Assembly (NCBI RefSeq): GCF_900218065.1
Contig: NZ_OBMU01000003.1
Coordinates: 62,001 to 126,000 of the forward strand
DNA: 64,000 bases
Direction of reading: 5' to 3'
From: Novosphingobium sp. Chol11
GTDB taxonomy: Bacteria; Pseudomonadota; Alphaproteobacteria; Sphingomonadales; Sphingomonadaceae
Part shown: one piece after another, positions 1 to 64,000 of the stretch
Position numbering within the stretch: position 1 is the first letter of the stretch
Layout: every line of letters starts with the position of its first letter
Notes under the pieces: generated by a model
What the model was told of the DNA's origin: nothing
Seen by the model: the letters and a program-made list of their open reading frames with translations, nothing else
The model's database searches: none
Position numbers and translations under genes: made by a program

Positions 1-74
1 AGCATCCCTGCTCCATCGGTTGAAAATGCGCTCCCCTCGGGCGCTAACCGGCCAACATCGTGCGCGGCCAAATC

Positions 75-156
75 TTGCGACCTAAAGTGCCAGCGATGAC
101 ACTTTACCTTCGGGCAAAGTGTCATGCGCGACAAAAGCGACCGATTCCTGTCGCAA
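75..156. repeat. Cluster of short direct and inverted repeats (iteron- or operator-like)
   Basis: Three copies of a motif close to AAAGTGTCATCGC lie here: 84-95 (AAAGTGCCAGCG), 93-105 in reverse orientation, and 116-128 (AAAGTGTCATGCG). Two of them form a perfect 10-bp inverted repeat, ATGACACTTT at 96-105 and AAAGTGTCAT at 116-125. A second motif, GCGACA or TTGCGAC, occurs at 75-81 and 128-133 and inverted at 149-156. Alternating motifs just upstream of a winged-helix gene fit an autoregulatory operator or an iteron-type replication site. The repeats are directly visible; the function is inference. Confidence 0.5.
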
Positions 157-199
157 GGGATTCACATTGGCCTCCACCTGTGCTTGATTCATCCCCGTT

Positions 200-799
200 A
201 TGTTTCACGGTTCGATTAGGCCCCCATCATCCGGAAGCGGCGATTTGTCGGCGCTGCTTGACCGGCTCGCTCATGCGAGTACGCGGCCGCGCTATGCTTT
301 CATGCTGCTCACCTTGATCGCCGAAGTTGCCCGGCCCGACGGCAGCGCGGGACCCTTGGTGGCGAAGGATGGCGGGCTGCAGCCGCTGCGCGACTGGTTG
401 TGTGATGCGCTGACCCCGATGGGCGGGCGCGATCCTCGCCGCCTCGCGCTCGCCGCACGAGTGCGGGCCGAACTTGCCGGGCAGGAGCGTCTGCCAACTG
501 ACCAAGACGCTGCGGGCCTGGTGGTCGAAGAGGAAGTGAAGCTGCGGGTCCGCGCGTCGGGCAAGACCAATCTCAGCCGTGCCGTCTCGGAAATGGTGGC
601 GGCAGGACTACTCCGCCGTCATTATCAAGGCTATCGTGTCGATCATCATAATCGCGGGGCGCAACGGCAGGCGGTCTATACCTTGACCGGCCTTGCGCGC
701 ATCCTCGTCGCTCCGGCCGCGCCCTTCTCGTCCCGGTCCCTCGCCCCAGCGCCGATCCCGACGCCCTCGCAACCCCGTCAAGGTGAACTTGGCCTGTAG
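200..799 (+). CDS. Small winged-helix-like protein of unknown function
   Basis: This encodes 199 residues and I do not recognise a named family. The middle and C-terminal part, about residues 105-165, reads like a winged helix-turn-helix: a basic helix (KLRVRASGKTNLSRAVSEMV) is followed by AAGLLRRHYQGYRV and a short strand-like segment. The last 30 residues are Pro/Ser-rich and probably disordered. There is no signal peptide or membrane segment. The ATG at 200 has only a weak ribosome-binding site. A cluster of inverted repeats sits directly upstream at 75-156, so a DNA-binding, self-regulating or replication-associated role is possible. No neighbour points to a pathway. Confidence 0.6.
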   Translation: MFHGSIRPPSSGSGDLSALLDRLAHASTRPRYAFMLLTLIAEVARPDGSAGPLVAKDGGLQPLRDWLCDALTPMGGRDPRRLALAARVRAELAGQERLPTDQDAAGLVVEEEVKLRVRASGKTNLSRAVSEMVAAGLLRRHYQGYRVDHHNRGAQRQAVYTLTGLARILVAPAAPFSSRSLAPAPIPTPSQPRQGELGL

Positions 800-876
800 A
801 ACTGCTGACCTCAGTCCGGTATTATTTCCGTTCCGTCGATCAATAATGTTGACGACAGACAATATTTTGGAAAATG

Positions 877-900
877 TTCCGGCATCATCAGTTGCCGGAA
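877..900. repeat. Perfect 8-bp inverted repeat upstream of the esterase gene
   Basis: TTCCGGCA at 877-884 and TGCCGGAA at 893-900 are exact reverse complements separated by 8 bases. They lie in the relatively AT-rich gap (800-993) between the winged-helix gene and the beta-lactamase-fold gene. No T-run follows, so this looks more like a protein-binding site or RNA hairpin than an intrinsic terminator. Nothing else stands out in this gap. Confidence 0.4.
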
Positions 901-993
901 GTGGCTCGACCGTACTTGAGCGCCGTTATGTCAGCGATGAACGGCTCCTAATGTGCAAAACCCGGCGAATTGCTCCGGATGAAGGAATTGGAT

Positions 994-2244
994 GTGAACC
1001 AAGAATCATCACGCCGCTTTGATCCGGCAAGCTTCCGCGAAGTGACGACCCTGTTCGAGCGCCATATTGGTCAGGGTGATGTCGCAGGGGCAGTGCTCGC
1101 GGTTGCCGTGGGCGATGAAGACCCTTGCTTCATTTCCGTCGGCGAGACGGGGTTCGGAACCGGCCGGGCAGTCCAGCCCGACAGCTTGCACCGCATCTAT
1201 TCGCAAACGAAGCCGATCACCGGGATCGCCACGATGATGCTCGTCGAAGAGGGCGTGATCGGTCTCGATCAACCCATAGGCGAATTGCTTCCGGAACTTG
1301 CCAAGCTCGATGTGCTCGTTTCAGAAGAAGGCGACGCCGTGCGTCCGGCCAAGCGGCAGCCGGTGGTGCGCGATCTGCTTACCCATAGTGCAGGCTTCAG
1401 CTATGGTCTGCAATTCTCACCTCTTGCGGCGCGTTACCGGGAACTGGGCCTCTTGCCCGGCGACAGGATTTCCGCGCATCGTGACGGTGGCGAAGATCCG
1501 AACGATTTGGCGCACATGGTTGAACTGCTCGGCACCTTGCCGTTGGCGCGCGATCCTGGCGAAATGTTCGAATACAGCCTCTCGATAGACGTGCTTGGAG
1601 CGCTTATCGAACGCGTTTCCTGCCGTGGCCTTGATGCCTTTTTCGAGGAGCGCATCTTTGGTCCGCTGGGGATGGCGGACACCAGTTTCGTCGTACCCTC
1701 CGATAAGCTCGACCGGCTCGTCAACCTTCACGAACGCGGTGAGGATGGGACATGGCGCCTGGTGGATGGTCCAGCCGATAGCGCTTATGCCCGTCCGGCG
1801 CTGCTTTCAGGCGGTGGCGGGCTTGTCTCGACCGCCCAGGATTATGCGCGATTCACCGCGATGCTCGCGAATGAGGGCGAATATCGTGGCAAAAGGCTGC
1901 TGAAACCCGAAACGGTGCGTTTGGCGCGGTCCAACCTGTTGCCGGCCGGGATCAATGCCCAATTCTACGGCAATGTGATGCAGGATGTCGTCTTTGGCGC
2001 GGCTATGCAGGTGAACCTGTCTGCCTCACGCACGCCGCCGGGGCTGTACGGCTGGGGAGGCGCTGCTGGCACCGGAATGTGGGTCGATCCGATCCACCGG
2101 CTGCATGTCGTCCTGATGACCCAATATTTTCCGCCGGAGATCAATTTGACCTTCCGTGAAGACCCTGTCGCGGCGGTTTATGCTGACCTGGGGCTCTGGC
2201 CTGCTGGGCCGAGGGCGATGCTGCATCATCATCTTGATGGCTGA
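994..2244 (+). CDS. Serine hydrolase of the beta-lactamase / EstB esterase family
   Basis: This is a penicillin-binding-protein-fold hydrolase of about 416 residues, the usual length for class C-like esterases. The SxxK nucleophile motif is SQTK (Ser70, Lys73), followed by the conserved LLTHSAGFSYG segment. A Tyr motif appears in FEYSLSIDVLG, and YGWGGAAGTGMWVDP near the end matches the third active-site motif of EstB-type enzymes. I see no signal peptide, so it probably acts in the cytoplasm on an ester or lactone. The GTG at 994 is preferred because AAGGA at 982-986 lies 7 bases upstream; an ATG at 979 in the same frame is the alternative. It stands alone, convergent with the next gene, so its substrate is not indicated. 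Confidence 0.85.
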   Translation: MNQESSRRFDPASFREVTTLFERHIGQGDVAGAVLAVAVGDEDPCFISVGETGFGTGRAVQPDSLHRIYSQTKPITGIATMMLVEEGVIGLDQPIGELLPELAKLDVLVSEEGDAVRPAKRQPVVRDLLTHSAGFSYGLQFSPLAARYRELGLLPGDRISAHRDGGEDPNDLAHMVELLGTLPLARDPGEMFEYSLSIDVLGALIERVSCRGLDAFFEERIFGPLGMADTSFVVPSDKLDRLVNLHERGEDGTWRLVDGPADSAYARPALLSGGGGLVSTAQDYARFTAMLANEGEYRGKRLLKPETVRLARSNLLPAGINAQFYGNVMQDVVFGAAMQVNLSASRTPPGLYGWGGAAGTGMWVDPIHRLHVVLMTQYFPPEINLTFREDPVAAVYADLGLWPAGPRAMLHHHLDG

Positions 2245-2335
2245 GTGCGACCGCTAAGCCGCGCATGGTGTTATCAAGGCCTCGTGTCTGCGATTTCTTC
2301 AATCAGGACCAATGCACGAAGTCGGCACTTCCGCA

Positions 2336-3112
2336 TCACAGCCGTTTCAACCGGATATTCCGATATTCCACCTTCATCGGTGGACCTACATGCACTTGCA
2401 TTCCGATCTCGCCACTGCAGCGGCGGCCCTTCGATTCATCCATTGCCGCCGCCATCAGTTGTCCGTTCAAGAGATGATAGAGGGCAGGGCCTTTGGCGAT
2501 GATGTGGACTTCATTCCAGTCCGGTCTGATCATCGTCTTCAGGGATCCGGGCTCCCCAATCGCTCCGATCACTTGTGAAGGCTCTGTCGTCGTGCGTGCG
2601 AATTGGCCGCGTCGGGCGATAAAGCTCCGTCCTCGCTCCTCATATACCATGGCGGTGAAAAGATTCTGGCCATCGATATCGAACTGCAGCCCCGACAGTG
2701 CAAAGCGGTTGGTGGGGGTGGTTTCGTCTTTGACGACCTTGCTGCGGTAATTGACTCCGCTATTGCCCTGAGCCGTGATCCGATAGTCCAACTTCAGCTC
2801 GAAGTCTTCAACTTGACCCCCGCTCCAGATCAGAAACGTGTTGCTGCGGAGGAGGGTGTCCGGTGTCACCTCTCCCACGATCATGCCGTCCTCCACGCGC
2901 CAATATGTGGGATCACCGCGCCAGCCCGACAGACTCTTGCCATCAAAAATCGGCGTGAAGCCGGGCCCGTCGCCCTTCGCCGGCCGAGGCATCAAGGGCA
3001 TCGTCTTTGGTTCCGGCGGCAATGTCCGCTGCGCGGCAGAGGTCAAGGAAGGGAATATCGCCAAGGCGCCAGCGCCTGCGATGAATGTTCGACGTCCGGT
3101 CCGGTGTTCCAT
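2336..3112 (-). CDS. Exported DUF1080 (3-keto-disaccharide hydrolase family) protein
   Basis: This encodes about 258 residues beginning with a twin-arginine-like signal (TGRRTFIAGAGALAIF, cleavage near SLTSAAQ). The mature part has the DUF1080 hallmarks FTPIFDGKSLSGWRG and YWRVEDGMIVGE near the start, NSGVNYRSKV in the middle, and GEIGMQVHVGPPMKVEYRNI at the end. DUF1080 is a jelly-roll fold related to LamG domains; some members hydrolyse or eliminate 3-keto-glycosides. The start at 3112 has GAAGGGG just upstream, better than an in-frame ATG 27 bases earlier. It diverges from the Rieske oxygenase across about 230 bases that must hold both promoters. With the exported GH35 enzyme nearby, a glycoside-processing role is plausible. 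Confidence 0.8.
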   Translation of the reverse strand: MEHRTGRRTFIAGAGALAIFPSLTSAAQRTLPPEPKTMPLMPRPAKGDGPGFTPIFDGKSLSGWRGDPTYWRVEDGMIVGEVTPDTLLRSNTFLIWSGGQVEDFELKLDYRITAQGNSGVNYRSKVVKDETTPTNRFALSGLQFDIDGQNLFTAMVYEERGRSFIARRGQFARTTTEPSQVIGAIGEPGSLKTMIRPDWNEVHIIAKGPALYHLLNGQLMAAAMDESKGRRCSGEIGMQVHVGPPMKVEYRNIRLKRL

Positions 3113-3346
3113 GATGTCCCCTTCAGATGCGGCCAGCAATTTACAGGAGTGGTCGCGGAAAATGCTGCTCGGCGCAAGCCGATCCGCTTGTCCAGGCTTA
3201 AGATGCGCCGAGTTAGGCGTGAACTTGCAAAATCAGGCCCGGCAGTTGGCAGGAAGCGATGCTCGGGGTCGCCACCCGCCTGGGGAACTGCTAATCAAGT
3301 CAAGGGCATCGCGGCGATCAAGACCGCGTGATCAGAGGATGAAGAG

Positions 3347-4435
3347 ATGGCGAGCAGCAGCGATTATGGCTTCGGCCCGTTCCAATATCCGCGCGGGTGG
3401 TTCATGATAGGGGCCGCAGATCAGGTCATGGACCGGCCCGTGCCGGTGCGGTATTTTGGCGAGGATCTCGTCCTCTACCGCGGTGAGAGTGGCAGGGCTT
3501 ACCTCGTTTCGGCCTATTGCCCGCACATGGGTGCTCATTTGGCGAACAACGCCACCAGTTACATCATGCGAGATGGCGATCAAATCCAGGGTGAATCCAT
3601 CCGCTGCCCCTTCCACGGCTGGCGCTATGGCTCCGATGGAAAGTGCAATGATATTCCCTATTCCGACTTCATTCCCGGAACTGCGCGCCTCAAAACTTAT
3701 CACCTGGTGGAACGGGCCGGAATATTGTGGGTGTGGCATGATCCTGAAGGGCTGGAGCCGGACTATGTTCTGCCGGACTTCGGCGGCCATTATGATCAGG
3801 CGGGGTGGGTGAACTGGAAGATCGATCATCTGGGCGACATCGACATTCACGGCTGTGAGATTGTCGATAACATGGCGGACCTGGGGCATATGTCGCCCAT
3901 CCATGGAGCCGAACGCTGCATCTACTTCGCGAACAGATTTGACGGCCATGTCGTTCACCAGCTTTTTACCGCGGTGAACCGGGGCTGGGGAAATCTTCCG
4001 CCGACACTGAGCCAACTCGATACATGGTATACCGGGCCGGGCATTCTTCAGTCCGACATGAACAGCCACCTGCCGGTGTTCATGCTCGTCGCGCATACGC
4101 CGATCGAGGATGGCCGCACCCGTGTTTGGCACGCGACAATGGTACGGATGAGCGATGGCTCAGGGCCGCTGAGCGACGAGGAACGTCATGTCGCTTCGAC
4201 ATATCAGGACCAGTTGAGGGACGGCCTAGTCCAGGACGTGGAAATATGGGCCAACAAGCGTTCTAGCATACATCTGCTCACCGTGCCCGCAGATGGTCCT
4301 TATGGGCGGCTCCGCAACTGGTACAAGCAGTTCTACAATGAGCGCGACAAAGTGGCCAACATTCAGTCCCGCGTTAACGGAACGGTCGTCACGCTGGATC
4401 AAAGCTCCACATTGAAAGGCGGCGAAGCGGCCTGA
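3347..4435 (+). CDS. Rieske non-haem iron oxygenase, KshA-like
   Basis: This encodes 362 residues with an N-terminal Rieske domain: Cys58 and His60 in CPHMGAH, Cys87 and His90 in CPFHGWRYG bind the 2Fe-2S cluster. The catalytic domain carries the bridging and iron-ligand motif DNMADLGHMSPIHG (Asn175, Asp178, His181, His186), and Asp297 in GLVQDVEIW is the likely third iron ligand. Length, the YRGESG stretch and overall spacing resemble the oxygenase component of 3-ketosteroid 9alpha-hydroxylase and related trimeric monooxygenases rather than alpha/beta ring-hydroxylating dioxygenases; no small subunit is present. An electron-supplying reductase is required and is not encoded nearby. SD-like AGAGGA and GAAGAG precede the ATG. 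The substrate is unknown, probably an alicyclic or steroid-like ring. Confidence 0.88.
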   Translation: MASSSDYGFGPFQYPRGWFMIGAADQVMDRPVPVRYFGEDLVLYRGESGRAYLVSAYCPHMGAHLANNATSYIMRDGDQIQGESIRCPFHGWRYGSDGKCNDIPYSDFIPGTARLKTYHLVERAGILWVWHDPEGLEPDYVLPDFGGHYDQAGWVNWKIDHLGDIDIHGCEIVDNMADLGHMSPIHGAERCIYFANRFDGHVVHQLFTAVNRGWGNLPPTLSQLDTWYTGPGILQSDMNSHLPVFMLVAHTPIEDGRTRVWHATMVRMSDGSGPLSDEERHVASTYQDQLRDGLVQDVEIWANKRSSIHLLTVPADGPYGRLRNWYKQFYNERDKVANIQSRVNGTVVTLDQSSTLKGGEAA

Positions 4436-4530
4436 CCAGCTCGAAAAGCCGTATCTGAGCCAAATAAATGCAACGAATGTGTTTACTTCTTTGGTGTCGG
4501 CGGGATATAGCGGCGGCGGTCGTTCATGTC

Positions 4531-4550
4531 GCGCCCTGAACAGGGGGCGC
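4531..4550 (+). promoter_or_regulatory. GC-rich hairpin in the leader of the beta-galactosidase gene
   Basis: GCGCCCTG at 4531-4538 can pair with CAGG and GCGC at 4541-4550 around a 2-base loop, leaving a 2-base bulge. It lies 25 bases upstream of the preferred start of the next gene and could act as a weak terminator for the Rieske gene or a leader structure. No T-run follows. Confidence 0.25.
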
Positions 4551-4574
4551 AGCCAAGTCTCAAAGGGGAATCCT

Positions 4575-6179
4575 ATGGTCCGCCATCATTTTTTGCTCGG
4601 GTTGCTCTGTGGATTGGTGTTCCCCGGGACAGCTTTGGCTTCGGATGTACCGCGGCTTCAGAGTGAAGGTGGACGGCATACATTCCTGGTCGATGACAAG
4701 CCCTACCTCATGCTTGGCGCTCAGGTCCACAATTCAAGCAACTACCCCGCGGTTCTTCCGCAGGTCTGGCCCGTCATGAAGGCGCTGAATGCGAATACGA
4801 TCGAAATTCCCGTAGCATGGGAGCAGTTCGAACCGGTCGAAGGGAAATTCGACTATAGCTGGGTCGATACCTTGCTGGCACAGGCGCGCCAGAACGACAT
4901 GCGGGTTGTCCTGCTGTGGTTCGGCAGCTGGAAAAATGGCGAATCCACCTACACCCCTGAATGGGTGAAGAACGACACGACCCGTTTCCCGCGCCTGATG
5001 CGGCGCGATGGCCGTCCTACGAAGACGCTGTCACCTTTGGGCGAAGCGAGCCTTGCTGCCGATCGGAAGGCGTTCACGATGCTGATGCGGCATCTGAAGC
5101 AATCGGATCCGAAGCACACGGTGATCATGGTGCAGGTTCAAAATGAGGTGGGGACGCATGGCGTTGCCCGTGATTATTCGCCTGCTGCTGACAAGCTTTT
5201 CAACCAAGCGGTTCCAGAAGCGGTCATGCGCGCCTCCGGCAAGCCTGCCGGGACTTGGGCCGAGGCCTTTGGCAAGGAAGCGGATCAGGCATTCGCTGCC
5301 TGGACATATGCGCGTTATGTGCAAGAGGTCGCCGCTGCGGGGAAAGCAGAGAAGAACCTGCCAATGTACACGAACGCGGCTGTGTTCGACGCGACGAGCA
5401 CCATGATGGCCGCACAGGTCGGGAGCGGCGGGCCCAACTGGAATGTCTTGCCGATCTGGAAGACGATCGCGCCGGCGCTGGACCTGATAGGTCCCGACCT
5501 GTATCTGCCGATTGAAAAGACCTACCTTGGATTGCTTGACCGCTACACGCGACCGGACAACGCCTTGTTCGTCCCCGAAACGAGCAATGCTGCGTCGAGC
5601 GCGCGGTTTTTCTGGGCAGCCTTGGGCAGGGGAGCCATCGGCTGGGCGCCGTTCGGCATGGATGCCACCAACTATTCCAACTATCCCCTTGGTGCCCGCG
5701 AGTTGGACGCTTCAACGATCGAAGCGTTCGCCGCTCCCTACCGGCTGTTCAAGCCGATCGCGAGCGAATGGGCGGCGATCGCTGGAAAGCACCCGACCTG
5801 GGGAAGCTCAAAGGGCAGCGCGGGTGAAGAATCCACGTCGATGGGCCGGTGGAAAATCACCGCTATCTATGGCCGCAACAACTTCGATATCCCCGCCTGG
5901 CCCGGCATGGAGTCGCCCGCTTGGGCAAAGGAAGCTGTAGGTGGTGGGGTCGTCGCGCAATTGGGGCCAGACGAGTTCCTCGTTGCCGGGCAATATAGCC
6001 GTTTTCAGTTCACCCCGACCGACGCGGCTCTGAATGGTCAAATTTTGAGCGCTGAGGAGGGGACATTCGTGAACGGCCAGTGGAAGGCATCACGTCGCTG
6101 GAATGGCGACCAGACTTCCTACGGGTTCAATTTCAACGAGCAGCCGGCTCTGCTTCGGGTAAGGCTCTCGACATATTGA
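4575..6179 (+). CDS. Exported GH35-type beta-galactosidase (DUF5597 C-terminus)
   Basis: This encodes about 534 residues with a Sec signal peptide (hydrophobic FLLGLLCGLVFPGTALAS). The TIM barrel starts with FLVDDKPYLMLGAQVHNSS. The acid/base glutamate is Glu191 in VQVQNEVGTHG and the nucleophile is probably Glu335 in LFVPETSNA. The C-terminal part resembles the DUF5597 domain of proteobacterial GH35 proteins. The enzyme should act in the periplasm or outside the cell, releasing terminal beta-galactosyl residues. The ATG at 4575 is chosen because AAAGGGGA lies 5 bases upstream and the signal peptide begins there; an upstream in-frame extension of 32 residues has no such support. It follows the Rieske gene by 139 bases and may have its own promoter. 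Confidence 0.87.
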   Translation: MVRHHFLLGLLCGLVFPGTALASDVPRLQSEGGRHTFLVDDKPYLMLGAQVHNSSNYPAVLPQVWPVMKALNANTIEIPVAWEQFEPVEGKFDYSWVDTLLAQARQNDMRVVLLWFGSWKNGESTYTPEWVKNDTTRFPRLMRRDGRPTKTLSPLGEASLAADRKAFTMLMRHLKQSDPKHTVIMVQVQNEVGTHGVARDYSPAADKLFNQAVPEAVMRASGKPAGTWAEAFGKEADQAFAAWTYARYVQEVAAAGKAEKNLPMYTNAAVFDATSTMMAAQVGSGGPNWNVLPIWKTIAPALDLIGPDLYLPIEKTYLGLLDRYTRPDNALFVPETSNAASSARFFWAALGRGAIGWAPFGMDATNYSNYPLGARELDASTIEAFAAPYRLFKPIASEWAAIAGKHPTWGSSKGSAGEESTSMGRWKITAIYGRNNFDIPAWPGMESPAWAKEAVGGGVVAQLGPDEFLVAGQYSRFQFTPTDAALNGQILSAEEGTFVNGQWKASRRWNGDQTSYGFNFNEQPALLRVRLSTY

Positions 6180-6195
6180 GGGTCTTACCCTCGAT
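6175..6195 (+). terminator. Hairpin overlapping the GH35 stop codon
   Basis: ATTGAGGGT (6175-6183), loop CTT, and ACCCTCGAT (6187-6195) form a 9-bp stem with one G-T wobble. It overlaps the TGA stop and lies between convergent genes. No clear T-run follows, so it may only slow or stabilise rather than terminate. The rest of the gap to 6390 shows nothing else. Confidence 0.4.
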
Positions 6196-6390
6196 GCATT
6201 GAGCGTGGTCGGAACTGCTGTCGCCAGCAATTTCGACCCGTCCGAGCGCAGTGCAAATTAATTCCACATAACTGCACGTCAGTGGCCATATTAGCGCCGG
6301 GTCAGGGCAAACAATCACTATAAGGGTAAGCAGCTCTGCGGCTGCTACGGGCACGCCAGCGCGGCGATGAGCGGGTAGATCCCCGCTATT

Positions 6391-7425
6391 TCAGCGCTGA
6401 TTGCTAGAAGCGGCGGTCTCCGGTTGCGTAACTGTCTGATCGATCACGCCGAAGACTGGTGCGCCCGCTTCATCCTCCATCCAGATGCTCACCCGGTCGC
6501 CCCGCCGCAGGAAAGGCGTATGCGGCTCCCCCTGAAGGATCGTCTGGACCATGCGCGCTTCGGCGATGCAGCTATAGCCAAGGCCGCCATCGGCTGCGGG
6601 CCGTCCGGGGCCACCGTCCGCGTCACGGTTGGACACGGTGCCCGACCCGACGATCGTCCCGGCGGCGAGCGACCGGGTCTTCGCCAAATGGGCGATCAGC
6701 ATGCCGAAATCGAACGTCATATCGACTCCGGCATCAGCCCGGCCAAAGGGCTGGCCGTTCAGATCGACCTTCAGCGTGCCGTGCAGCTTGCCGTCCCGCC
6801 ATTGCGCGCCCAATGTATCGGGCGTCACGAAGACCGGTGACAATGTGCTGGCGGGCTTCGACTGGTAGAAGCCGAAGCCCTTCGCCAACTCGCCTGGAAT
6901 GAGGTTGCGTAGCGATATGTCGTTCACCAGGCCGACGAGCCGGATGAGGCCGCGCGCATCCTCCGGGCTGACGCCCTGTGGCACGTCATCGGTGACCACG
7001 ACGATCTCCGCCTCCATATCGCAGCCCCATGACTCATCGGCGAGCGGTATAGGATCGCGGCAACCCAGGAAACTGTCCGACCCTCCCTGATAGACCAGCG
7101 GATCATGCCAGAAGCTGTCGGGCAGTTGTGCACCGCGCGCCTGCCGCACCAGTGCGACATGGTTCACATAGGCTGATCCGTCCGCCCATTGATAGGCGCG
7201 GGGCAGGGGAGCGGCCGCCTCCGCCTCGTTGAAGGGAAGGCTTGTTACCGCGCCGCTTTCAAGGTCGCGCGCAAGTGCTTCCAGCCGGGGCGCGACCGCC
7301 GCCCAATCGTCCAGCGCCGCCTGCAGGGTTGGAGCGATCGCCTGCGCATCGGCATAGGAGGACAGATCGCGGGATACGACGACAAGGCGTCCGTCTCGGC
7401 TTCCTTTCAGACTGGCGAGCTTCAT
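6391..7425 (-). CDS. Fumarylacetoacetate hydrolase (FAH) family protein
   Basis: This encodes 344 residues, close to bacterial FAH-type C-C bond hydrolases. A metal-binding acidic motif is visible as GCDMEAEIVVVTDDV, followed by LVNDISLRNLIPGEL, FYQSKPASTLSPVFVTP and the C-terminal TRSLAAGTIVGSGTVSN. Family members hydrolyse fumarylacetoacetate or related beta-diketo acids to fumarate and acetoacetate in the last step of tyrosine breakdown. The start codon overlaps the stop of the VOC gene by 4 bases (ATGA), and that gene likewise overlaps hppD, so the three are one operon. Position after hppD supports the tyrosine assignment, though acylpyruvate hydrolase activity cannot be excluded. Confidence 0.88.
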   Translation of the reverse strand: MKLASLKGSRDGRLVVVSRDLSSYADAQAIAPTLQAALDDWAAVAPRLEALARDLESGAVTSLPFNEAEAAAPLPRAYQWADGSAYVNHVALVRQARGAQLPDSFWHDPLVYQGGSDSFLGCRDPIPLADESWGCDMEAEIVVVTDDVPQGVSPEDARGLIRLVGLVNDISLRNLIPGELAKGFGFYQSKPASTLSPVFVTPDTLGAQWRDGKLHGTLKVDLNGQPFGRADAGVDMTFDFGMLIAHLAKTRSLAAGTIVGSGTVSNRDADGGPGRPAADGGLGYSCIAEARMVQTILQGEPHTPFLRRGDRVSIWMEDEAGAPVFGVIDQTVTQPETAASSNQR

Positions 7426-7964
7426 GCCTTGGGCTCCTCATGCAGCCATTGCGCGTGGCGGGGCGCGCGCTTTGTACGGCTCCATTCCTCGAGCATCAGC
7501 GGCGCGACGCGCTTCAACTCCGCATATTGTTCAGCCGTGCCGATATTGGCCGCCAGTTCGATGCGATGGCCATTAGGATCGAAAAAGTAGATCGACTTGA
7601 AAACCCCATGCCAGGTGGGGCCGAGCACGTCGACGCCCTGCTCCTCGAGATGCGCTTTCGCGGCGAGCAGCGCGGCTTTATCCTCCACTTCAAAGGCGAT
7701 GTGCTGGACCCAGGCGGGCGTGTAGGCGTCGCGGCCCATGGCAGGCTGGTTCGGCAGCTCGAAAAAGGCGAGGACATTGCCGCCGCCGCAGTCGAGGAAG
7801 ACGTGCATATAAGGATCGTCTTCGCCGGTCGAAGGCACCTTGTCCTCTGCAAAGGCAGTGGTGAAAGTCATGCCCAGCATGCGGGCATACCAATCGACCG
7901 TCTCCTTCGCGTCGATGCAGCGATAGGCGACATGGTGAATGCGTTTGAGGTCTGGGACGGTCAT
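7422..7964 (-). CDS. VOC-fold dioxygenase/glyoxalase-like protein in the tyrosine operon
   Basis: This encodes 180 residues and a vicinal-oxygen-chelate fold. Putative metal ligands are visible: His10 or His11 in KRIHHVAYR, His88 in [10 protein letters not shown] and Glu136 in [10 protein letters not shown], the His-His-Glu set of glyoxalases and extradiol dioxygenases. It is translationally coupled on both sides, its stop overlapping the FAH start and its start overlapping the hppD stop. In a standard tyrosine pathway the step between these two enzymes is homogentisate ring cleavage (HmgA, a cupin), and no hmgA is present. This protein may do that step, isomerise the maleyl product, or act on another intermediate. 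The role is inference. Confidence 0.8.
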
Positions 7965-9052
7965 GCCGGTTGCTCCACGTTCAGCGCGCCCCGCCGCATC
8001 TGATCACGTTCCATGCTTTCGAACAAGGCGGTGAAATTACCTTCGCCAAAGCCCTCATCCTTCTTGCGCTGGATGAATTCGAAGAACACAGGGCCGATCG
8101 TCGGCTGCGCGAAGATCTGGAGGAGGAGACGCGGGTCCCCCTCCTGCGTCGACCCGTCGAGCAGGATGCCGCGCGCCTGCAACTGCTCCACCGGCTCGCC
8201 ATGGCCGGGCAGCCGCTCATCCAGCATCTCATAATAGGTGGCGGGCGGAGCGGCCATCAACGGCGTGCCCATCGCCTTCAGCCGATCCCAGGCGGCAACA
8301 AGGTCGTCGCACAACAACGCGATATGCTGAATGCCCTCGCCATTATAGGCGCGCAGGAATTCGTCGATTTGGCCGCCGCCGGTCTTGCCCTCTTCATTGA
8401 GGGGGATGCGAATTTTGCCGTCTGGCGCGGTCATCGCCTTGCTGGTGAGGCCGGTATATTCGCCCTTGATGTCGAAATAGCGGATTTCGCGGAAACCGAA
8501 GACACGCTCGTAGAAGCTCGCCCAGTGCGCCATACGCCCGCCATAGACATTGTGCGTCAGGTGATCGATGATCCTGAACCCAGCGCCGACAGGATGCCGC
8601 TCCACGCCTGGTTCATAGACGAAGTCGATGTCGTAGATAGATAGCGCGCCATCCTCGCCCTCATAACGGTCGATGAGGTAGATGATCGACCCGCCGATGC
8701 CGCGCACGGCGGGCAGCCGCAATTCCATGGGTCCGGTGCGCACCTCCACCGGCTCCGCGCCGCGCTCGATCGCCATGGCATAGGCCTTGGCCGCGTCCTT
8801 TACGCGCCAGCCCATGCCGCAGGCGGACGGGCCATGTTCAGCGGCGAAGTAAGCGGCCGGGCTGCGCGGTTCATAATTGGCGATCAGGTTGATGCCGCCT
8901 TGCCGCCATAGCTGCACATCCTTCGATCTGTGACGCGCGATCATGGTGAAGCCCATGGCGGTGAAAACAGGTTCCAGCAGGCCCTTTTCCGGAGCGCTGA
9001 ACTCCACGAACTCAAAGCCGTCGAGCCCAAGGGGATTGTCGAGATCAATCAT
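7961..9052 (-). CDS. hppD: 4-hydroxyphenylpyruvate dioxygenase
   Basis: This encodes 363 residues, typical for bacterial HPPD, with a degenerate N-terminal and a catalytic C-terminal VOC domain. The iron ligands are recognisable: His164 in [12 protein letters not shown], His243 in [11 protein letters not shown] and Glu325 in [10 protein letters not shown]. The conserved tail [18 protein letters not shown] closes the active site. The enzyme converts 4-hydroxyphenylpyruvate to homogentisate in tyrosine catabolism. The start is placed at the ATG at 9052, 7 bases after AGGAAG; an in-frame TTG lies two codons upstream. It is the first gene of the hppD-VOC-FAH operon and diverges from an Lrp/AsnC regulator across about 215 bases, a common arrangement for local control by amino-acid-responsive regulators. 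Confidence 0.95.
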
Positions 9053-9267
9053 GCGCAAACTTCCTGAATCGATGGAGCCGACGATGATGAAATCCTAGCA
9101 TATACGGTCGAAATTATGTTTCATTTGATAGAAAATCAGGGTGATATGAGATGAGGTCCAATCACAAAGCTGGCGTGATGGATGGAAATGCATCAAAGAT
9201 TGCGCCGAGCTGATCGACTCTGAGCGGCTGCGATTCGCTCCTGTCAAAACAAGGAAGCCTCTGCCTG

Positions 9268-9735
9268 ATGCCCATTCGTCCCATTGACGCGATCGATCGC
9301 AAGCTGCTGCACGAATTGCAGCGTGACGCATCGATCAGTCATGCCGAACTTGCTGAGCGGGTCGGCGCGTCGACCGCCTCATGCTGGAGGCGGATAAGGG
9401 CGTTGGAGGCGGACGGCGTGCTGGGCCGTCAAATCCGCCTCGTTGACCCGGCGCGGCTGGGACGCAGCCTCAACGTGCTGTGCCATATCAAGATCAAGAA
9501 CCATCAAGCAGAAACAACCGAGGCATTCGAGACTTTCATCGCATCGCGTGACGAGATCATCGAATGCTATTCCATGTCGGGCGACTGGGACTATCTGCTA
9601 CGGATATTGGTCGCGGATGTGGAAGAATATAATCACTTCCTGATGCGCACCGTCCTGCGCCATCCCACGGTCGCGACCGGGTCATCCCACTTCGCCTTGT
9701 CGCAGGTGAAATATACGACGGCGGTGCCGATCTGA
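9268..9735 (+). CDS. Lrp/AsnC family transcriptional regulator
   Basis: This encodes 155 residues. The N-terminal helix-turn-helix is clear (IDAIDRKLLHELQRDASI, then HAELAERVGASTASCWRRIR), followed by the RAM effector-binding domain with IIECYSMSGDWDYLLRILV. Family members bind amino acids or related acids and assemble as octamers or hexadecamers. It diverges from hppD, so control of the tyrosine operon is likely. The 9053-9267 gap contains short TGAT/ATCA dyads near 9125-9137 that could be binding half-sites, but no strong palindrome. AAGGAAG at 9251-9257 is the ribosome-binding site. Confidence 0.93.
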   Translation: MPIRPIDAIDRKLLHELQRDASISHAELAERVGASTASCWRRIRALEADGVLGRQIRLVDPARLGRSLNVLCHIKIKNHQAETTEAFETFIASRDEIIECYSMSGDWDYLLRILVADVEEYNHFLMRTVLRHPTVATGSSHFALSQVKYTTAVPI

Positions 9736-9823
9736 CCCATACCCTCATGCTCAATTATCGATTATAGACATGAAGCTATTGCGATCTTCGGCATCCGGCC
9801 TTGGCTGATGACAGGATTACAGG

Positions 9824-10843
9824 ATGAGTACCGAAAATGAAGGCGCGCTGAAGCTGGTGACCGCGATCCTGGGTGAGGAGGATGGCCGCCGGATTGCCGC
9901 CATGCTGACGCCTATGCTGCCGGCCGGACATCAGGACCGGCCTGGCGTCACCCGCGCGCAGATGGCGGCCGCCATGAACATGCTGCTGTTCGCTGGATTG
10001 CTCGAACGAGTGCCGAGCGCCGCCAGCTATGTCGCGGACGCCATCGCTAGCGGCCGCCGCCTGTGTTTCGATCATGGCGCAATCCGCACCGTCGCCCTCG
10101 TCGATAAGGATACGGGCGCTCTGCCCCGCGGCGAATTGGCGTTCCGGCGCATCCTGGAACCGTTGGCATATGAGGATGTAGCGACCTATCCGCTTCCAGC
10201 CTTGCGCATGACCGGCCGCGCCTATCGTCATCGGGATTTTCCGGAAAGCATCCCGCAATTCTTCGTCAGCGAATTGCATGTGGACCAGTTCGACGAGGCG
10301 TTCGCCGCGGTCGCGGATCGCGTATTTGGCAGTTCGCAAGACCCCCTGGACGAAGAAGCGCTGGCCGCGCTGGATCAGTTCGCCGCGGGTGGAACCATTC
10401 CCTTCGACGTTGCGCGTGCCGTGCTGCCGACGCTGGTCGTTGCTTTCGGGCGACATCATGCGCCCTGCACGGTCGCCGATTATGAGGCGCTGCGCAGCGC
10501 ATCGGCAGAGGCGGCGTGGATAGCGACGGAGGGCAATGCCTTCAATCACGCCACCGACCGGGTGGCCGACGTCGTCGCGCTAGCAGAGGAGCTGAAAGCG
10601 CTGGGTCGGCCGATGAAGGACAAGGTGGAATTTTCCCGCAATGGCCGCGTCCGCCAGACCGCTTTCAGAGCTGACATGGTGGAACGGGAATTCGTCAATG
10701 ATCAGGGTGACATGTGCCATATGAAGGTGCCCGGCTCCTTCTATGAATTCATCAGCCGGGACGTGGACCCCGCCACCGGGAAGCTCGACCTCTCCTTCGA
10801 CAGCGGCAATGCGACCGGCATTTTCCACATGACCAAGCAATGA
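9824..10843 (+). CDS. DUF1338 family protein (2-oxoadipate dioxygenase/decarboxylase-like)
   Basis: This encodes 339 residues of the DUF1338 (HglS/YdcJ) family, a VOC-related fold. Known members convert 2-oxoadipate to D-2-hydroxyglutarate with iron and oxygen in lysine catabolism. Likely metal ligands are His84 (FDHGAIRTV, with Arg88 as substrate binder), His242 (EGNAFNHATDRV) and Glu308 (GSFYEFISR). The central HRDFPESIPQFFVSELH matches the family. The gene follows the Lrp regulator by 88 bases in the same direction and precedes an M20 hydrolase, so it may belong to an amino-acid-degradation set. The true substrate could be another 2-oxoacid. Confidence 0.85.
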   Translation: MSTENEGALKLVTAILGEEDGRRIAAMLTPMLPAGHQDRPGVTRAQMAAAMNMLLFAGLLERVPSAASYVADAIASGRRLCFDHGAIRTVALVDKDTGALPRGELAFRRILEPLAYEDVATYPLPALRMTGRAYRHRDFPESIPQFFVSELHVDQFDEAFAAVADRVFGSSQDPLDEEALAALDQFAAGGTIPFDVARAVLPTLVVAFGRHHAPCTVADYEALRSASAEAAWIATEGNAFNHATDRVADVVALAEELKALGRPMKDKVEFSRNGRVRQTAFRADMVEREFVNDQGDMCHMKVPGSFYEFISRDVDPATGKLDLSFDSGNATGIFHMTKQ

Positions 10844-10949
10844 TCGCGGCGGCGCCCTCATCATGAGTGCGCGCTGCTGACCATTGCGCCTATTCCTTCG
10901 CCCGTTTCGAGGCTAGTCTGTCAGAACAACTGGCGGTTCCAGGCCTGAC

Positions 10950-12185
10950 ATGACAGACGAGCATATTTTCAGCGCCGATATCGGCCTCGACCGGGCGGTG
11001 GTGGAGGCTGCCAGCGCCGCGCCGATGCTGGATCAACTGCTGCAATGGTCCGCAGTCAACAGCGGATCGCGGAACCTGGCGGGGCTGGCGACGACGGCGT
11101 CGGTACTGACGGACGCCTTTTCCGTGCTGCCGGGCGACATGCAACTGCGCCCTGCGGCAGAGGTAACGTCGATCGCGCTGGATGGTCGGGAAGACGCCCT
11201 TGATCTGGGCGACAACATCCTGCTCACCGTGCGTCCCGATGCACCGCTGCAACTGTTGTTCACTGGCCATATGGACACGGTGTTTCCGGCAGAGAGCAGC
11301 TTTCAGCACTGCCGCAGGGACGGCGATCTGCTGAACGGTCCTGGCGTCGCCGACATGAAGGGCGGGATCGCGGTGATGCTGGCGGCTCTACGCGCGTTTG
11401 AAGCTTCGCCACTCCACCCGCGCATCGGCTATCAGGTCGTGTTGAACAGTGACGAGGAAATCGGTTCGCCCGGCTCCGCGCCGTTGCTGCGGGAAGCGGC
11501 GCGGGGAAAGCAGGCCGCCTTCACCTATGAACCGTCGGCACTGCCCGATGGCACGCTGGCGGGCGCGCGACCCGGGAGCGGCAATTTCTCGATCATCGTC
11601 ACCGGACGCAGCGCGCATGCGGGGCGCAATCCCCGAGACGGCCGCAACGCGGTGCTGGCCGCCGCCGACATCGCCCTGCGGCTGGAACAGCTGGCGGGCG
11701 AAGGGCTGTCCGCCAACCCGGCGCGGATCGATGGCGGCGGCCCCAACAATGTCGTGCCCGACCATGCCATATTGCGCGTGAACATGCGGCCCGCGTCGGC
11801 CGATCGGCAGAAGATGGCCGAAACCGCGATGCAGGCGATCCTTGCGTCGGTAGCGCAGGCGCGGGAGGTCGCGATCCACCTCCATGGTGATTTCGGGCGG
11901 CCGCCAAAGACGCTCGACCGCCAAGCGCTCGCGCTGCTCAACCTCGTCAGCGATTGTGGGCGCAAGCTGTCACAGCAAATCGGCTGGCGCGACACGGGCG
12001 GCGTGTGCGACGGCAATAATATCGCGGCGTGCGGCGTGCCTGTGGTGGACACGATGGGCGTGCGGGGCGGATCAATCCACTCGCCCGACGAGTATCTGAT
12101 CGTGCCGAGCCTTGGCGAGCGGGCGGCGCTGACCGCATTGCTGCTCTGCACCCTAGCCAGGCAGGGCATGCCCCGCGCGGCCTGA
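10950..12185 (+). CDS. M20 family metallo-hydrolase (carboxypeptidase G2-like)
   Basis: This encodes 411 residues of a di-zinc amidohydrolase/peptidase. Metal and catalytic residues are visible: His107 and Asp109 in FTGHMDTVF, Asp135 in GVADMKGGIAV, and the Glu169-Glu170 pair in LNSDEEIGSPGS. GRSAHAGRNPRDGRNAV lies in the dimerisation or lid domain. No signal peptide is seen. CPG2-like enzymes remove N-acyl or N-glutamyl groups, releasing a free amino acid, and could feed the DUF1338 enzyme 106 bases upstream. The substrate is not determined. Confidence 0.85.
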   Translation: MTDEHIFSADIGLDRAVVEAASAAPMLDQLLQWSAVNSGSRNLAGLATTASVLTDAFSVLPGDMQLRPAAEVTSIALDGREDALDLGDNILLTVRPDAPLQLLFTGHMDTVFPAESSFQHCRRDGDLLNGPGVADMKGGIAVMLAALRAFEASPLHPRIGYQVVLNSDEEIGSPGSAPLLREAARGKQAAFTYEPSALPDGTLAGARPGSGNFSIIVTGRSAHAGRNPRDGRNAVLAAADIALRLEQLAGEGLSANPARIDGGGPNNVVPDHAILRVNMRPASADRQKMAETAMQAILASVAQAREVAIHLHGDFGRPPKTLDRQALALLNLVSDCGRKLSQQIGWRDTGGVCDGNNIAACGVPVVDTMGVRGGSIHSPDEYLIVPSLGERAALTALLLCTLARQGMPRAA

Positions 12186-12291
12186 GCTCCTACTCCTGAG
12201 CGGAGCAGAAGCGGGCCATCGCTGCGCGCGCTTGCTATTCACGAGTATCAAGCGCAGATCAGGGTTATCGCCGAAGAAGAGAGGATCATGG

Positions 12292-13113
12292 ATGAACCGT
12301 CTTGCGCGCGCCGGTCTGCTGCTGACTGCCCTTGCCGTACCTGCCTTGCCACTTGCGGCACAGCACTCTGAGCACTCTGAGCACGGGAAAACACAACCTG
12401 GCAACGATATCGCAGCCGCCGTTGCAGCGTCCAGCCGGACCGCCGCTAACACGGTTCGCGATAAATATCGCCATCCCGCAGAAACGCTCGCCTTTTTTGA
12501 TGTTGAGCCAGCGCAGACCGTAGTGGAATTCAGCCCGGGCGGCGGCTGGTACACCGAGATACTCGCGCCTCTGCTGCGCGAAAAAGGGACGTTCTACGCG
12601 CTCCAGCCATCGGGCCGATATCTTGAGAACTATCGCAAGTTTCTCGCTGCCAAGCCGGCCGTCTATGACAAAGTAAAGCTGATTTCTTACCCTGACCAGG
12701 CCGCCATGATCCCTGCGGGCAGCGTCGATACGCTGCTTACGTTCCGCAACGTACATAATTTGGTGATGGCGGGCACGGAGGCAGCGACCTTCAAGGCCTT
12801 TTATGATCTTCTCAAGCCTGGCGGGACGCTTGGCATCGTCGATCACCGCCTGCCTGAAGACCGGGACAGCGCGCTCGAGAAGCAAAGCGGCTATCTCAAG
12901 GTCTCGACCATTCGCCGCTTGGCCGAGGCTGCTGGCTTCGAATATGTCGCAGCTTCGGAAATCAACGCCAATTCCAAAGACAAGGCTGACTGGCCCAAAG
13001 GGGTTTGGACCCTTCCGCCCACTTTCGCCAACGGCGATGTGGACAAGGCAAAATATCTAGCGATCGGCGAAAGCGACCGCATGACACTGAAATTCCGCAA
13101 GCCCGCCCCATAG
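12292..13113 (+). CDS. Exported SAM-methyltransferase-fold protein
   Basis: This encodes about 273 residues. A Sec signal peptide (LARAGLLLTALAVPALPLAA) is followed by a His-rich HSEHSEHG segment encoded by a 9-bp tandem repeat, then a class I methyltransferase fold. Motif I is modified (VVEFSPGGGWYTEIL), and LLTFRNVHNLV and LKPGGTLGIVDHR match later motifs of the COG4798-type predicted methyltransferases. SAM is not known to be plentiful in the periplasm, so the exported protein may bind another ligand or the activity may be lost. The ATG at 12292 is preferred, with GAGGA 6 bases upstream and the signal peptide beginning there. Confidence 0.8.
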   Translation: MNRLARAGLLLTALAVPALPLAAQHSEHSEHGKTQPGNDIAAAVAASSRTAANTVRDKYRHPAETLAFFDVEPAQTVVEFSPGGGWYTEILAPLLREKGTFYALQPSGRYLENYRKFLAAKPAVYDKVKLISYPDQAAMIPAGSVDTLLTFRNVHNLVMAGTEAATFKAFYDLLKPGGTLGIVDHRLPEDRDSALEKQSGYLKVSTIRRLAEAAGFEYVAASEINANSKDKADWPKGVWTLPPTFANGDVDKAKYLAIGESDRMTLKFRKPAP

Positions 13114-13165
13114 GAATTGGCTGCTGTGCCTGTCCACGATCATGTTCTTGAGCGGCATGCATCTG

Positions 13166-13186
13166 TGCACGCCAAGGGCGCGTGCA
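13166..13186. terminator. Weak hairpin after the methyltransferase-like gene
   Basis: TGCACG at 13166-13171 pairs with CGTGCA at 13181-13186, with further CC/GG pairing possible inside. It lies in the 137-base gap before the DHFR-fold gene. No T-run follows, so termination is only a possibility. Confidence 0.22.
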
Positions 13187-13250
13187 GCACTTGCTAGCTG
13201 ACGGAACCGATTGATGCAGTCTTTCGCATAATCCGACCTAGAGTGGTTCC

Positions 13251-13808
13251 ATGGGATCTCTCACTTTCAGCATCAACGTCACGCTGGATGGCTGCATCGA
13301 CCACCAGGCAGGCATTGCTGACAACGAAACGCACGCCTTCTTCACCCGCCTTATGGACCAGAGCGGGGCGATGCTTTGGGGGCGCGTCACATATGAGATG
13401 ATGGAGAGCTACTGGCCATCGGTTGCGCGCGGCGACACAGACGCGCCGCCAGCGGTGCGCGAATGGGCCGTCAAGCTCGAAGCCAAGCCGAAACATGTCG
13501 TGTCATCGACGCGAAATGTCTTCCCATGGACCAACAGTCACCACGTCGCTGGCGACCTGCGGACGGGCGTGCAGAGGCTGAAGGACGCAACGCCGGGCGG
13601 CGTGTTGCTAGGCAGTGCTAAGCTCGCGGCTGAGCTGGACCGGCTGGGTCTGATCGACGAATATAGGTTCCTAGTTCATCCACGGATCGCTGGCCACGGG
13701 CCTACCCTCTATGAAAGCGGGCTGGCCAGCACGCGACGGCTCGAACTGATTTGGGCAAGCCCGCTAAGCAACGGCGTGGTCGCCATGCATTACCGGCGTG
13801 CAAGCTGA
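13251..13808 (+). CDS. Dihydrofolate reductase family protein (RibD C-terminal fold)
   Basis: This encodes 185 residues. FSINVTLDGCIDH at the start, GAMLWGRVTYEMMESYWPS, VVSSTRNVF and a C-terminal LIDEYRFLVHPRIAGHG are characteristic of the YyaP/RibD-C branch of the DHFR superfamily, NADPH-binding reductases of mostly unknown substrate. It is not a canonical FolA. It ends 11 bases from the convergent SDR. No strong ribosome-binding site is visible upstream of the ATG. Confidence 0.85.
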   Translation: MGSLTFSINVTLDGCIDHQAGIADNETHAFFTRLMDQSGAMLWGRVTYEMMESYWPSVARGDTDAPPAVREWAVKLEAKPKHVVSSTRNVFPWTNSHHVAGDLRTGVQRLKDATPGGVLLGSAKLAAELDRLGLIDEYRFLVHPRIAGHGPTLYESGLASTRRLELIWASPLSNGVVAMHYRRAS

Positions 13809-13819
13809 CCTCCTCGTCT

Positions 13820-14566
13820 TCAGCCTGCGGTCTGGGCACCATCCACCGGCAGCGCGATGCCGCTCACGGTGCGCGCATCCGCCGAGCCCAGATAGACGAT
13901 GGCACCGGCGACTTCGTCGGCCTCGATCAAATCACCCATCTTTGAAGCGTTGCGCATCAGGAGCGATATATCGACGCCTTCGGGGAGGATGCCGGTGGTC
14001 ATGGGTGTCTTCACGCCGGTGGGGCAGATCGCATTCACGCGCACGCCCGCGCTTGCATATTCGATAGCCAGCGACTTGGTCAGACCGATGACCCCATGCT
14101 TTGCCGCGCAATAGGCGGTGGTGTAGGCGATCCCCACCAATCCGGCTGCCGAGCTGATATTGACGATGTTGCCTTTCGTGGCGACCAGATGCGGCATCGC
14201 CGATTGGCACAGGTAGAAGATGCTGGAGAGGTTGACCCGCATCATTCTTTCCCATCGCTCTTCGCTGAACATCGGCAGCGGCCCCCAATCCATGATCCCG
14301 GCGATGTTGCACAGCATGTCGATCCGTCCCGCCTTTTCGGCGGCAGTGGCGATGAAAGCGCGACAGGAGGTAGGATCACCAGCATCGAAGCCGATCACTA
14401 GCGGCGTGAACTGCGTATCCAGAGAGTCTGCCAAGGACCGAGCGCCCGCCTCATTGATGTCGCCCAGCACGAGCTGCGCGCCCTCCGCAGCCAGCCGCTG
14501 CGCGGTCGCCCTGCCGATCCCTGATGCAGCGCCGGTGACGATGACCAGCTTGTCGCGATAGCGCAT
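13820..14566 (-). CDS. SDR family oxidoreductase
   Basis: This encodes 248 residues of a classical short-chain dehydrogenase. The cofactor motif is VTGAASGIGRA with an acidic residue at the end of strand 2 (LGDINEAG), suggesting NAD preference. NIAGIMDW, NISSAAG and the catalytic YCAAK are all present, and the C-terminus ends SGIALPVDGAQTAG. AAGGAGAG just upstream of the ATG is a strong ribosome-binding site. It diverges from the SDR at 14810 over 243 bases, which is the likely promoter region of the long plus-strand island. Confidence 0.9.
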   Translation of the reverse strand: MRYRDKLVIVTGAASGIGRATAQRLAAEGAQLVLGDINEAGARSLADSLDTQFTPLVIGFDAGDPTSCRAFIATAAEKAGRIDMLCNIAGIMDWGPLPMFSEERWERMMRVNLSSIFYLCQSAMPHLVATKGNIVNISSAAGLVGIAYTTAYCAAKHGVIGLTKSLAIEYASAGVRVNAICPTGVKTPMTTGILPEGVDISLLMRNASKMGDLIEADEVAGAIVYLGSADARTVSGIALPVDGAQTAG

Positions 14567-14809
14567 TTTCTCTCCTTGAAATCCTTATCTTTGTCCGTCC
14601 GCCCGGGCCTAGTTTGATCGGCCTGAGAATGGCCTGCTTCCAGCCTTCATGTGGCTGGTTCAAAAGCCGACCGCCCTCTACCTCCAAATCAATTAGGCGC
14701 CGGGAAAAGCGCTCGTGCGCGACCCCCTCCATTTCGACGAGGCGGGGGAGTCTCAGCTACGCCATGCTGCGAAAAACCGGCGAAGGACCGGGGTGATGGA
14801 GAGAGCAGG

Positions 14810-15580
14810 ATGAGCTTCGTGGGGAAGTCCGCAGTTGTGACCGGAGGAGGCTCCGGGATCGGCGCTTCTGCTGCGATGCGCTTGGCTGCGGAAGGCTGCA
14901 AGGTCGCCGTGGTCGACATCCGCATGCAGGATGCGGAGCGGATCGCGAGCCTGATCGAAGCGCACGGAGGCACCGCCCTCGCGATAGCTGGCGATGTCAG
15001 CCGGGAGGCGGACAACGAGCAATTCTTCGCCCAAGCCGAAGCCGCGCTCGACGGGCTCGACATGGCCTTCCTCAATGCTGGCGTGATCCAGCGCTATGGC
15101 CCGTTCGACCAGATGCCCGTCGAAGAATTCGACCGGATGATCGCCATCAATCTGCGCGGGCCCTATCTTGGCCTGCGGCAGGCGCAGCGACGTCTGCGCC
15201 CTGGGGGTGCAGTGGTGGTGACCGCCTCGGCTGCCGCGCTCACCGGCTTTTCGGATGCGGCGGGTTATAGCACTGCCAAACATGGCGTTGTCGGCCTGGT
15301 GCGCTCTGCAGCGCGCGAATTTGCCAGCCGTGGTCTCAGGGTCAATGCGATTTGCCCGGGCGGGGTGGAGACGCCGATGACCGGAGCGGAGCAGCAGGAC
15401 AGCATCGTTGCGCCGGATCAATTGGGCACGCCGCCCTACCGCGGCAATCTCACCCCACAGATGGTCGCGGAAGTCGCGCTGTTCCTGCTCAGTCCTGCTG
15501 CGGCCGCTCTGAACGGCCAGGGGCAGCTTGTCGATGCAGCGCTGTTGTCCGCCTTCCCCCCTGCGCTCGAAAACCAGTGA
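14810..15580 (+). CDS. SDR family oxidoreductase
   Basis: This encodes about 256 residues, the first gene of the plus-strand island that runs to 29.6 kb. The cofactor motif is VTGGGSGIGAS, with VVDIRMQ giving an NAD-type acidic residue. NAGVIQRYGPF, TASAAALTGF and catalytic YSTAK follow. The ATG at 14810 aligns with SDR N-termini; a longer in-frame reading upstream is not supported. It is followed 17 bases later by the SRPBCC gene. The substrate is probably a secondary alcohol or ketone. Confidence 0.9.
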   Translation: MSFVGKSAVVTGGGSGIGASAAMRLAAEGCKVAVVDIRMQDAERIASLIEAHGGTALAIAGDVSREADNEQFFAQAEAALDGLDMAFLNAGVIQRYGPFDQMPVEEFDRMIAINLRGPYLGLRQAQRRLRPGGAVVVTASAAALTGFSDAAGYSTAKHGVVGLVRSAAREFASRGLRVNAICPGGVETPMTGAEQQDSIVAPDQLGTPPYRGNLTPQMVAEVALFLLSPAAAALNGQGQLVDAALLSAFPPALENQ

Positions 15581-15597
15581 AGCGGAGAAACCAGATC

Positions 15598-16104
15598 GTG
15601 CCGAAAGCCGCCATGGACGCCAAAATCAGCTACGACCCTGCCAATGTCGTCACTTCCGAAGTTGTGGTGATCGAGGCATCGCCCGCTCTGGTGTGGGAAG
15701 TCCTCACCGACCTCGATCGGTACGGCGATTGGAATCCCTTTTGCGTGAAGGCCACGTCCACGCTCGAAATGGGCGCGCCAGTCTATATGAGCCTCGTCAA
15801 TTATCCCAATCCCGGGGCGTTGCTCCAGGGATGCGAATATATATGCGAACTCGAACCCGAGCGGAGGCTCGCCTGGGAAGCGCGCTGGCATGAGAACTGG
15901 CCCTATGCCGCCCGTCGCGACCAGTTCATCGATCCGATGGCCAACGGCCACTGCCGCTATTGGTCGACCGACGCATTTCTTGGTGAAAACGGCGTCCATG
16001 TCATGCGCTTTTGCGGGCCCTGGGTAAAACGGGCGTTCGACGACACTGCCCATGCGTTGAAGGCGCGGGCAGAAGCCCTGCATGCCGAAAGGATAGGGCG
16101 CTGA
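15598..16104 (+). CDS. SRPBCC-fold (START/Bet v1-like) protein
   Basis: This encodes about 168 residues. VVIEASPALVWEVLTDLDRYGDWNPF is split across the typical first strand and helix of polyketide-cyclase/SRPBCC proteins, which enclose hydrophobic ligands. ERRLAWEARW and CRYWSTDAFLG fit later strands. The GTG at 15598 is preferred because GGAG at 15584-15587 precedes it; an ATG five codons in (15613) is possible. Its stop overlaps the MFS start (TGATG), so the two are coupled. In this setting it might carry or process a hydrophobic ring compound. Confidence 0.78.
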   Translation: MPKAAMDAKISYDPANVVTSEVVVIEASPALVWEVLTDLDRYGDWNPFCVKATSTLEMGAPVYMSLVNYPNPGALLQGCEYICELEPERRLAWEARWHENWPYAARRDQFIDPMANGHCRYWSTDAFLGENGVHVMRFCGPWVKRAFDDTAHALKARAEALHAERIGR

Positions 16105-17390
16105 TGTCCGGGCGGCTTGCGAGCAGGCCAGCGATGTGCGTTTCATCAGGAGGCGAGGACCGCGACACCGCGCGGGGCTTTCTGGGCTGGCGCATGGTGG
16201 CCATCGCGGCGGTCACGCAGAATGTAGCGGTGGGTCTGACCTTCGGCTCCTTTGGAACGCTGGTCCTGGCCATCGAAGAGCGGTTCGCGACGACCCGCAC
16301 ATTGTCCGCGCTTGGTATCTCGCTGGTCATCCTCATCTATTCGCTCAGCGCCCCTCTGATCAGCCCGTTGATCGCGCGGACATCGATCCGGCGGGTCCTG
16401 ACCACAGGCGCGCTGCTGGGAGCGTCGGGCTATTGTCTGCTCCCTCTGGCAGGCAGCATTGGCCAGTTCCTCGGCATCTTTGCGCTGTTGATCTCACCCG
16501 GCTTTCTGCTGCTGGGGGTCATTCCATCCAACATATTGGCGAGCAATTGGTTCGTGCGGCAGCAGGGACGAGCTCTGGGCTTCGTGACCATGCCGGTGTT
16601 CGTCATGCTGGTGCCGATGATCAGTGCCTGGGGTCTCCATCATTATGGACTGACCGCCGTATTGGTGGGCGTAGGCCTCGCGCACCTGCTTGTCCTGCCA
16701 CTTATGCCGTTCGTGATCGACCGTCCCGAACAGATCGGTCAGCAGCCCCTTGGCCACGCCGATGGGATCGCGCGCGCAGAAATACACCAGTTGCTTCCGT
16801 GGCGAACACTGCTCGCCCGCCCAGCACTGTGGCTCGTCACGCTGGCAGTCGGCATCGTAGTGGGCGGCGGCGTGCTGAAGGCCGCGCATATGGTGCCGCT
16901 CATCATGGGGCAGGGTTGGAGCCTGGAGGAAGCCTCCTTCCTCTTCGCCCTGTCCGGGGGCACCGGTATCCTGGGAGCGATGGCCTTTGGCTGGCTGGCC
17001 GACAGATTCGGTCCGGGCAGAGCATTGGCCGCGAACAGTGTGGTGCAGGGATTGGTGTGGTTCATCTTCCTTCAGCCCGCGCCCTATTGGCTGCTGGTCC
17101 TGGACGCGGTCGTCGTGGGGGCATGCGGGGGCGGCATCGCGGCGGCCCAAGGGGTGTTGCTCACCAGATTGTTCGGACCACGCAACTTCGCGCAAGTGAT
17201 GGGCATGGTGACGATGTTCACCGTTCCCTTCACCTTCGGCGCCGCCCCGCTCGCGAGCGCGCTTTTCGATGCCACGCACAGCTACTGGACGCCGATCGCG
17301 CTCCAGATCGCGGGCTTCGCTCTCGCTGCCGTCATTTTCCTGATCCTGCAGGCCCGCGGCGCTGCACAACTGCCGAATATGGAGAGATAA
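16104..17390 (+). CDS. Major facilitator superfamily transporter
   Basis: This encodes about 428 residues with roughly 12 hydrophobic segments (for example VAIAAVTQNVAVGLTFGSFG, ILGAMAFGWLADRFGPGRAL). The last of these resembles the MFS loop motif GxLaDrxGrr between helices 8 and 9. The protein resembles oxalate/formate-antiporter-like and monocarboxylate MFS carriers. It sits between an SRPBCC gene (1-base overlap) and an SDR (2-base gap), so it probably imports or exports an intermediate of the island's pathway across the inner membrane. Confidence 0.88.
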   Translation: MSGRLASRPAMCVSSGGEDRDTARGFLGWRMVAIAAVTQNVAVGLTFGSFGTLVLAIEERFATTRTLSALGISLVILIYSLSAPLISPLIARTSIRRVLTTGALLGASGYCLLPLAGSIGQFLGIFALLISPGFLLLGVIPSNILASNWFVRQQGRALGFVTMPVFVMLVPMISAWGLHHYGLTAVLVGVGLAHLLVLPLMPFVIDRPEQIGQQPLGHADGIARAEIHQLLPWRTLLARPALWLVTLAVGIVVGGGVLKAAHMVPLIMGQGWSLEEASFLFALSGGTGILGAMAFGWLADRFGPGRALAANSVVQGLVWFIFLQPAPYWLLVLDAVVVGACGGGIAAAQGVLLTRLFGPRNFAQVMGMVTMFTVPFTFGAAPLASALFDATHSYWTPIALQIAGFALAAVIFLILQARGAAQLPNMER

Positions 17391-17392
17391 AC

Positions 17393-18181
17393 GTGATATT
17401 GAAGGACAAGGTCGTCATCGTGTCAGGCATTGGGCCTGGCCTGGGACAGGAACTCTCGTCGCTGGCGGCTGCCGAAGGGGCCCATGTCGTGCTGGCCGCG
17501 CGTACCCCCTCGAAGCTGGACGCAGCGGAAGCCATGATCCGGGAAGCGGGACATGATGTGCAAGTCCTGAAAGTCCCCACCGACATTTCGAGGCGGGACG
17601 ATGTGGAGAGGCTGGTCGATGCAACCGTGGAGCGCTTTGGCCGTGTCGATGGCCTTATCAACAGTGCCTATATCCCGGGTGCATTTACCGATGTTGTCGA
17701 TGCTGACCTCGACGAATGGCGGCGGACGTTCGACGTAAATCTGTTTGGCACCGTTGGGCTCTGCCAATCCGTCATTCGGCAAATGCGCCAGACGGGCGGA
17801 GGCGCCATCGTCAATGTGAACACGCAAGTGACGCGCAAAGCCTGGGTGCAGCAGGCCGCCTATGCCACGTCCAAGGCTGCGCTCGCCATGGCGACGGTGC
17901 AGATGGCGACGGAGGTCGGGCGCTGGAACATCCGTGTCAACTCCACCTTCATGGGTTGGATGTGGGGACATTCGGTCGAACAGGCGCTCGATTACATGGC
18001 AAAGGAAAGTGGCCGGAGCGTCGCTGAACTGAAGGCGGAGCAGGAGCGGGGCATCGCCCTTGGCCGAATGCCGACCGATCGTGAATGCGCGCGGCCGATT
18101 ATCATGCTGCTGTCTGACTATTGCTCCGTGGTGACGGGCGCCAGCCTCGACATCAACGGCGGCGAATTCATGCCGGGTTGA
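17393..18181 (+). CDS. SDR family oxidoreductase with Thr in place of the catalytic Ser
   Basis: This encodes about 262 residues. VIVSGIGPGLGQELS is a slightly unusual TGxxxGxG motif, and AARTP at the end of strand 2 suggests NADP. The catalytic Tyr-Lys pair is YATSK. The Ser normally 13 residues before the Tyr is Thr here (NVNTQVTRKAW), which can still act as a hydroxyl donor. The GTG at 17393 has GGAGAG 6 bases upstream; the open frame extends back through the MFS gene but has no start there. It is coupled to the MFS gene and followed by the zinc ADH. Confidence 0.87.
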   Translation: MILKDKVVIVSGIGPGLGQELSSLAAAEGAHVVLAARTPSKLDAAEAMIREAGHDVQVLKVPTDISRRDDVERLVDATVERFGRVDGLINSAYIPGAFTDVVDADLDEWRRTFDVNLFGTVGLCQSVIRQMRQTGGGAIVNVNTQVTRKAWVQQAAYATSKAALAMATVQMATEVGRWNIRVNSTFMGWMWGHSVEQALDYMAKESGRSVAELKAEQERGIALGRMPTDRECARPIIMLLSDYCSVVTGASLDINGGEFMPG

Positions 18182-18189
18182 AGGAGGGG

Positions 18190-19233
18190 ATGTTGGAACT
18201 ATCCACCATGCGCGTCGCGGACTTCATCGATCCGGGGCAGATCGCCGCGCGCAGCGATGCGACGCGTCCCGTGCCTGCAGCCGGAGAGGTGATCGTTGCT
18301 GTCGAAGCTTGCGGCATTTGCGGGTCCGATCTGCACATGTTCCGCAACGGCAGCTATCGTGATCAACTCGTCCGCGCGACGCCAGAGGGCTATCATGTCC
18401 CCGGCCACGAATTCGCGGGGACCATCGACGCCATCGGCGAAGGCGTGGTGGGATGGTCAGTCGGTGAGCGCGTGGTCGGCGTGACGGGTCTGGGCGGCGG
18501 CATGGCCGATTATGTGGCTGTGCCCGTCAACCCATTTCAGCTGGTGCGCATGCCAGAAGGCGTGGACATGATTGAGGCAGCCACTACCGAACAGTTGGCC
18601 GACGGCCTTCAAATGGTGCGCAAGGCCGCGATCAAGCCGGGCGAGCATGTCGTCATCTTCGGTGTCGGCATCATCGGGCTGAGCGTCATCCAGGCCATTC
18701 GGGCGCGCGGGATAGAGGCTGGGCAGGTCATCGCGGTCGACGTTCATCAGGCACGACTGGAGGCCGCTCTGGCGCAGGGCGCGACTGCCGTGGTCAACGC
18801 CCGCGACGGGGACGTCTTCGATCAGGTTGCGGCAATCACCGGCATGGAAGAAGGCTATCAGGGCAAGTCCGCGCGGATCGGCGCGGTGATCGATTGCGCG
18901 GGCTACATCAAGCATATGCCCGGTCCTCCGCCGCTGGAAACCGCGCTGCGCCTCATCGACTTGGACGGCGGAAGGATCGTTTGCTTTGGCGCCTATGAGG
19001 ACCGGATGACGATCGACTTTGGTCCTATGATACAGAAGCAGCCGACAATTATGGGATCGAACGGCTATGCGGCCGAGGAACTGGTCGAAGCCTTGGCCTA
19101 TATGGCTGAGCGCAAGGTCGATCGTGCGTCTCTCATTTCCCACCGCTTCCCGATCTCGCAAGCACCCCAGGCCTTCGCCGCTCAATGTGCGCCGGAAGCC
19201 ATCAAGGTGATGCTGACGATGGAAAGGAACTGA
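18190..19233 (+). CDS. Zinc-dependent alcohol dehydrogenase (MDR family)
   Basis: This encodes about 347 residues of the medium-chain dehydrogenase family. Catalytic zinc ligands lie in ACGICGSDLHMF and PGHEFAGTIDAIGEG, and the NAD-binding turn is IFGVGIIGLSVIQ. The four-Cys structural-zinc loop is absent, as in several MDR subgroups. AAGGAGG abuts the ATG at 18190 with spacing under 4 bases, so initiation at the adjacent TTG (18193) is conceivable. It follows the SDR by 8 bases and precedes the KstD-like gene by 4, clearly one operon. The likely reaction is oxidation of a ring or side-chain alcohol. Confidence 0.9.
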   Translation: MLELSTMRVADFIDPGQIAARSDATRPVPAAGEVIVAVEACGICGSDLHMFRNGSYRDQLVRATPEGYHVPGHEFAGTIDAIGEGVVGWSVGERVVGVTGLGGGMADYVAVPVNPFQLVRMPEGVDMIEAATTEQLADGLQMVRKAAIKPGEHVVIFGVGIIGLSVIQAIRARGIEAGQVIAVDVHQARLEAALAQGATAVVNARDGDVFDQVAAITGMEEGYQGKSARIGAVIDCAGYIKHMPGPPPLETALRLIDLDGGRIVCFGAYEDRMTIDFGPMIQKQPTIMGSNGYAAEELVEALAYMAERKVDRASLISHRFPISQAPQAFAAQCAPEAIKVMLTMERN

Positions 19234-19237
19234 CGAG

Positions 19238-20905
19238 GTGGAAGCGTTCGACGAGGAAGTGGACGTCCTGATCGTGGGTTCCGGGGCTGCGGCGCTGACC
19301 GCTGCCATTATCGCCGCAGACAATCGCGCGAAGGTGGCGCTCATAGAGAAGGGCGATCAATTCGGCGGGACCTCTGCCACGTCGGGTGGCGTAATCTGGA
19401 TTCCTGCCAGCCATCTTGCCAAGGCCGCAGGCGCCGATGACAGCCCGGAAGAAGCCGCAAGCTACATAACGGCGTTGGCAGGCGACGATGCCGAGCCGGA
19501 GCGCATCAGGGCCTTTGTCGAAAACGCCCCGCGCATGCTGGCCTATATGCAGGAGCGGACGGAGGTCCGCTACGCCTCTATTCCCTACACCGACTATCAT
19601 GCCGAACTGCCGGGCGGAAAGATGGGCTGGCGCAGCCATGACCCTCAGCCGATAGATGGGCGGCGACTGGGCGCGGATCTTGCGCGGCTGCGGCCGACCC
19701 ATCCTGCGGGTATGCTGTTCGGCCGGATCAGCTGGACGGCGGCAGAAGCAGCACCGATGATAACGCGCATGCCCGGTTGGCAAAAAATGCTGACCCGCGC
19801 GCTTTGGCGGCATTATTCCGATGTCGGACAGCGCCTCCGCTCCACGCGCAGTCGGTTTCTGACTTCAGGCAATGCCCTGCTTGCACGGCTGAAGCTCTCG
19901 CTGGACGGTCGTCAGGCGGAGATACGCTATCGTCACGCGCTCATCTCCCTGATTGAGCGGAATGGCCGTGTACAAGGTGCGGTGGTGCAGACGCCAGCTG
20001 GAACGCTCCGCATCGCCGCGCGGCAAGCCGTCATATTGGCGGCCGGCGGCTTTGAACGTGATGCGGACATGCGGCGGCGCTACCTGACCGGATCGGCCAA
20101 TCCGGAATGGTCCGGCAGCCAGAACGGCAACACAGGCGATGCGATCCGTGCCGCCCAAGCTGTAGGCGGAGCCACGCGGCGGATGGATTCGGCTTGGTGG
20201 GCACCGACGATCAAGGTTCCCGGCGAGGATCGCGCCCGACCTCTCTTCTTCGAGCGCTCGCTGCCCGGATCCCTCATTGTCGATGCCAAGGGCCGCCGCT
20301 TCCTCAACGAAGCAGCTTCATACCACAAGGCAGGCGAAGCCATGCGCGATGCGGGCGGAGGGCAGGCCTGGGTGATTTTGGATGCACGGTTCAAATGGCG
20401 CTACCCGATGGGACCGTTGATGCCGATGATCCCCAGCTGGATGCATCCAAAGGCTGTACGGCGCATATTGCGCAAGGCGAGCAGCATAAGGAAACTCGCT
20501 GTGCAGATCGGGGTCAGCCCGGACGTGCTGGAGAAAAGCGTTGCCCGCTTCAACCATCATGCCAGCCGTGGAGAAGACCCGGATTTCAGCCGCGGTCAGC
20601 AACCCTATGACCGCTACTATGGCGATCCGAAGGTGAGCCCCAATCCTAACTTGTTGCCGCTGGAAAAGGCGCCCTTTTATGCTTTGCCCGTCAATGCGGG
20701 GGACATCGGCACCAATGGTGGGCTTGCGACGGATGGGAACGGCCGGGTCGTGGATGACATGGGGTCGCCGATCGAGGGCCTTTATGCCGTCGGCAACAGT
20801 GCGGCGTCGGTGACCGGGCGCTCCTACCCGGGTGCCGGGTCAACGATTGGGCCAGCCATGACCTTTGGCTACATCGCCGCGCGGCATGCCACGGGTGCGA
20901 ACTAG
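19238..20905 (+). CDS. FAD-dependent dehydrogenase, 3-ketosteroid delta1-dehydrogenase-like
   Basis: This encodes 555 residues. The N-terminal FAD motif is DVLIVGSGAAALTAA with GGTSATSGGVIW, characteristic of the KstD/fumarate-reductase group. Tyrosines matching KstD active-site positions are present: Tyr117 or Tyr120 in YTDYHAE, one in NEAASYHKAGEAM, and one in GRSYPGAGSTIGPAMTFGY, whose Tyr-Pro-Gly-x-Gly is the KstD catalytic signature. Such enzymes introduce a ring double bond next to a ketone. Initiation is at GTG with AAGGAA 8 bases upstream. The neighbouring ADH and SDRs suit a pathway for cyclic ketones, though a steroid substrate is not proven. Confidence 0.87.
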   Translation: MEAFDEEVDVLIVGSGAAALTAAIIAADNRAKVALIEKGDQFGGTSATSGGVIWIPASHLAKAAGADDSPEEAASYITALAGDDAEPERIRAFVENAPRMLAYMQERTEVRYASIPYTDYHAELPGGKMGWRSHDPQPIDGRRLGADLARLRPTHPAGMLFGRISWTAAEAAPMITRMPGWQKMLTRALWRHYSDVGQRLRSTRSRFLTSGNALLARLKLSLDGRQAEIRYRHALISLIERNGRVQGAVVQTPAGTLRIAARQAVILAAGGFERDADMRRRYLTGSANPEWSGSQNGNTGDAIRAAQAVGGATRRMDSAWWAPTIKVPGEDRARPLFFERSLPGSLIVDAKGRRFLNEAASYHKAGEAMRDAGGGQAWVILDARFKWRYPMGPLMPMIPSWMHPKAVRRILRKASSIRKLAVQIGVSPDVLEKSVARFNHHASRGEDPDFSRGQQPYDRYYGDPKVSPNPNLLPLEKAPFYALPVNAGDIGTNGGLATDGNGRVVDDMGSPIEGLYAVGNSAASVTGRSYPGAGSTIGPAMTFGYIAARHATGAN

Positions 20906-20949
20906 CGGGCTTCTGCTTTGCTGCGGCCTTTGTCCATCGGCTTCCCTTG

Positions 20950-20961
20950 AATTGATCAATT
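20950..20961. promoter_or_regulatory. Palindrome upstream of the NTF2-like gene
   Basis: AATTGATCAATT is a perfect 12-bp palindrome 43 bases upstream of the next start codon, in the 99-base gap after the KstD-like gene. Its place and symmetry fit an operator or internal promoter element of the island. No protein can be assigned from sequence alone. Confidence 0.35.
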
Positions 20962-21004
20962 AGCCTGTCCGCCTCTTTGCTACATCGAAAAAAGGAGAGG
21001 GTGA

Positions 21005-21454
21005 ATGACCAGCAGCGCAAATCGCGATCTGTTCGTAACAATGTTGACGGCGCTGGGCCGAAAGGACTTTGATGAAGTCGAACGCTGCCTGGCCGAGGAT
21101 ATCCTGTTTGAATGGCCATTTCCCGTCATGGATGGCTTCCCAGTGGAGCATCGCGGCGCACGCTGGTTCCTGGAAGCCATGCAAGCGAGCTGGCGCGACT
21201 TTGACGACTATGCCTATCGCATAGAAACCATCCATGACCTGGTTGGAGATGACCAGCTGATCGCCGAATACAGCTCGCACAGCCGGTATATCCCTACCGG
21301 CGCCCCATATTCCAATCGCTACATCAGCGTTTTCGATTTTGCTGGCGGGCGGATCACCCGTTGGCGGGAATATGTAAACCCACGCGTCGTCGCCCAAATA
21401 TTGGGCGAAGGAGCGTCCTGGAGCGAGGACGGCGGAGCACAGCGCCGGGTCTAA
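21005..21454 (+). CDS. NTF2-like (SnoaL-type) protein
   Basis: This encodes 149 residues of the cone-shaped NTF2 fold: LFVTMLTALGRKDFDEVERC, then FEWPFPVMDG and SRYIPTGAPYSNRYISVFDF. The final strand holds RITRWREYVNP, typical of ketosteroid-isomerase-like and SnoaL proteins. Members include isomerases, dehydratases and cyclases acting on ketones and polyketides. AGGAGAGG precedes the ATG. Lying between a KstD-like dehydrogenase and an SDR, an isomerase or dehydratase role is the best guess. Confidence 0.85.
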   Translation: MTSSANRDLFVTMLTALGRKDFDEVERCLAEDILFEWPFPVMDGFPVEHRGARWFLEAMQASWRDFDDYAYRIETIHDLVGDDQLIAEYSSHSRYIPTGAPYSNRYISVFDFAGGRITRWREYVNPRVVAQILGEGASWSEDGGAQRRV

Positions 21455-21560
21455 TCGATTTCGACGTATCCGGGCCGAACGCAAGATGATGTCCTGCATT
21501 ACACCCCGCGCGTCCCGACTGCCTGGTGGCGGACAGAGGAATAAAGAAAGAGAGTGGATC

Positions 21561-22334
21561 ATGGAAAAGGCAATGTTTCCGGAGGGCGCTGCCCTTGTGT
21601 TTGGCGGCAGCGGCGGCATTGGCCGCAGCGTTGCGCAGAGTTTCGCGGAAGCTGGGGCTGACGTCGCGATCGGCTACCACAGCAAGGCGGATGCTGCGCA
21701 ATCGCTTGCCAGTCAAATTGAAGCAATGGGGTGCAAGGTTTCGGTCCATCGCGGCGACGTGCGCGATCAGGCACAGGTAGAGGCCTTGTTCGAGGCAGCT
21801 GTAGCCGCGCACGGCCGGGTCCATACCATTGTCTGGGCCGCCGGGCCTCTCGTCGATCAGGTGATGATAGGCGATATGACGCATGAACAATGGCGCCGGG
21901 CCATTGATACCGAGGTGCATGGTTTCTTCAACGCCGTGCAGGCTGCGCTGCCGCATTTCCGCGCGCGTGGCGGCGGCTCCTTCGTAACGCTTGGGTCCGC
22001 TGGCCATATGCACTGGCCGGAAAAGGATGGTCTGTCCGTCGCGCCGAAGGCGAGCAATGAGTCGCTGGTGCGCGGCATCGCCAAGGAAGAAGGTCGCAAC
22101 AACATCCGCGCCAACAGCGTGCTCGTGGGCGTGATCGAAGCGGGCATGTTCCTGGAACTCACCCGCCAGGGCGTCTTCGATACCCAATGGGTCGCCGAGG
22201 TGCAGAAGGGCCTGGCGCTCAAACGCTGGGGCCAGCCCGAGGAGATCGGCCACGCTGCCGTATTCCTGGCGTCCAATCGTGCCGCTTATGTGACGGGACA
22301 GCAGATTAACGTCTCGGGCGGCTACGGCATCTGA
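21561..22334 (+). CDS. SDR-fold protein lacking the catalytic tyrosine
   Basis: This encodes about 257 residues. The Rossmann motif VFGGSGGIGRSVAQ and the segment AAGPLVDQVMIGDM are normal, and the C-terminus YVTGQQINVSGGYGI is classical. At the YxxxK site the sequence reads SVAPKASNESL, so the catalytic Tyr is Ser while the Lys is kept. TLGSAGHM may supply the Ser. The protein may therefore catalyse an unusual reaction, a dehydration or isomerisation, or be non-catalytic. The ATG at 21561 is preferred over an in-frame upstream reading because it aligns with SDR N-termini. Confidence 0.82.
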   Translation: MEKAMFPEGAALVFGGSGGIGRSVAQSFAEAGADVAIGYHSKADAAQSLASQIEAMGCKVSVHRGDVRDQAQVEALFEAAVAAHGRVHTIVWAAGPLVDQVMIGDMTHEQWRRAIDTEVHGFFNAVQAALPHFRARGGGSFVTLGSAGHMHWPEKDGLSVAPKASNESLVRGIAKEEGRNNIRANSVLVGVIEAGMFLELTRQGVFDTQWVAEVQKGLALKRWGQPEEIGHAAVFLASNRAAYVTGQQINVSGGYGI

Positions 22335-22355
22335 CGCGGCAGGAGAGGGATAATC

Positions 22356-24488
22356 ATGGCTTACCGCCACCTCCTCGCGCCCGGACGCATCGGCGCCATG
22401 CCGCTGCGCAACCGCATCTTCATGACGCCGATGGGATCGAACCTGGCGGACGAGGATGGCATCACGGGTGACCGGCTGCGCGCTTATTATGAGGCGCGGG
22501 CGAAGGGCGGCGCGGCGCTTATCACCATGGGTTCGGTGTCGATCGGCTATCCCGAGGGATCGGGCAACTGGCGGAACGAAGCGATCTCCGACGAGCGGCA
22601 TGTGCCCGGCGTCAGGGCGCTAGCCGATGCGGTTCATGCGCATGGTGCAAAGCTCGCGATGCAGCTTCAGCATGCGGGGTTGGTCGCCATGAACGACATG
22701 CTCGCCGGGCGTCCGATCTGGACGCCCTCCATTCCAGCGGTCGGCAAGAGCGACGGCGACATGATGGAGGGCTTCCTGGAAGATGAGCTGGCGATCTTCA
22801 CCGCGCCCTTCGCGGCGATGGGGGAACCCAATTACAAGGTGATGACGGCGCAGGATATCGAGCAGCTGGTGCAGATGTTCGCTCGCGCTGCCGAACGGGC
22901 GAAGCGGGCGGGGGTGGATGCGGTGGAAATCCATGCGGGGCATGGATATCTGATCTCGTCATTTCTGAACCCATTAATAAATCAGCGAAAAGACGAGTAT
23001 GGCGGATCGATCGAGAACCGGTCGCGTCTTCTTTGTGAGATCATTCATGGGATCAGGTCCGCCGTGGGTCCCGACATGCCGATCTGGCCGCGTCTCGACA
23101 GCCAGCATTTCCTGATCGACGGCGGCATCACCGTGGAAGACGCCGCCACCACTGCAAGGCTTGCCCAGGAAGCGGGTGCCGACGCCATCCATGTGTCCGC
23201 TGACGGGCATCCTGGGCGCGGCCTGACCTATTCGACCGGCCACGCCACCGACATCCGCAACGGCTTCGTCGAGGCAGCCGCGAGGATCAAGGCGCGGGTG
23301 GACATTCCCGTCATCTGTCCGGGGCGGATCGAGCCCAAGGACGCCGACCGCTTCATCGCGGCGGGTAAGCTTGATTTCGTGACGATGGGCCGCAAGCTGC
23401 TGGCCGACCCCGCATTACCCAACAAATTGAAAGCGGGGCAGGCCGAGGCGGTGCGTCCCTGCGTCTATTGCTATACCTGCATCAGCCAGATTTTCTTCAG
23501 CCGCCCGGTCAAGTGCGCGGTCAACCCGGAGACAGGGTTCGAACGGGAAAGGGGGCTGCATCCTACGGCGCAGGCTCGGCACATCGCTATTATCGGCGGC
23601 GGTCCCGCAGGCATGGAAGCCGCGCGGAGAGCGGCGGCAAGCGGCCACCGCGTGACCTTGATCGAGGCAACCGGCGGGCTCGGCGGAACAGCGCGCTTTG
23701 CTTCGATCGCCTATGCGCCCAATCAGGGCATCGTCGACTGGCTGAAGCGCGAGATAGCAGCGCAGCCCAATGTCAGCATCCGCCTCAACACACGGGCCAC
23801 GCCTGAACTGCTGAGGGAAATCGCGCCCGACGAGGTGATCGTCGCGACCGGCGCGCGGCGCGAACTGCCGCCGATCCCGGGCGCCGACCGCGACAATGTA
23901 TTCAGTGGCGACGAGATGCGCAGCCTGATGCTGGCACAGGATCTTGGCCAGCTGAACGGCAAGATCGACGGCAAGACTCGCCTGATGATGCGCGCGGGCA
24001 AAGTGACCGGCCTAACCGCTCGTCCCGGCTTCGTCCGCGCGGCCAGCGACTTCTGGATGCCTTTTGGCAAGCAGGTCGTCATCATCGGGGGCGAACTGGT
24101 CGGCCTGGAACTGGCGGAGTTCCTGGCCAAGCGCGATCGCCGGATCGTCGTGATCGACGAAGCCTCCCGCATGGGCGCAGGGCTTCAGGTGGTGCGGCGG
24201 TGGCGTGTGCTTGATGAATTGAAGCATCTGAACGTCAAGCTGCTGCCCGGTGTCACCGACATCGCCATCGGCGAACGCACCGTCAGCTACGTGAACGGAT
24301 TTGGCCAGCGCCGGACCGTGGGCGCGGACCAGGTCATCATCGCGAAGGGCGCGCAGGGCGATGCGCGGCTGGCGGACATGTTGCGCGAGGCTGGTTTTCA
24401 GGTGCGCAGCATCGGCGACGCCAATGGCGTCGGCTATATCGAAGGCGCGATGCAGGATGCGGCGGATGCCGTCGCCGCGATCGGATGA
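22356..24488 (+). CDS. Old Yellow Enzyme / FadH-type NADH:flavin oxidoreductase
   Basis: This encodes 710 residues in the two-part architecture of 2,4-dienoyl-CoA reductase and BaiCD/BaiH-like enzymes. A TIM barrel (about 1-340; FMTPMGSNLADEDG, VEIHAGHGYLISSFLNP, KDEYGGSIENRSRL) binds FMN. Cysteines in CVYCYTCISQ and RPVKCAVNP bind 4Fe-4S. The C-terminal FAD/NAD module has IAIIGGGPAGMEAARRAA and VVIIGGELVGLELAEFLAKR. Such enzymes reduce activated C=C bonds of enones or dienoyl-CoAs. AGGAGAGG precedes the ATG. It is flanked by SDRs and fits reduction of a ring enone. CoA involvement is uncertain. Confidence 0.9.
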   Translation: MAYRHLLAPGRIGAMPLRNRIFMTPMGSNLADEDGITGDRLRAYYEARAKGGAALITMGSVSIGYPEGSGNWRNEAISDERHVPGVRALADAVHAHGAKLAMQLQHAGLVAMNDMLAGRPIWTPSIPAVGKSDGDMMEGFLEDELAIFTAPFAAMGEPNYKVMTAQDIEQLVQMFARAAERAKRAGVDAVEIHAGHGYLISSFLNPLINQRKDEYGGSIENRSRLLCEIIHGIRSAVGPDMPIWPRLDSQHFLIDGGITVEDAATTARLAQEAGADAIHVSADGHPGRGLTYSTGHATDIRNGFVEAAARIKARVDIPVICPGRIEPKDADRFIAAGKLDFVTMGRKLLADPALPNKLKAGQAEAVRPCVYCYTCISQIFFSRPVKCAVNPETGFERERGLHPTAQARHIAIIGGGPAGMEAARRAAASGHRVTLIEATGGLGGTARFASIAYAPNQGIVDWLKREIAAQPNVSIRLNTRATPELLREIAPDEVIVATGARRELPPIPGADRDNVFSGDEMRSLMLAQDLGQLNGKIDGKTRLMMRAGKVTGLTARPGFVRAASDFWMPFGKQVVIIGGELVGLELAEFLAKRDRRIVVIDEASRMGAGLQVVRRWRVLDELKHLNVKLLPGVTDIAIGERTVSYVNGFGQRRTVGADQVIIAKGAQGDARLADMLREAGFQVRSIGDANGVGYIEGAMQDAADAVAAIG

Positions 24489-24499
24489 AGGGAGGCGGC

Positions 24500-25216
24500 A
24501 TGTTCGATTTCAAAGGGCGTCATGTGCTTGTCACCGGCGGGAGCAGCGGCATCGGCGCGGGCATTGCGAGTGCCTTCATGGAGGCCGGTGCGCGGGTGAC
24601 GATCACCGGCACGCGAGAAGCGGTCGAACCGCAGTTGATCCCTGCCGGCGCAGAATATCACAGCCTGCGCCTGGAGGATCGGGACAGCGTCCACGCACTC
24701 GCAAACAGCCTCGGCAAGCTCGACATATTAGTGAACAATGCGGGCGGAACTTCGATGCCGGAGGATTTCGACGCGGCCATAGACGCCAACCTGAAGGGGG
24801 TGCATGCCCTGACCAGCGCTTGCTTGCCCCTGCTGGAGCAGACCGATCATGAAGGCGGCGGGGCGGTGGTGATGATCGCATCGATGATGGCGATATTCGG
24901 CAATTCCATGTTTCCCGGCTACAGCGCCGCCAAGGCAGGGATGCTGCTCCTGACCAAATCGCTGGCACAGCAATGGGGTGGCAAAGGGGTTCGCATCAAT
25001 GCGCTGGCGCCGGGCCCTGTTCGCACGCGCATGACCGAGCGTTATGCCGACGATCCTGTTTATGGCCCGGCGACCGCGCAGCGCATGGCGCTTGGCCGTT
25101 GGGGAGAGCCCAAGGACATCGCTGGTCCCACATTGTTCCTGGCGAGCCCCGCGGCGGCATTCATTACCGGAGAATGTCTGGTGGTGAGCGGTGGCTACAT
25201 GATCGCAGAGGCGTAA
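24500..25216 (+). CDS. SDR family oxidoreductase
   Basis: This encodes about 238 residues. VTGGSSGIGAGIASAF is the cofactor motif, and TGTREAVE at the end of strand 2 suggests NADP. NNAGGTSMPEDF, VMIASMMAI and catalytic YSAAK are intact, and the end is ITGECLVVSGGYMIAEA. GGGAGG at 24490-24495 supports the ATG at 24500; another ATG five codons upstream (24485) overlaps the previous stop. It is coupled to the OYE-like gene, pointing to consecutive reduction of C=C and C=O groups. Confidence 0.9.
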   Translation: MFDFKGRHVLVTGGSSGIGAGIASAFMEAGARVTITGTREAVEPQLIPAGAEYHSLRLEDRDSVHALANSLGKLDILVNNAGGTSMPEDFDAAIDANLKGVHALTSACLPLLEQTDHEGGGAVVMIASMMAIFGNSMFPGYSAAKAGMLLLTKSLAQQWGGKGVRINALAPGPVRTRMTERYADDPVYGPATAQRMALGRWGEPKDIAGPTLFLASPAAAFITGECLVVSGGYMIAEA

Positions 25217-25310
25217 GGGCCGCTCGGCTGCTGCGCAATTGGCAACATCTGATCAAGCCTCTACCATGCTGGAAACGGCCGCACAGGGCCGGTGCGGGAG
25301 AGGCACGAAG

Positions 25311-26444
25311 ATGACCGACGAAGCGAGCAGGCGGATGGAATTTTCGCGCCTGATGCTGGCCTTGAACCAGGGGTTGCTGGGCGATGACCCGTGGCGCGAA
25401 TTTCTGTTGATGCTGCGCGACCAGACCCATGCCCGTTACGGAACGCTGATCCTGACGCCGCCGGATCTTTCGCTCACCACGATGATCACGCCGACTGCGA
25501 CCAGCGAGTCCATACAGCGCTATCTGGACCGCTATCTGGAAATCGATCCGTTCGTGAACCTGCCCGAGGGCAAGGTCATGACGCTGTATGAATATGTGGG
25601 AGAGGCGGCGCTCAAGAACTCGGCCTATTACAAGGAATGGATTGAATCCATGGACGGGTCCCATGTGCTGGGCGTCGACCTGCGCATGAGCGGCGGGTTC
25701 GAAGCGCGTCTGCGCCTGACCCGTGCTCCGGGCGGCGATCCCTTCAATCGCGAGGAAACCAGCCGGGTAGAGGAAATTGTCCCGCATCTGCGGCAGGCGA
25801 TCGAATTATATCAGAGACTGGAAACATCCAGATCCGAACAGGCCGTGATGATCGGCGCGATCGAACAGTTCGCCGTCGGCACCGTCATTCTGGACCATGA
25901 TCTGAAGGTGTTGAAGGTCAACGAGGTTGCGGCATCAATCCTGGCGGATGGCGACGGCATCGGGCTGGTGGGAGGCCGTGTCGCCCTTACCAACCCGTCA
26001 CGCGACGCCGAATTCCGCAAGAGGCTGAAGGCGGCCGCGTCGGAATGCGGCAACGGGGGAGGCCGGTTCGTTTTCCTGGCGGAGCGTCCTTCCGGTCATC
26101 GCGACATCGGAATGGTCGTGCAACCGGTGCAGATCCCCGGGTTCATGCATACCGGCAGTTCGCCTGCACTCGCGCTGTTCCTTGGCGACCCGGAGCGGCA
26201 GTGCGTCGTGACAGCAGATGCCGTGCGCAAGCTCTTCAACTTCACACCGACCGAGGCGTCGATTTCCGCATCGCTCGCAAATGGTGTGTCAGTCATCGAC
26301 ACCGCGCACCGGCTAGGCATTGCTGAAAACACGGTGCGATCACATCTGCGGTCAATCTTCGCCAAAACGGGGGTCGCCCGGCAATCGCAGCTTGTTCACC
26401 TGATCCACACCAGCATGCCGGAACTGACGCTGCCGCGTGGCTGA
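25311..26444 (+). CDS. LuxR-family transcriptional regulator
   Basis: This encodes about 377 residues. The C-terminal 65 residues form a LuxR/FixJ helix-turn-helix (FTPTEASISASLANGVSVID, then AHRLGIAENTVRSHLRSIF). The N-terminal 300 residues hold PAS-like sensory regions (for example YLEIDPFVNLPEGKVMTLYE; AIEQFAVGTVILDHDLKVLK) and no recognisable acyl-homoserine-lactone domain, a layout common for regulators inside sphingomonad catabolic islands. It probably senses a pathway compound. GGGAGAGG lies 7 bases before the ATG. An inverted repeat at 26450-26467, directly after its stop and ahead of the TonB receptor, is a candidate binding site. Confidence 0.88.
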   Translation: MTDEASRRMEFSRLMLALNQGLLGDDPWREFLLMLRDQTHARYGTLILTPPDLSLTTMITPTATSESIQRYLDRYLEIDPFVNLPEGKVMTLYEYVGEAALKNSAYYKEWIESMDGSHVLGVDLRMSGGFEARLRLTRAPGGDPFNREETSRVEEIVPHLRQAIELYQRLETSRSEQAVMIGAIEQFAVGTVILDHDLKVLKVNEVAASILADGDGIGLVGGRVALTNPSRDAEFRKRLKAAASECGNGGGRFVFLAERPSGHRDIGMVVQPVQIPGFMHTGSSPALALFLGDPERQCVVTADAVRKLFNFTPTEASISASLANGVSVIDTAHRLGIAENTVRSHLRSIFAKTGVARQSQLVHLIHTSMPELTLPRG

Positions 26445-26449
26445 TCTCT

Positions 26450-26467
26450 TCGATTTGACTTAATCGA
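26450..26467. promoter_or_regulatory. Candidate operator ahead of the TonB receptor gene
   Basis: TCGATT (26450-26455) and AATCGA (26462-26467) form a perfect inverted repeat with 6-base spacing, 18 bp overall, the size typical of LuxR-type boxes. It lies just downstream of the LuxR gene and 247 bases before the receptor start. The rest of the 26445-26714 gap shows no other clear signal. Confidence 0.33.
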
Positions 26468-26714
26468 TATGGAGGTGTCGTCCCTCCCTTAGCTGCGCGA
26501 TGCTCCTCGAGACGATCTGCTGAAGGCAGACGCGAGACGAGGAGAGGATGGGCTGCCACAAGGCGCCTCATGGCCAACGCGAATAGGTCGGATTGCGATC
26601 CTCGCGAATGCGCGCCATGCGGATCAGCCGGGCAGCCTTAGCCACCCCCTCCGTTCGCGACGCAGCCAGTGATGCCTTCGTCGGGCGCTGGCGTAGAGAA
26701 TGGGGAGGAACAGC

Positions 26715-29045
26715 ATGTCTCGAATTTTCTGTTGCGCATTATTGAGCTGTGTCGCGCCGAGCGCCCTCATGACAGGTGTCGCCCGTGCGCAGGACAGTGC
26801 TCCAGCAGCGGGCAGGGCCGAGGCTGGCCTGACCGACATCATCGTGACGGCGCGCAAACGCTCTGAAAATATCCAGAATGTTCCAACCGCCGTCACTGCA
26901 ATGGATGCGAAGCTGATCGCGGATCTCCAGATCGAAAGCTTTCAGGATGTCGGCAAGACGGCACCGAACGTGGTTATCCAGAAGCAGGCCGGATCGCCGA
27001 CCGCGCCCCAATTCAATATTCGCGGCGTATCTTCGGGATCGATCAACTTTCAGATCGATTCCGGCGTCGCTCTCTATCTTGATGGTGTGTATCTAGGACG
27101 GCCGGGCAATTCCGCATTCGACCTCGCAGATATCGAACGGATCGAAGTGCTGCGCGGACCGCAGGGCACTTTGTTTGGCCGTAACTCCACCGGCGGCGCA
27201 ATCAGCTTCGTGACGGCAGGGCCGACCGGCAAGTTCGGCGTAGTCGTTGACGGCACCATCGGAAATTACCAGCGGCGGCGGGGGCGAATTACCGTCAATA
27301 CGCCGGAATGGAATGGCTTGTCCGCCCGCGTTACCTATGTGCATGATGAAAATACAGGCTATGTGAAGAATAGCGGTCCGCGCAGAACCTATCTGTTTCC
27401 GGAACCTTTCGGGCCGCAAACCAGCGCGGACAGTTTCGGCGCGAACAATAATGAGTCCGTTTTCGCGGCGGTACGCTATACCGGCATCGACAATCTGACG
27501 CTCGACTATCGGTTCGACTATGCCGATCTGGTGACGACGCTCGATGCGATGCAGTTGCTGAACGGTGGGGCGGCGTTTGGCGCGATCACCAATTTTCCCA
27601 ATCAACCTGCTCTGGGCGGAACGGCGGTCGAAAGTTTGAAGCGGTTGGACCGCGTGCCGATCGACGGTTTGGCTGCCGCGAGCCAGAAGACCTGGGGACA
27701 TAGTCTTACGGCGGTCTATGACTTAAACGATGCGCTCAGCGTCAAATATATCGGGGCTCTTCGCGGCTTCAAGGTGAACAGCACTTCCGATCTCGATGGC
27801 AACGCGCTTGTCGATCCTTATGGCGGGACGGGCGGTTATTTCCAGGCATTGGGCGCAGTACGTTATGCCAAGCAGCGGCAATGGTCCCACGAACTCCAGC
27901 TGCTGGGCCATATGGACCGGTTGGATTTCGTCGGCGGCCTGTTCTACTATCGCGAGAAAGCCTTCCTCAACAGCCCGGTAATCTTCGGCCTGGTGGCGCA
28001 ACCCGGCCAGCCGATCCCGATCGTCAATCCGGACAGCTATCTGGCCGGCGGCGACCTGTTGCGAGTGCTCAACAAATCTTACGCCGCCTATGCCCATGTG
28101 GATTTCCGGTTGACCGACGAGCTGGAGCTGAGCGCGGGCACGCGCTATTCCAAGGATGATCGAACGGAGAACGACCTGCTGGCGGCTCCGCGTACCCCCA
28201 CCGTGCCGCGCGGCAGCTTCCGGGCGAAGCAGGGACGCTTCGACTATGACGCCTCCATTCGTTACCGCTTCGCGCCCGATAGCAGCGTCTATGCCAAGTT
28301 CACCACCGGGTTCGTTTCAGGCGGCATCTTCCATGGCGCGGAATTCGAGCCCGAGACGATCAAATCCTATGAAGTCGGCCTTAAATCGGAATTCCTGAAC
28401 CGGCGCGTCCGTGTCAACCTTGCGCTGTTCCAGGCGGATCGCAAGGCGCTTCAGGTTACCGGCTTCGATCCCAACCAGGGCGGCAACATCCTGCTCAACA
28501 CTGGCACGGAGCGGGCGCGCGGTGTCGAGGTCGAAACCACCGTGGTGCCGGTGGATGGCCTCACCCTCAATGCCAATTACGGCTTCACCGATGTGGAGCC
28601 CAAGGCGGAATCGTCCAATCCCGCCGCGACGCCGGTGCGGTCCTACCAGCCCCGGCATACCGCCTATCTCGCGACGCAATATGAAGCGGCGGCCTTCCCG
28701 GACGGCACGACGCTGAGCTTCCGGGTGGATGGCCAATATGAGGGCAAGCATTACCGGCTTCAGTGCCCGATCGGCGCGTTGCAATCGCCAACGGAGGGCT
28801 GTCTGGGGAGCGGAGACGCTGCGCTTGATCGTGCGCTGGTTATTCCTTCGAGCTGGCAGATCGGCGCCCGCATGACCTTTGCCGATATCCCGCTTGGCAG
28901 TGTGAAGGGGCGGATTTCGCTGTGGGGCAAGAACCTCAACAATTCGGACAAGCCGGAATTCCTCTTTCCCGTATTCGATACCTGGACTGTCGGAACCTTC
29001 CAGGCGCCGCGCACCTATGGCGTCGATTTCGGTGTGGAGTTTTGA
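26715..29045 (+). CDS. TonB-dependent outer-membrane receptor
   Basis: This encodes about 776 residues. A signal peptide (CCALLSCVAPSALMTGVARA) is followed by a TonB-box-like DIIVTARKRSENIQNVP, the plug domain (FNIRGVSSGSINF; IERIEVLRGPQGTLFGRN, STGGAISFVT) and a 22-strand barrel ending in GVDFGVEF with a terminal Phe. It imports a large or scarce hydrophobic nutrient using TonB energy. GGGGAGG lies 6 bases before the ATG at 26715; an ATG 15 bases upstream overlaps that ribosome-binding site. Following the LuxR gene and the enone/ketone enzymes, it is the probable uptake receptor for their substrate. Confidence 0.93.
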   Translation: MSRIFCCALLSCVAPSALMTGVARAQDSAPAAGRAEAGLTDIIVTARKRSENIQNVPTAVTAMDAKLIADLQIESFQDVGKTAPNVVIQKQAGSPTAPQFNIRGVSSGSINFQIDSGVALYLDGVYLGRPGNSAFDLADIERIEVLRGPQGTLFGRNSTGGAISFVTAGPTGKFGVVVDGTIGNYQRRRGRITVNTPEWNGLSARVTYVHDENTGYVKNSGPRRTYLFPEPFGPQTSADSFGANNNESVFAAVRYTGIDNLTLDYRFDYADLVTTLDAMQLLNGGAAFGAITNFPNQPALGGTAVESLKRLDRVPIDGLAAASQKTWGHSLTAVYDLNDALSVKYIGALRGFKVNSTSDLDGNALVDPYGGTGGYFQALGAVRYAKQRQWSHELQLLGHMDRLDFVGGLFYYREKAFLNSPVIFGLVAQPGQPIPIVNPDSYLAGGDLLRVLNKSYAAYAHVDFRLTDELELSAGTRYSKDDRTENDLLAAPRTPTVPRGSFRAKQGRFDYDASIRYRFAPDSSVYAKFTTGFVSGGIFHGAEFEPETIKSYEVGLKSEFLNRRVRVNLALFQADRKALQVTGFDPNQGGNILLNTGTERARGVEVETTVVPVDGLTLNANYGFTDVEPKAESSNPAATPVRSYQPRHTAYLATQYEAAAFPDGTTLSFRVDGQYEGKHYRLQCPIGALQSPTEGCLGSGDAALDRALVIPSSWQIGARMTFADIPLGSVKGRISLWGKNLNNSDKPEFLFPVFDTWTVGTFQAPRTYGVDFGVEF

Positions 29046-29088
29046 TGGGACCGCGTTTCAACCTTATCGCAAATCTTGAGGATTGGTC

Positions 29089-29574
29089 ATGACGATACGG
29101 CTCGAAGACATAGAGCTCATCAAGCAGCTGAAACATAAATATTGCCGGTATCTGGACACGGCCGATGCGGAAGGCCTTGCCTCCGTCCTTACGGAAGACA
29201 TCGTCGTCGATTATGTTGGCGCCAGTTATCACTTCCATGCCGAGGGCCGCGATGAGGTGGTGTCTCTGCTCCACGCGGCCTTCCATGAGGACTTCGTCGG
29301 TTGCCATACCGTGCATCAGCCCGAGATCAACGTGACGAGCGATGATCGGGCGGAGGGCCGCTGGACGCTTACCGACTATGCCATGGACTTCCGTACGGGC
29401 ATGGAAACGAGCGGTGCCTGCCTCTATCGTGACGAATATCGCAAGGTCGATGGCCAATGGCAGATCGCCCGGTCCTCCTACCGCCGCCTGTATGAGCGGA
29501 TGGAAAAGCCTGCGGTGGCGCCCAATTTCACGTCGCGCTATCTCGCTGAAAAGGCGGCCAATCCGGAAATCTGA
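29089..29574 (+). CDS. NTF2-like (SnoaL-type) protein
   Basis: This encodes about 161 residues of a bile-acid 7alpha-dehydratase/SnoaL-like NTF2 fold: IELIKQLKHKYCRYLDTADA, LTEDIVVDYVGASYHFHAEG, CHTVHQPEINV, and a C-terminal WQIARSSYRRLYERME. The His in CHTVH and the Tyr/Asp in DTADAEGL are common active-site positions in this dehydratase-like branch. The ATG at 29089 follows a GAGG motif. It closes the plus-strand island and is convergent with the BLUF gene. A dehydratase or isomerase role on a ring substrate is inferred from the family. Confidence 0.83.
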   Translation: MTIRLEDIELIKQLKHKYCRYLDTADAEGLASVLTEDIVVDYVGASYHFHAEGRDEVVSLLHAAFHEDFVGCHTVHQPEINVTSDDRAEGRWTLTDYAMDFRTGMETSGACLYRDEYRKVDGQWQIARSSYRRLYERMEKPAVAPNFTSRYLAEKAANPEI

Positions 29575-29610
29575 TGGCGTGGGTGCTGATCGAGGGGTAA
29601 GCGGAGCGGC

Positions 29611-30027
29611 TCATGCATGTCCCATCATGGCGGATTCGGACATGAATTGGGCTAATGCTTCTACGCAGTCTTCGCGGGCGTGCGCCGCGTCGCTTAGCAG
29701 CTGTTCAATCCTCCGCTCACCCGATCGCGCGGGGGGCACATATGCAAGCGACCAGGTGACGAACCGGCGGCAGGGATATGCGCCCTCTGCGATGGTGCGG
29801 ATATCTTCGTGCCGAAGGTCATCGAGGATGATCCGCTGCAATGTGCCCACCGAAGTTGCGGGGCCTTCAAGATATTGCGCGAAATGGCGGCCGGTGAACA
29901 GCAGTGCGCCCGTGACCTGGAGCTTGCGATTGCGAGGTATCGAGTCCCTGACGATATCCGCCACCAGCTCATCGGACTCGTCCTCGGCAAGCCTGCTCGT
30001 GCTGATGTAGAACCATCGGAAAATCAT
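29611..30027 (-). CDS. BLUF-domain blue-light sensor protein
   Basis: This encodes 138 residues, a stand-alone BLUF domain of about 95 residues plus a short helical C-terminus. Key flavin-pocket residues are present: Tyr7 in RWFYIST, Asn33 in RNRKLQVTGALLF and Gln51 in HFAQYLEG, with Trp92 in RRFVTWSLAYVPP at the semi-conserved Trp position. The Asn-Gln spacing of 18 matches AppA and BlrB; Tyr-Asn is 26 rather than 24. Such short BLUF proteins signal by protein-protein contact after blue-light switching. No fused output domain is present. It diverges from the SIMPL lipoprotein gene. Confidence 0.9.
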   Translation of the reverse strand: MIFRWFYISTSRLAEDESDELVADIVRDSIPRNRKLQVTGALLFTGRHFAQYLEGPATSVGTLQRIILDDLRHEDIRTIAEGAYPCRRFVTWSLAYVPPARSGERRIEQLLSDAAHAREDCVEALAQFMSESAMMGHA

Positions 30028-30195
30028 TTAGCGAACTCCCGGATTGTCGATCGTCATTACAGGAGAAGCGGCTGCCCCGTCTCCAACTCACTAGGGTTAA
30101 GCAGAAAGTCCCAACCGTGGGCCCAGCCTTTCGCTCAGCTTCGCTTCATCTTTCGTGGGGCACGTTCGGCTTCACCGCAAAGTTGGGGAGAGATG

Positions 30196-30933
30196 ATGTC
30201 CGTTGCTAAATTGTCTTTGGCATTGAGCCCGCTGATGCTCCTCCATGCCTGTGATCGAGAGCCGCGCGACCCGCGTGGCGTTGGTCATGATGAAACGCTG
30301 CTGTCCGTCAGCGCAACGGGACAGGGCGACACGCGTCCTGATCAGGCACAGTTCCAGGCCGGTATCAATAGCTGGGCGAAATCAGCCGCCGAAGCCACTG
30401 CCGCGAACCAACAGCTGATCGGAAAGATCGTGGACGCTCTTTCCGGTGCAGGGATAGCGGAGAAGGACATCCAGACACGGAGCCTGAGTGTACAACGGCT
30501 CGATTGGGGCGATCGCAAAGGCCAATATCAGGCTAGCAACATCATCAACGTAACCGTGCGGGACGTTGATCGGGCATCCGCCGCAGTGACAGCGGCTACC
30601 ACGGCGGGTGCCAATGTCCTGAGCGGTCCCGATCTGCGCATGGCTGATCCGGAGAAGGCGGCGAACTCCGCATACACCGCAGCGTACAAGGCCGCGCATG
30701 CGCGCGCTGAGGCCTATGCCGATGCGGCAGGAATGACTATCGCGCGCGTGCTGTCGATACGCGATGCAGGCGGCACCCAAGGGAACCGCTATCTGCCGGG
30801 TGCGGTGCCGGTAGCGCCCCCACCGATCGCGGTTGAACAATCCGCCGCCAACGCTTCGAATGTGCCGTTGATGCCGGGGCAGACAACGAGCACAGTCGCC
30901 GTGCAGGTGGATTTCGCACTCAAGCCGAAATAA
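30196..30933 (+). CDS. SIMPL (DUF541) domain lipoprotein
   Basis: This encodes about 245 residues. A lipoprotein signal ends in LMLLHAC, with Cys19 as the lipidation site. The SIMPL/DUF541 domain follows: LLSVSATGQGDTRPDQAQF, EKDIQTRSLSVQRLDW, AYKAAHARAEAYADAAGM, and a C-terminal VAVQVDFALK strand. Family members are periplasmic or outer-membrane-anchored and some affect oxidative-stress tolerance. Two adjacent ATGs (30193 and 30196) occur; GGGGAG spacing favours the second. A Pro/Val-rich loop (GAVPVAPPPIAVEQ) precedes the last strand. Confidence 0.87.
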   Translation: MSVAKLSLALSPLMLLHACDREPRDPRGVGHDETLLSVSATGQGDTRPDQAQFQAGINSWAKSAAEATAANQQLIGKIVDALSGAGIAEKDIQTRSLSVQRLDWGDRKGQYQASNIINVTVRDVDRASAAVTAATTAGANVLSGPDLRMADPEKAANSAYTAAYKAAHARAEAYADAAGMTIARVLSIRDAGGTQGNRYLPGAVPVAPPPIAVEQSAANASNVPLMPGQTTSTVAVQVDFALKPK

Positions 30934-31096
30934 GCGCTCTACCCAACCGCGATCGAAGCGGGCGTTTGCAAGAACGCCGATCATGTTATTTGTACTTTGC
31001 GTAGCCGTGACTTTAGGAGGGGTGGCATGCTGGGCCTTCGCAACAGCAGGCCGGTCCACTAACGCCGAGCGTGACGAGAAAATTGGGAGAGAGTAG

Positions 31097-31885
31097 ATGA
31101 GCGGTCGATTGAGCGGCAAACGGGCCATGATCCTTGGCGTCGCTCCACAGAATGTCGGCGCCGCCATCGCGCGTACCTATATCGATCATGGTGCACAGGC
31201 CGTCATTGCCGGTCGCAGAACGGAACCGCTGCAACAGATTGCGGACGAGATCGGGGCGGAATGGGTTGCCTGCGACATCACCGACGAAGCCAGTCTCAAC
31301 AAGGCGGTGGAGGATGCCGCCGACAAGATGGGCGGGCTCGACATCGGCGTCAACAGCACTGGCTGGGGTTTGCTCAAGCCGTTTCTGGAAACAAGCCGTG
31401 ACGAATTGGAGCGCATGGCCGCTGTCCAGTTCACCGGGCCGTTCCAGTTTTTCCAGGCGCTGGTGCGGAACATGCAGCATGGCGGGTCGATCATCCAAAT
31501 CTCATCGGTGACGGCGACGATCATGTTTGAGGATCATGCCGCCTATATGGGCACCAAGGCCGGTATCGATCACGTGATCCGCACGATTGCCAATGAATTT
31601 GGCGACAGGGGCATTCGCGCCAACAGCATCGCGGCTGGCGGCGTCGCGGATGCACCCATGTCGGGCGGGGGAATGGCCATCCCGGCGATGCGCGAACTTT
31701 ATATGCGAGAAATCCCCCTCCGGCGGCCGGGCATGTCTGCGGATGTCGCCAACGCCGCGCTATGGCTGGCGAGCGAAGAGTCGAGCTTTGTTACAGGCCA
31801 GGTGATCCATGTCAGTGGCGGCCAGACGCTGCGGCGTAATCCGTCCATTGCGGAAGTCTATGCCATTTTCGGGGCAGAGCAATGA
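31097..31885 (+). CDS. SDR family oxidoreductase (enoyl-reductase-like cofactor motif)
   Basis: This encodes 262 residues. The first motif, ILGVAPQNVGAAIA, resembles the GxxxxxSxxxA-type turn of divergent and FabI-like SDRs rather than TGxxxGIG. AGRRTEPL suggests NADP. STGWGLLKPF replaces NNAG, yet ISSVT and the catalytic YMGTK are in classical order, and the end is VTGQVIHVSGGQTL. GGGAGAGAG precedes the ATG. It is followed by two strong hairpins and a convergent monooxygenase gene. The substrate is unknown. Confidence 0.88.
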   Translation: MSGRLSGKRAMILGVAPQNVGAAIARTYIDHGAQAVIAGRRTEPLQQIADEIGAEWVACDITDEASLNKAVEDAADKMGGLDIGVNSTGWGLLKPFLETSRDELERMAAVQFTGPFQFFQALVRNMQHGGSIIQISSVTATIMFEDHAAYMGTKAGIDHVIRTIANEFGDRGIRANSIAAGGVADAPMSGGGMAIPAMRELYMREIPLRRPGMSADVANAALWLASEESSFVTGQVIHVSGGQTLRRNPSIAEVYAIFGAEQ

Positions 31886-31900
31886 ACCGATGATGGAGAT

Positions 31901-31934
31901 TGGCTGACCTTCCGCAAGATGGAAGGTCAAGCCA
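31901..31934. terminator. Strong hairpin between convergent genes
   Basis: TGGCTGACCTTCC (31901-31913) pairs with GGAAGGTC and AGCCA (31921-31934) through 13 base pairs with a single bulged A and a 7-base loop. It lies 16 bases after the SDR stop. No T-run follows on either strand, so it may be a Rho-assisted or bidirectional terminator, or protect the mRNA 3' end. Confidence 0.5.
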
Positions 31935-31987
31935 GATTGAAGCGTCACTACAGCACTTTGCCACCCGGAGGCGGGCCGACTCGAACT

Positions 31988-32026
31988 TCCGGATTTCGAT
32001 GCACGAAATCGGCACCAAAATCCGGA
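31988..32026. repeat. Second hairpin between convergent genes
   Basis: TCCGGATTT at 31988-31996 and AAATCCGGA at 32018-32026 are exact complements, and inside them CGAT (31997-32000) and ATCG (32008-32011) also pair. On the minus strand it follows the end of the monooxygenase gene. Together with the hairpin at 31901-31934 it fills the 158-base gap between the two genes. Confidence 0.45.
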
Positions 32027-32043
32027 TAGCTTGGTCGCTGTCT

Positions 32044-33834
32044 TTAGGCTTCCGAATTCCTGGAAACTTCCAGTCCTTCGAGATCGCCCCTTTCGCGCCA
32101 TTTCTTCAGTTCTTCGAAATAGGCCAGGGTGCCCCCGGCATAGGGAGCGTTGCGGGCCATCTTGTGGTCGCCGAGCGATCCTTCGTTGTTGTAGAAGCCC
32201 GGGGTGCATTCGGAGGAGAACTTGCCGGTGCCCGTCAGATGCGACATCAGCACGCCAAGCCAGTGTTCCTGCGCCTGCTCGGTCGGTTCGAAGGCGCGGG
32301 CGTCCAGGTCGACCATGCGCTTGAGGGTGTAGGCGGTCTGTGTCGCGACATTATCGAGAATGGGAACGACGTTGACGCCGGTGCCGCCCTGGACCAGGCT
32401 GGACATCAACAGGTTGGGGAAGCCCTTCGTATACATGCCATGCAGGGTGGCGGCGCCGTCCTTCCACGCGTCGGTCAGCGACTGCCCGCCTTTGCCGTAC
32501 AGTTCAAAGCCCAGGCGGCGGGTATAGCCCGTCGAGACTTCGAAGCCCGATGCATAGACGAGGCAATCGACCGGATATTCGGTGCCGCCGACCACCACGC
32601 CGGTGGGGGTGATGCGCTCGACACCCTTGCCGTCGGTATCGACCAGAGTGACGTTGGGACGGTTGAAGCTTTGCAGATATTCGTCATGGAAGCAGGGACG
32701 CTTGCACATGGTGTTGTACCAGGGCTTCAATGCCTCTGCCGTGGCGGGATCCTGCACGATCTGATCGATGCGGGCGCCAATGCCCTCCATGCGGGCGAAG
32801 TCGGCCAGTTCATACTGATCGTCATCAGCCGCGCCGCCTTCGAAATTGACGCCGCCTGAAATCTGCGTCCAGCCATCGTTGATGAGGTCCTGCTCAACCG
32901 GCTGACCGGCGACCAGCGCCTCGAAATTCTCGATCCGCTCCTGCTGCCATCCTGGCTGGAGCGAAGCGGCCCATGCAGGATCGGTCGGCTGGTTGTTCCG
33001 CTCACCCACGCCGGACGGCGTGCGCTGGAAGACGTAGAGATGCTCCGCGTCGCGGGCGAGGTTGGGCACCGCCTGCACCGCGGTCGCGCCGGTGCCGATG
33101 ATGCCGATGCGCTTGTCCTTCAGGCGATCCATCGGCGTGGTCGGGCTGCCACCGGTATAGGCATAGTCCCAGCGGCTGGTGTGGAAGCTGTGCCCCTTGA
33201 AGTTTTCGATCCCCGGGATGCCGGGCAGTTTGGCCTTGTGCATGATCCCGCCGGCGATGACGAGGAAGCGTGCCGCCAGCACGTCGTCATGGTTGGTGCG
33301 CACCAGCCAGCGGGCGCGTCCCTCATCCCAGCGGACTTCCGTTACCTGCGTCTGGAACAATGCGCGGTCGTAAAGGTCGAAATGGCGGCCGAGCTGCTGG
33401 CAATAGCCGAAGATTTCCGCCGCCTTGGCGTATTTTTCCGTCGGGATGTAGCCGGTTTCCTCAAGCAGCGGCAGGTAGATATAGCTTTCAATGTCGCAAG
33501 CCGCGCCCGGATAGCGGTTCCAATACCAGGTGCCGCCGAAATCACCTGCCCGATCGATGATGCGGAAATCCTCGACGCCTTGCTGCCGCAGGCGCGCACC
33601 GGTGAGAAGCCCGCCGAAGCCGCCGCCGACGATTGCGACCTCTGTTTCTTCGACGATCGCCGGGCGCGTAAAGCCTGGTTCGACATAAGGGTCGGCGTCG
33701 AAGTCGCGGAAAACGGCGTTGGGATCAAGATACTGGTTCGGACCATCGGCCCGCAGGCGCCTGTCGCGTTCGATGCGGTATTTTTCTCTTAGCGCTTCAG
33801 GAGATATCCGGACCGCTGTTTTAACATCGCTCAT
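32044..33834 (-). CDS. Flavin-containing monooxygenase, Baeyer-Villiger type
   Basis: This encodes 596 residues. The FAD motif is [17 protein letters not shown], then [17 protein letters not shown], a stretch conserved in cyclohexanone- and phenylacetone-monooxygenase-like enzymes. The Baeyer-Villiger fingerprint [11 protein letters not shown] fits FxGxxxHxxxW, and a second Rossmann motif [15 protein letters not shown] binds NADPH. Such enzymes insert oxygen next to a ketone to form esters or lactones. GGAG precedes the ATG by 8 bases. It is the last gene of the minus-strand arm with two VOC proteins, a TonB receptor and two oxygenases. A cyclic or aromatic ketone substrate is likely. Confidence 0.93.
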
Positions 33835-33967
33835 GAGCTAGCTCCAAAATCTTCAAATTCATCTCTGAATATCATCCCGCGATGCGCCACTTCAGTATAG
33901 ACCATGCGAGAGGCAATCAGTCCCGACCGTCCTATTGAGAGGACGGCGGGACTCGTCGCCCGTTCCT

Positions 33968-34375
33968 TCATTTGCCGTGGTCAGGCGACAATTGCATGAC
34001 TTCGACTTTATGACCCTCGGGGTCGGCCACGATCGCATAGCGGAACTTATGCTCCTCGAGCGTCTCAGCCGCTCTGGCGATGCTGCCGCCCGCGGCCAGC
34101 GCTGCAGCCACGACGGCGTCCACATCGTCGACCATGAAGGCAATCGCTGCCTCTCCCGGCGTTGGCGTAGGCCTGTTCACATAATGCATCAAGGCGAGTT
34201 GCTGGTTGCTTTCTCCCCCTTCTGCTTTCAGGAAAATCTCTATGTGGGGCTCTTCGGTTTCGAGGCCGTCGAAGCGTCCCACTTCCTTCATTCCGAAAGC
34301 GTCGCTGTAGAAACGCACCAATGTCTCTGCATCGCCAACCATCAGTTTGAAATAATATAGGGAAATCTTGCTCAT
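33968..34375 (-). CDS. VOC-family protein (tandem copy 2)
   Basis: This encodes 135 residues, one glyoxalase-like unit: YYFKLMVGDAETLVRFYSDA, then PHIEIFLKAE, AIAFMVDDVDAVV and DPEGHKVEVMQL. His in EEPHIEIF and Glu in KVEVM could bind a metal, but the first-strand His common in metal-binding VOC enzymes is Lys or Tyr here, so it may bind ligand without a metal. It is clearly a paralogue of the next gene upstream (34423-34809); even the leaders resemble each other. It may isomerise or bind a pathway intermediate. Confidence 0.85.
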   Translation of the reverse strand: MSKISLYYFKLMVGDAETLVRFYSDAFGMKEVGRFDGLETEEPHIEIFLKAEGGESNQQLALMHYVNRPTPTPGEAAIAFMVDDVDAVVAAALAAGGSIARAAETLEEHKFRYAIVADPEGHKVEVMQLSPDHGK

Positions 34376-34422
34376 CTGTTTTTCCTATCGTGATCAAATC
34401 ACTGAAATATCGTCTACTTTTG

Positions 34423-34809
34423 TCAAAGGCCGAATTGCATGACCTCGATGGCGTGACCTTCAGGATCGGTAATCGTCGCCCAGCGGAAATTATATGCCTC
34501 CAGCGTTTCGGCCGGTAGGATTATGCCGCCGCCTCTGGCTTGCGAAGCCGCCACGACTTCGTCCACATTTCCAACCGTGAAGGCGACCCTGACTTCGCCA
34601 GGCTGGGGCGTGGGCTTGTTGAAATATTGCATCAGGCACAATTGTTCGGTCTCTCCTGCCGACAGATATATCTCCAGGTGAGGGCGTACATGTTCGGGTT
34701 CGTGAATACGCCGGATTTCCTTCATTCCGAAGACCTCACGATAGAATGGCGCCAAAGCCTCCGCATCGTCGACCATCAACTTGACGTAATAAAGGGAAGT
34801 ATTGCTCAT
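34423..34809 (-). CDS. VOC-family protein (tandem copy 1)
   Basis: This encodes 128 residues with the same layout as the adjacent copy: SLYYVKLMVDDAEALAPFYR, FGMKEIRRI, PHLEIYLSAG, VRVAFTVGNVDEVV and DPEGHAIEVMQF. Roughly half the residues match by eye, with blocks such as YYxKLMV, FGMKE and DPEGHxxEVMQ identical. It ends 47 bases before the second copy starts and has AGAGGTAAATC as ribosome-binding site. The pair probably arose by local duplication and may form a heterodimer. The function is unknown. Confidence 0.85.
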   Translation of the reverse strand: MSNTSLYYVKLMVDDAEALAPFYREVFGMKEIRRIHEPEHVRPHLEIYLSAGETEQLCLMQYFNKPTPQPGEVRVAFTVGNVDEVVAASQARGGGIILPAETLEAYNFRWATITDPEGHAIEVMQFGL

Positions 34810-34877
34810 CGATTTACCTCTTTGCGATCAAATTACCGGCTTTTGATATTCAATTTCTTGATGCCTCTGTGCTCGCC

Positions 34878-37385
34878 CTAAAAGGAGTAGCGTGCACGAA
34901 CGCCGTACATGCGCGGCTCGCCATATAGGGTGGCAGAATAGAGAACCGAATTGAACACATTGCTGTTGGACACCCGGTACAGTTTGTTGGTGATGTTGGT
35001 GCCGTAAAGGCCGAGATCCAAATTGCTTCCGCCGATTTTCTTCCAATCGATCGACAGGTTGAGCGTGCCAAACGCCTCCAGCTTTTCGCCAGGCTCGTTC
35101 GGCGGGACTATGGTGCCCGACGTGTGCTGCGAAGATGTATGTGAGTAGATCGCGAAGAACGAGATCGTGCCGAGATCGCCGCCAAGCGATTGTTCAGCCG
35201 AGGCATGAATGCTGTAGATGTAGGGAGAGACATATTGGAACGGCAGACAGGTCAAGTTTGCGGTGCCAGGCGCGGTGACGAAGTTGCCCGAGCAGTCCTG
35301 TACCAGCACGCTCGGTTGATATTCGTACCGCTTATATTTGGCGTCGGTGTAGCTGAATGTGCCGCCGATCTCCACGCCGGGGAATGGCCGTAGCGAAGCT
35401 TCCGCCTCTACGCCCTGGATGCGGGCATCAGCCTTCAGAACCTGAGCGCCCGCAGCCTGCGTGCCAGGATTGAAATCACCGGCCGCCCGCTGGATATCCT
35501 TGTACGTCAGGTAATAATAGGTGGCGTTCAAACGGAGCGGCATGCCGGCAATACGGACGTCCGACTTGAAGCCGCCTTCATAAGAAGTGACATATTCGGG
35601 CGGGAATGTACGGGTGTTCGCAAAGACGGCGTTGGCGTTGATGCCACCGGCCTTGTAGCCGCGACTGACCTTTCCATACAGCAGCAGGGCAGGAGATACC
35701 CTATAGTCTAGGCCGATATTCCACGTTGGCGCATTGGTCTTCAGATTAGCCGAAAACTGACAGTCGGAAGGCGTGGTGGCTGGGATCGTGGGATCGGTAT
35801 AGCAGGCGACAAAGCCCGGGCCCGCCTGATACAAATTCGCCGTGCCGCTCACCTTGTCCCAGGTATGGCGATACCCGCCCGTGAGCTTCAAATTTGCGAG
35901 CGCGGGGGTAAGCAGGCCAAGGTCCAGAGTGGCTTGCGCATAGAGCGCCTTCGACCTGTTGGTGATTGAATATCTGATGTCATATCCCGGGCAGAAACCG
36001 GTGAAGGCGGCAGGGCAAAAGCCGACAGATCCGGCGCCCTGATTTGCCACCGGACGCTGGTCATAGAGAAATGCGCCGGTGGTGAATGTCAGAAGATTGT
36101 CGAGCAGATTGCCCTGCAGTTGCAGTTCCTCGGTGAAAACTTTCAAGTCGTCCCTTGGGAGATCGGTCAATGTCGCATTCAGGTAGGTAAGCGGCGTTCC
36201 ATCGCCCGGCAAAACTGCCTGTCCCGGCGCAGGATAGCGCCGTGGGTCATTATCTTCCTGTTGGAAGACGCTGCCGTCGCTATCGATGCTATAGGATGAG
36301 GTGAAGCGCTGGTAGCTTACGATATTGCGGAGGGTCAGTTCGTCGTTCAATGCGAGCGAGGAGGTGTTGGTAATGCCCCAGGTCTTTGTTTTTTGATAGG
36401 AGTCGGTGCCATGAGCCGTCTGCCGCGGGCCGCGGGCTTCTGAATCGGCGACAGCCGCCCGGTACACATCGCATGACGCGATCACGCCGGGGATGGTCGG
36501 GCCTTCCTGACAAAAGCCGAGCGTGGGGTCTGACAACGCAGCGATGTTAAACCCAGTGTTGACCGTGCCGGTGCCATTGTTCCTGGAATTGGCTCCATAC
36601 GCCATGGTGTAGTTTTCAAACCCCTCGAAGGGCTTGAGCGTCAGGCCGATGCGTCCAGAATACCAGTGGGTGTTGTCGCGATCCTTGTCCCAGACCACAT
36701 CATAGGTGTAGCCGTCACGGTCATGATAGGCACCTGCAACGCGCAGGAGAACCTTGTCATCGACGATCGGCACGTTGATCGCGCCTTCCAACTGCTTATT
36801 GTCGTAGTTGCCGAACTTGGCCTGCGCATAGCCTTCAAATCTGTTCGTCGGTTTGTGCGGGACGAGGAGAACGGCGCCGCCAGTGGTGTTGCGGCCGAAG
36901 AGCGTGCCCTGCGGCCCATTCAGAACCTGCACATTCTCCAGATCAACGAAGTTCCCGGCGCCGCCCTGCTGCGGGGTTGAAATCGACGCGGGCAGCGGGA
37001 CTTCGTTGAGGTACACCACTACACCAGGAGACGCCTGGAAGGTCGCGCCCTGGCCGCGGATCGTGAAGCTCTGCGCTTCACGCGAAGGATTTCCGTTATT
37101 GCCCACGACCAGGGAGGGAACGGTCGCTTGCAGGTTTTGCGCCTCCGTAACGCCTTGCTGCTGTAGACGCTCAGGAGAAAAGGCCGTGATCGCAATAGGC
37201 ACGTCTTGCGCGCGCTCATCACGGCGTTGGGCGGTCACGACGATATCGTTCGAAGGAAAACTGTTAGGATCGGGCTCCGCAACGGCTTGATCTTGACCCT
37301 GGGCCTGCACATTCTGGGGAATGGCGACAGGCAAAAGAGTAACTGAACATAATAAGGCGATGCGGATTCTAGTATATCCAACCAT
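34878..37385 (-). CDS. TonB-dependent outer-membrane receptor
   Basis: This encodes 835 residues. The signal peptide (IALLCSVTLLPVAIPQNVQA) is followed by a TonB box (DIVVTAQRRDERAQDVP), the plug (SFTIRGQGATFQASPGVVVY; VQVLNGPQGTLFGRN, TTGGAVLLV) and a long barrel ending in GVRARYSF with a terminal Phe. Several Cys pairs occur in extracellular-loop regions (for example CQEGPTIPGVIASCDVY; FVTAPGTANLTCLPF), which may form disulfides. GGGAGG precedes the ATG. It lies between two oxygenase genes and the VOC genes and probably brings their substrate across the outer membrane. By eye its base composition is somewhat less GC-rich than its neighbours. Confidence 0.93.
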   Translation of the reverse strand: MVGYTRIRIALLCSVTLLPVAIPQNVQAQGQDQAVAEPDPNSFPSNDIVVTAQRRDERAQDVPIAITAFSPERLQQQGVTEAQNLQATVPSLVVGNNGNPSREAQSFTIRGQGATFQASPGVVVYLNEVPLPASISTPQQGGAGNFVDLENVQVLNGPQGTLFGRNTTGGAVLLVPHKPTNRFEGYAQAKFGNYDNKQLEGAINVPIVDDKVLLRVAGAYHDRDGYTYDVVWDKDRDNTHWYSGRIGLTLKPFEGFENYTMAYGANSRNNGTGTVNTGFNIAALSDPTLGFCQEGPTIPGVIASCDVYRAAVADSEARGPRQTAHGTDSYQKTKTWGITNTSSLALNDELTLRNIVSYQRFTSSYSIDSDGSVFQQEDNDPRRYPAPGQAVLPGDGTPLTYLNATLTDLPRDDLKVFTEELQLQGNLLDNLLTFTTGAFLYDQRPVANQGAGSVGFCPAAFTGFCPGYDIRYSITNRSKALYAQATLDLGLLTPALANLKLTGGYRHTWDKVSGTANLYQAGPGFVACYTDPTIPATTPSDCQFSANLKTNAPTWNIGLDYRVSPALLLYGKVSRGYKAGGINANAVFANTRTFPPEYVTSYEGGFKSDVRIAGMPLRLNATYYYLTYKDIQRAAGDFNPGTQAAGAQVLKADARIQGVEAEASLRPFPGVEIGGTFSYTDAKYKRYEYQPSVLVQDCSGNFVTAPGTANLTCLPFQYVSPYIYSIHASAEQSLGGDLGTISFFAIYSHTSSQHTSGTIVPPNEPGEKLEAFGTLNLSIDWKKIGGSNLDLGLYGTNITNKLYRVSNSNVFNSVLYSATLYGEPRMYGVRARYSF

Positions 37386-37468
37386 TTAACAGCCTCCCTT
37401 TATTTGTTTAATGTCGTGCCAAAATCTATTGGCTGTCGTTATTCATCAATAATTGGCGACGAGCTTCT

Positions 37469-38515
37469 TCATTCTGCCGCCAGATCGTATATTGCGGGCA
37501 TGATCGTAGGCGAGCCTGGCTCGAACACGCTGGTGAGCAACTGGATGAACTCGGGGTCGTGGAGCGGATCACTCGGCGTTTTGAAAGCTATGCCCCGCGC
37601 GCGCAGTTCCGACAGGAAGATATCGAAAACCTGCTCATGGGATAGGTCGTCACTATGATCCAGCGCGACCGTCATTTCATCCAAGTCCATGTACATGTCG
37701 GCGCCCCAATGGAATAGCAGGCGGATTTCGTCGGCGGGCAACTGCTGAATGACGTTGCCATCCGTCTTGATTTGCCAGCCGTCTGAATCGGGGTCGGCTG
37801 CGATCACCGAGTTGATCGCCAAGCCTTCGGGCTTGCGCATTTCAGCCGGGCCACATGCATTGGCGCCGTGATACATGACCTCATTTTCCACGACGGCAGC
37901 GCGGCCCCACATCGGCGCATAAAGCTGTTTGGGCTGCCCCTCGGGGCCGTCAGGCCAATAGGTGAATCCGCCGCCGATCTGCCCCTTATAGTACCAGGTC
38001 AGAACCTGCGCTTTCTTGACCTGCCAAGGGCGAAACAGCCCGCATTTGGTCATAAGCCCGATAAGCCAGCCGGGTGTGTTCTGAATGGTCACGCCCCGAT
38101 AGTCGGCGCCATCGACATGAGGCGCCCCGCCCGCACCGGCGGGCCCCTGAATATTGCAGAGCATGAGGTTTGGCGCTGCATATTTGGCGCCCCAATAACC
38201 TTGGGCCAGATCAAGAAACTTGCTGTTGTAGAAGCAATCCTCGACCTCTGGGTAAAGGCTTGCATAGCCGCGGCCGAGCGTTGACCGAAAGACCGGGCTG
38301 AGAAACATGTCCCACGTCGGTACGAATCCTTCAGGAAGTGAGCCGGATGTTGCGCCGATTACCTCTTCAGGCGAACTGAATTCCTGGGACAGGATCGTCG
38401 TCCAGGGGCCCTTATTGCGCAAGACAGAGAAAAGCCGCTGCCGCTGATCTTCGCTGAACGCGTTCTCTATAAGCTGAGGCTCAGCGATCGGTCGCAGGAA
38501 AGAATGCGTGTTCAT
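37469..38515 (-). CDS. Candidate non-haem iron/2-oxoglutarate-type oxygenase, divergent
   Basis: This encodes about 348 residues and I do not recognise a named subfamily. An HxD pair, His133 and Asp135 in GGAPHVDGADYRG, and a distal His216 in ENEVMYHGANACG have the spacing of an Fe(II) facial triad on a double-stranded beta-helix. A basic residue for 2-oxoglutarate is less obvious (Arg227 in AEMRKPEG is one candidate). It lies directly downstream of a clear PhyH-type oxygenase. AAGGAG precedes the ATG at 38515; an ATG at 38584 overlapping the previous stop would add 23 residues and is a coupled alternative. The substrate is unknown. Confidence 0.65.
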   Translation of the reverse strand: MNTHSFLRPIAEPQLIENAFSEDQRQRLFSVLRNKGPWTTILSQEFSSPEEVIGATSGSLPEGFVPTWDMFLSPVFRSTLGRGYASLYPEVEDCFYNSKFLDLAQGYWGAKYAAPNLMLCNIQGPAGAGGAPHVDGADYRGVTIQNTPGWLIGLMTKCGLFRPWQVKKAQVLTWYYKGQIGGGFTYWPDGPEGQPKQLYAPMWGRAAVVENEVMYHGANACGPAEMRKPEGLAINSVIAADPDSDGWQIKTDGNVIQQLPADEIRLLFHWGADMYMDLDEMTVALDHSDDLSHEQVFDIFLSELRARGIAFKTPSDPLHDPEFIQLLTSVFEPGSPTIMPAIYDLAAE

Positions 38516-38583
38516 GATTTCTCCTTTTGCTGCCGGAACAGCCAATTGTTTTTTGTGTTCTCGCTGTGAGAGAAAGATATCCA

Positions 38584-39384
38584 TCAGCTTTCCCTAAGTG
38601 CTTTCAATGGATCGGCCTGTGCTCCGGCATGGCCGTATCCATATTTGGGACCGACCTGATATCCCATGAGTTTGAGCAGATCGTCAGGCAAGGTCCGCGC
38701 GATTTCCGGGGGGCAGGCGATATATTGATTTTCACCTTGTCGTAGCCATCCCAGGGAATAGTTTATCGCCTGCGCGATACGCACATCATTTGACCGGTTG
38801 TTGCCGCCGGCATGCCAAAGCTTGCCTGAGAAGATCAGCACTGATCCCCGCTTCATTTCTGTCGGCAGCGTGTCTTCCATTTTGTAATGGGCAGGCGGAC
38901 GAGCATGGCTTCCGGGGACGATGCGTGTGGCACCATTCTCTTCAGTGTAGTCGGTGACAGCCCATAGAGTATTGCAACAAGCGATACAGTCGTCCGGGAA
39001 TATGAAGTCATCGTAGAGAAGTTCATCTGTATGGATGACTTGCGCCGGAGCACCCGGGTTGAGCGAGATCATCTCGGTCGTGCAAATCTGGAACGTCGAT
39101 GCGCAGCTGAGAATGTTCTTGACCACGCCTAAGACCAGTGGGTTCATCGCCAGATCGCGTCCGGCCGGCGATCGGGCGATCAGCTTGCCCACCCGTTGCG
39201 CATAGTCCCCGCCCCACTCTGCGTCGGTCAGCTGAGCCTGCGGATTGAATGGCTGCATGTCCGATCGGACCTGATCCATCACCGACTCAGGAACCAGGCA
39301 ATCGATAATGACATGACCATGTTCCTGCATTACTGCAGTGGCTTCTTCGATCGTTGCCGTATTTGGCAGATGCTGCACGCTCAT
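38584..39384 (-). CDS. Phytanoyl-CoA dioxygenase (PhyH) family oxygenase
   Basis: This encodes 266 residues of an Fe(II)/2-oxoglutarate-dependent hydroxylase. The facial triad is His118 and Asp120 in AQVIHTDELLYDD and His191 in SGKLWHAGGNN, with Arg202 in NDVRIAQAINYS as 2-oxoglutarate binder. ENGATRIVPGSHARPP is the conserved PhyH segment before the distal His. Family members hydroxylate unactivated carbons, often next to a carboxyl, CoA or amino group. GAAGGAGC lies 8 bases before the ATG. It is followed without a gap by the divergent oxygenase and preceded by the aminotransferase gene on the same strand. Confidence 0.9.
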   Translation of the reverse strand: MSVQHLPNTATIEEATAVMQEHGHVIIDCLVPESVMDQVRSDMQPFNPQAQLTDAEWGGDYAQRVGKLIARSPAGRDLAMNPLVLGVVKNILSCASTFQICTTEMISLNPGAPAQVIHTDELLYDDFIFPDDCIACCNTLWAVTDYTEENGATRIVPGSHARPPAHYKMEDTLPTEMKRGSVLIFSGKLWHAGGNNRSNDVRIAQAINYSLGWLRQGENQYIACPPEIARTLPDDLLKLMGYQVGPKYGYGHAGAQADPLKALRES

Positions 39385-39470
39385 TGTGAAGCTCCTTCAT
39401 TGAGCTCGTATGGTTGTCATCCCGGCTTCTTGGGAGATGTCGCCCGAAACAGATTCAAACCGAAACTGCG

Positions 39471-40790
39471 TCACCTCGTTTTTCTAAGTATGTCGAAGAG
39501 TGTTTGCGTGATGCGATCGATCTGGTCTCGATCGATGATGAGTGGTGGGGAGAGTGCGATGGTGTCACCATTGGCGCGGACTAGAAGCCCCTTTTCAAAG
39601 CAGTCCACAAATACATCAAAGCCGCGTGATCCGGGGTCATCGGGTCGGGGCGAAAGTTCGATCGCGGCGATCAGGCCCATGGCCCGGATATCGGCAATGT
39701 GCGGCGCATTCTGCAATGAGAGCAAATTGCGCTGCCAATGCTCCTCAAGTTCCGCAGCGCGCATGAAGAGGCCTTCGCGCTGATAAATGTCGAGGCTGGC
39801 AAGACCAGCTGCACATGCGGCGGGGTGGCCGGAATAGGTGTAGCCGTGGAATAGCTCGATCGCGGCCTCGGGCCCCTGCATGAGGGCGTCGTGGACGTGG
39901 CGGGATGTGAACACCGCACCCATCGGCATGGCGCCGTTAGTCAGCCCCTTCGCCGTCGTCATGATGTCCGGCGCGACATCGAAATGCTGGGCTGCAAAGG
40001 GGCTGCCCAGGCGGCCGAAACCGGTGATGACCTCATCGAAGATCAGGAGGATGCCGTGCCGCGTCGCGATCTCGCGTAGCCGCTTCAGATACCCCTGCGG
40101 AGGCAGCAACACCCCTGTCGAGCCAGCAACCGGTTCGACGATAACCGCAGCGATCGTTTCCGCGCCATGGAGTTGGACGAGCCGCTCCAGATCGTCGGCC
40201 AGTTCGGCGCCATGTTCGGGAGGGCCCTTGCAGAAAAGGTTGCGGCTCGGATCATGTGTGTGCCGCATGTGATCAACGCCATGCAGGGTGGAGAAGGCGC
40301 GTCGATTATTGACCAGCCCCCCTACCGAAATGCCGCCAAAACCGACCCCATGATAGCCACGCTCACGCCCAACCAGCCGAGTGCGTGTGCCTTGACCAAT
40401 CGCGCGCTGATAGGCGAGAGCGATCTTGAGCGCCGTGTCCACGGATTCTGAGCCGGATCCGGTGAAGAATATCCGGTCGAGACCCGGGGGCGCTATTTCG
40501 GCCAGGCGTTCTGCAAAGCGGAAGGCAAGGGGATGGCCTAGTTGAAAGCTTGGTGCGTAGTCCAAGCCCTCCAACTGGGCGGCGACCGCTGAAGCAATCT
40601 CCTTCCGACCATGGCCGGCGTTGACGCACCACAGGCCCGCTGACCCATCGAGTATGTCGCGTCCGTCATCGCTGCGGTAATACATGCCGGATGCTTCGAC
40701 CAGCATTCGCGGCGCCGCCTTGAACTTCCGATTAGGCGTGAAGGGCATCCAATAGGCATCGAGTGCTACGCTGTTGGTCAAAGTCTTCAT
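39471..40790 (-). CDS. Class III (omega) aminotransferase
   Basis: This encodes about 439 residues of a PLP enzyme. YWMPFTPNRKFKAAPRM at the start, FFTGSGSESVDTALKIA, YHGVGFGGISVGG, LLIFDEVITGFGRLG (Asp binds the PLP ring nitrogen) and TTAKGLTNGAMPMGAV (Lys forms the Schiff base) match beta-alanine/omega-amino acid:pyruvate transaminases. The enzyme moves a terminal or side-chain amino group to pyruvate. The ATG at 40790 is preferred by family alignment; an upstream in-frame start adds 18 residues. It is transcribed away from the XRE-cupin regulator, with a 20-bp palindrome between them, and heads the minus-strand arm that includes both oxygenases and the TonB receptor. Confidence 0.9.
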   Translation of the reverse strand: MKTLTNSVALDAYWMPFTPNRKFKAAPRMLVEASGMYYRSDDGRDILDGSAGLWCVNAGHGRKEIASAVAAQLEGLDYAPSFQLGHPLAFRFAERLAEIAPPGLDRIFFTGSGSESVDTALKIALAYQRAIGQGTRTRLVGRERGYHGVGFGGISVGGLVNNRRAFSTLHGVDHMRHTHDPSRNLFCKGPPEHGAELADDLERLVQLHGAETIAAVIVEPVAGSTGVLLPPQGYLKRLREIATRHGILLIFDEVITGFGRLGSPFAAQHFDVAPDIMTTAKGLTNGAMPMGAVFTSRHVHDALMQGPEAAIELFHGYTYSGHPAACAAGLASLDIYQREGLFMRAAELEEHWQRNLLSLQNAPHIADIRAMGLIAAIELSPRPDDPGSRGFDVFVDCFEKGLLVRANGDTIALSPPLIIDRDQIDRITQTLFDILRKTR

Positions 40791-40890
40791 TTGATCATCC
40801 GTCAATTTGTTGACATGTTGATCGTTTATCCAGGCATGCCGCAAGGCGTTTTCAGCTTTTAAGAAGATCCTTGATTTTCAATAGGATGCT

Positions 40891-40923
40891 TTGATGAATG
40901 TTCGATATATCGAACATATTCAA
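40891..40923. promoter_or_regulatory. Divergent promoter region with 20-bp perfect palindrome
   Basis: ATGTTCGATATATCGAACAT at 40898-40917 is its own reverse complement. On the plus strand it lies between a possible -35 (TTGATG, 40891-40896) and -10 (CATATT, 40915-40920). On the minus strand a possible -35 (TTGAAT, 40923-40918) and a weak -10 (CATTCA, 40900-40895) flank it. A repressor bound here would block both directions. The XRE-cupin protein encoded 24 bases downstream is the obvious candidate. The promoter hexamers are weak matches; the palindrome is unambiguous. Confidence 0.65.
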
Positions 40924-40940
40924 CAGGGAGAGTCGTTTCA

Positions 40941-41492
40941 GTGTCGGAAGTGGAGATCGGATCGCGCCTGCGCCGTGCGCGTGAAAAGGCGGGAATATCT
41001 CAACGCACGCTGGCCAAACGTGCTGGGATCACCAATTCTACCATCTCGCTGATGGAATCGAACGGCACCAATCCGTCGATCGGAGCCTTGAAGCGCGTGC
41101 TCGATGCCATGTCCGTCAGTTTGTCCGATTTTTTCGCGATGGACGAACCGGACCGCCCTCAGTCTTTCTACAAGGCTTCCGAACTCACGGAAATTGGCAA
41201 GGGGTCCGTGTCCTTGCGCCAGGTGGGATCCAACCTGGCTGGGCGGCAACTGCAGATCCTGTCGGAGACGTGGCAGCCGGGCGCGGACACGGGGAAGATC
41301 AGCCTTACTCATGAAGGCGAGGAGGGCGGGGTGGTGATATCAGGCTTCATTGAAATCACCGTCGATGACGAACGATGCATCCTTGGACCTGGCGACGCTT
41401 ACAACTTCGACAGCAGGCGGCCACATCGCTTCCGCTGCGTCGGGGATGAACCGGCCCGCTGCATTAGTGCGTGCACTCCTCCCACCGTCTAG
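40941..41492 (+). CDS. XRE-family regulator with C-terminal cupin (PuuR-like)
   Basis: This encodes 183 residues. The N-terminal helix-turn-helix (about 5-60) reads SRLRRAREKAGISQRTLAKR, then AGITNSTISLMESNGTNPSI. The C-terminal cupin (about 105-180) includes THEGEEGGVVISGFIEITVD and LGPGDAYNFDSRRPHRFRC. PuuR-type proteins repress amine or amino-acid catabolic genes and respond to a small ligand in the cupin. Initiation is at GTG with GGGAG 10 bases upstream. Divergence from an aminotransferase gene suits this role. Confidence 0.92.
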   Translation: MSEVEIGSRLRRAREKAGISQRTLAKRAGITNSTISLMESNGTNPSIGALKRVLDAMSVSLSDFFAMDEPDRPQSFYKASELTEIGKGSVSLRQVGSNLAGRQLQILSETWQPGADTGKISLTHEGEEGGVVISGFIEITVDDERCILGPGDAYNFDSRRPHRFRCVGDEPARCISACTPPTV

Positions 41493-41587
41493 GATATTTC
41501 GATTATATGCCAGCTTCGCATAGCTCAGTTTGATTTCTGTACTTTTCAGTATGGCCTATCCATCGATACCGGCAGGCAAGCTTAGAT

Positions 41588-42769
41588 ATGATTGGGATGG
41601 AAATGGGCGCGCCCGAACAAGAAGAGACGTTTTCAGACATCCGCGAAGGCATCCGCCGGCTTTGTGCGCGGTTTCCCGGGGCCTATTGGCAGGAGTTGGA
41701 TGCTGAGCGGCGCTATCCCACCGAGTTCGTGACGGCGCTGGCCAGCGAGGGTTGGCTTTCAGTGCTGATCCCGGAGGAGTTTGGCGGCTCGGGTCTTGGG
41801 CTGGCTGCTGCAACGGCGGTGCTGGAGGAAGTGCACCGTTCGGGATGCAATGGCGGTGCGGCCCATGCGCAGATGTACACCATGGGCACTGTCCTGCGGC
41901 ATGGGTCGGAGGAGCAGAAGGCACGCTATTTGCCGAAGATCGCGTCGGGTGAGCTTCGCCTCCAGGCGTTCGGGGTCACCGAACCGACAAGCGGCACTGA
42001 CACGACCCGTATAAGGACCTTCGCCAAGCGGGATGGCGACGACTATGTCGTCAATGGCCAGAAGATCTGGATCAGCCGCGCTGAACATTCCGACCTGATG
42101 GTCCTGCTGGTGCGCACCACGCCGCGTGAGGAATGCGCCAAGCCTACCGACGGCATCAGTGTCTTGCTGGTCGATATGCGTGAAGCGGTGGGCAACGGCC
42201 TTACCATTCGGCCGATTCGTACGATGCTGAACCATGCGACGACGGAACTGTTCTTCGACGATTTGCGCGTGCCAGCGGCGAACCTGATCGGGGAGGAAGG
42301 CAAGGGCTTCCGCTACATCCTGTCCGGCATGAACGCCGAACGCATTCTGATCGCGTCGGAATGTATTGGCGACGCGCGCTTCTTCATTGATCGCGCGAGC
42401 GCCTATGCGAAGGACAGGTCCGTCTTCGGCCGTCCGATCGGGCAGAACCAGGGTGTACAATTCCCCATCGCGCGCGCCTATGTGCAGACGACCGCCGCCG
42501 CTGCCATGGTGGATCGGGCCGCGGCGCTGTTCGACGCGGGGGTGCAGCCGGGCACCGAAGCGAACATGGCCAAGATGCTGGCGTCCGAGGCGTCCTGGTA
42601 TGCTGCCGACATGTGTGTCCAGACCCATGGCGGCTTCGGCTTTGCGGAAGAATATGACATCGAGCGCAAGTTCCGCGAAACGCGCCTTTACCAGGTCGCG
42701 CCGATTTCGACCAACCTGATCCTCAGCCATGTGGCGACGCATGTGCTGGGCCTGCCGAAGAGCTTCTGA
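41588..42769 (+). CDS. Acyl-CoA dehydrogenase
   Basis: This encodes 393 residues. FAD-binding and fold motifs are clear: LQAFGVTEPTSGTDTTRIRT, VNGQKIWISRAEHSDLMVLL, FGRPIGQNQGVQFPIA and QTHGGFGFAEEYDIER. At the C-terminal position where medium- and short-chain enzymes carry the catalytic Glu, the sequence is LYQVAPIST with no Glu. The Glu in MNAERILIASE matches the alternative base position of isovaleryl- and long-chain-type enzymes. A branched or bulky acyl-CoA is therefore likely. Several ATGs lie within the first six codons. The stop overlaps the CoA-transferase start (TGATG). Confidence 0.92.
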   Translation: MIGMEMGAPEQEETFSDIREGIRRLCARFPGAYWQELDAERRYPTEFVTALASEGWLSVLIPEEFGGSGLGLAAATAVLEEVHRSGCNGGAAHAQMYTMGTVLRHGSEEQKARYLPKIASGELRLQAFGVTEPTSGTDTTRIRTFAKRDGDDYVVNGQKIWISRAEHSDLMVLLVRTTPREECAKPTDGISVLLVDMREAVGNGLTIRPIRTMLNHATTELFFDDLRVPAANLIGEEGKGFRYILSGMNAERILIASECIGDARFFIDRASAYAKDRSVFGRPIGQNQGVQFPIARAYVQTTAAAAMVDRAAALFDAGVQPGTEANMAKMLASEASWYAADMCVQTHGGFGFAEEYDIERKFRETRLYQVAPISTNLILSHVATHVLGLPKSF

Positions 42770-43890
42770 TGGGAAAAGTGCTGGAAGGCTTGCTGGTCGT
42801 CTCGCTGGAACAGGCGGTGGCTGCGCCGCTCTGCACCAGCCGCCTTGCAGAAGCGGGGGCGCGGGTCATCAAGCTTGAGCGGGCGGAGGGAGACTTTGCG
42901 CGTGGTTATGACTCCGTCGTCCATGGCGAGAGCGCCTATTTCGTCTGGCTGAACCGCGGCAAGCAGTCGCTGCGCATTGATCTGAAGGATACCGCCGACG
43001 CGGCGCTGATGGAACGGATGCTGTCCAAGGCAGACGTGTTCGTCCAGAATCTCGCCCCGGGCGCGGCGGCGCGATCGGGTTTCGGATCGGCTGATCTGCG
43101 CGCCCGCTATCCCCGCCTCATCACCTGCGACATCACCGGCTATGGCGAGAGCGGCGATGCGGCGGGGATGAAGGCCTATGACTTCCTGATCCAGTGCGAA
43201 GCCGGGCTTGCCAGCATCACCGGCACGGTGGATGATCCTGCGCGGGTCGGGGTTTCGGTGGCCGACATCGCCTGCGGGATGAATGCGCATGCTGCGATCC
43301 TTCAGGCGCTGATCGAGCGGGGACAGACCGGCAAGGGGCGCGGCATCGCGGTGTCGCTGTTCGATGGGTTGGCCGATTGGATGACGGTGCCGCTGCTACA
43401 TTATGATTATGGCGGCAAGGCGCCGTCGCGCGCTGGGCTGAAGCATCCTTCGATCGCGCCCTATGGCGCCTTTGCGACTGCGGACGGATCGCAGATCGTG
43501 GTGTCGATCCAGAATGAGCGGGAATGGGCGAAGTTCTGCGCCACGGTGCTGGGCGATGCAGGCCTAGCGACGGACCCGCGCTATGCGTCGAACACGCTGC
43601 GTAGTGCCAATCGTCCCGAACTGGACGCGATGGTCGGCCGTGTTTTTGCAGCCGAAATGCCTGACGCACTGATCGCCCGGCTGGAAGCGGCTGGCACGGC
43701 TTGGGCACGATTGAACGGTGTCGATGGTTTGTCGCGGCACAGCCAGCTTCGCCGCGTCACGGCGGAAACTCCAACCGGCCCTGTCGCCTTGCCAGCCTCG
43801 CCCGTGAGATGGGATGGGGAGGAGGCGGTTGCGCTGCCGGTTCCGGCTTTGGGGGGCGATGATGAGGCGATCCGGGCGGAGTTTCTGTGA
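42769..43890 (+). CDS. CaiB/BaiF family (class III) CoA-transferase
   Basis: This encodes 373 residues. LVVSLEQAVAAPLCTSRLAE at the N-terminus, LNRGKQSLRIDLKD and the catalytic Asp138 in KAYDFLIQCEAGLASITG match formyl-CoA-transferase-like enzymes, which form an aspartyl-CoA thioester. The protein would move CoA to a carboxylic acid, activating the substrate for the dehydrogenase. It is coupled at both ends: 1 base shared with the acyl-CoA dehydrogenase stop and a GTGA overlap with the MaoC-like gene. The acyl donor is unknown. Confidence 0.92.
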   Translation: MGKVLEGLLVVSLEQAVAAPLCTSRLAEAGARVIKLERAEGDFARGYDSVVHGESAYFVWLNRGKQSLRIDLKDTADAALMERMLSKADVFVQNLAPGAAARSGFGSADLRARYPRLITCDITGYGESGDAAGMKAYDFLIQCEAGLASITGTVDDPARVGVSVADIACGMNAHAAILQALIERGQTGKGRGIAVSLFDGLADWMTVPLLHYDYGGKAPSRAGLKHPSIAPYGAFATADGSQIVVSIQNEREWAKFCATVLGDAGLATDPRYASNTLRSANRPELDAMVGRVFAAEMPDALIARLEAAGTAWARLNGVDGLSRHSQLRRVTAETPTGPVALPASPVRWDGEEAVALPVPALGGDDEAIRAEFL

Positions 43891-44687
43891 GCCGAGCGAT
43901 CGAACATCGCACCGATATCGCTGCCGCCCGGCAAGCGCATTTGCTTGCGGCGCTGCTTGATCATGACACGCCGCCGTGGCCGGCGGGAGAGTTGCCGCCG
44001 CTTGCGCACTGGTTGTTGTTTCCGCCGGACGCGCGGCAATCATGCATTGGACCCGACGGTCACCCGATGCGGGAGGATGATGGCCTGCCGCGCCGCATGT
44101 GGGCAGGCAGCCGCGTGCGTTTCCTCGCCCCGATCCTGCTTGGCAGCGAGGTAGAGCGGGAAACGAGTGCGATCGCGATCAACGACAAAGAGGGGCGATC
44201 CGGGCGGATGCGCTTCGTCACCTTGCGTCACCTGTTGAAGGTGGACGGCCAGGTCTGTGTTGAGGAAGAGCAGGACATCGTCTATCGCGAAGCTGGGCGG
44301 AACGGGGCTCCTCCGCCGCCCGAAGAAGTGACGCCTGCGCCGCCTGTTGCGCGCGTGGTGACGATCGATCCGGTGCAGCTTTTCCGCTTCTCTGCTCTCA
44401 CCTTCAACGCGCACCGCATCCATTATGATTTGCCCTACACGCAGGATGTCGAAGGCTATCCCGGGCTGGTCGTCCATGGCCCCTTCATCGCGACATTGCT
44501 GATGGATCATTTCCTGCGCCATGCTCCAGCCGCGCAGGTCTCAAGCTTCTCCTTCCGCGCGCAGCGGCCGATTTTTGCGGGAGAGCCGTTTACTTTGGGC
44601 CTGTCACCGGAGGGAATGGGTGGCGACTTGATGGCGATTGATCACGCGGGCGGCCTGGCGATGCGGGCGCGTGTGGAAACTCGCTAG
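43887..44687 (+). CDS. MaoC/HTD2-like hydratase (FAS1-like dehydratase family)
   Basis: This encodes 266 residues in a double hot-dog layout. The N-terminal half (SRVRFLAPILLGSEVERETS) resembles FAS1-like dehydratase domains. The C-terminal half has the hydratase-type motif FSALTFNAHRIHYDLPYTQD, then YPGLVVHGPFIATLL. Relatives are mesaconyl-C4-CoA, itaconyl-CoA and hydroxyacyl-thioester dehydratases. It should add water to the enoyl-CoA made by the neighbouring dehydrogenase. The start is GTG, overlapping the previous stop by 4 bases. Confidence 0.85.
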   Translation: MSRAIEHRTDIAAARQAHLLAALLDHDTPPWPAGELPPLAHWLLFPPDARQSCIGPDGHPMREDDGLPRRMWAGSRVRFLAPILLGSEVERETSAIAINDKEGRSGRMRFVTLRHLLKVDGQVCVEEEQDIVYREAGRNGAPPPPEEVTPAPPVARVVTIDPVQLFRFSALTFNAHRIHYDLPYTQDVEGYPGLVVHGPFIATLLMDHFLRHAPAAQVSSFSFRAQRPIFAGEPFTLGLSPEGMGGDLMAIDHAGGLAMRARVETR

Positions 44688-44752
44688 TCCAGTCCTGTTC
44701 ATTGGTAGATTCGCCAGATCGCTAAGTCGCCTTAGGCTGTAGAGCTGAGAGG

Positions 44753-46120
44753 CTATGACGCCAGGCACGTCAGCTTTTTGACCTCCGGCAGTGAGGCAAG
44801 GTCAAGTGCAGCCGTGGCAAGCGCGTCCGCCTTGGCCGCTCCCAGCACTGGAGCGGCAAGCGCCATAAACTTGGCCAACAGCTTATCTGTTCCGAGGAAG
44901 TTGGAGGGTTCGCCCAGCGGCACGACCACTTTGCGGCTGAATGTCCGACCGCGCGCCGCGATGGTGATTTTTCCCGACATGTTGGTCGGGAACTCCGCCT
45001 CGATCTCCGGATCGTGGATGCAATCGACCTTGGGCAGCATTGTGCGGATGACAGGGTCGTTCAACCGCTGATAGCTGTCCCATTCCATCGCGCCTGTGAC
45101 CAGCGCGCAGGAGAGGACGAACGGCGCGCTGAACTGCGCGTCCACGATGTTGCGTGGATTGCGTTTATGCTCGATCGGCGCGCCGACCAGCAGCAGGCCA
45201 GCGTTGGACAGGCCATAGGTGATGCTGTCCACCTGCTCCGGCGACAGTCCATGCTCAGCCCGCAGCGCCAGCACCGCGTCTATACCGGCATGGCCGTATC
45301 GGCAGGATGGATAGGGTTTGATGCCGGTATGCATCAGTTCGTAAACGGAGCCGAGATCCTGCACGACCCGCTCTGGCCGTGGCGCTGGCGCGTAGCCCTG
45401 AAGGAAGCCATGGCGTCCCTCGATCGCTTCAGCCGGACCCTTGTAGCCATTGCGCGCCAATGTCGCAGCGGTAAGGCCAGCCATCGCTGCCCAGCCGACT
45501 TGAAACGGCTTCGTCTGCGCGCCATCGGCCAGGAACTGGAGGCTTCCCGCGCTCTGGCTCAACGCAATGCCCAGCGCGGAGCTGATCCCTGCGGCATCAA
45601 GGCCGAATATCCGCGCCGCCGCAGCAGCAGCGCCGAACACGCCGCAGGTCGCGCTGGGATGAAAGCCCCGCGCATAATGATCGCCCGCTGGCAGTGCCAC
45701 AGCGATCCGGCAGCAAGTCTCATAGCCAGCGACGATGGCGGCTAGAATGTCCGCGCCGGATGCTCCCACAATCTCCGCTGCGGCAAGTGCGGCCGGGATG
45801 ACCGGCGCGCCGGGATGCAATGTCCCGGCGGCATGGGTGTCGTCAAAGTCGAGCGCATGCGCCAGCGCCCCATTGAGCAGCGCCGCACCCGCCGGGGCAT
45901 AGCCTGCCGGGTCGCCGAACACGCGGGCTGCACCATTGCCCATGCCCATCGCGGCTACGGTGGCGAGCAGGGGCGGAGAGACCGCCGCCTCGCTGCGCGC
46001 TCGCACGATGCTGCCGATAAGGTCGAGCAGGAGAAGGGGCGTGCGCTCGACCACTTCTGAGGGCAGGGACGCTATCGAGACGTTGGCACAGAAATCCGAC
46101 AAGGCTTCCGTGATTTTCAT
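44753..46120 (-). CDS. MmgE/PrpD family protein
   Basis: This encodes 455 residues. LLDLIGSIVRARSEA, ALDFDDTHAAGTLHPGAPVI, YARGFHPSATCGVFGAAAAA and HTGIKPYPSCRYGHAGIDAV are typical of the 2-methylcitrate-dehydratase/aconitate-decarboxylase superfamily. These act on tricarboxylates or related hydroxy-acids and need no iron-sulfur cluster. It lies 4 bases after the aldehyde dehydrogenase gene in the same operon. In catabolic clusters such members often have substrates other than methylcitrate, so the exact reaction is open. Confidence 0.9.
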   Translation of the reverse strand: MKITEALSDFCANVSIASLPSEVVERTPLLLLDLIGSIVRARSEAAVSPPLLATVAAMGMGNGAARVFGDPAGYAPAGAALLNGALAHALDFDDTHAAGTLHPGAPVIPAALAAAEIVGASGADILAAIVAGYETCCRIAVALPAGDHYARGFHPSATCGVFGAAAAAARIFGLDAAGISSALGIALSQSAGSLQFLADGAQTKPFQVGWAAMAGLTAATLARNGYKGPAEAIEGRHGFLQGYAPAPRPERVVQDLGSVYELMHTGIKPYPSCRYGHAGIDAVLALRAEHGLSPEQVDSITYGLSNAGLLLVGAPIEHKRNPRNIVDAQFSAPFVLSCALVTGAMEWDSYQRLNDPVIRTMLPKVDCIHDPEIEAEFPTNMSGKITIAARGRTFSRKVVVPLGEPSNFLGTDKLLAKFMALAAPVLGAAKADALATAALDLASLPEVKKLTCLAS

Positions 46121-46124
46121 GATC

Positions 46125-47615
46125 TCACCGGATCACGAATGGATTTGATACCGGAGATCCGAGGTCGATCCATACGCTTTTGGTCTGGAGATACTCGTCC
46201 ATCGCCTCTTGCCCGTTTTCGCGTCCGATGCCGCTGCGCTTCATGCCGCCGAACGGGGCCATGAAACTGACGGCGCGATAGGTGTTGACCCAGACCGTGC
46301 CCGCTTCGACGCGTTCCGACATGCGAATGGCGCGGCCGATATTCTGCGTCCATACGCCCGCAGCGAGGCCATAGGGGCTGTCATTGGCGATCGACAGCGC
46401 CTCTTCCTCATCATCGAACGGGATGATGGCAAGCACCGGCCCGAACACTTCCTCGCGCGCGATCGGCATCTGGTTGTTGACGCCGGTGAAGATGGTGGGC
46501 TGCACGAACCAGCCGTCCTCCAATCCGGCAATCGTAGGCAGGCCGCCGCCCAGCACGCATTCTGCGCCCGATTGACGAGCGCCCGCGATATGATCGATTA
46601 TCTTGCCGCGCTGCGCCAGCGTCGTCACCGGCCCGACCTGCGTGTCGGCCAGCTTCGGATCGCCGATGCGAGCGGTGCCCGCCAGGGCGACCAGACGCTC
46701 CACCACCTCGTCATGGACGTTGCGCTGTACCAGCAGGCGCGATCCCGCGATGCAGGTCTGGCCCGATGCCGCGAAGATGCCCGACACCGCGCCATAAACC
46801 GCGCGCTCCAGGTCGGCATCGTTAAAGATGATGTTGGGCGACTTGCCGCCCAACTCCAGCGTGACCTTCTTCAGATTTTCGGCAGCGGAGCGATAGACGG
46901 CGATGCCGCCGGGTTCGCCCCCGGTAAAGGCGACCTTGGCAATGTCAGGATGTTTGACCAGCGGCTCGCCACATTCCTGTGGCAGGCCGGTGACGGTATT
47001 GACGACGCCCGCCGGGAAGCCTGCGCGTTCGAACAGTTCGACAAAGGCGAGGGTCGAGCAGGATGCATGTTCCGACGGCTTGATGACCGCCGTGTTGCCC
47101 GCCGCCAGCAATGGCGCCAGCTTCCACGCCAGCAGCATGAGCGGCGAGTTCCATGGCGTGATGCAGGCGATCACCCCCAGCGGCTCGCGGCGGGTGAAGG
47201 CATGCATTGACGGCTTGTCGATTGGGAGGACCTGCCCCTCGATCTTGTCGGCCAGACCCGCAAAGTAGCGATAATAGGTAGGGAGATTGCCAAGCTGCGC
47301 CCGCATTTCCGCGATCAGCTTGCCATTGTCCTGCGTTTCGAGTTGCGCGAGGCGTTCCGCTTCTTCCGCGAGGATGTCGGCAAAGCGGTAGAGCAGGGCG
47401 CCGCGCGCGGTTGCTGTCAGGCCACGCCACTCGGGTGAGCGGAAGGCGGTGCGCGCCGCCTCCACCGCTGCATCGACATCGGCAGAAGTGCAGCGCGGGA
47501 TGAGAGCCCAGGGCTTGCCGGTCGCGGGGTCAAGGCTCTCCAGCCATTCGCCGCCGTCCGCCTCACGCGCACTCCCCGCCAGCAGATTGCGGAACCGGAC
47601 CAGATCCTCAGCCAT
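46125..47615 (-). CDS. NAD(P)-dependent aldehyde dehydrogenase
   Basis: This encodes about 496 residues, a complete ALDH-superfamily protein. Catalytic residues are in place: Asn156 in TPWNSPLML, Lys179 in VIKPSEHAS, Glu254 in VTLELGGKSP and the nucleophile Cys288 in ASGQTCIAGSR. EEVFGPVLAIIPFDDEEEAL and the C-terminal NTYRAVSFMAPFGGMKRSG match. GGGGAGAG precedes the ATG at 47615; a TTG one codon earlier is less likely. It follows the ThDP decarboxylase beta gene by 25 bases and should oxidise the aldehyde that enzyme releases. Confidence 0.95.
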   Translation of the reverse strand: MAEDLVRFRNLLAGSAREADGGEWLESLDPATGKPWALIPRCTSADVDAAVEAARTAFRSPEWRGLTATARGALLYRFADILAEEAERLAQLETQDNGKLIAEMRAQLGNLPTYYRYFAGLADKIEGQVLPIDKPSMHAFTRREPLGVIACITPWNSPLMLLAWKLAPLLAAGNTAVIKPSEHASCSTLAFVELFERAGFPAGVVNTVTGLPQECGEPLVKHPDIAKVAFTGGEPGGIAVYRSAAENLKKVTLELGGKSPNIIFNDADLERAVYGAVSGIFAASGQTCIAGSRLLVQRNVHDEVVERLVALAGTARIGDPKLADTQVGPVTTLAQRGKIIDHIAGARQSGAECVLGGGLPTIAGLEDGWFVQPTIFTGVNNQMPIAREEVFGPVLAIIPFDDEEEALSIANDSPYGLAAGVWTQNIGRAIRMSERVEAGTVWVNTYRAVSFMAPFGGMKRSGIGRENGQEAMDEYLQTKSVWIDLGSPVSNPFVIR

Positions 47616-47640
47616 CAAACTCTCCCCTCGACCTGCTGCT

Positions 47641-48231
47641 TCAATTCGGCCCGAAGCCCAGATGTTCGCGCATGCGTGCCTTCAGCCATACACCATCGCG
47701 GGCGGGCAGGGCACGCGGCGTTTCCTCGTGCACGATGCGGATGACGATCAGGCGCGGACCTTCACCGATCGTGCCGATCGCTTCGCGCGCCCGAGCGATG
47801 CCCGCCTCATCGGTGACTTCGAAACATTCCGTGAAACCGCACACTCGCGCCATCTCGGCCAGGTTGATCCCTGCGCCCGCGTGGCTCATCTGTCCGCCGG
47901 TTTCGCCATAATGGCCATTGTCGAGAACAACGATCGAGAGGTTGTTCGGCCGCTGAACGCCGATCGTTGCAAGGCCGCCAATGCCCATCAGCTGCTCTCC
48001 ATCGCCGGTCACGACCGTCACAGGACGCTCCGGCTGCGCCAGCGCGAGGCCGAGCCCGGTCAAAGCCGCGCCGCCCATGGCTCCCCACAGGTAGAAGTTG
48101 CCGGGATGGTCGCCCGCCGCGAAGACATCATAGGTGGGGGAACCAAGGCCAGTGACGATCAGCATATCCTTGCGATCGGCGAGCAGGTCCGCCACGGCCT
48201 GGCGGCGGTGGAGACGGTTCACTTCAGCCAT
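47641..48231 (-). CDS. ThDP-dependent 2-oxoacid decarboxylase, beta (ThDP-binding) subunit
   Basis: This encodes 196 residues corresponding to the C-terminal third of ThDP decarboxylases. The ThDP/Mg motif runs from VVTGDGEQLMGIGGLATIG to VVLDNGHYGETGG. It resembles the beta chain of sulfopyruvate and phosphonopyruvate decarboxylases (ComE-like). The start overlaps the alpha-subunit stop by 13 bases, so the two chains are made in step. It would decarboxylate a 2-oxoacid to an aldehyde. The substrate is not determined. Confidence 0.88.
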   Translation of the reverse strand: MAEVNRLHRRQAVADLLADRKDMLIVTGLGSPTYDVFAAGDHPGNFYLWGAMGGAALTGLGLALAQPERPVTVVTGDGEQLMGIGGLATIGVQRPNNLSIVVLDNGHYGETGGQMSHAGAGINLAEMARVCGFTECFEVTDEAGIARAREAIGTIGEGPRLIVIRIVHEETPRALPARDGVWLKARMREHLGFGPN

Positions 48232-48770
48232 TTCTTCGCTCCCAGCATGCTTTGCGACAACAGGATAGCGATCGGCTGATCGCTTTCGAACGCCATGGTC
48301 GCGGCGGACGCCATCATCGGGGCGAGGTCTTCAAGCCGGTCGATGCGGATGGTGGTGACGCCCATGATCTCAAGCGCGGCGGGCGTTGCGCGGCCCATCG
48401 AGACTTGCCACGGGTTGAATTCCTGAAACTCGCCGCGCATCGTGACGATCGTCAGAAACGGAACGCGGCAGCTCGCCAGCAATGAGAGCATGTTGATGCA
48501 ATTGCCAACCCCGCTCGACTGCATGAGGAGGGCGCTCCGCTCCCCGCCCAGCCACGCGCCGGTGCAGAGCGCTATGCCCTCTTCCTCGGTGGTGAGGACA
48601 ATGCTCTTCATGTTCTCGGCGGCGCTGCACATGCGGATCAGCCGGGCATGGCCTGCGTCCGGAACATAGCTGACCTGCCGTACATTCGCCTGCTGCAAGG
48701 CGTCGAAGATTATAGGTGCCCAGGGGGAGTCGGCGTGCGCCCCTGTTTCCGTCTCGCTAATGGCTGACAT
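48219..48770 (-). CDS. ThDP-dependent 2-oxoacid decarboxylase, alpha subunit
   Basis: This encodes 183 residues corresponding to the N-terminal PYR domain. SYVPDAGHARLIRM and the segment LTTEEEGIALCTGAWLGGER carry the conserved Glu that activates ThDP, and MQSSGVGNCINMLSLL and FLTIVTMRGEFQEFNPWQ follow, as in ComD-like sulfopyruvate decarboxylase alpha chains. Active sites form at the interface with the beta chain. GAGGG precedes the ATG. It is the first gene of the minus-strand operon alpha-beta-ALDH-MmgE and diverges from a LysR regulator. Confidence 0.88.
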   Translation of the reverse strand: MSAISETETGAHADSPWAPIIFDALQQANVRQVSYVPDAGHARLIRMCSAAENMKSIVLTTEEEGIALCTGAWLGGERSALLMQSSGVGNCINMLSLLASCRVPFLTIVTMRGEFQEFNPWQVSMGRATPAALEIMGVTTIRIDRLEDLAPMMASAATMAFESDQPIAILLSQSMLGAKKWLK

Positions 48771-48791
48771 GTGTCCCTCGAAGTGGATTTC

Positions 48792-48826
48792 GCAAAGCCT
48801 ATTGCGGGATTTGCTAAACCAATAGG
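48792..48826. promoter_or_regulatory. LysR-type operator region with two overlapping dyads
   Basis: CCTATTG (48798-48804) and CAATAGG (48820-48826) are perfect complements with a 15-base spacer. GCAAA (48792-48796) and TTTGC (48810-48814) form a second dyad overlapping the first. Both lie in the 89-base gap between the divergent decarboxylase and LysR genes, where LysR proteins usually bind recognition and activation sites. Confidence 0.5.
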
Positions 48827-48859
48827 AACAATATACGCGTCCAGCTATGTCGGTTGGGC

Positions 48860-49807
48860 ATGATAGAAAGGCGCGTGCAGGTGGACTTCCGGCGGCTTGA
48901 ACATTTCCTGAAAATCGCCGAGCTCGGCTCGCTCAGCCGGGCGGCGGACAGGATGCGGATCGCTCAGCCCGCGTTGAGCAGACAAATGCGCATCCTTGAG
49001 GAAGAGGCGGGCACGCCCCTGTTCTACCGGCACCGCAGAGGCATGCAGCTCACACCCGCGGGCGAGGAATTGCGGCAGCATATCGCAGGACCCGTGCGCC
49101 AGGTCCGGCAGGCGTTCGACGACATACGCAACCGATCGGCGGAAGGAGGCGGGCAGATCGCCCTGGGGGTTCCTCCGACGGTCAGCTATATTCTGGCTGG
49201 ACGGCTTGCCCGCCGTGTCGCGGAGCAGGCGCCCAATATCTCGCTGCGGATCGTCGAGGGCTATGCCGGGCACCTGATCGACTGGCTGCAAAGAGGCGAG
49301 ATCGATGTCGCGCTGCTGTACGGCCCGGCTTCGGATTTCCAGATGAATGTGGCGGAGATATTGTATGAGGAGTTGGTCCTTGTCGGGCCCTCATCCTCCG
49401 ACCTCAATCCTGCGACGCCGATTTCGATCCAGGAAGTCGTCAAGCTGCCCATCGTGCTGCCCAGCCAGTCGCACGGACTTCGGCTGATCGTGGAGGCGGC
49501 GGCGCGCAAGGCGGGTGTCCCGCTCAATGTCCGATTTGAAGCGGACTCCTTTCTGGTGCTGAAGGAGCTGGTGGAATTTGGTCTCGGCTATACTGTATTG
49601 CCACTCTCATCGATGAGCCGGGAAGTCGATGCTGGCATCCTGCGTTATGCGCCAATCGGCCATCCGCCCGTCGTCCGCCAGTTGGTGCTCGGCATGCCGC
49701 GCGAGGAGCAGCTGACCCGTTCGACGCGGATCATCGTTCGGCTGGTGCGTGAGGAGATCAAGCATCTGGTGGATAGCGGTGTCTGGAAGGCCCAGCTGCA
49801 ATATTGA
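48860..49807 (+). CDS. LysR-family transcriptional regulator
   Basis: This encodes about 315 residues. The winged helix is FRRLEHFLKIAELGSLSRAA, then DRMRIAQPALSRQMRILEEE, and the periplasmic-binding-protein-like effector domain begins near residue 95 (IALGVPPTVSYILAGRLARR). TVLPLSSMSREVDAGIL fits the second half of that domain. The start could be the ATG at 48860 or a GTG at 48875. It diverges from the ThDP decarboxylase operon and precedes the alpha-hydroxyacid oxidase by 113 bases, so it may control both sides in response to a pathway acid. Confidence 0.92.
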   Translation: MIERRVQVDFRRLEHFLKIAELGSLSRAADRMRIAQPALSRQMRILEEEAGTPLFYRHRRGMQLTPAGEELRQHIAGPVRQVRQAFDDIRNRSAEGGGQIALGVPPTVSYILAGRLARRVAEQAPNISLRIVEGYAGHLIDWLQRGEIDVALLYGPASDFQMNVAEILYEELVLVGPSSSDLNPATPISIQEVVKLPIVLPSQSHGLRLIVEAAARKAGVPLNVRFEADSFLVLKELVEFGLGYTVLPLSSMSREVDAGILRYAPIGHPPVVRQLVLGMPREEQLTRSTRIIVRLVREEIKHLVDSGVWKAQLQY

Positions 49808-49920
49808 TAATTAGGTCTCGCCGCTGTTCGGACATATCGATCCGGCATAGGTGGCGATAGCTGTTCTATGACTATGAGCGCAGTGCGGGGGCTATTTCAT
49901 CGCGATGCCGGAACGAGGAA

Positions 49921-51141
49921 ATGGTGGGGAGGACAGGGTTGGATAGGCGGGAAGCCGAGCCATCGGCCCGGGTGAAGCGGAAGGCAGCGGGCGTCCTTTC
50001 CCTTGGGGACTATGAAGCCCTCGCGCGCGCACATTTGCCACGCCCGCTGTTCGGCTATGTCGCCGGGGCATGCGAAGATAATCTGACGGTTGCCGCCAAT
50101 CGGGACGCGATGCGTCGGGTCGCTTTCGTCCCGCGCGTTTTGCGGGACATGGCGGGCCGGACCCAGCAGCTTTCCCTATTCGGTGAGAATTGGAGTTCCC
50201 CGTTCGGCATAGCACCCATGGGACTTTCGGCCCTGATCGCCATGCGGGGGGACATTGCCCTCGCGCGAGCCGCCCACGCCGAAAATGTACCCATGCTGCT
50301 CAGCGCGACATCGCTCATCCGGCTGGAGGAGGTGCGCGCCGTCTCGCCCTCTTGCTGGTTCCAGGCCTATCTTCCCGCTGATCGCGACTGGATCGACGGC
50401 GTGGTGGACCGGGTCACAGCGGCAGGCTTTGGCACGCTCGTCATTTCCGTGGATGTGCCGGTTCTGGGCAATCGTGAGAATTTAATCCGCGAACGCTTCT
50501 CCACGCCGCTCAAGCCGTCGCTTCGGCTGGCGCTGGACGGGGTGCTGCATCCCCGCTGGCTGCTCGGCACCTTTGCGCCGACCTTGCTCCGCCATGGCAT
50601 GCCAGCGTTCGAGAATTCGAGTGCAACGCGCGGCGCGCCAGTGATCGCACGCAATGTCGAGCGCAGCTTCGGACAGCGCGACCGGCTGACATGGGACGGG
50701 ATCAGGCATATTCGTGACCGCTGGCGTGGCAATCTGGTCATCAAGGGATTGCTGCACGCCGAAGATGCCAGCTTGGCGCGCAGCGTCGGGGCGGATGCAA
50801 TCATCCTGTCCAATCATGGCGGGCGGCAGCTCGACGGGGCGATTGCGACGCTCGATGCCTTGCCCGGCGCCGTCGCCGCAGCAGGCGATATGCCGGTCCT
50901 GATCGACAGCGGGTTCCGCCGCGGCAGCGACATATTGAAGGCGATCGCCTTGGGGGCTCGCATGGTTTTGATTGGACGGCCTTTCCTCTATGCTGCGGCG
51001 GTTCACGGGCAAGCGGGCGTGCGCCACGCCATCGGGCTGCTGCGTGCGGAAATCGACCGCAACATGGCGCTCTTGGGGGCCAACTCGCTGGATGAGCTTG
51101 GGCCGGATTATCTTTACCGCACGGACGGAGCAGCCATATGA
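49921..51141 (+). CDS. FMN-dependent alpha-hydroxyacid oxidase/dehydrogenase
   Basis: This encodes 406 residues. The signature SNHGGRQLDGA carries catalytic His299 and Arg302. FGIAPMGLSALIAMRGDIAL and IDSGFRRGSDILKAIALGAR bind FMN and phosphate. The family includes lactate, glycolate and mandelate dehydrogenases. It would oxidise a 2-hydroxyacid to a 2-oxoacid, the input of the nearby ThDP decarboxylase. ATG at 49921 and, after GGGGAGGACA, a TTG at 49939 are both possible starts. The next gene starts in its stop codon (ATGA). Confidence 0.92.
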   Translation: MVGRTGLDRREAEPSARVKRKAAGVLSLGDYEALARAHLPRPLFGYVAGACEDNLTVAANRDAMRRVAFVPRVLRDMAGRTQQLSLFGENWSSPFGIAPMGLSALIAMRGDIALARAAHAENVPMLLSATSLIRLEEVRAVSPSCWFQAYLPADRDWIDGVVDRVTAAGFGTLVISVDVPVLGNRENLIRERFSTPLKPSLRLALDGVLHPRWLLGTFAPTLLRHGMPAFENSSATRGAPVIARNVERSFGQRDRLTWDGIRHIRDRWRGNLVIKGLLHAEDASLARSVGADAIILSNHGGRQLDGAIATLDALPGAVAAAGDMPVLIDSGFRRGSDILKAIALGARMVLIGRPFLYAAAVHGQAGVRHAIGLLRAEIDRNMALLGANSLDELGPDYLYRTDGAAI

Positions 51142-52031
51142 CAGAGACCGAGCAGCCCCGCCCATGCCCCGGCCCACCAGCCGAGCAGGGCCCGCCAACC
51201 CGCTTCGTAATGCCCGAAGGCGCGATCGACACGCATTGCCATGTCATCGGCGCGCCGCCGGTATATCCGCTGGTGGCAGAACGGTCCTACACCCCGCCGC
51301 CTGCCAGCGCTGAGGCCTATCTCGCGATGCTGGATGCTGTGGGTTTCGCCAAGGGCGTCCTTATCCAGGTCAGCGTGCACGGAACGGACAATCGGCTGCT
51401 CTATGAGACACTGTCGGCACATCGCGCACGATTGCGCGGCGTTGCAGTGATGCCCGCTGACCTGCCCGAGGCAGAATATGCGCGGGCGCATGAGGCGGGC
51501 GTGCGTGGCCTTCGCCTCAACGATTTCATCCGCGATGGCGCGGGTCTGTACGGTGGAGGCATAGGTTTCAAGGATCTGGAGCGGTTCGACGCGCTGGCCT
51601 GTGAAATGGGCTGGCATCTTCAGTTCCTGCTCGACGGGCGGAACCTTGTGGACCTCGCCCCGCGCATAGCCCGTCTTCGTGCCCCGTGGATCATCGATCA
51701 TATGGGACACATACCCTATGAGGTCGGCGTCGATCATCCGGGTTTCCAGACGCTGGTGCAGATGGTCTCCGATGGCGGATGGGTCAAGATTTCGGACGCT
51801 TTCCGCATGTCGGAACAGCCGGGTTATCGTGATTCCATCCCCTTCGCCCAGGCGCTGGTCGCTGCCGCGCCCGATCGGTGCGTCTGGGGGTCCGACTGGC
51901 CCCATGTCGCGCAGTGGCGGCCGATGCCTACGGTATCGGGGCTGCTCGACCTGCTAGCCGAATGGGTGCCGGACGAAACGGTGCGCAACCGCATCCTGGT
52001 CGATAATCCGGCACGCTTCTATGGCTTCTGA
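51138..52031 (+). CDS. Amidohydrolase_2 family hydrolase (LigI-like)
   Basis: This encodes 297 residues, a TIM-barrel metal hydrolase. His33 and His35 in [22 protein letters not shown] and [11 protein letters not shown] with its Asp match the 2-pyrone-4,6-dicarboxylate-lactonase-like branch of amidohydrolases, which hydrolyse lactones or decarboxylate aromatic acids. No N-terminal signal is seen, but the first 25 residues are Pro-rich and poorly conserved. It overlaps the hydroxyacid-oxidase stop by 4 bases and the next SDR start region by about 11. It may open a lactone to give the hydroxyacid. The substrate is unknown. Confidence 0.9.
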
Positions 52032-52788
52032 TACCGTCATGACTCGTCTTGCTGGCAAGGTTGCCATCGTCACCGGAGCAGCCGCGGGCATAGGAGCGGC
52101 CATCGCCGAGCGCCTTGTTGCCGAAGGCGCCCAAGTGCTGCTCACCGACATGAATGAAGAGGCCGGGCAGATGCTTGCGCAGCGGCTGGATCAGCGTTTC
52201 CTGCGTGCTGACATGGCGCTCACGGCAGACCGCGAGGCGCTGTTCGATGATGTTGCGTCGAACTGGGGCCGCCTTGACATATTGGTGAACAATGCGGGGA
52301 TAACGCATGCGGCCGAACTGGATGATCTGACGGAGGAGGGCTTTGATCGGGTGATGGCCGTCAATGTCAAGGCCGCGACCTTTGCGACACAGGCTGCGGC
52401 CAGGCTGATGCGGAAGGGCGGCTCGATCATCAACCTTTCGTCGGTGAACGCCCTGCTCGCGATCCCGAACCACATTGCCTATGCCGTTTCAAAAGGCGCG
52501 ATACGGCAGCTGACCAACGTGACGGCCGTTTCACTCGCGCCCCGCGGCATCCGGGTCAACGCCATCGGCCCCGGGACCATCATGACCGAAATGGGCAAGA
52601 GCGTCATGGCGGGCGAGGAGCAACGCCGTCTTATCCTCAGCCGCACGCCGCTGGGCCGCGTCGGCGACCCGGAAGAAATTGCGAGCATCGCCGCATTTCT
52701 GGCGAGCGACGACGCCTCCTACATCACCGGCCAAACGATCTACGCCGATGGCGGCCGGCTCGGCCTCAACTATACCATGCCGGAATGA
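52021..52788 (+). CDS. SDR family oxidoreductase
   Basis: This encodes 255 residues from the overlapping ATG, or 249 from the ATG at 52039, which aligns better with SDR N-termini. [11 protein letters not shown] is the cofactor motif and LTDMNEEAG gives an acidic residue for [26 protein letters not shown] and catalytic YAVSK are present, and the end is [17 protein letters not shown]. It is the last gene of the LysR-side operon. A terminator-like hairpin and a convergent SDR follow. Confidence 0.9.
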
Positions 52789-52793
52789 AACGA

Positions 52794-52827
52794 GGGTGCC
52801 GGCGCATTTAAAAGCACCCGACCTTTT
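52794..52827 (+). terminator. Likely intrinsic terminator between convergent SDR genes
   Basis: GGGTGC (52794-52799) pairs with GCACCC (52814-52819) and TTTTT follows at 52823-52827. It lies 6 bases after the plus-strand SDR stop and overlaps the last codons of the minus-strand SDR (stop at 52808). The 14-base loop is large, so strength is uncertain. Confidence 0.5.
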
Positions 52828-53788
52828 TCAAGCCACTCTTTCTAAGCAGACCTTCAGCTACCTGCCAGAGCAGGCGGGCCGCATCCGGATCAAGCGAAGA
52901 GGCGGACACGCCCCAGCCCGAAGGCATCGGCGGAGCCCAGATCGGCGCAATGGCGCAATCTTCGAGATACAGTCCCCCTTGGCCCTCCAGCTCTGGTGCG
53001 ACAGCGGCCCATACCGGCGTTGCCGCGCCTTCAGCCGCCGTCTTCATGCGGCCCTGCGGCAATGAGCCGTCTTCATTGACCCAACCCAGCTTGACCGCGT
53101 CTTCAAAGGTGACATGCCGCCCGAGTTTGGTTTCAACCCCACCCGGCGTGACCGCATTCATCGTCACGCCCACTTCCGCATGACGACGGCTATATTCGAC
53201 GGCAAGCAGGTTGGCGCAAAGCTTGGCATGGCCATAGGCCTCGAATTTGTCATAGGCACGCCTCTCATAATTGAGGTCGTCGGTATCCAAAGTCGCCAGC
53301 TGATGGGACCCTGAAGAGACGATGACCACCCGGCCGATCCCGCTTCCTTCCCTCGCTGCTGCCAGAGATGGCAGAAGCAGCTCTGACAGGAGAAACGGCG
53401 CGAAATAGTTGACGGCCATTTGGCTTTCGAAGCCATCCTTGGTCATCGTGAGCGGCGGGCCCATCAGCCCGGCATTGTTGATGAGGAGATCGAGCGGCCG
53501 ACTGCCCCAACGCTCGGCGAAGGCGCGGACAGAGGCCATTGAAAGGAGATCGACCTGTTCGACAGCAGGGGGTGCCACTCCTCGCGACGCGGCGATGCGT
53601 TCTGATACGTCCCGTCCAGCGGCCATGTCGCGCACCGCCAGCGCTACCTCGGCTCCCGCACCGGCAAGCGCTGCGGCAATGGCCACGCCGACGCCGGAGG
53701 ATGCTCCAGTTACGATAGCAGTGCGTCCTGTCAGGTCCACGCCATGCAGCACGTCATCTGCGGTCGGCAGCGATATGGTATCGGACAT
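52808..53788 (-). CDS. SDR family oxidoreductase (retinol-dehydrogenase-like)
   Basis: This encodes about 326 residues, longer than classical SDRs and like the protochlorophyllide/retinol-dehydrogenase-like group. VTGASSGVGVAIAAALAGAG, NNAGLMGPPLTMTKDGFESQ, VVIVSSGSHQLATLD and catalytic YGHAK follow in order, with LAVEYSRRHAEVGVTMNAVT after the Tyr-Lys pair. GGGAGA precedes the ATG at 53788; an ATG 24 bases upstream is weaker. It is transcribed toward the convergent SDR and away from the histidine kinase region. The function is unknown. Confidence 0.88.
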   Translation of the reverse strand: MSDTISLPTADDVLHGVDLTGRTAIVTGASSGVGVAIAAALAGAGAEVALAVRDMAAGRDVSERIAASRGVAPPAVEQVDLLSMASVRAFAERWGSRPLDLLINNAGLMGPPLTMTKDGFESQMAVNYFAPFLLSELLLPSLAAAREGSGIGRVVIVSSGSHQLATLDTDDLNYERRAYDKFEAYGHAKLCANLLAVEYSRRHAEVGVTMNAVTPGGVETKLGRHVTFEDAVKLGWVNEDGSLPQGRMKTAAEGAATPVWAAVAPELEGQGGLYLEDCAIAPIWAPPMPSGWGVSASSLDPDAARLLWQVAEGLLRKSGLKKVGCF

Positions 53789-53818
53789 TTTATCTCCCGT
53801 GATTGGTGTCACGCTTTA

Positions 53819-53848
53819 CCGCTCGCGGTCCGTGCGGCAACCGAGCGG
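53819..53848. terminator. GC-rich hairpin between the small membrane protein and SDR genes
   Basis: CCGCT and CGGT (53819-53823, 53826-53829) pair with ACCG and AGCGG (53840-53848), giving a 9-bp stem with a 2-base bulge. It follows the small membrane-protein gene on the minus strand and precedes the SDR. No T-run is present, so a terminator or leader structure are both possible. Confidence 0.3.
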
Positions 53849-53968
53849 CTCCATTATTGCGCATTTCTCATGAATTTTGCGCAGGATGCGATAAGCCGCC
53901 GCTTTGGGCATAGCCCCAGCCGGCAGAGGAGCAGACCTATTCAATCCGTCAAACTTGACGGAAAGAGA

Positions 53969-54346
53969 TCAGCAGGTCAGGCCCTGCCCGCGACGGAACC
54001 AGATATTGGCTGGCGAATGCCATAAGGCGGCCGTTCCCATCAGCAGAACCGCCACGGCCTTCGCCATTGCGCTATGAAGCGCGCCGTCATGTAGCGTGAT
54101 GCCTCCATGGTGCAGCGCCAGAGCAAGGCCTGATCCAGCAACGATTGTCACGCCGATCCGGGCCAGGCTCGACCCGAGCATCAACAGGGGCAATAGCACA
54201 AGCAACAGGCCCGCCGAAACGATGATGCCTACATCATCCCGGCAGCATATGTCGCTCATTTTGAACAAATAGCAGAGGATGGTGTAACCTGCGGCACCCG
54301 CAATACAGGCTGTTCCGATGAGCACTTCGAGAGGGGGGATGCGCAT
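53969..54346 (-). CDS. Small integral membrane protein of unknown function
   Basis: This encodes 125 residues with about four hydrophobic segments (LIGTACIAGAAGYTILCYLF, GIIVSAGLLLVLLPLLMLG, IGVTIVAGSGLALALHH, AVAVLLMGTAALWHS). A Cys-Cys pair with acidic neighbours (SDICCRDDVG) lies between the first and second. I recognise no family. It starts 102 bases after the hybrid kinase gene ends on the same strand and could be co-transcribed with it. No ribosome-binding site of note is visible. Confidence 0.62.
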   Translation of the reverse strand: MRIPPLEVLIGTACIAGAAGYTILCYLFKMSDICCRDDVGIIVSAGLLLVLLPLLMLGSSLARIGVTIVAGSGLALALHHGGITLHDGALHSAMAKAVAVLLMGTAALWHSPANIWFRRGQGLTC

Positions 54347-54448
54347 GCTGGCTCCGGTTCAAGCGCAGCACCAATTATCCCTCGGCTCAGATGTTCCAGA
54401 TATTGAAGGTGAAGAAGGTCTTCATTGCTTCGGATCAATGACATTTCT

Positions 54449-57400
54449 TCAGACGCCGGGTGCCTCGTCCAAGGCCGCGGCAAGTTCGTCGCTCCGGAAC
54501 GGCTTCACTAACCGCCTAAGATCCGGCGCGATCTCATCCAGCTCGGCATAACCCGAGACGATAAGCACTTGTATTTGAGGCAGTGCCACAATCAGGTCGC
54601 GCGCAAGCTCTGTTCCGCTTTTCCCCGGCATCAAATGATCGGTCACGAGCAAATCGGGCGACAATCCTTGCTCGACCAACTTCATCGCTTGTTCGGCGGA
54701 GGCCGCTTCGACCACATCATAGCCGATGTCGCTCAGCATCGCGGCCGTCGTCATGCGGGCAAGATCTTCATCGTCGACGACCAGCGCAATCCCGGCCGCC
54801 GCTTTCTGACCCGCCGCTGCCGTGGGGAGCGGGGCAGTCGTGGTGTGAGCGCCGCTGATCGGCAGCCACAGCTGCACGTTGGTTCCCACTCCCAGGTGGC
54901 TCTGAATGGTGAGGGCGCCGCCGAGTTGCGATGCAAGGCCATGCGCCATGGACAGGCCAAGACCTGTGCCTTGGCCGACGCCCTTGGTTGAAAAAAATGG
55001 TTCGATCGCGCGTGCCAATGTCGCTTCGTCCATGCCTACACCCGTGTCGGCAACGGAAAGCTTGAGATAGCGCTCGCCCATCAGCTGTTCCGGGCGGTTG
55101 CCCTGATCCTCGGAGGCAACCACGCTGATGCGGAGCATGCCGCCGTCTGGCATGGCATCGCGTGCGTTCACCGCGAGGTTGAGGAGCGCCATCTCCAACT
55201 GATTATGATCGGCATGTGCGGGAGGAAGATCGTCCGCGACCTCTACCGCTACCTTGATCTGAGGGCCCGCCGTGCTGGCGATGAGATCGGCCATGCCATG
55301 GACGAGGCTGCCAAGGTCTACCGCGCTCGGTTGCAGCGGTTGGCGGCGAGCAAAAGCGAGCAGGCGTTGCACCAGAACCTTGGCACGTTCAGCCGACTGT
55401 GCCGCGCCTGCAATCAGACGCTGCTCGCGTTCGCCTCCCAACCCCCTCCGTTGCAGGATGTCCAGGCTGCCGACGATCGGCGTCAGAAGATTGTTGAAGT
55501 CATGTGCTACGCCGCCGGTCAGTTGGCCCATCGCCTCCATTTTCTGGGCGTGGCGCAATTGTTCTTCCGCTTCAGCAAGACGCTCCTGCTCGCGCAGAAG
55601 ATCGGTGACATCTCGCCCGATGAGGTAGGCCGCCGTCACCTCTCCAGACGCACCACGCACCGGCTCAAAATGCATATCATAGGCTCGCCGGTCTGCCGGA
55701 CTGTCGCCCCACCATGCGCGCTGCTGGAAAGACTCACCGGCGAGAGCTCGCGCCCACAGCTTTCGCGCTCCCTCACATTGTTCAGGCAGATGCGACAGCA
55801 ATTGAAGCAATGATTGGCCGATCTGGGGCCGGACGCCGAATACGCGTTCATAATCGAGCTGACCGGCCGGGTTGATGGCCAGGAAACGATAATCCACGCC
55901 GATCATCTGGATCGGGGAGTCCGTAGCCGCGACGATTTCAGCAAACAGCCGACGCTCGGCCAGCGCTTCACCGACCCGACGTTCCAGCGTCGCGTTGAGT
56001 TGCCGCACCGCATCCTCGGCACGTGCGCGTTCGACCGCTGCCCAAGTCCGCTCCGCAACCCCCAACGCAACGGCGGCCTCCTCATCGGTCCACATTCTTG
56101 TTTCGGCTTCGTGGAGGTACAGGATCGCCGTCAGGCGGCCTTCCTTTATGAGTGGCACGATCAACAAGGCCGTAGCGCCGATGCTGGCATATCCCGCGGC
56201 GTAAGGCGCGGCGACAGCATCGTCCGCGACCGATGGAATCCGAAGCAGCTTGCCTGCCTTTAGCTGCGCTATGATGGCGGGGCCGAAAACATCCAAGGAA
56301 CGTGTTTCGCCCGCAAGAGAGGCCATGTGGCCATTGCTCCAGTCGCGCTCGACGGTGACATGGCGCTGCTCCGCGTCGATCTCACCATAGCCGGCGCGGC
56401 CGACGCGCAGATATCTTCCCAGAAGGCGCGCCGCAGTCTCCTTGATCTGCTCGGCCCGAATCAAGGGCCTCAATTCATCCCCAAGCTCAAGAAAAAAGCC
56501 TTGCCGTTCGGCCAAGGCGCGCAAATCCGCTTGAGCATGGGCCCGCTCCACGGCCGACCAGGTGCGCTCAGCCACCTCCTGGATCAAATCGACCTCTTCG
56601 GCCGTCCAGCGGCGCGGTTCTTGATGATGCAGGTAAAGCGCGGCGACGAAGCGGCGATCCTTGATCAGCGATACCGTCACCGCAGAGCGGACTTGCAGGG
56701 CAGCGAACGCGGCAGCGCTCATGGAACCCTGCGCGCGCGGGTCCGTCAACGTATCCTCAACCGCCAGGGAGACGCCATTGCGCAGCGCAGAGAAAATCTC
56801 GTCACCAAAGGCGGCGAGATCATGGGTGCCGTTGTGATGCGGCACGGAGCCATCAGTCCAGTTACCGGACGTGGTGAAATAGCGCCCTTCCGGATCCAGG
56901 CTGCCATAGCCTACCCGGCTCATCCCGAAATGCTCACCAAGCAGCGCCTGCGCCGCCATGACAATCTCTTCGGCGTCTTGCAAATTGCGGAAGGAAGCTT
57001 CCAGCCGGCTCATGAAATGCTGGCGCTCTCGCGCGATTACGGTTCGGGTCGTTTCCGTGCAGACGCAAAGGGCGGCAACGGCGGCTCCGGATTCGTCTCG
57101 TACCGGGCTATAGGAAAAGGTGAACCAGGCAGGCCCGGGCTCGGGCCGATGAAGCGTGACCGGCAGGTCTTCAAAGCGTGTCGCTTCCCCTGCAAATGCC
57201 AGGTCCACTGCCGGCTCGATCACATCGCGGACTTCCGGCCATACCTCAAAGAACGGGCGGCCCATCGCGCTGGGGTGATGCGGGCCGAGAATGGGAATGT
57301 ACGCGCTGTTGTAGACCAGCCGACGCGTCTCCCCGATGAGGATAAACATCGGGAACGGCGCATCCGCGATGACGCCGGTGATCAATCTGACAGACATCGG

Positions 57401-57481
57401 CTGGTCCGCGACAGCAGCTATCAGCAGCTCCTGCTCCGCAATGAGCGGCAGGTCGGTGGTGCATTGGTCGCTCTGTTGCAT
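54449..57481 (-). CDS. Hybrid sensor histidine kinase (PAS-GAF-GAF-PAS-HisKA-HATPase-REC)
   Basis: This encodes 1010 residues without membrane segments. Order: PAS (about 25-150; [20 protein letters not shown]), GAF (about 165-310), GAF (about 335-490), PAS (about 505-625), dimerisation/phosphoacceptor ([18 protein letters not shown] with the His), ATPase ([14 protein letters not shown]-box; [11 protein letters not shown] and [20 protein letters not shown]) and a C-terminal receiver ([11 protein letters not shown]; Asp in [22 protein letters not shown]). The two GAF units share blocks such as [16 protein letters not shown] and look like a duplication. No output gene is adjacent, so the receiver probably acts through a partner elsewhere. 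The ligand is unknown. Confidence 0.92.
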
Positions 57482-57566
57482 TTGCGCCTAGCGATAGAGA
57501 AGATCGCGGCGATGCGCCAGAGAGCTAAATGGACGGCCACTTCTTCGTAGCTTTTCGGTTGGAGGT

Positions 57567-57590
57567 GGGAGCGGGTTAAAACCCGCCCCC
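57567..57590 (-). terminator. Stable hairpin after the TolB-like gene
   Basis: GCGGGTT (57571-57577) pairs with AACCCGC (57580-57586), extended by GGG/CCC at 57567-57569 and 57588-57590 around one mismatch that is a G-U pair in the minus-strand RNA. It lies just past the stop of the rpiB-rbsK-TolB-like operon. No T-run follows, so it may be Rho-assisted. Confidence 0.5.
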
Positions 57591-57597
57591 TCGAAAA

Positions 57598-58758
57598 TTA
57601 TTTTCCTTCAAAGGTTCCGATATAAAGCCCTGCGGAGTGGCCGGACTTTCCGGCGGGATCCTTGATGGCAAAAGCTATGCGGCGGCCGTCCGGGGACGCG
57701 GTGGACTGATGCGCCTGCGCCCCCGATCGGCTGACATTGGTAAGAGCGCGGCGAGACTTGCCGTCCATCGTGATGACGAAGATGTCGAAGCCCTTGCCGG
57801 AGTTGGCGGCGGCGATCTCCGCTGCATTGCTTTTACCCGCAAAGCGCAGGATCTGTTCGACGCCCGGTTTGATATGGGCGCTAATGCCGCGATAGGGGCC
57901 ATCCGGATCGGAATGGATATTCGCCTCTTCCAGGCCATAGCGCTCGTTCGGGAAGACATGAGTTTCGTTATGTGACGGGGTGGCGTACACCTTGCTCACG
58001 GCCTTGGTCGCGATGTCGACCTTGTACATTTCGCTGTCAAGCGTGGCGACCTCGGTGGTCCAGAACATGACGCTCCGCCCGCCGTCGATGAAGTCATAGG
58101 CTTCAGGGAAGCTGGCCGGTCCGGGCTGGCCGGGGCGATAGGTATAAAGGGCCTGCTGGTCCGCAAGGCGAGCGGTTCGTCCGTCATTGACGAGCCTTGC
58201 CTTGGTGAGTTCCAGACCCGTGGCGGTCGGGCGTGACCAGGCGATGTCGACCGATCCGTCCGCTTTGGGGATGCGTGCGATCGCGATGTCGCCCATGGCC
58301 CCGCTGTTCAGCGAAACAGGGCGGGCCAGCTTCTTCGACATCCAGAAGAGCTGGGTGCGGCCCGCATCGGCCGCGCCGCCGCTTCCGCCTTTCATCCCCG
58401 GCGCGGCCTCGATCAGGAAGCTGTTGTCGGGCAGGTAGAAAATGCGGGTGACGAATTGCGTGGCGCCGAACTTGCAGGTCAGGCAGCGCACTTTTTTCGT
58501 ACGGAGATCAATCTCATAAGCCGGGCTATCGACCAGATCGTCCTTCGTGAAGGCTATCCGGCGGCCATCGGGCGACCAGTTGGGCCGGTTGCCCCAGTCC
58601 AGCAGACGCTCCTGATGGAAGGGCGCGGTCAGATAGTCGATCTTGGCATCCTTCGCCGTTGCGGCAGGCGCGGTCAGGGGGAAGGCTACGGTCAGGAGCG
58701 CCGCGCTCAAGATGCGGGCGGCTCGATTGGGCTTACGGGCCGCAATGATATGGGTCAC
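57598..58758 (-). CDS. Exported TolB-like beta-propeller protein
   Basis: This encodes 386 residues. An N-terminal signal (ILSAALLTVAFPLTAPAATA) precedes PD40-type propeller repeats, for example NRPNWSPDGRRIAFTKDDLV near the start and STASPDGRRIAFAIKD near the end. It should be periplasmic. The repeats resemble TolB and the propeller of prolyl oligopeptidases, but no peptidase domain follows. The start is GTG with AAGGAGCC 8 bases upstream. It lies 3 bases after rbsK, so it is in the same operon; a role in sugar sensing or binding is only a guess. Confidence 0.82.
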   Translation of the reverse strand: MTHIIAARKPNRAARILSAALLTVAFPLTAPAATAKDAKIDYLTAPFHQERLLDWGNRPNWSPDGRRIAFTKDDLVDSPAYEIDLRTKKVRCLTCKFGATQFVTRIFYLPDNSFLIEAAPGMKGGSGGAADAGRTQLFWMSKKLARPVSLNSGAMGDIAIARIPKADGSVDIAWSRPTATGLELTKARLVNDGRTARLADQQALYTYRPGQPGPASFPEAYDFIDGGRSVMFWTTEVATLDSEMYKVDIATKAVSKVYATPSHNETHVFPNERYGLEEANIHSDPDGPYRGISAHIKPGVEQILRFAGKSNAAEIAAANSGKGFDIFVITMDGKSRRALTNVSRSGAQAHQSTASPDGRRIAFAIKDPAGKSGHSAGLYIGTFEGK

Positions 58759-58761
58759 GCT

Positions 58762-59715
58762 TCAGGCTCCTTTGTCGATATTTTTGTGAGTGTCTACGGG
58801 AGTGCTGCCCAGGCATTGCAGCACGGTTGCGCGATCGGGGATCGAGGCTGCCGCGCCGAACGACTGGACAGCGATGGACGCGGCGGCATTGGCTTCGGCA
58901 GCGGCCCGCTCGATCGTGTCGCCTCGGGCAAGCCCAGCGGCGAGATAGCCGCAAAAACAGTCGCCTGCGCCGGTGGTGTCGATCACCTTGGCAGGCCGTC
59001 CCGCAATACGCTGGACCTTGTTCTCACTTATGATCGCCAGACCATCAGCGCCTAGGGTCACGAGCAGGATTTGGGCAGGCTCCAGTCCTAGCCGAGTCCT
59101 GCTCGACAGCAGGCCATTGTCGTCCAGCATGGGTCCAACATCTGATCCGGCAAGCAATGCCAGTTCGCCTTCATTGACGATAAGCAGATCGCAGAGCGGC
59201 AGCAACTCACGCGCTCCTGTCGACGCGGGCGCGGCGTTGAGGATGGTGAAGGCGCCGAGCGTACGGGCACGCCGGAACAGGACTGCCGTGGCGGGAGCAG
59301 GCGTCTCCATCTGAGCGAGGCAGACGTCGGCCGGGCCAAGATCAACCTCCGCCGCCAGAGCGGCATCGACATCGCTGTTCGCGCCCGCGATGTGAATGAT
59401 CTGATTATCGTGCGGCGATGTGGCCACCAGCGCGCAGCCCGTGGCGGAGGAGGTGGCACGCACTCGTTCCACATCCACCCCATGACCGGCAAGTGCAGCT
59501 GTCATGCTGGCTCCGTCTTCATCCTTTCCGACAGCGGCCAGCAGGATGCAATGCGCCCCCGCGCGCGCCGCGCCGACGGCCTGGTTCGCGCCTTTGCCGC
59601 CCAGTTGGCGCGTCAGGCTGCTCCCCGATACGGTTTCTCCCGCAAGCGGCAGGCGCGGTGTGCTAACCAGCAGGTCGACATTGACGCTGCCCAATATGAC
59701 GACCTTGCCAGCCAT
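58762..59715 (-). CDS. rbsK: Ribokinase (PfkB family)
   Basis: This encodes about 317 residues. The PfkB N-terminal signature reads ILGSVNVDLLVSTPRLPLAG, then QLGGKGANQAVGAARAGA, and the ATP/anion-hole signature is KVIDTTGAGDCFCGYLAAGL, whose Asp is the catalytic base. ACLAQMETP-like VCLAQMETPAPATAVLF is typical for ribokinases. It phosphorylates ribose or a related pentose at O5. The ATG at 59715 lies 2 bases after the rpiB stop; an upstream in-frame extension is not supported. Substrate specificity among sugars is inferred from the close match to RbsK. Confidence 0.88.
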   Translation of the reverse strand: MAGKVVILGSVNVDLLVSTPRLPLAGETVSGSSLTRQLGGKGANQAVGAARAGAHCILLAAVGKDEDGASMTAALAGHGVDVERVRATSSATGCALVATSPHDNQIIHIAGANSDVDAALAAEVDLGPADVCLAQMETPAPATAVLFRRARTLGAFTILNAAPASTGARELLPLCDLLIVNEGELALLAGSDVGPMLDDNGLLSSRTRLGLEPAQILLVTLGADGLAIISENKVQRIAGRPAKVIDTTGAGDCFCGYLAAGLARGDTIERAAAEANAAASIAVQSFGAAASIPDRATVLQCLGSTPVDTHKNIDKGA

Positions 59716-59717
59716 GC

Positions 59718-60215
59718 TCAGCCGCCCTGCTCCAGCAATGTGAGCTTTGCGACGCGGCGGCGGAAATGTTCTTCGTCGCTGAACTGCGCCGACAGAAAAT
59801 GGCGGATGATGTCGAGGGCGATTTGCGGTCCGGTGATCCACGCGCCGATGCACAACACATTGACATCATCATGCACCACCGCCTGCCGGGCGACATAGGT
59901 GTCGTGCGCTACCGCAGCGCGGATGCCGCGCACCTTGTTGGCGGCGATGCACGCGCCCGCGCCGGTGCCGCAGAGCAGGATGACCCGATCTGTCTGCTTG
60001 TCGAGGATGGCCTGCACCGCGCGCCGCGTAACGTCGGGAAAGTCGACAGGCTCTTCCGACTGCGCCCCGACATCGATGATCCGTCCGCTATGGCGGCCAA
60101 GCAACTCCAGCACCGGCGGGCGCAAAGGGAAACCGGCATGATCGTTGGCAAAGCCGATGACATCCCGATACGGGATAAGCTGTTCGTCACCGGACAATGT
60201 TTCTGGTTTGCGCAT
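59718..60215 (-). CDS. rpiB: RpiB/LacA/LacB family sugar-phosphate isomerase
   Basis: This encodes about 165 residues. FANDHAGFPLRPPVLELL holds Asp25 and His26, and the catalytic Cys82 is in LLCGTGAGACIAANKVRGIR. DDVNVLCIGAWITG matches the conserved HNDANVL region, with the first Asn as Asp. The family interconverts ribose-5-phosphate and ribulose-5-phosphate or related 6-phosphates. It precedes rbsK, giving a kinase-isomerase pair, and diverges from a sugar symporter. Some relatives act on allose- or galactose-6-phosphate, so the sugar is not settled. Confidence 0.88.
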   Translation of the reverse strand: MRKPETLSGDEQLIPYRDVIGFANDHAGFPLRPPVLELLGRHSGRIIDVGAQSEEPVDFPDVTRRAVQAILDKQTDRVILLCGTGAGACIAANKVRGIRAAVAHDTYVARQAVVHDDVNVLCIGAWITGPQIALDIIRHFLSAQFSDEEHFRRRVAKLTLLEQGG

Positions 60216-60341
60216 TGATCCCCGAGCCCCCTTGCCAGTGCCGCTTCCGCAGTCTTTTACCGGCAGAATCGAACTGCCCACTGGCGCTTTGATCCTGCTG
60301 TGGTATTACCAGTTTGGAATCCGATCAAGGGGGAGGGCCGA

Positions 60342-61670
60342 ATGACGCAGGGCAGGGAGGAAGCGATGGAGCGCGGCAGGCTTGCAGCCTTTTGCGTCAC
60401 CGCACTTGCGATCCAGGCTTATGCGACCCTGGTCACGGTGTTCCTGCCTGAATTTTACGCCAATGCGCTGGCGCTGCCGGTGGGCGCGGTCGGCACTGCC
60501 TTCATGACGGTGCGGGTGCTGGACCTGATGATCGACCCCTTGCTGGGCGGAATGATGGACGCCACGCGATCGCGTTGGGGACGGTATCGCCCCTGGCTGG
60601 TGGCGAGCGCGCCCATCCTGATGCTGTCGACCTATGCACTGTTCCAGGCGGAGCGGGGGGTCGGCATGGCCTATCTATGGGCATGGCTGTTCATTGCCTT
60701 CATCGGATTTTCGATGATCGTGCTGTCGCATCTCGCCTGGACCGCGACCCTCGCCACGGGAGCAGCGGAGCGGACGCGCATTTTTGCCTGGTGGCAGATT
60801 TTCGCGACGGCAGGGCAGTTTTCTATCCTCGCCATATTGCCGCTCGTCGCGAGCGCCTATCCGGACGACCCGGGAGCGGGGATGCATGCGGCGGGTTGGG
60901 TCATGATCGTGCTGATCCCTGCCGCGATCTTGCTGGCGCTCAAGACGACTCCTGAAAAGCAGCCCTCCGAGGGTTCTCAGGCAGCGCTTGCATTACGCGA
61001 TTATGTCGCGCTCTTTTCGCAGGGGCCGGTCGTCCGGCTTGTACTGGCAGACTTGCTGATTGCCCTGTCGACCGGCGTCGCCAACGCCGTGGCGCTGTTC
61101 TTCTATATGGGGCAATTGGGGTTCGACCGGGCGGCTGCCAGCACGCTCATCCTGATCGCCTATGCCGCAGCCTTTGCCGGAACGCCGCTGTTCGCGAAGC
61201 TTGCCGGGCGGATCGGCAAGGCGCGCGCGCTGCAAGTTGGCGCGTTGATGCAGGCGGCACTGCAACTGCTCATGGCGACACAGCCTGCGAACGCCTTCTG
61301 GCTGACGGCTGCCAATGTCGCGGCGCTGGGCCTTTGCATCCCCATCGCCTGGTTCCTGCCGCGCGCGCTGATGGCCGATGTCGCCGACGCTACTCGCGTC
61401 CGCTTCGGCGTCGATCGCACCGGGCTGCTCTATGCGACGCTAAACGGATCGATGAAGCTGGCTTTGGGGCTGGCGGTCGGCCTTGCCTTCCTGCTGCTTG
61501 GCTGGCTCGGCTTCGATCCCGCCCATGCCAGCGATCCGCGCAACGCCTTGCCGCTGCGCACGTTGATCGGCATCGTGCCCGCACTGTTTTCCCTTGGCGT
61601 GGTCCTGTGCATGATGCGCTATCCCGAAACCTCCCTGCGGGAGGCGAGCCGCAAGGCCGCTCTCGCCTGA
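60342..61670 (+). CDS. GPH-family sugar:cation symporter (MFS)
   Basis: This encodes about 442 residues with 12 predicted membrane segments. MTVRVLDLMIDPLLGGMMDATRSRWGRYRPW is the GPH hallmark: Asp-rich helix 2 followed by RSRWGRYRPW in the loop. VADATRVRFGVDRTGLLYA fits the later conserved loop. Such carriers import glycosides, pentosides or hexuronides with Na+ or H+. Two starts are possible, ATG at 60342 (GGGGGAGGG upstream) and ATG at 60366 (GGGAGGAAG upstream). It diverges from rpiB over about 126 bases and precedes a Tat-exported isomerase-like gene. It probably feeds the RpiB/RbsK route. Confidence 0.9.
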   Translation: MTQGREEAMERGRLAAFCVTALAIQAYATLVTVFLPEFYANALALPVGAVGTAFMTVRVLDLMIDPLLGGMMDATRSRWGRYRPWLVASAPILMLSTYALFQAERGVGMAYLWAWLFIAFIGFSMIVLSHLAWTATLATGAAERTRIFAWWQIFATAGQFSILAILPLVASAYPDDPGAGMHAAGWVMIVLIPAAILLALKTTPEKQPSEGSQAALALRDYVALFSQGPVVRLVLADLLIALSTGVANAVALFFYMGQLGFDRAAASTLILIAYAAAFAGTPLFAKLAGRIGKARALQVGALMQAALQLLMATQPANAFWLTAANVAALGLCIPIAWFLPRALMADVADATRVRFGVDRTGLLYATLNGSMKLALGLAVGLAFLLLGWLGFDPAHASDPRNALPLRTLIGIVPALFSLGVVLCMMRYPETSLREASRKAALA

Positions 61671-61695
61671 CCCTTCCAAACTGAAAGATATGCCG

Positions 61696-62646
61696 ATGAA
61701 TCGCCGCGACCTCCTCAAATCCTCTGCTTTGTTGATGCTGGGGGCGGGCGTGCCGGCGATGGCGCGCCGCAAATCCGCCTCATTGCTTGGGAAGGATGGG
61801 GCGGGGGTCCAGCTTTATATGTTCGATCCTGACCTCAACCGCGACTTCGACGGCGCGCTCGCCAGCATCGCGGCGACAGGCGTCCGGTCGGTGGAGCTTG
61901 CGTCGCTGCACCGTCGCTCCGCCACTGAATTCCGGGCTGCACTGGACAAAGCGGGCCTTGTCTGCCCGAGCGCTCATGTCGCCGCTTCGTCGACGGTGCC
62001 GGGCGCAAGCGGGCTCAACTTCGATGATCTCGACAAGCTTGTGGACCAGCTCAATATTTTGGGTTCACGCAACGCCGTGTTGCCGCTTTTCCAGTTCCCC
62101 AAGGACCCGATCTGGGGTCCGCCGATCTCCTTCATGTCGCTGATGAAGCCCGGCGGAGCGCCCATTACGGCCGACCGTTATGAGCGCATGGCCGACTTCC
62201 TCAATGAGAAGGGCGCGGTGCTCAAGAAACACGGTATCCGCATCGGTTATCACAATCATAATGGCGAGCTGGCGCCACTGGGGAACAAGACGGGTTTGCA
62301 GATCCTGCTTGAACGAACAGACCCGAGCATCGTCGATTTCGAGCTGGATGCCGGATGGCTGGCGGCGGGCGGGCACGACACCGCCGCCTGGCTCGAGCGC
62401 TATCGCGGCCGCTTCACCCAGATGCATGTGAAGGACATCGCGGCGGGTACGCAGATCAATTATCATATGCAGCAGAAGCCGACGGAGGTCGGGTCGGGCA
62501 TAATGAACTGGCCCGCAATCCTGAAGGCGGCGCGAGGTGCGGGCGTGCGCAATTTCTTCGTTGAACAGGAGCCGCCTTTCACCGGGGCGCGCATCGACTC
62601 TCTCAAGAAGAGCCTTTCCTATCTTCGCAAGCTGGAGACCGCATGA
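61696..62646 (+). CDS. Tat-exported sugar phosphate isomerase/epimerase-like TIM-barrel protein
   Basis: This encodes about 316 residues. A twin-arginine signal (NRRDLLKSSALLMLGAGVPA) is followed by a xylose-isomerase-like barrel. RIGYHNHNGELAPLG, FELDAGWLAAGGHD, FTQMHVKDI and NFFVEQEPPF carry the His, Asp and Glu ligands of the family's divalent metal. Export is typical for members working on sugars or keto-glycosides in the periplasm. Start ATG at 61696 has the Tat signal immediately after it; an ATG two codons upstream is also in frame. Its stop overlaps the next gene (ATGA). Confidence 0.88.
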   Translation: MNRRDLLKSSALLMLGAGVPAMARRKSASLLGKDGAGVQLYMFDPDLNRDFDGALASIAATGVRSVELASLHRRSATEFRAALDKAGLVCPSAHVAASSTVPGASGLNFDDLDKLVDQLNILGSRNAVLPLFQFPKDPIWGPPISFMSLMKPGGAPITADRYERMADFLNEKGAVLKKHGIRIGYHNHNGELAPLGNKTGLQILLERTDPSIVDFELDAGWLAAGGHDTAAWLERYRGRFTQMHVKDIAAGTQINYHMQQKPTEVGSGIMNWPAILKAARGAGVRNFFVEQEPPFTGARIDSLKKSLSYLRKLETA

Positions 62647-63896
62647 TGAACCGTCGCCTGATGAGCCGCACGGCGATCTTCGCTTTTCTGATGGCAGGCG
62701 CGATGCCCGGGCAGGCGCAGAACGAAGCCGCGTCGACACTGATGTTCGACGACGTGACGGACACGCATGTCCCCGTTTCCAAATATCTCCACGCCCTGGA
62801 TGTCGCGCTGGTTGACGTGGACGGTGATGGCGATCTGGACGCAGTGCTGGCCGTCGAAATGGGCCCGAACCGGCTCTACATCAATGACGGGCAGGGGCGC
62901 TTCACCTGGAAACAGGGCGCGCTTGGCACCAAGGCGCATGATAGCGAACATGTGCTGTCGGCCGACTTCAACCGCGATGGCTTTCCCGACCTGATCTTCG
63001 TTGCCGAGGAGGATCATGCGCACCAACTGTTCCTCGGCGGGCCGGGGGGTGTGTTTACCGAAGCGTCGGACCGGTTGCCGAAGATGAGCGAAGGCAATGG
63101 GCTGGCGGTCGGCGACGTCAATGGCGATGGCCTGCCCGACATCGCCATCGGCAATTCGGCGGAGGACCGCCCCGGCAAACCGCGCGCTTCGGGACAGAAT
63201 TTCCTGTGGCTCAACGATCCCAAACAGCCCGGCACCTTCATCGACGCCACGGCAACTCATCTGCCCGCTTATGAGGATGATACACAGGATATCGCGCTGG
63301 TCGACGTCGATGGCGACGGCGATCTCGACATGGTGGTCGCTAATGAAAGCCCGCCGAACCGGCTGCTGCTGAACGATGGCAAAGGGCATTTTCGCGAGTC
63401 GTCGAAGGGCCTCCAGTTGCTGACGCCGATGGAGACGCGCGAAGTGCATGTGTTCGACGCCAATGCTGACGGGCGGCCCGACATCCTGTTCCTGAACCTG
63501 ACCAGCAACAACAAGAAATGGGACAAGGATCCCCAGGCGCGGTTGCTGATCAACAAGGGGCGGGGCAAGTTCCGCGACGAAACCAAGACGCGCCTGCCTG
63601 CCAATCGTTTTTCCAGTTGGGGCGGGATGGTGATGGACTTCAACCATGACGGCCATCCTGACCTGATCGTCGGGGCGATCGACGTGCCGGGCTTCAAGCC
63701 ATTGCAACTGCGTGCCTATGCCAATGACGGCAAGGGCCGCTTCAGCGATGTGACGGCGACCATCATGCCCGCCACCGCCGTGGGGCGCAGCTGGAGCATG
63801 GCGAAAGGCGACGTCAACGGAGACGGCGTGGAAGACCTTTTCGTCGGCACCTGGGGTACGCAGGCCCGCCTGCTGCTGGGGAAGAAGGCCAAATAG
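62643..63896 (+). CDS. Exported FG-GAP/VCBS repeat protein (seven-bladed propeller)
   Basis: This encodes 417 residues. A signal peptide (TAIFAFLMAGAMPGQA) is followed by seven repeats, each with a DxDxDG-type calcium loop: DVDGDGDLDAVLAV, DFNRDGFPDLIF, DVNGDGLPDIAIG, DVDGDGDLDMVV, DANADGRPDILF, DFNHDGHPDLIV and DVNGDGVEDLFVG. Seven such units form an integrin-like propeller that binds calcium and usually carbohydrate or protein. It is coupled to the preceding isomerase-like gene. A surface or periplasmic glycan-binding role fits the sugar setting. Confidence 0.9.
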   Translation: MMNRRLMSRTAIFAFLMAGAMPGQAQNEAASTLMFDDVTDTHVPVSKYLHALDVALVDVDGDGDLDAVLAVEMGPNRLYINDGQGRFTWKQGALGTKAHDSEHVLSADFNRDGFPDLIFVAEEDHAHQLFLGGPGGVFTEASDRLPKMSEGNGLAVGDVNGDGLPDIAIGNSAEDRPGKPRASGQNFLWLNDPKQPGTFIDATATHLPAYEDDTQDIALVDVDGDGDLDMVVANESPPNRLLLNDGKGHFRESSKGLQLLTPMETREVHVFDANADGRPDILFLNLTSNNKKWDKDPQARLLINKGRGKFRDETKTRLPANRFSSWGGMVMDFNHDGHPDLIVGAIDVPGFKPLQLRAYANDGKGRFSDVTATIMPATAVGRSWSMAKGDVNGDGVEDLFVGTWGTQARLLLGKKAK

Positions 63897-63902
63897 TTCG
63901 AC

Positions 63903-63937
63903 GACAATAGCATTCCGCCAGATGGAATTGTCCTTTT
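63903..63937 (+). terminator. Candidate terminator after the FG-GAP gene
   Basis: ATTCC (63912-63916) and GGAAT (63924-63928) pair, extended by GACA (63903-63906) and TGTC (63929-63932) around a 5-base bulge, and CTTTT follows at 63933-63937. The stem is imperfect. The remaining bases to the end of the window show no gene. Confidence 0.35.
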
Positions 63938-64000
63938 CACGCAAGTTGCGATTTGCAGCTTCCACCTCCGCTTTGTAAGCCAAAGACATAGCGGCGGGCG

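Follow-up and report, generated by a model that had tools for sequence, protein, structure and literature searches.

The window, a 64,000-nucleotide stretch of a Novosphingobium sp. Chol11 contig (NZ_OBMU01000003.1), carries on its minus strand a gene for a 348-residue protein that is the subject of this analysis and, together with its homologues, is referred to below as the family. The following genes surround it:

32044-33834, minus strand: Baeyer-Villiger-type flavin monooxygenase (BVMO; best model NF045818, PtlE, E 3e-218, below its cut-off)
33968-34375, minus strand: VOC/glyoxalase-fold protein (PF00903)
34423-34809, minus strand: VOC/glyoxalase-fold protein (PF00903)
34878-37385, minus strand: TonB-dependent receptor, probable uptake channel (PF00593, PF07715)
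37469-38515, minus strand: family gene, predicted Fe(II)/2-oxoglutarate oxygenase of 348 residues (H133, D135 and H216, putative iron ligands; R265, candidate 2-oxoglutarate ligand)
38584-39384, minus strand: PhyH-type Fe(II)/2-oxoglutarate oxygenase (PF05721, 99.4 bits against a cut-off of 22, E 4.5e-28)
39471-40844, minus strand: class III aminotransferase, AptA type (NF052567, 718.5 bits against a cut-off of 500)
40941-41492, plus strand: divergent HTH-cupin regulator, PuuR-like (below the PuuR cut-off)

This gene content agrees with the initial annotation. The 348-residue reading frame with His133, Asp135 and His216 was reproduced exactly at 37469-38515 (minus strand), and the TonB receptor, aminotransferase (class III), VOC proteins (two) and BVMO (a BVMO-like flavoprotein) described there are all present. 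The adjoining gene, located 68 bp upstream of the family gene, encodes a clear PhyH enzyme as claimed: the protein belongs to PF05721 (E 4.5e-28), carries the motif H118xD120...H191...R202 and has AusE/PrhA as PDB relatives (E down to 5e-23).

An alternative, longer reading frame of 371 amino acids would start at 38584, with an ATG that overlaps the PhyH stop codon. We prefer the 348-residue start because homologues begin at this methionine and an AAAGGAG site precedes it; the longer start is unconserved and was dropped. Promoter and terminator scans returned no more sites than shuffled sequences did.

Two further observations concern the surroundings. A short protein encoded between catabolic genes (29611-30027, minus strand) resembles, by eye, a BLUF blue-light sensor domain. 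On the other side, positions 41588-53000 hold genes for an acyl-CoA dehydrogenase, a CoA transferase, a PrpD-like protein, an aldehyde dehydrogenase, a split TPP-enzyme-like pair and an FMN alpha-hydroxyacid oxidase; this block looks like a separate catabolic module and has counterparts, ~87% identical in DNA sequence, on large plasmids from Sphingobium strains of tomato roots.

Sequence conservation and predicted fold

The initial annotation had called the 348-residue protein unrecognised, and library searches bear this out. It matches no Pfam family up to E 1, is unmatched in NCBIfam and yields no accepted match among PDB sequences, either alone or through the family profile. Single-sequence PDB hits to SAKe kelch designs (best E 0.004) were rejected, as no stretch is significant alone and the family profile finds none of them. 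At the curated cut-offs, neither the window protein nor 58 relatives match PhyH (PF05721), and the window protein has no match to PF13640 (2OG-FeII_Oxy_3). A direct hhalign comparison of the family with the single neighbouring PhyH protein also found nothing, and our search of the open-access literature found no paper naming the family. Modelled by none of the libraries searched, the family appears from its sequences to be new, inside a known superfamily.

His133, Asp135 and His216 are invariant in alignments of 21, 58 and 15 sequences. A profile search reached alphaproteobacterial relatives (E 1e-28 to 1e-54) that keep both the triad and Arg265, including one with just 21% identity to the window protein (locus L157); two of these distant relatives match PF13640 weakly (E 0.005-0.008; 17.5-18.1 bits against a cut-off of 27). 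Because the triad is invariant in the 21 and 58 relatives as well as in distant ones, the HxD...H motif is, to judge from these alignments, more than a chance pattern. Arg265 is most likely the better candidate for the 2-oxoglutarate ligand, since it is invariant and sits on the last core strand of the structural model, whereas Arg227, the residue nearest the usual arginine position (~10 residues past the distal histidine), is replaced by glutamine in 20 of 58 sequences. The full HxD...H motif plus arginine across such divergent sequences would be unexpected without catalysis. We therefore regard it as very unlikely that the family consists of non-catalytic or 2-oxoglutarate-independent beta-helix proteins that bind a metal or ligand, even though small binding-type proteins (VOC, SnoaL, Dabb) occur in the same clusters.

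In agreement with the fold that the initial annotation called for, the confident AlphaFold model of the 348-residue protein (pLDDT 91.2, pTM 0.89) predicts a double-stranded beta-helix. The 50 matches listed by each of Foldseek and VIA-align are all 2-oxoglutarate oxygenases or close family members. Unguided hhalign alignment to PF13640-type (prolyl-hydroxylase-type) proteins matches His133 and Asp135 to the HxD motif and His216 to the distal histidine, with E 3.4e-4 and a probability of 38%. Membership of the 348-residue protein in the Fe(II)/2-oxoglutarate oxygenase superfamily is thus well supported computationally.

The best VIA-align Z-scores belong to SnoN (12.6), PHD2 (12.4), OkaE (12.3) and AsqJ (12.1) and, being within 1 of each other, are ties. 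SnoN, an epimerase, and SnoK, a carbocyclase, are among the best structural matches, and the family could accordingly use the same fold, Fe(II) and 2-oxoglutarate for a desaturation, an epimerisation or a ring change as in these two enzymes. We consider this unlikely: the scores of SnoN and SnoK tie with those of hydroxylases such as PHD2, and the fold cannot separate the reactions.

Family copies, gene neighbourhoods and the PhyH gene

The genome that contains the window holds 13 family copies with 38-100% identity, among which one paralogue forms a pair with the window copy (81%). Because for most of the 13 copies the closest relative belongs to a different genome, they represent an old or horizontally spread set and not a local burst. 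The distribution of the family is patchy, with members in 3 of the order's 246 genomes and in 10 of 397 from the taxonomic family (the window's genome is included in both counts). A scan of species genomes gave 238 encoding stretches, from which 79 loci were kept; their hosts are sphingomonads, Haliea/Parahaliea, Azospirillum, Caulobacter, mycobacteria, Archangium and others. The family also occurs on plasmids, mainly of Sphingobium and Novosphingobium, where it is annotated as 'hypothetical protein'; two copies lie on pNL2 of Novosphingobium aromaticivorans DSM 12444.

Within 5 kb of 111 family copies, we found genes for SDR proteins (82 copies), HSL esterases (45), BVMOs (43), KstD-type dehydrogenases (34), KshA (32), VOC proteins (29), TonB receptors (25) and PhyH (3), counts that refer to copies rather than independent events, as ~30 of them are related mycobacteria with one arrangement. 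Neighbouring genes were called with a codon score, excluding antisense reading frames. In the mycobacterial arrangement, a SnoaL-SDR-esterase-family gene series lies beside KshA, KstD and PadR; NCBIfam identifies the dehydrogenase, above its cut-off, as a 3-ketosteroid-delta-1-dehydrogenase, and the Rieske protein belongs to KshA_C. This conserved unit (L069-L113), which also holds acyl-CoA dehydrogenases and in which PadR is the regulator, has the appearance of an operon for steroid-type catabolism.

Recurring arrangements in proteobacterial loci are the order BVMO-VOC-family gene and a family gene beside a TonB receptor. The window's genome contains seven BVMO genes, identified by genome-wide search, four of which have a family copy no more than 5 kb away, where 0.5 would be expected (P about 0.0003-0.0006, permutation within contigs). 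An earlier figure of 6/9 was discarded as biased, since two of the BVMO genes had come from the neighbourhoods themselves. On different contigs of this genome, two BVMO genes with the same N-terminal sequence lie near different family copies (L021, L024), suggestive of a duplication or transfer in the recent past.

Among the 111 copies, the association with PhyH is confined to a single genome. PhyH genes occur within 5 kb of only 3/111 family copies, all three in the window's genome, and searching all the neighbourhoods with greater sensitivity found PhyH at these three loci only. In Sphingobium RC1 and TomTYG64, plasmids carry cassettes that contain, in order, an aminotransferase, the family gene, a TonB receptor, two VOC genes, an MFS gene, a BVMO and PrpD, and both lack PhyH. 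The RC1 proteins are closely similar to those of the window (aminotransferase 93% identical, family protein 91%, TonB receptor 87%, BVMO 87.5%). Because the DNA similarity between the window and the related cassette (83%) breaks off at the PhyH gene and resumes past it, PhyH was apparently gained in the window cassette or lost in those of RC1 and TomTYG64. Its closest plasmid relative (68%) resides on another TomTYG64 replicon, beside a gene for a large protein and oxidoreductases. PhyH is thus an optional extra oxygenase of the window cassette, and the 3/111 count and the two PhyH-free cassettes rule it out as a constant partner. Transposase genes were observed at the flanks of the RC1 and TomTYG64 cassettes (L017, L124); because they flank both, we suggest that the segment from aminotransferase to PrpD is transferred as one piece among Sphingobium replicons.

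These neighbourhoods argue against two parts of the initial annotation, namely that the family protein and PhyH are coupled as a system and that their substrate is an amine or amino acid. A tandem of the two oxygenases, with the aminotransferase removing the amino group, would fit the adjacent, co-directional aminotransferase, PhyH and family genes, the retention of a 93% identical aminotransferase in the RC1 and TomTYG64 cassettes and the presence of a family copy within 5 kb of 3/6 PhyH genes in the window's genome. However, neither related cassette has PhyH, which is also missing from the surroundings of every copy examined outside the window's genome, and the aminotransferase was seen only beside the window copy and its 91% relatives. 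The wider context is not that of amine metabolism: the family travels with SDR, BVMO, VOC, TonB, esterase, KshA and KstD genes. A tandem acting on an amine or amino acid is thus improbable, while an amine-bearing substrate is possible for the window cassette in particular, given its aminotransferase.

Proposed role and comparison with known systems

The reading that we judge probable is that the family comprises unmodelled Fe(II)/2-oxoglutarate hydroxylases acting in the catabolism of steroid- or terpenoid-like ketones. In its favour are the invariant triad and Arg265, the confident model, the hhalign mapping of the ligands and the SDR/BVMO/TonB/VOC/HSL esterase/KshA/KstD context. Against it stand the hhalign probability of only 38%, the ~10% identity to solved enzymes and the glutamine in place of Arg227 in 20/58 sequences. 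Moreover, the context is an association, many copies have no BVMO nearby, and steroid-type genes are clearest in mycobacteria, which form a separate clade of the family.

For the family protein, we infer the use of 2-oxoglutarate, the hydroxylation, the substrate class and the order of steps as follows. A bulky hydrophobic ketone would enter through the adjacent TonB receptor. His133, Asp135 and His216 would hold iron on the double-stranded beta-helix, with Arg265 on the last core strand holding 2-oxoglutarate, and the enzyme would hydroxylate a substrate carbon with O2 and 2-oxoglutarate. Dehydrogenases and the BVMO would take over the hydroxylated product, and hydrolysis of the ester or lactone made by the BVMO would follow.

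More tentatively, the family may represent undescribed 2-oxoglutarate hydroxylases dedicated to ring or side-chain hydroxylation when proteobacteria and mycobacteria break down steroids or terpenoids aerobically (myxobacteria also have members), with diversification into a dozen substrate-specific copies within single genomes. Either way, catabolic clusters with KshA, KstD and BVMO genes contain an oxygenase family labelled only 'hypothetical protein'. If its members are hydroxylases, they would supply an unassigned step in the breakdown of steroid- or terpene-like compounds, serve as a marker for finding such pathways and offer new biocatalysts for the selective oxidation of steroids or terpenoids.

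Among sphingomonads, a BVMO takes part in steroid breakdown in Caenibius tardaugens, which carries the progesterone cluster pdc; a BVMO there was shown experimentally to act on progesterone (PMC12239570), similar to the BVMO context of the family. By analogy, this enzyme makes a steroid context plausible, short of proof of the substrate. The main text of that study names no 2-oxoglutarate oxygenase, and the family gene lies outside the described cluster; N. arvoryzae and N. aromaticivorans, both named in the study, carry family copies (L046 and L018, respectively). The same study (PMC12239570) has a 'hypothetical protein' of C. tardaugens that progesterone induces and that sits next to a Dabb protein; no connection between it and the family could be established. 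A link to tomatine through Sphingobium RC1 was likewise set aside, as the main text of PMC10653915 does not name the RC1 cassette plasmid.

Within the superfamily, the family shares the fold and HxD...H logic of PhyH (PF05721), with no profile match between them. For the prolyl-hydroxylase type (PF13640), the triad falls on its ligands by profile alignment and distant relatives match it below the cut-off. The solved enzymes SnoN/SnoK, PHD2, OkaE, AsqJ and AlkB show the same double-stranded beta-helix over residues 8-291 of the 348-residue protein (VIA-align Z 11-12.6) and have the HxD...H triad in common with it, whereas their identity to it is ~10%, with no sequence-level match, and their gene neighbours differ from those of the family. 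In contrast to these enzymes, the 348-residue protein has ~48 residues between His216 and Arg265, with extra predicted strands in this segment.
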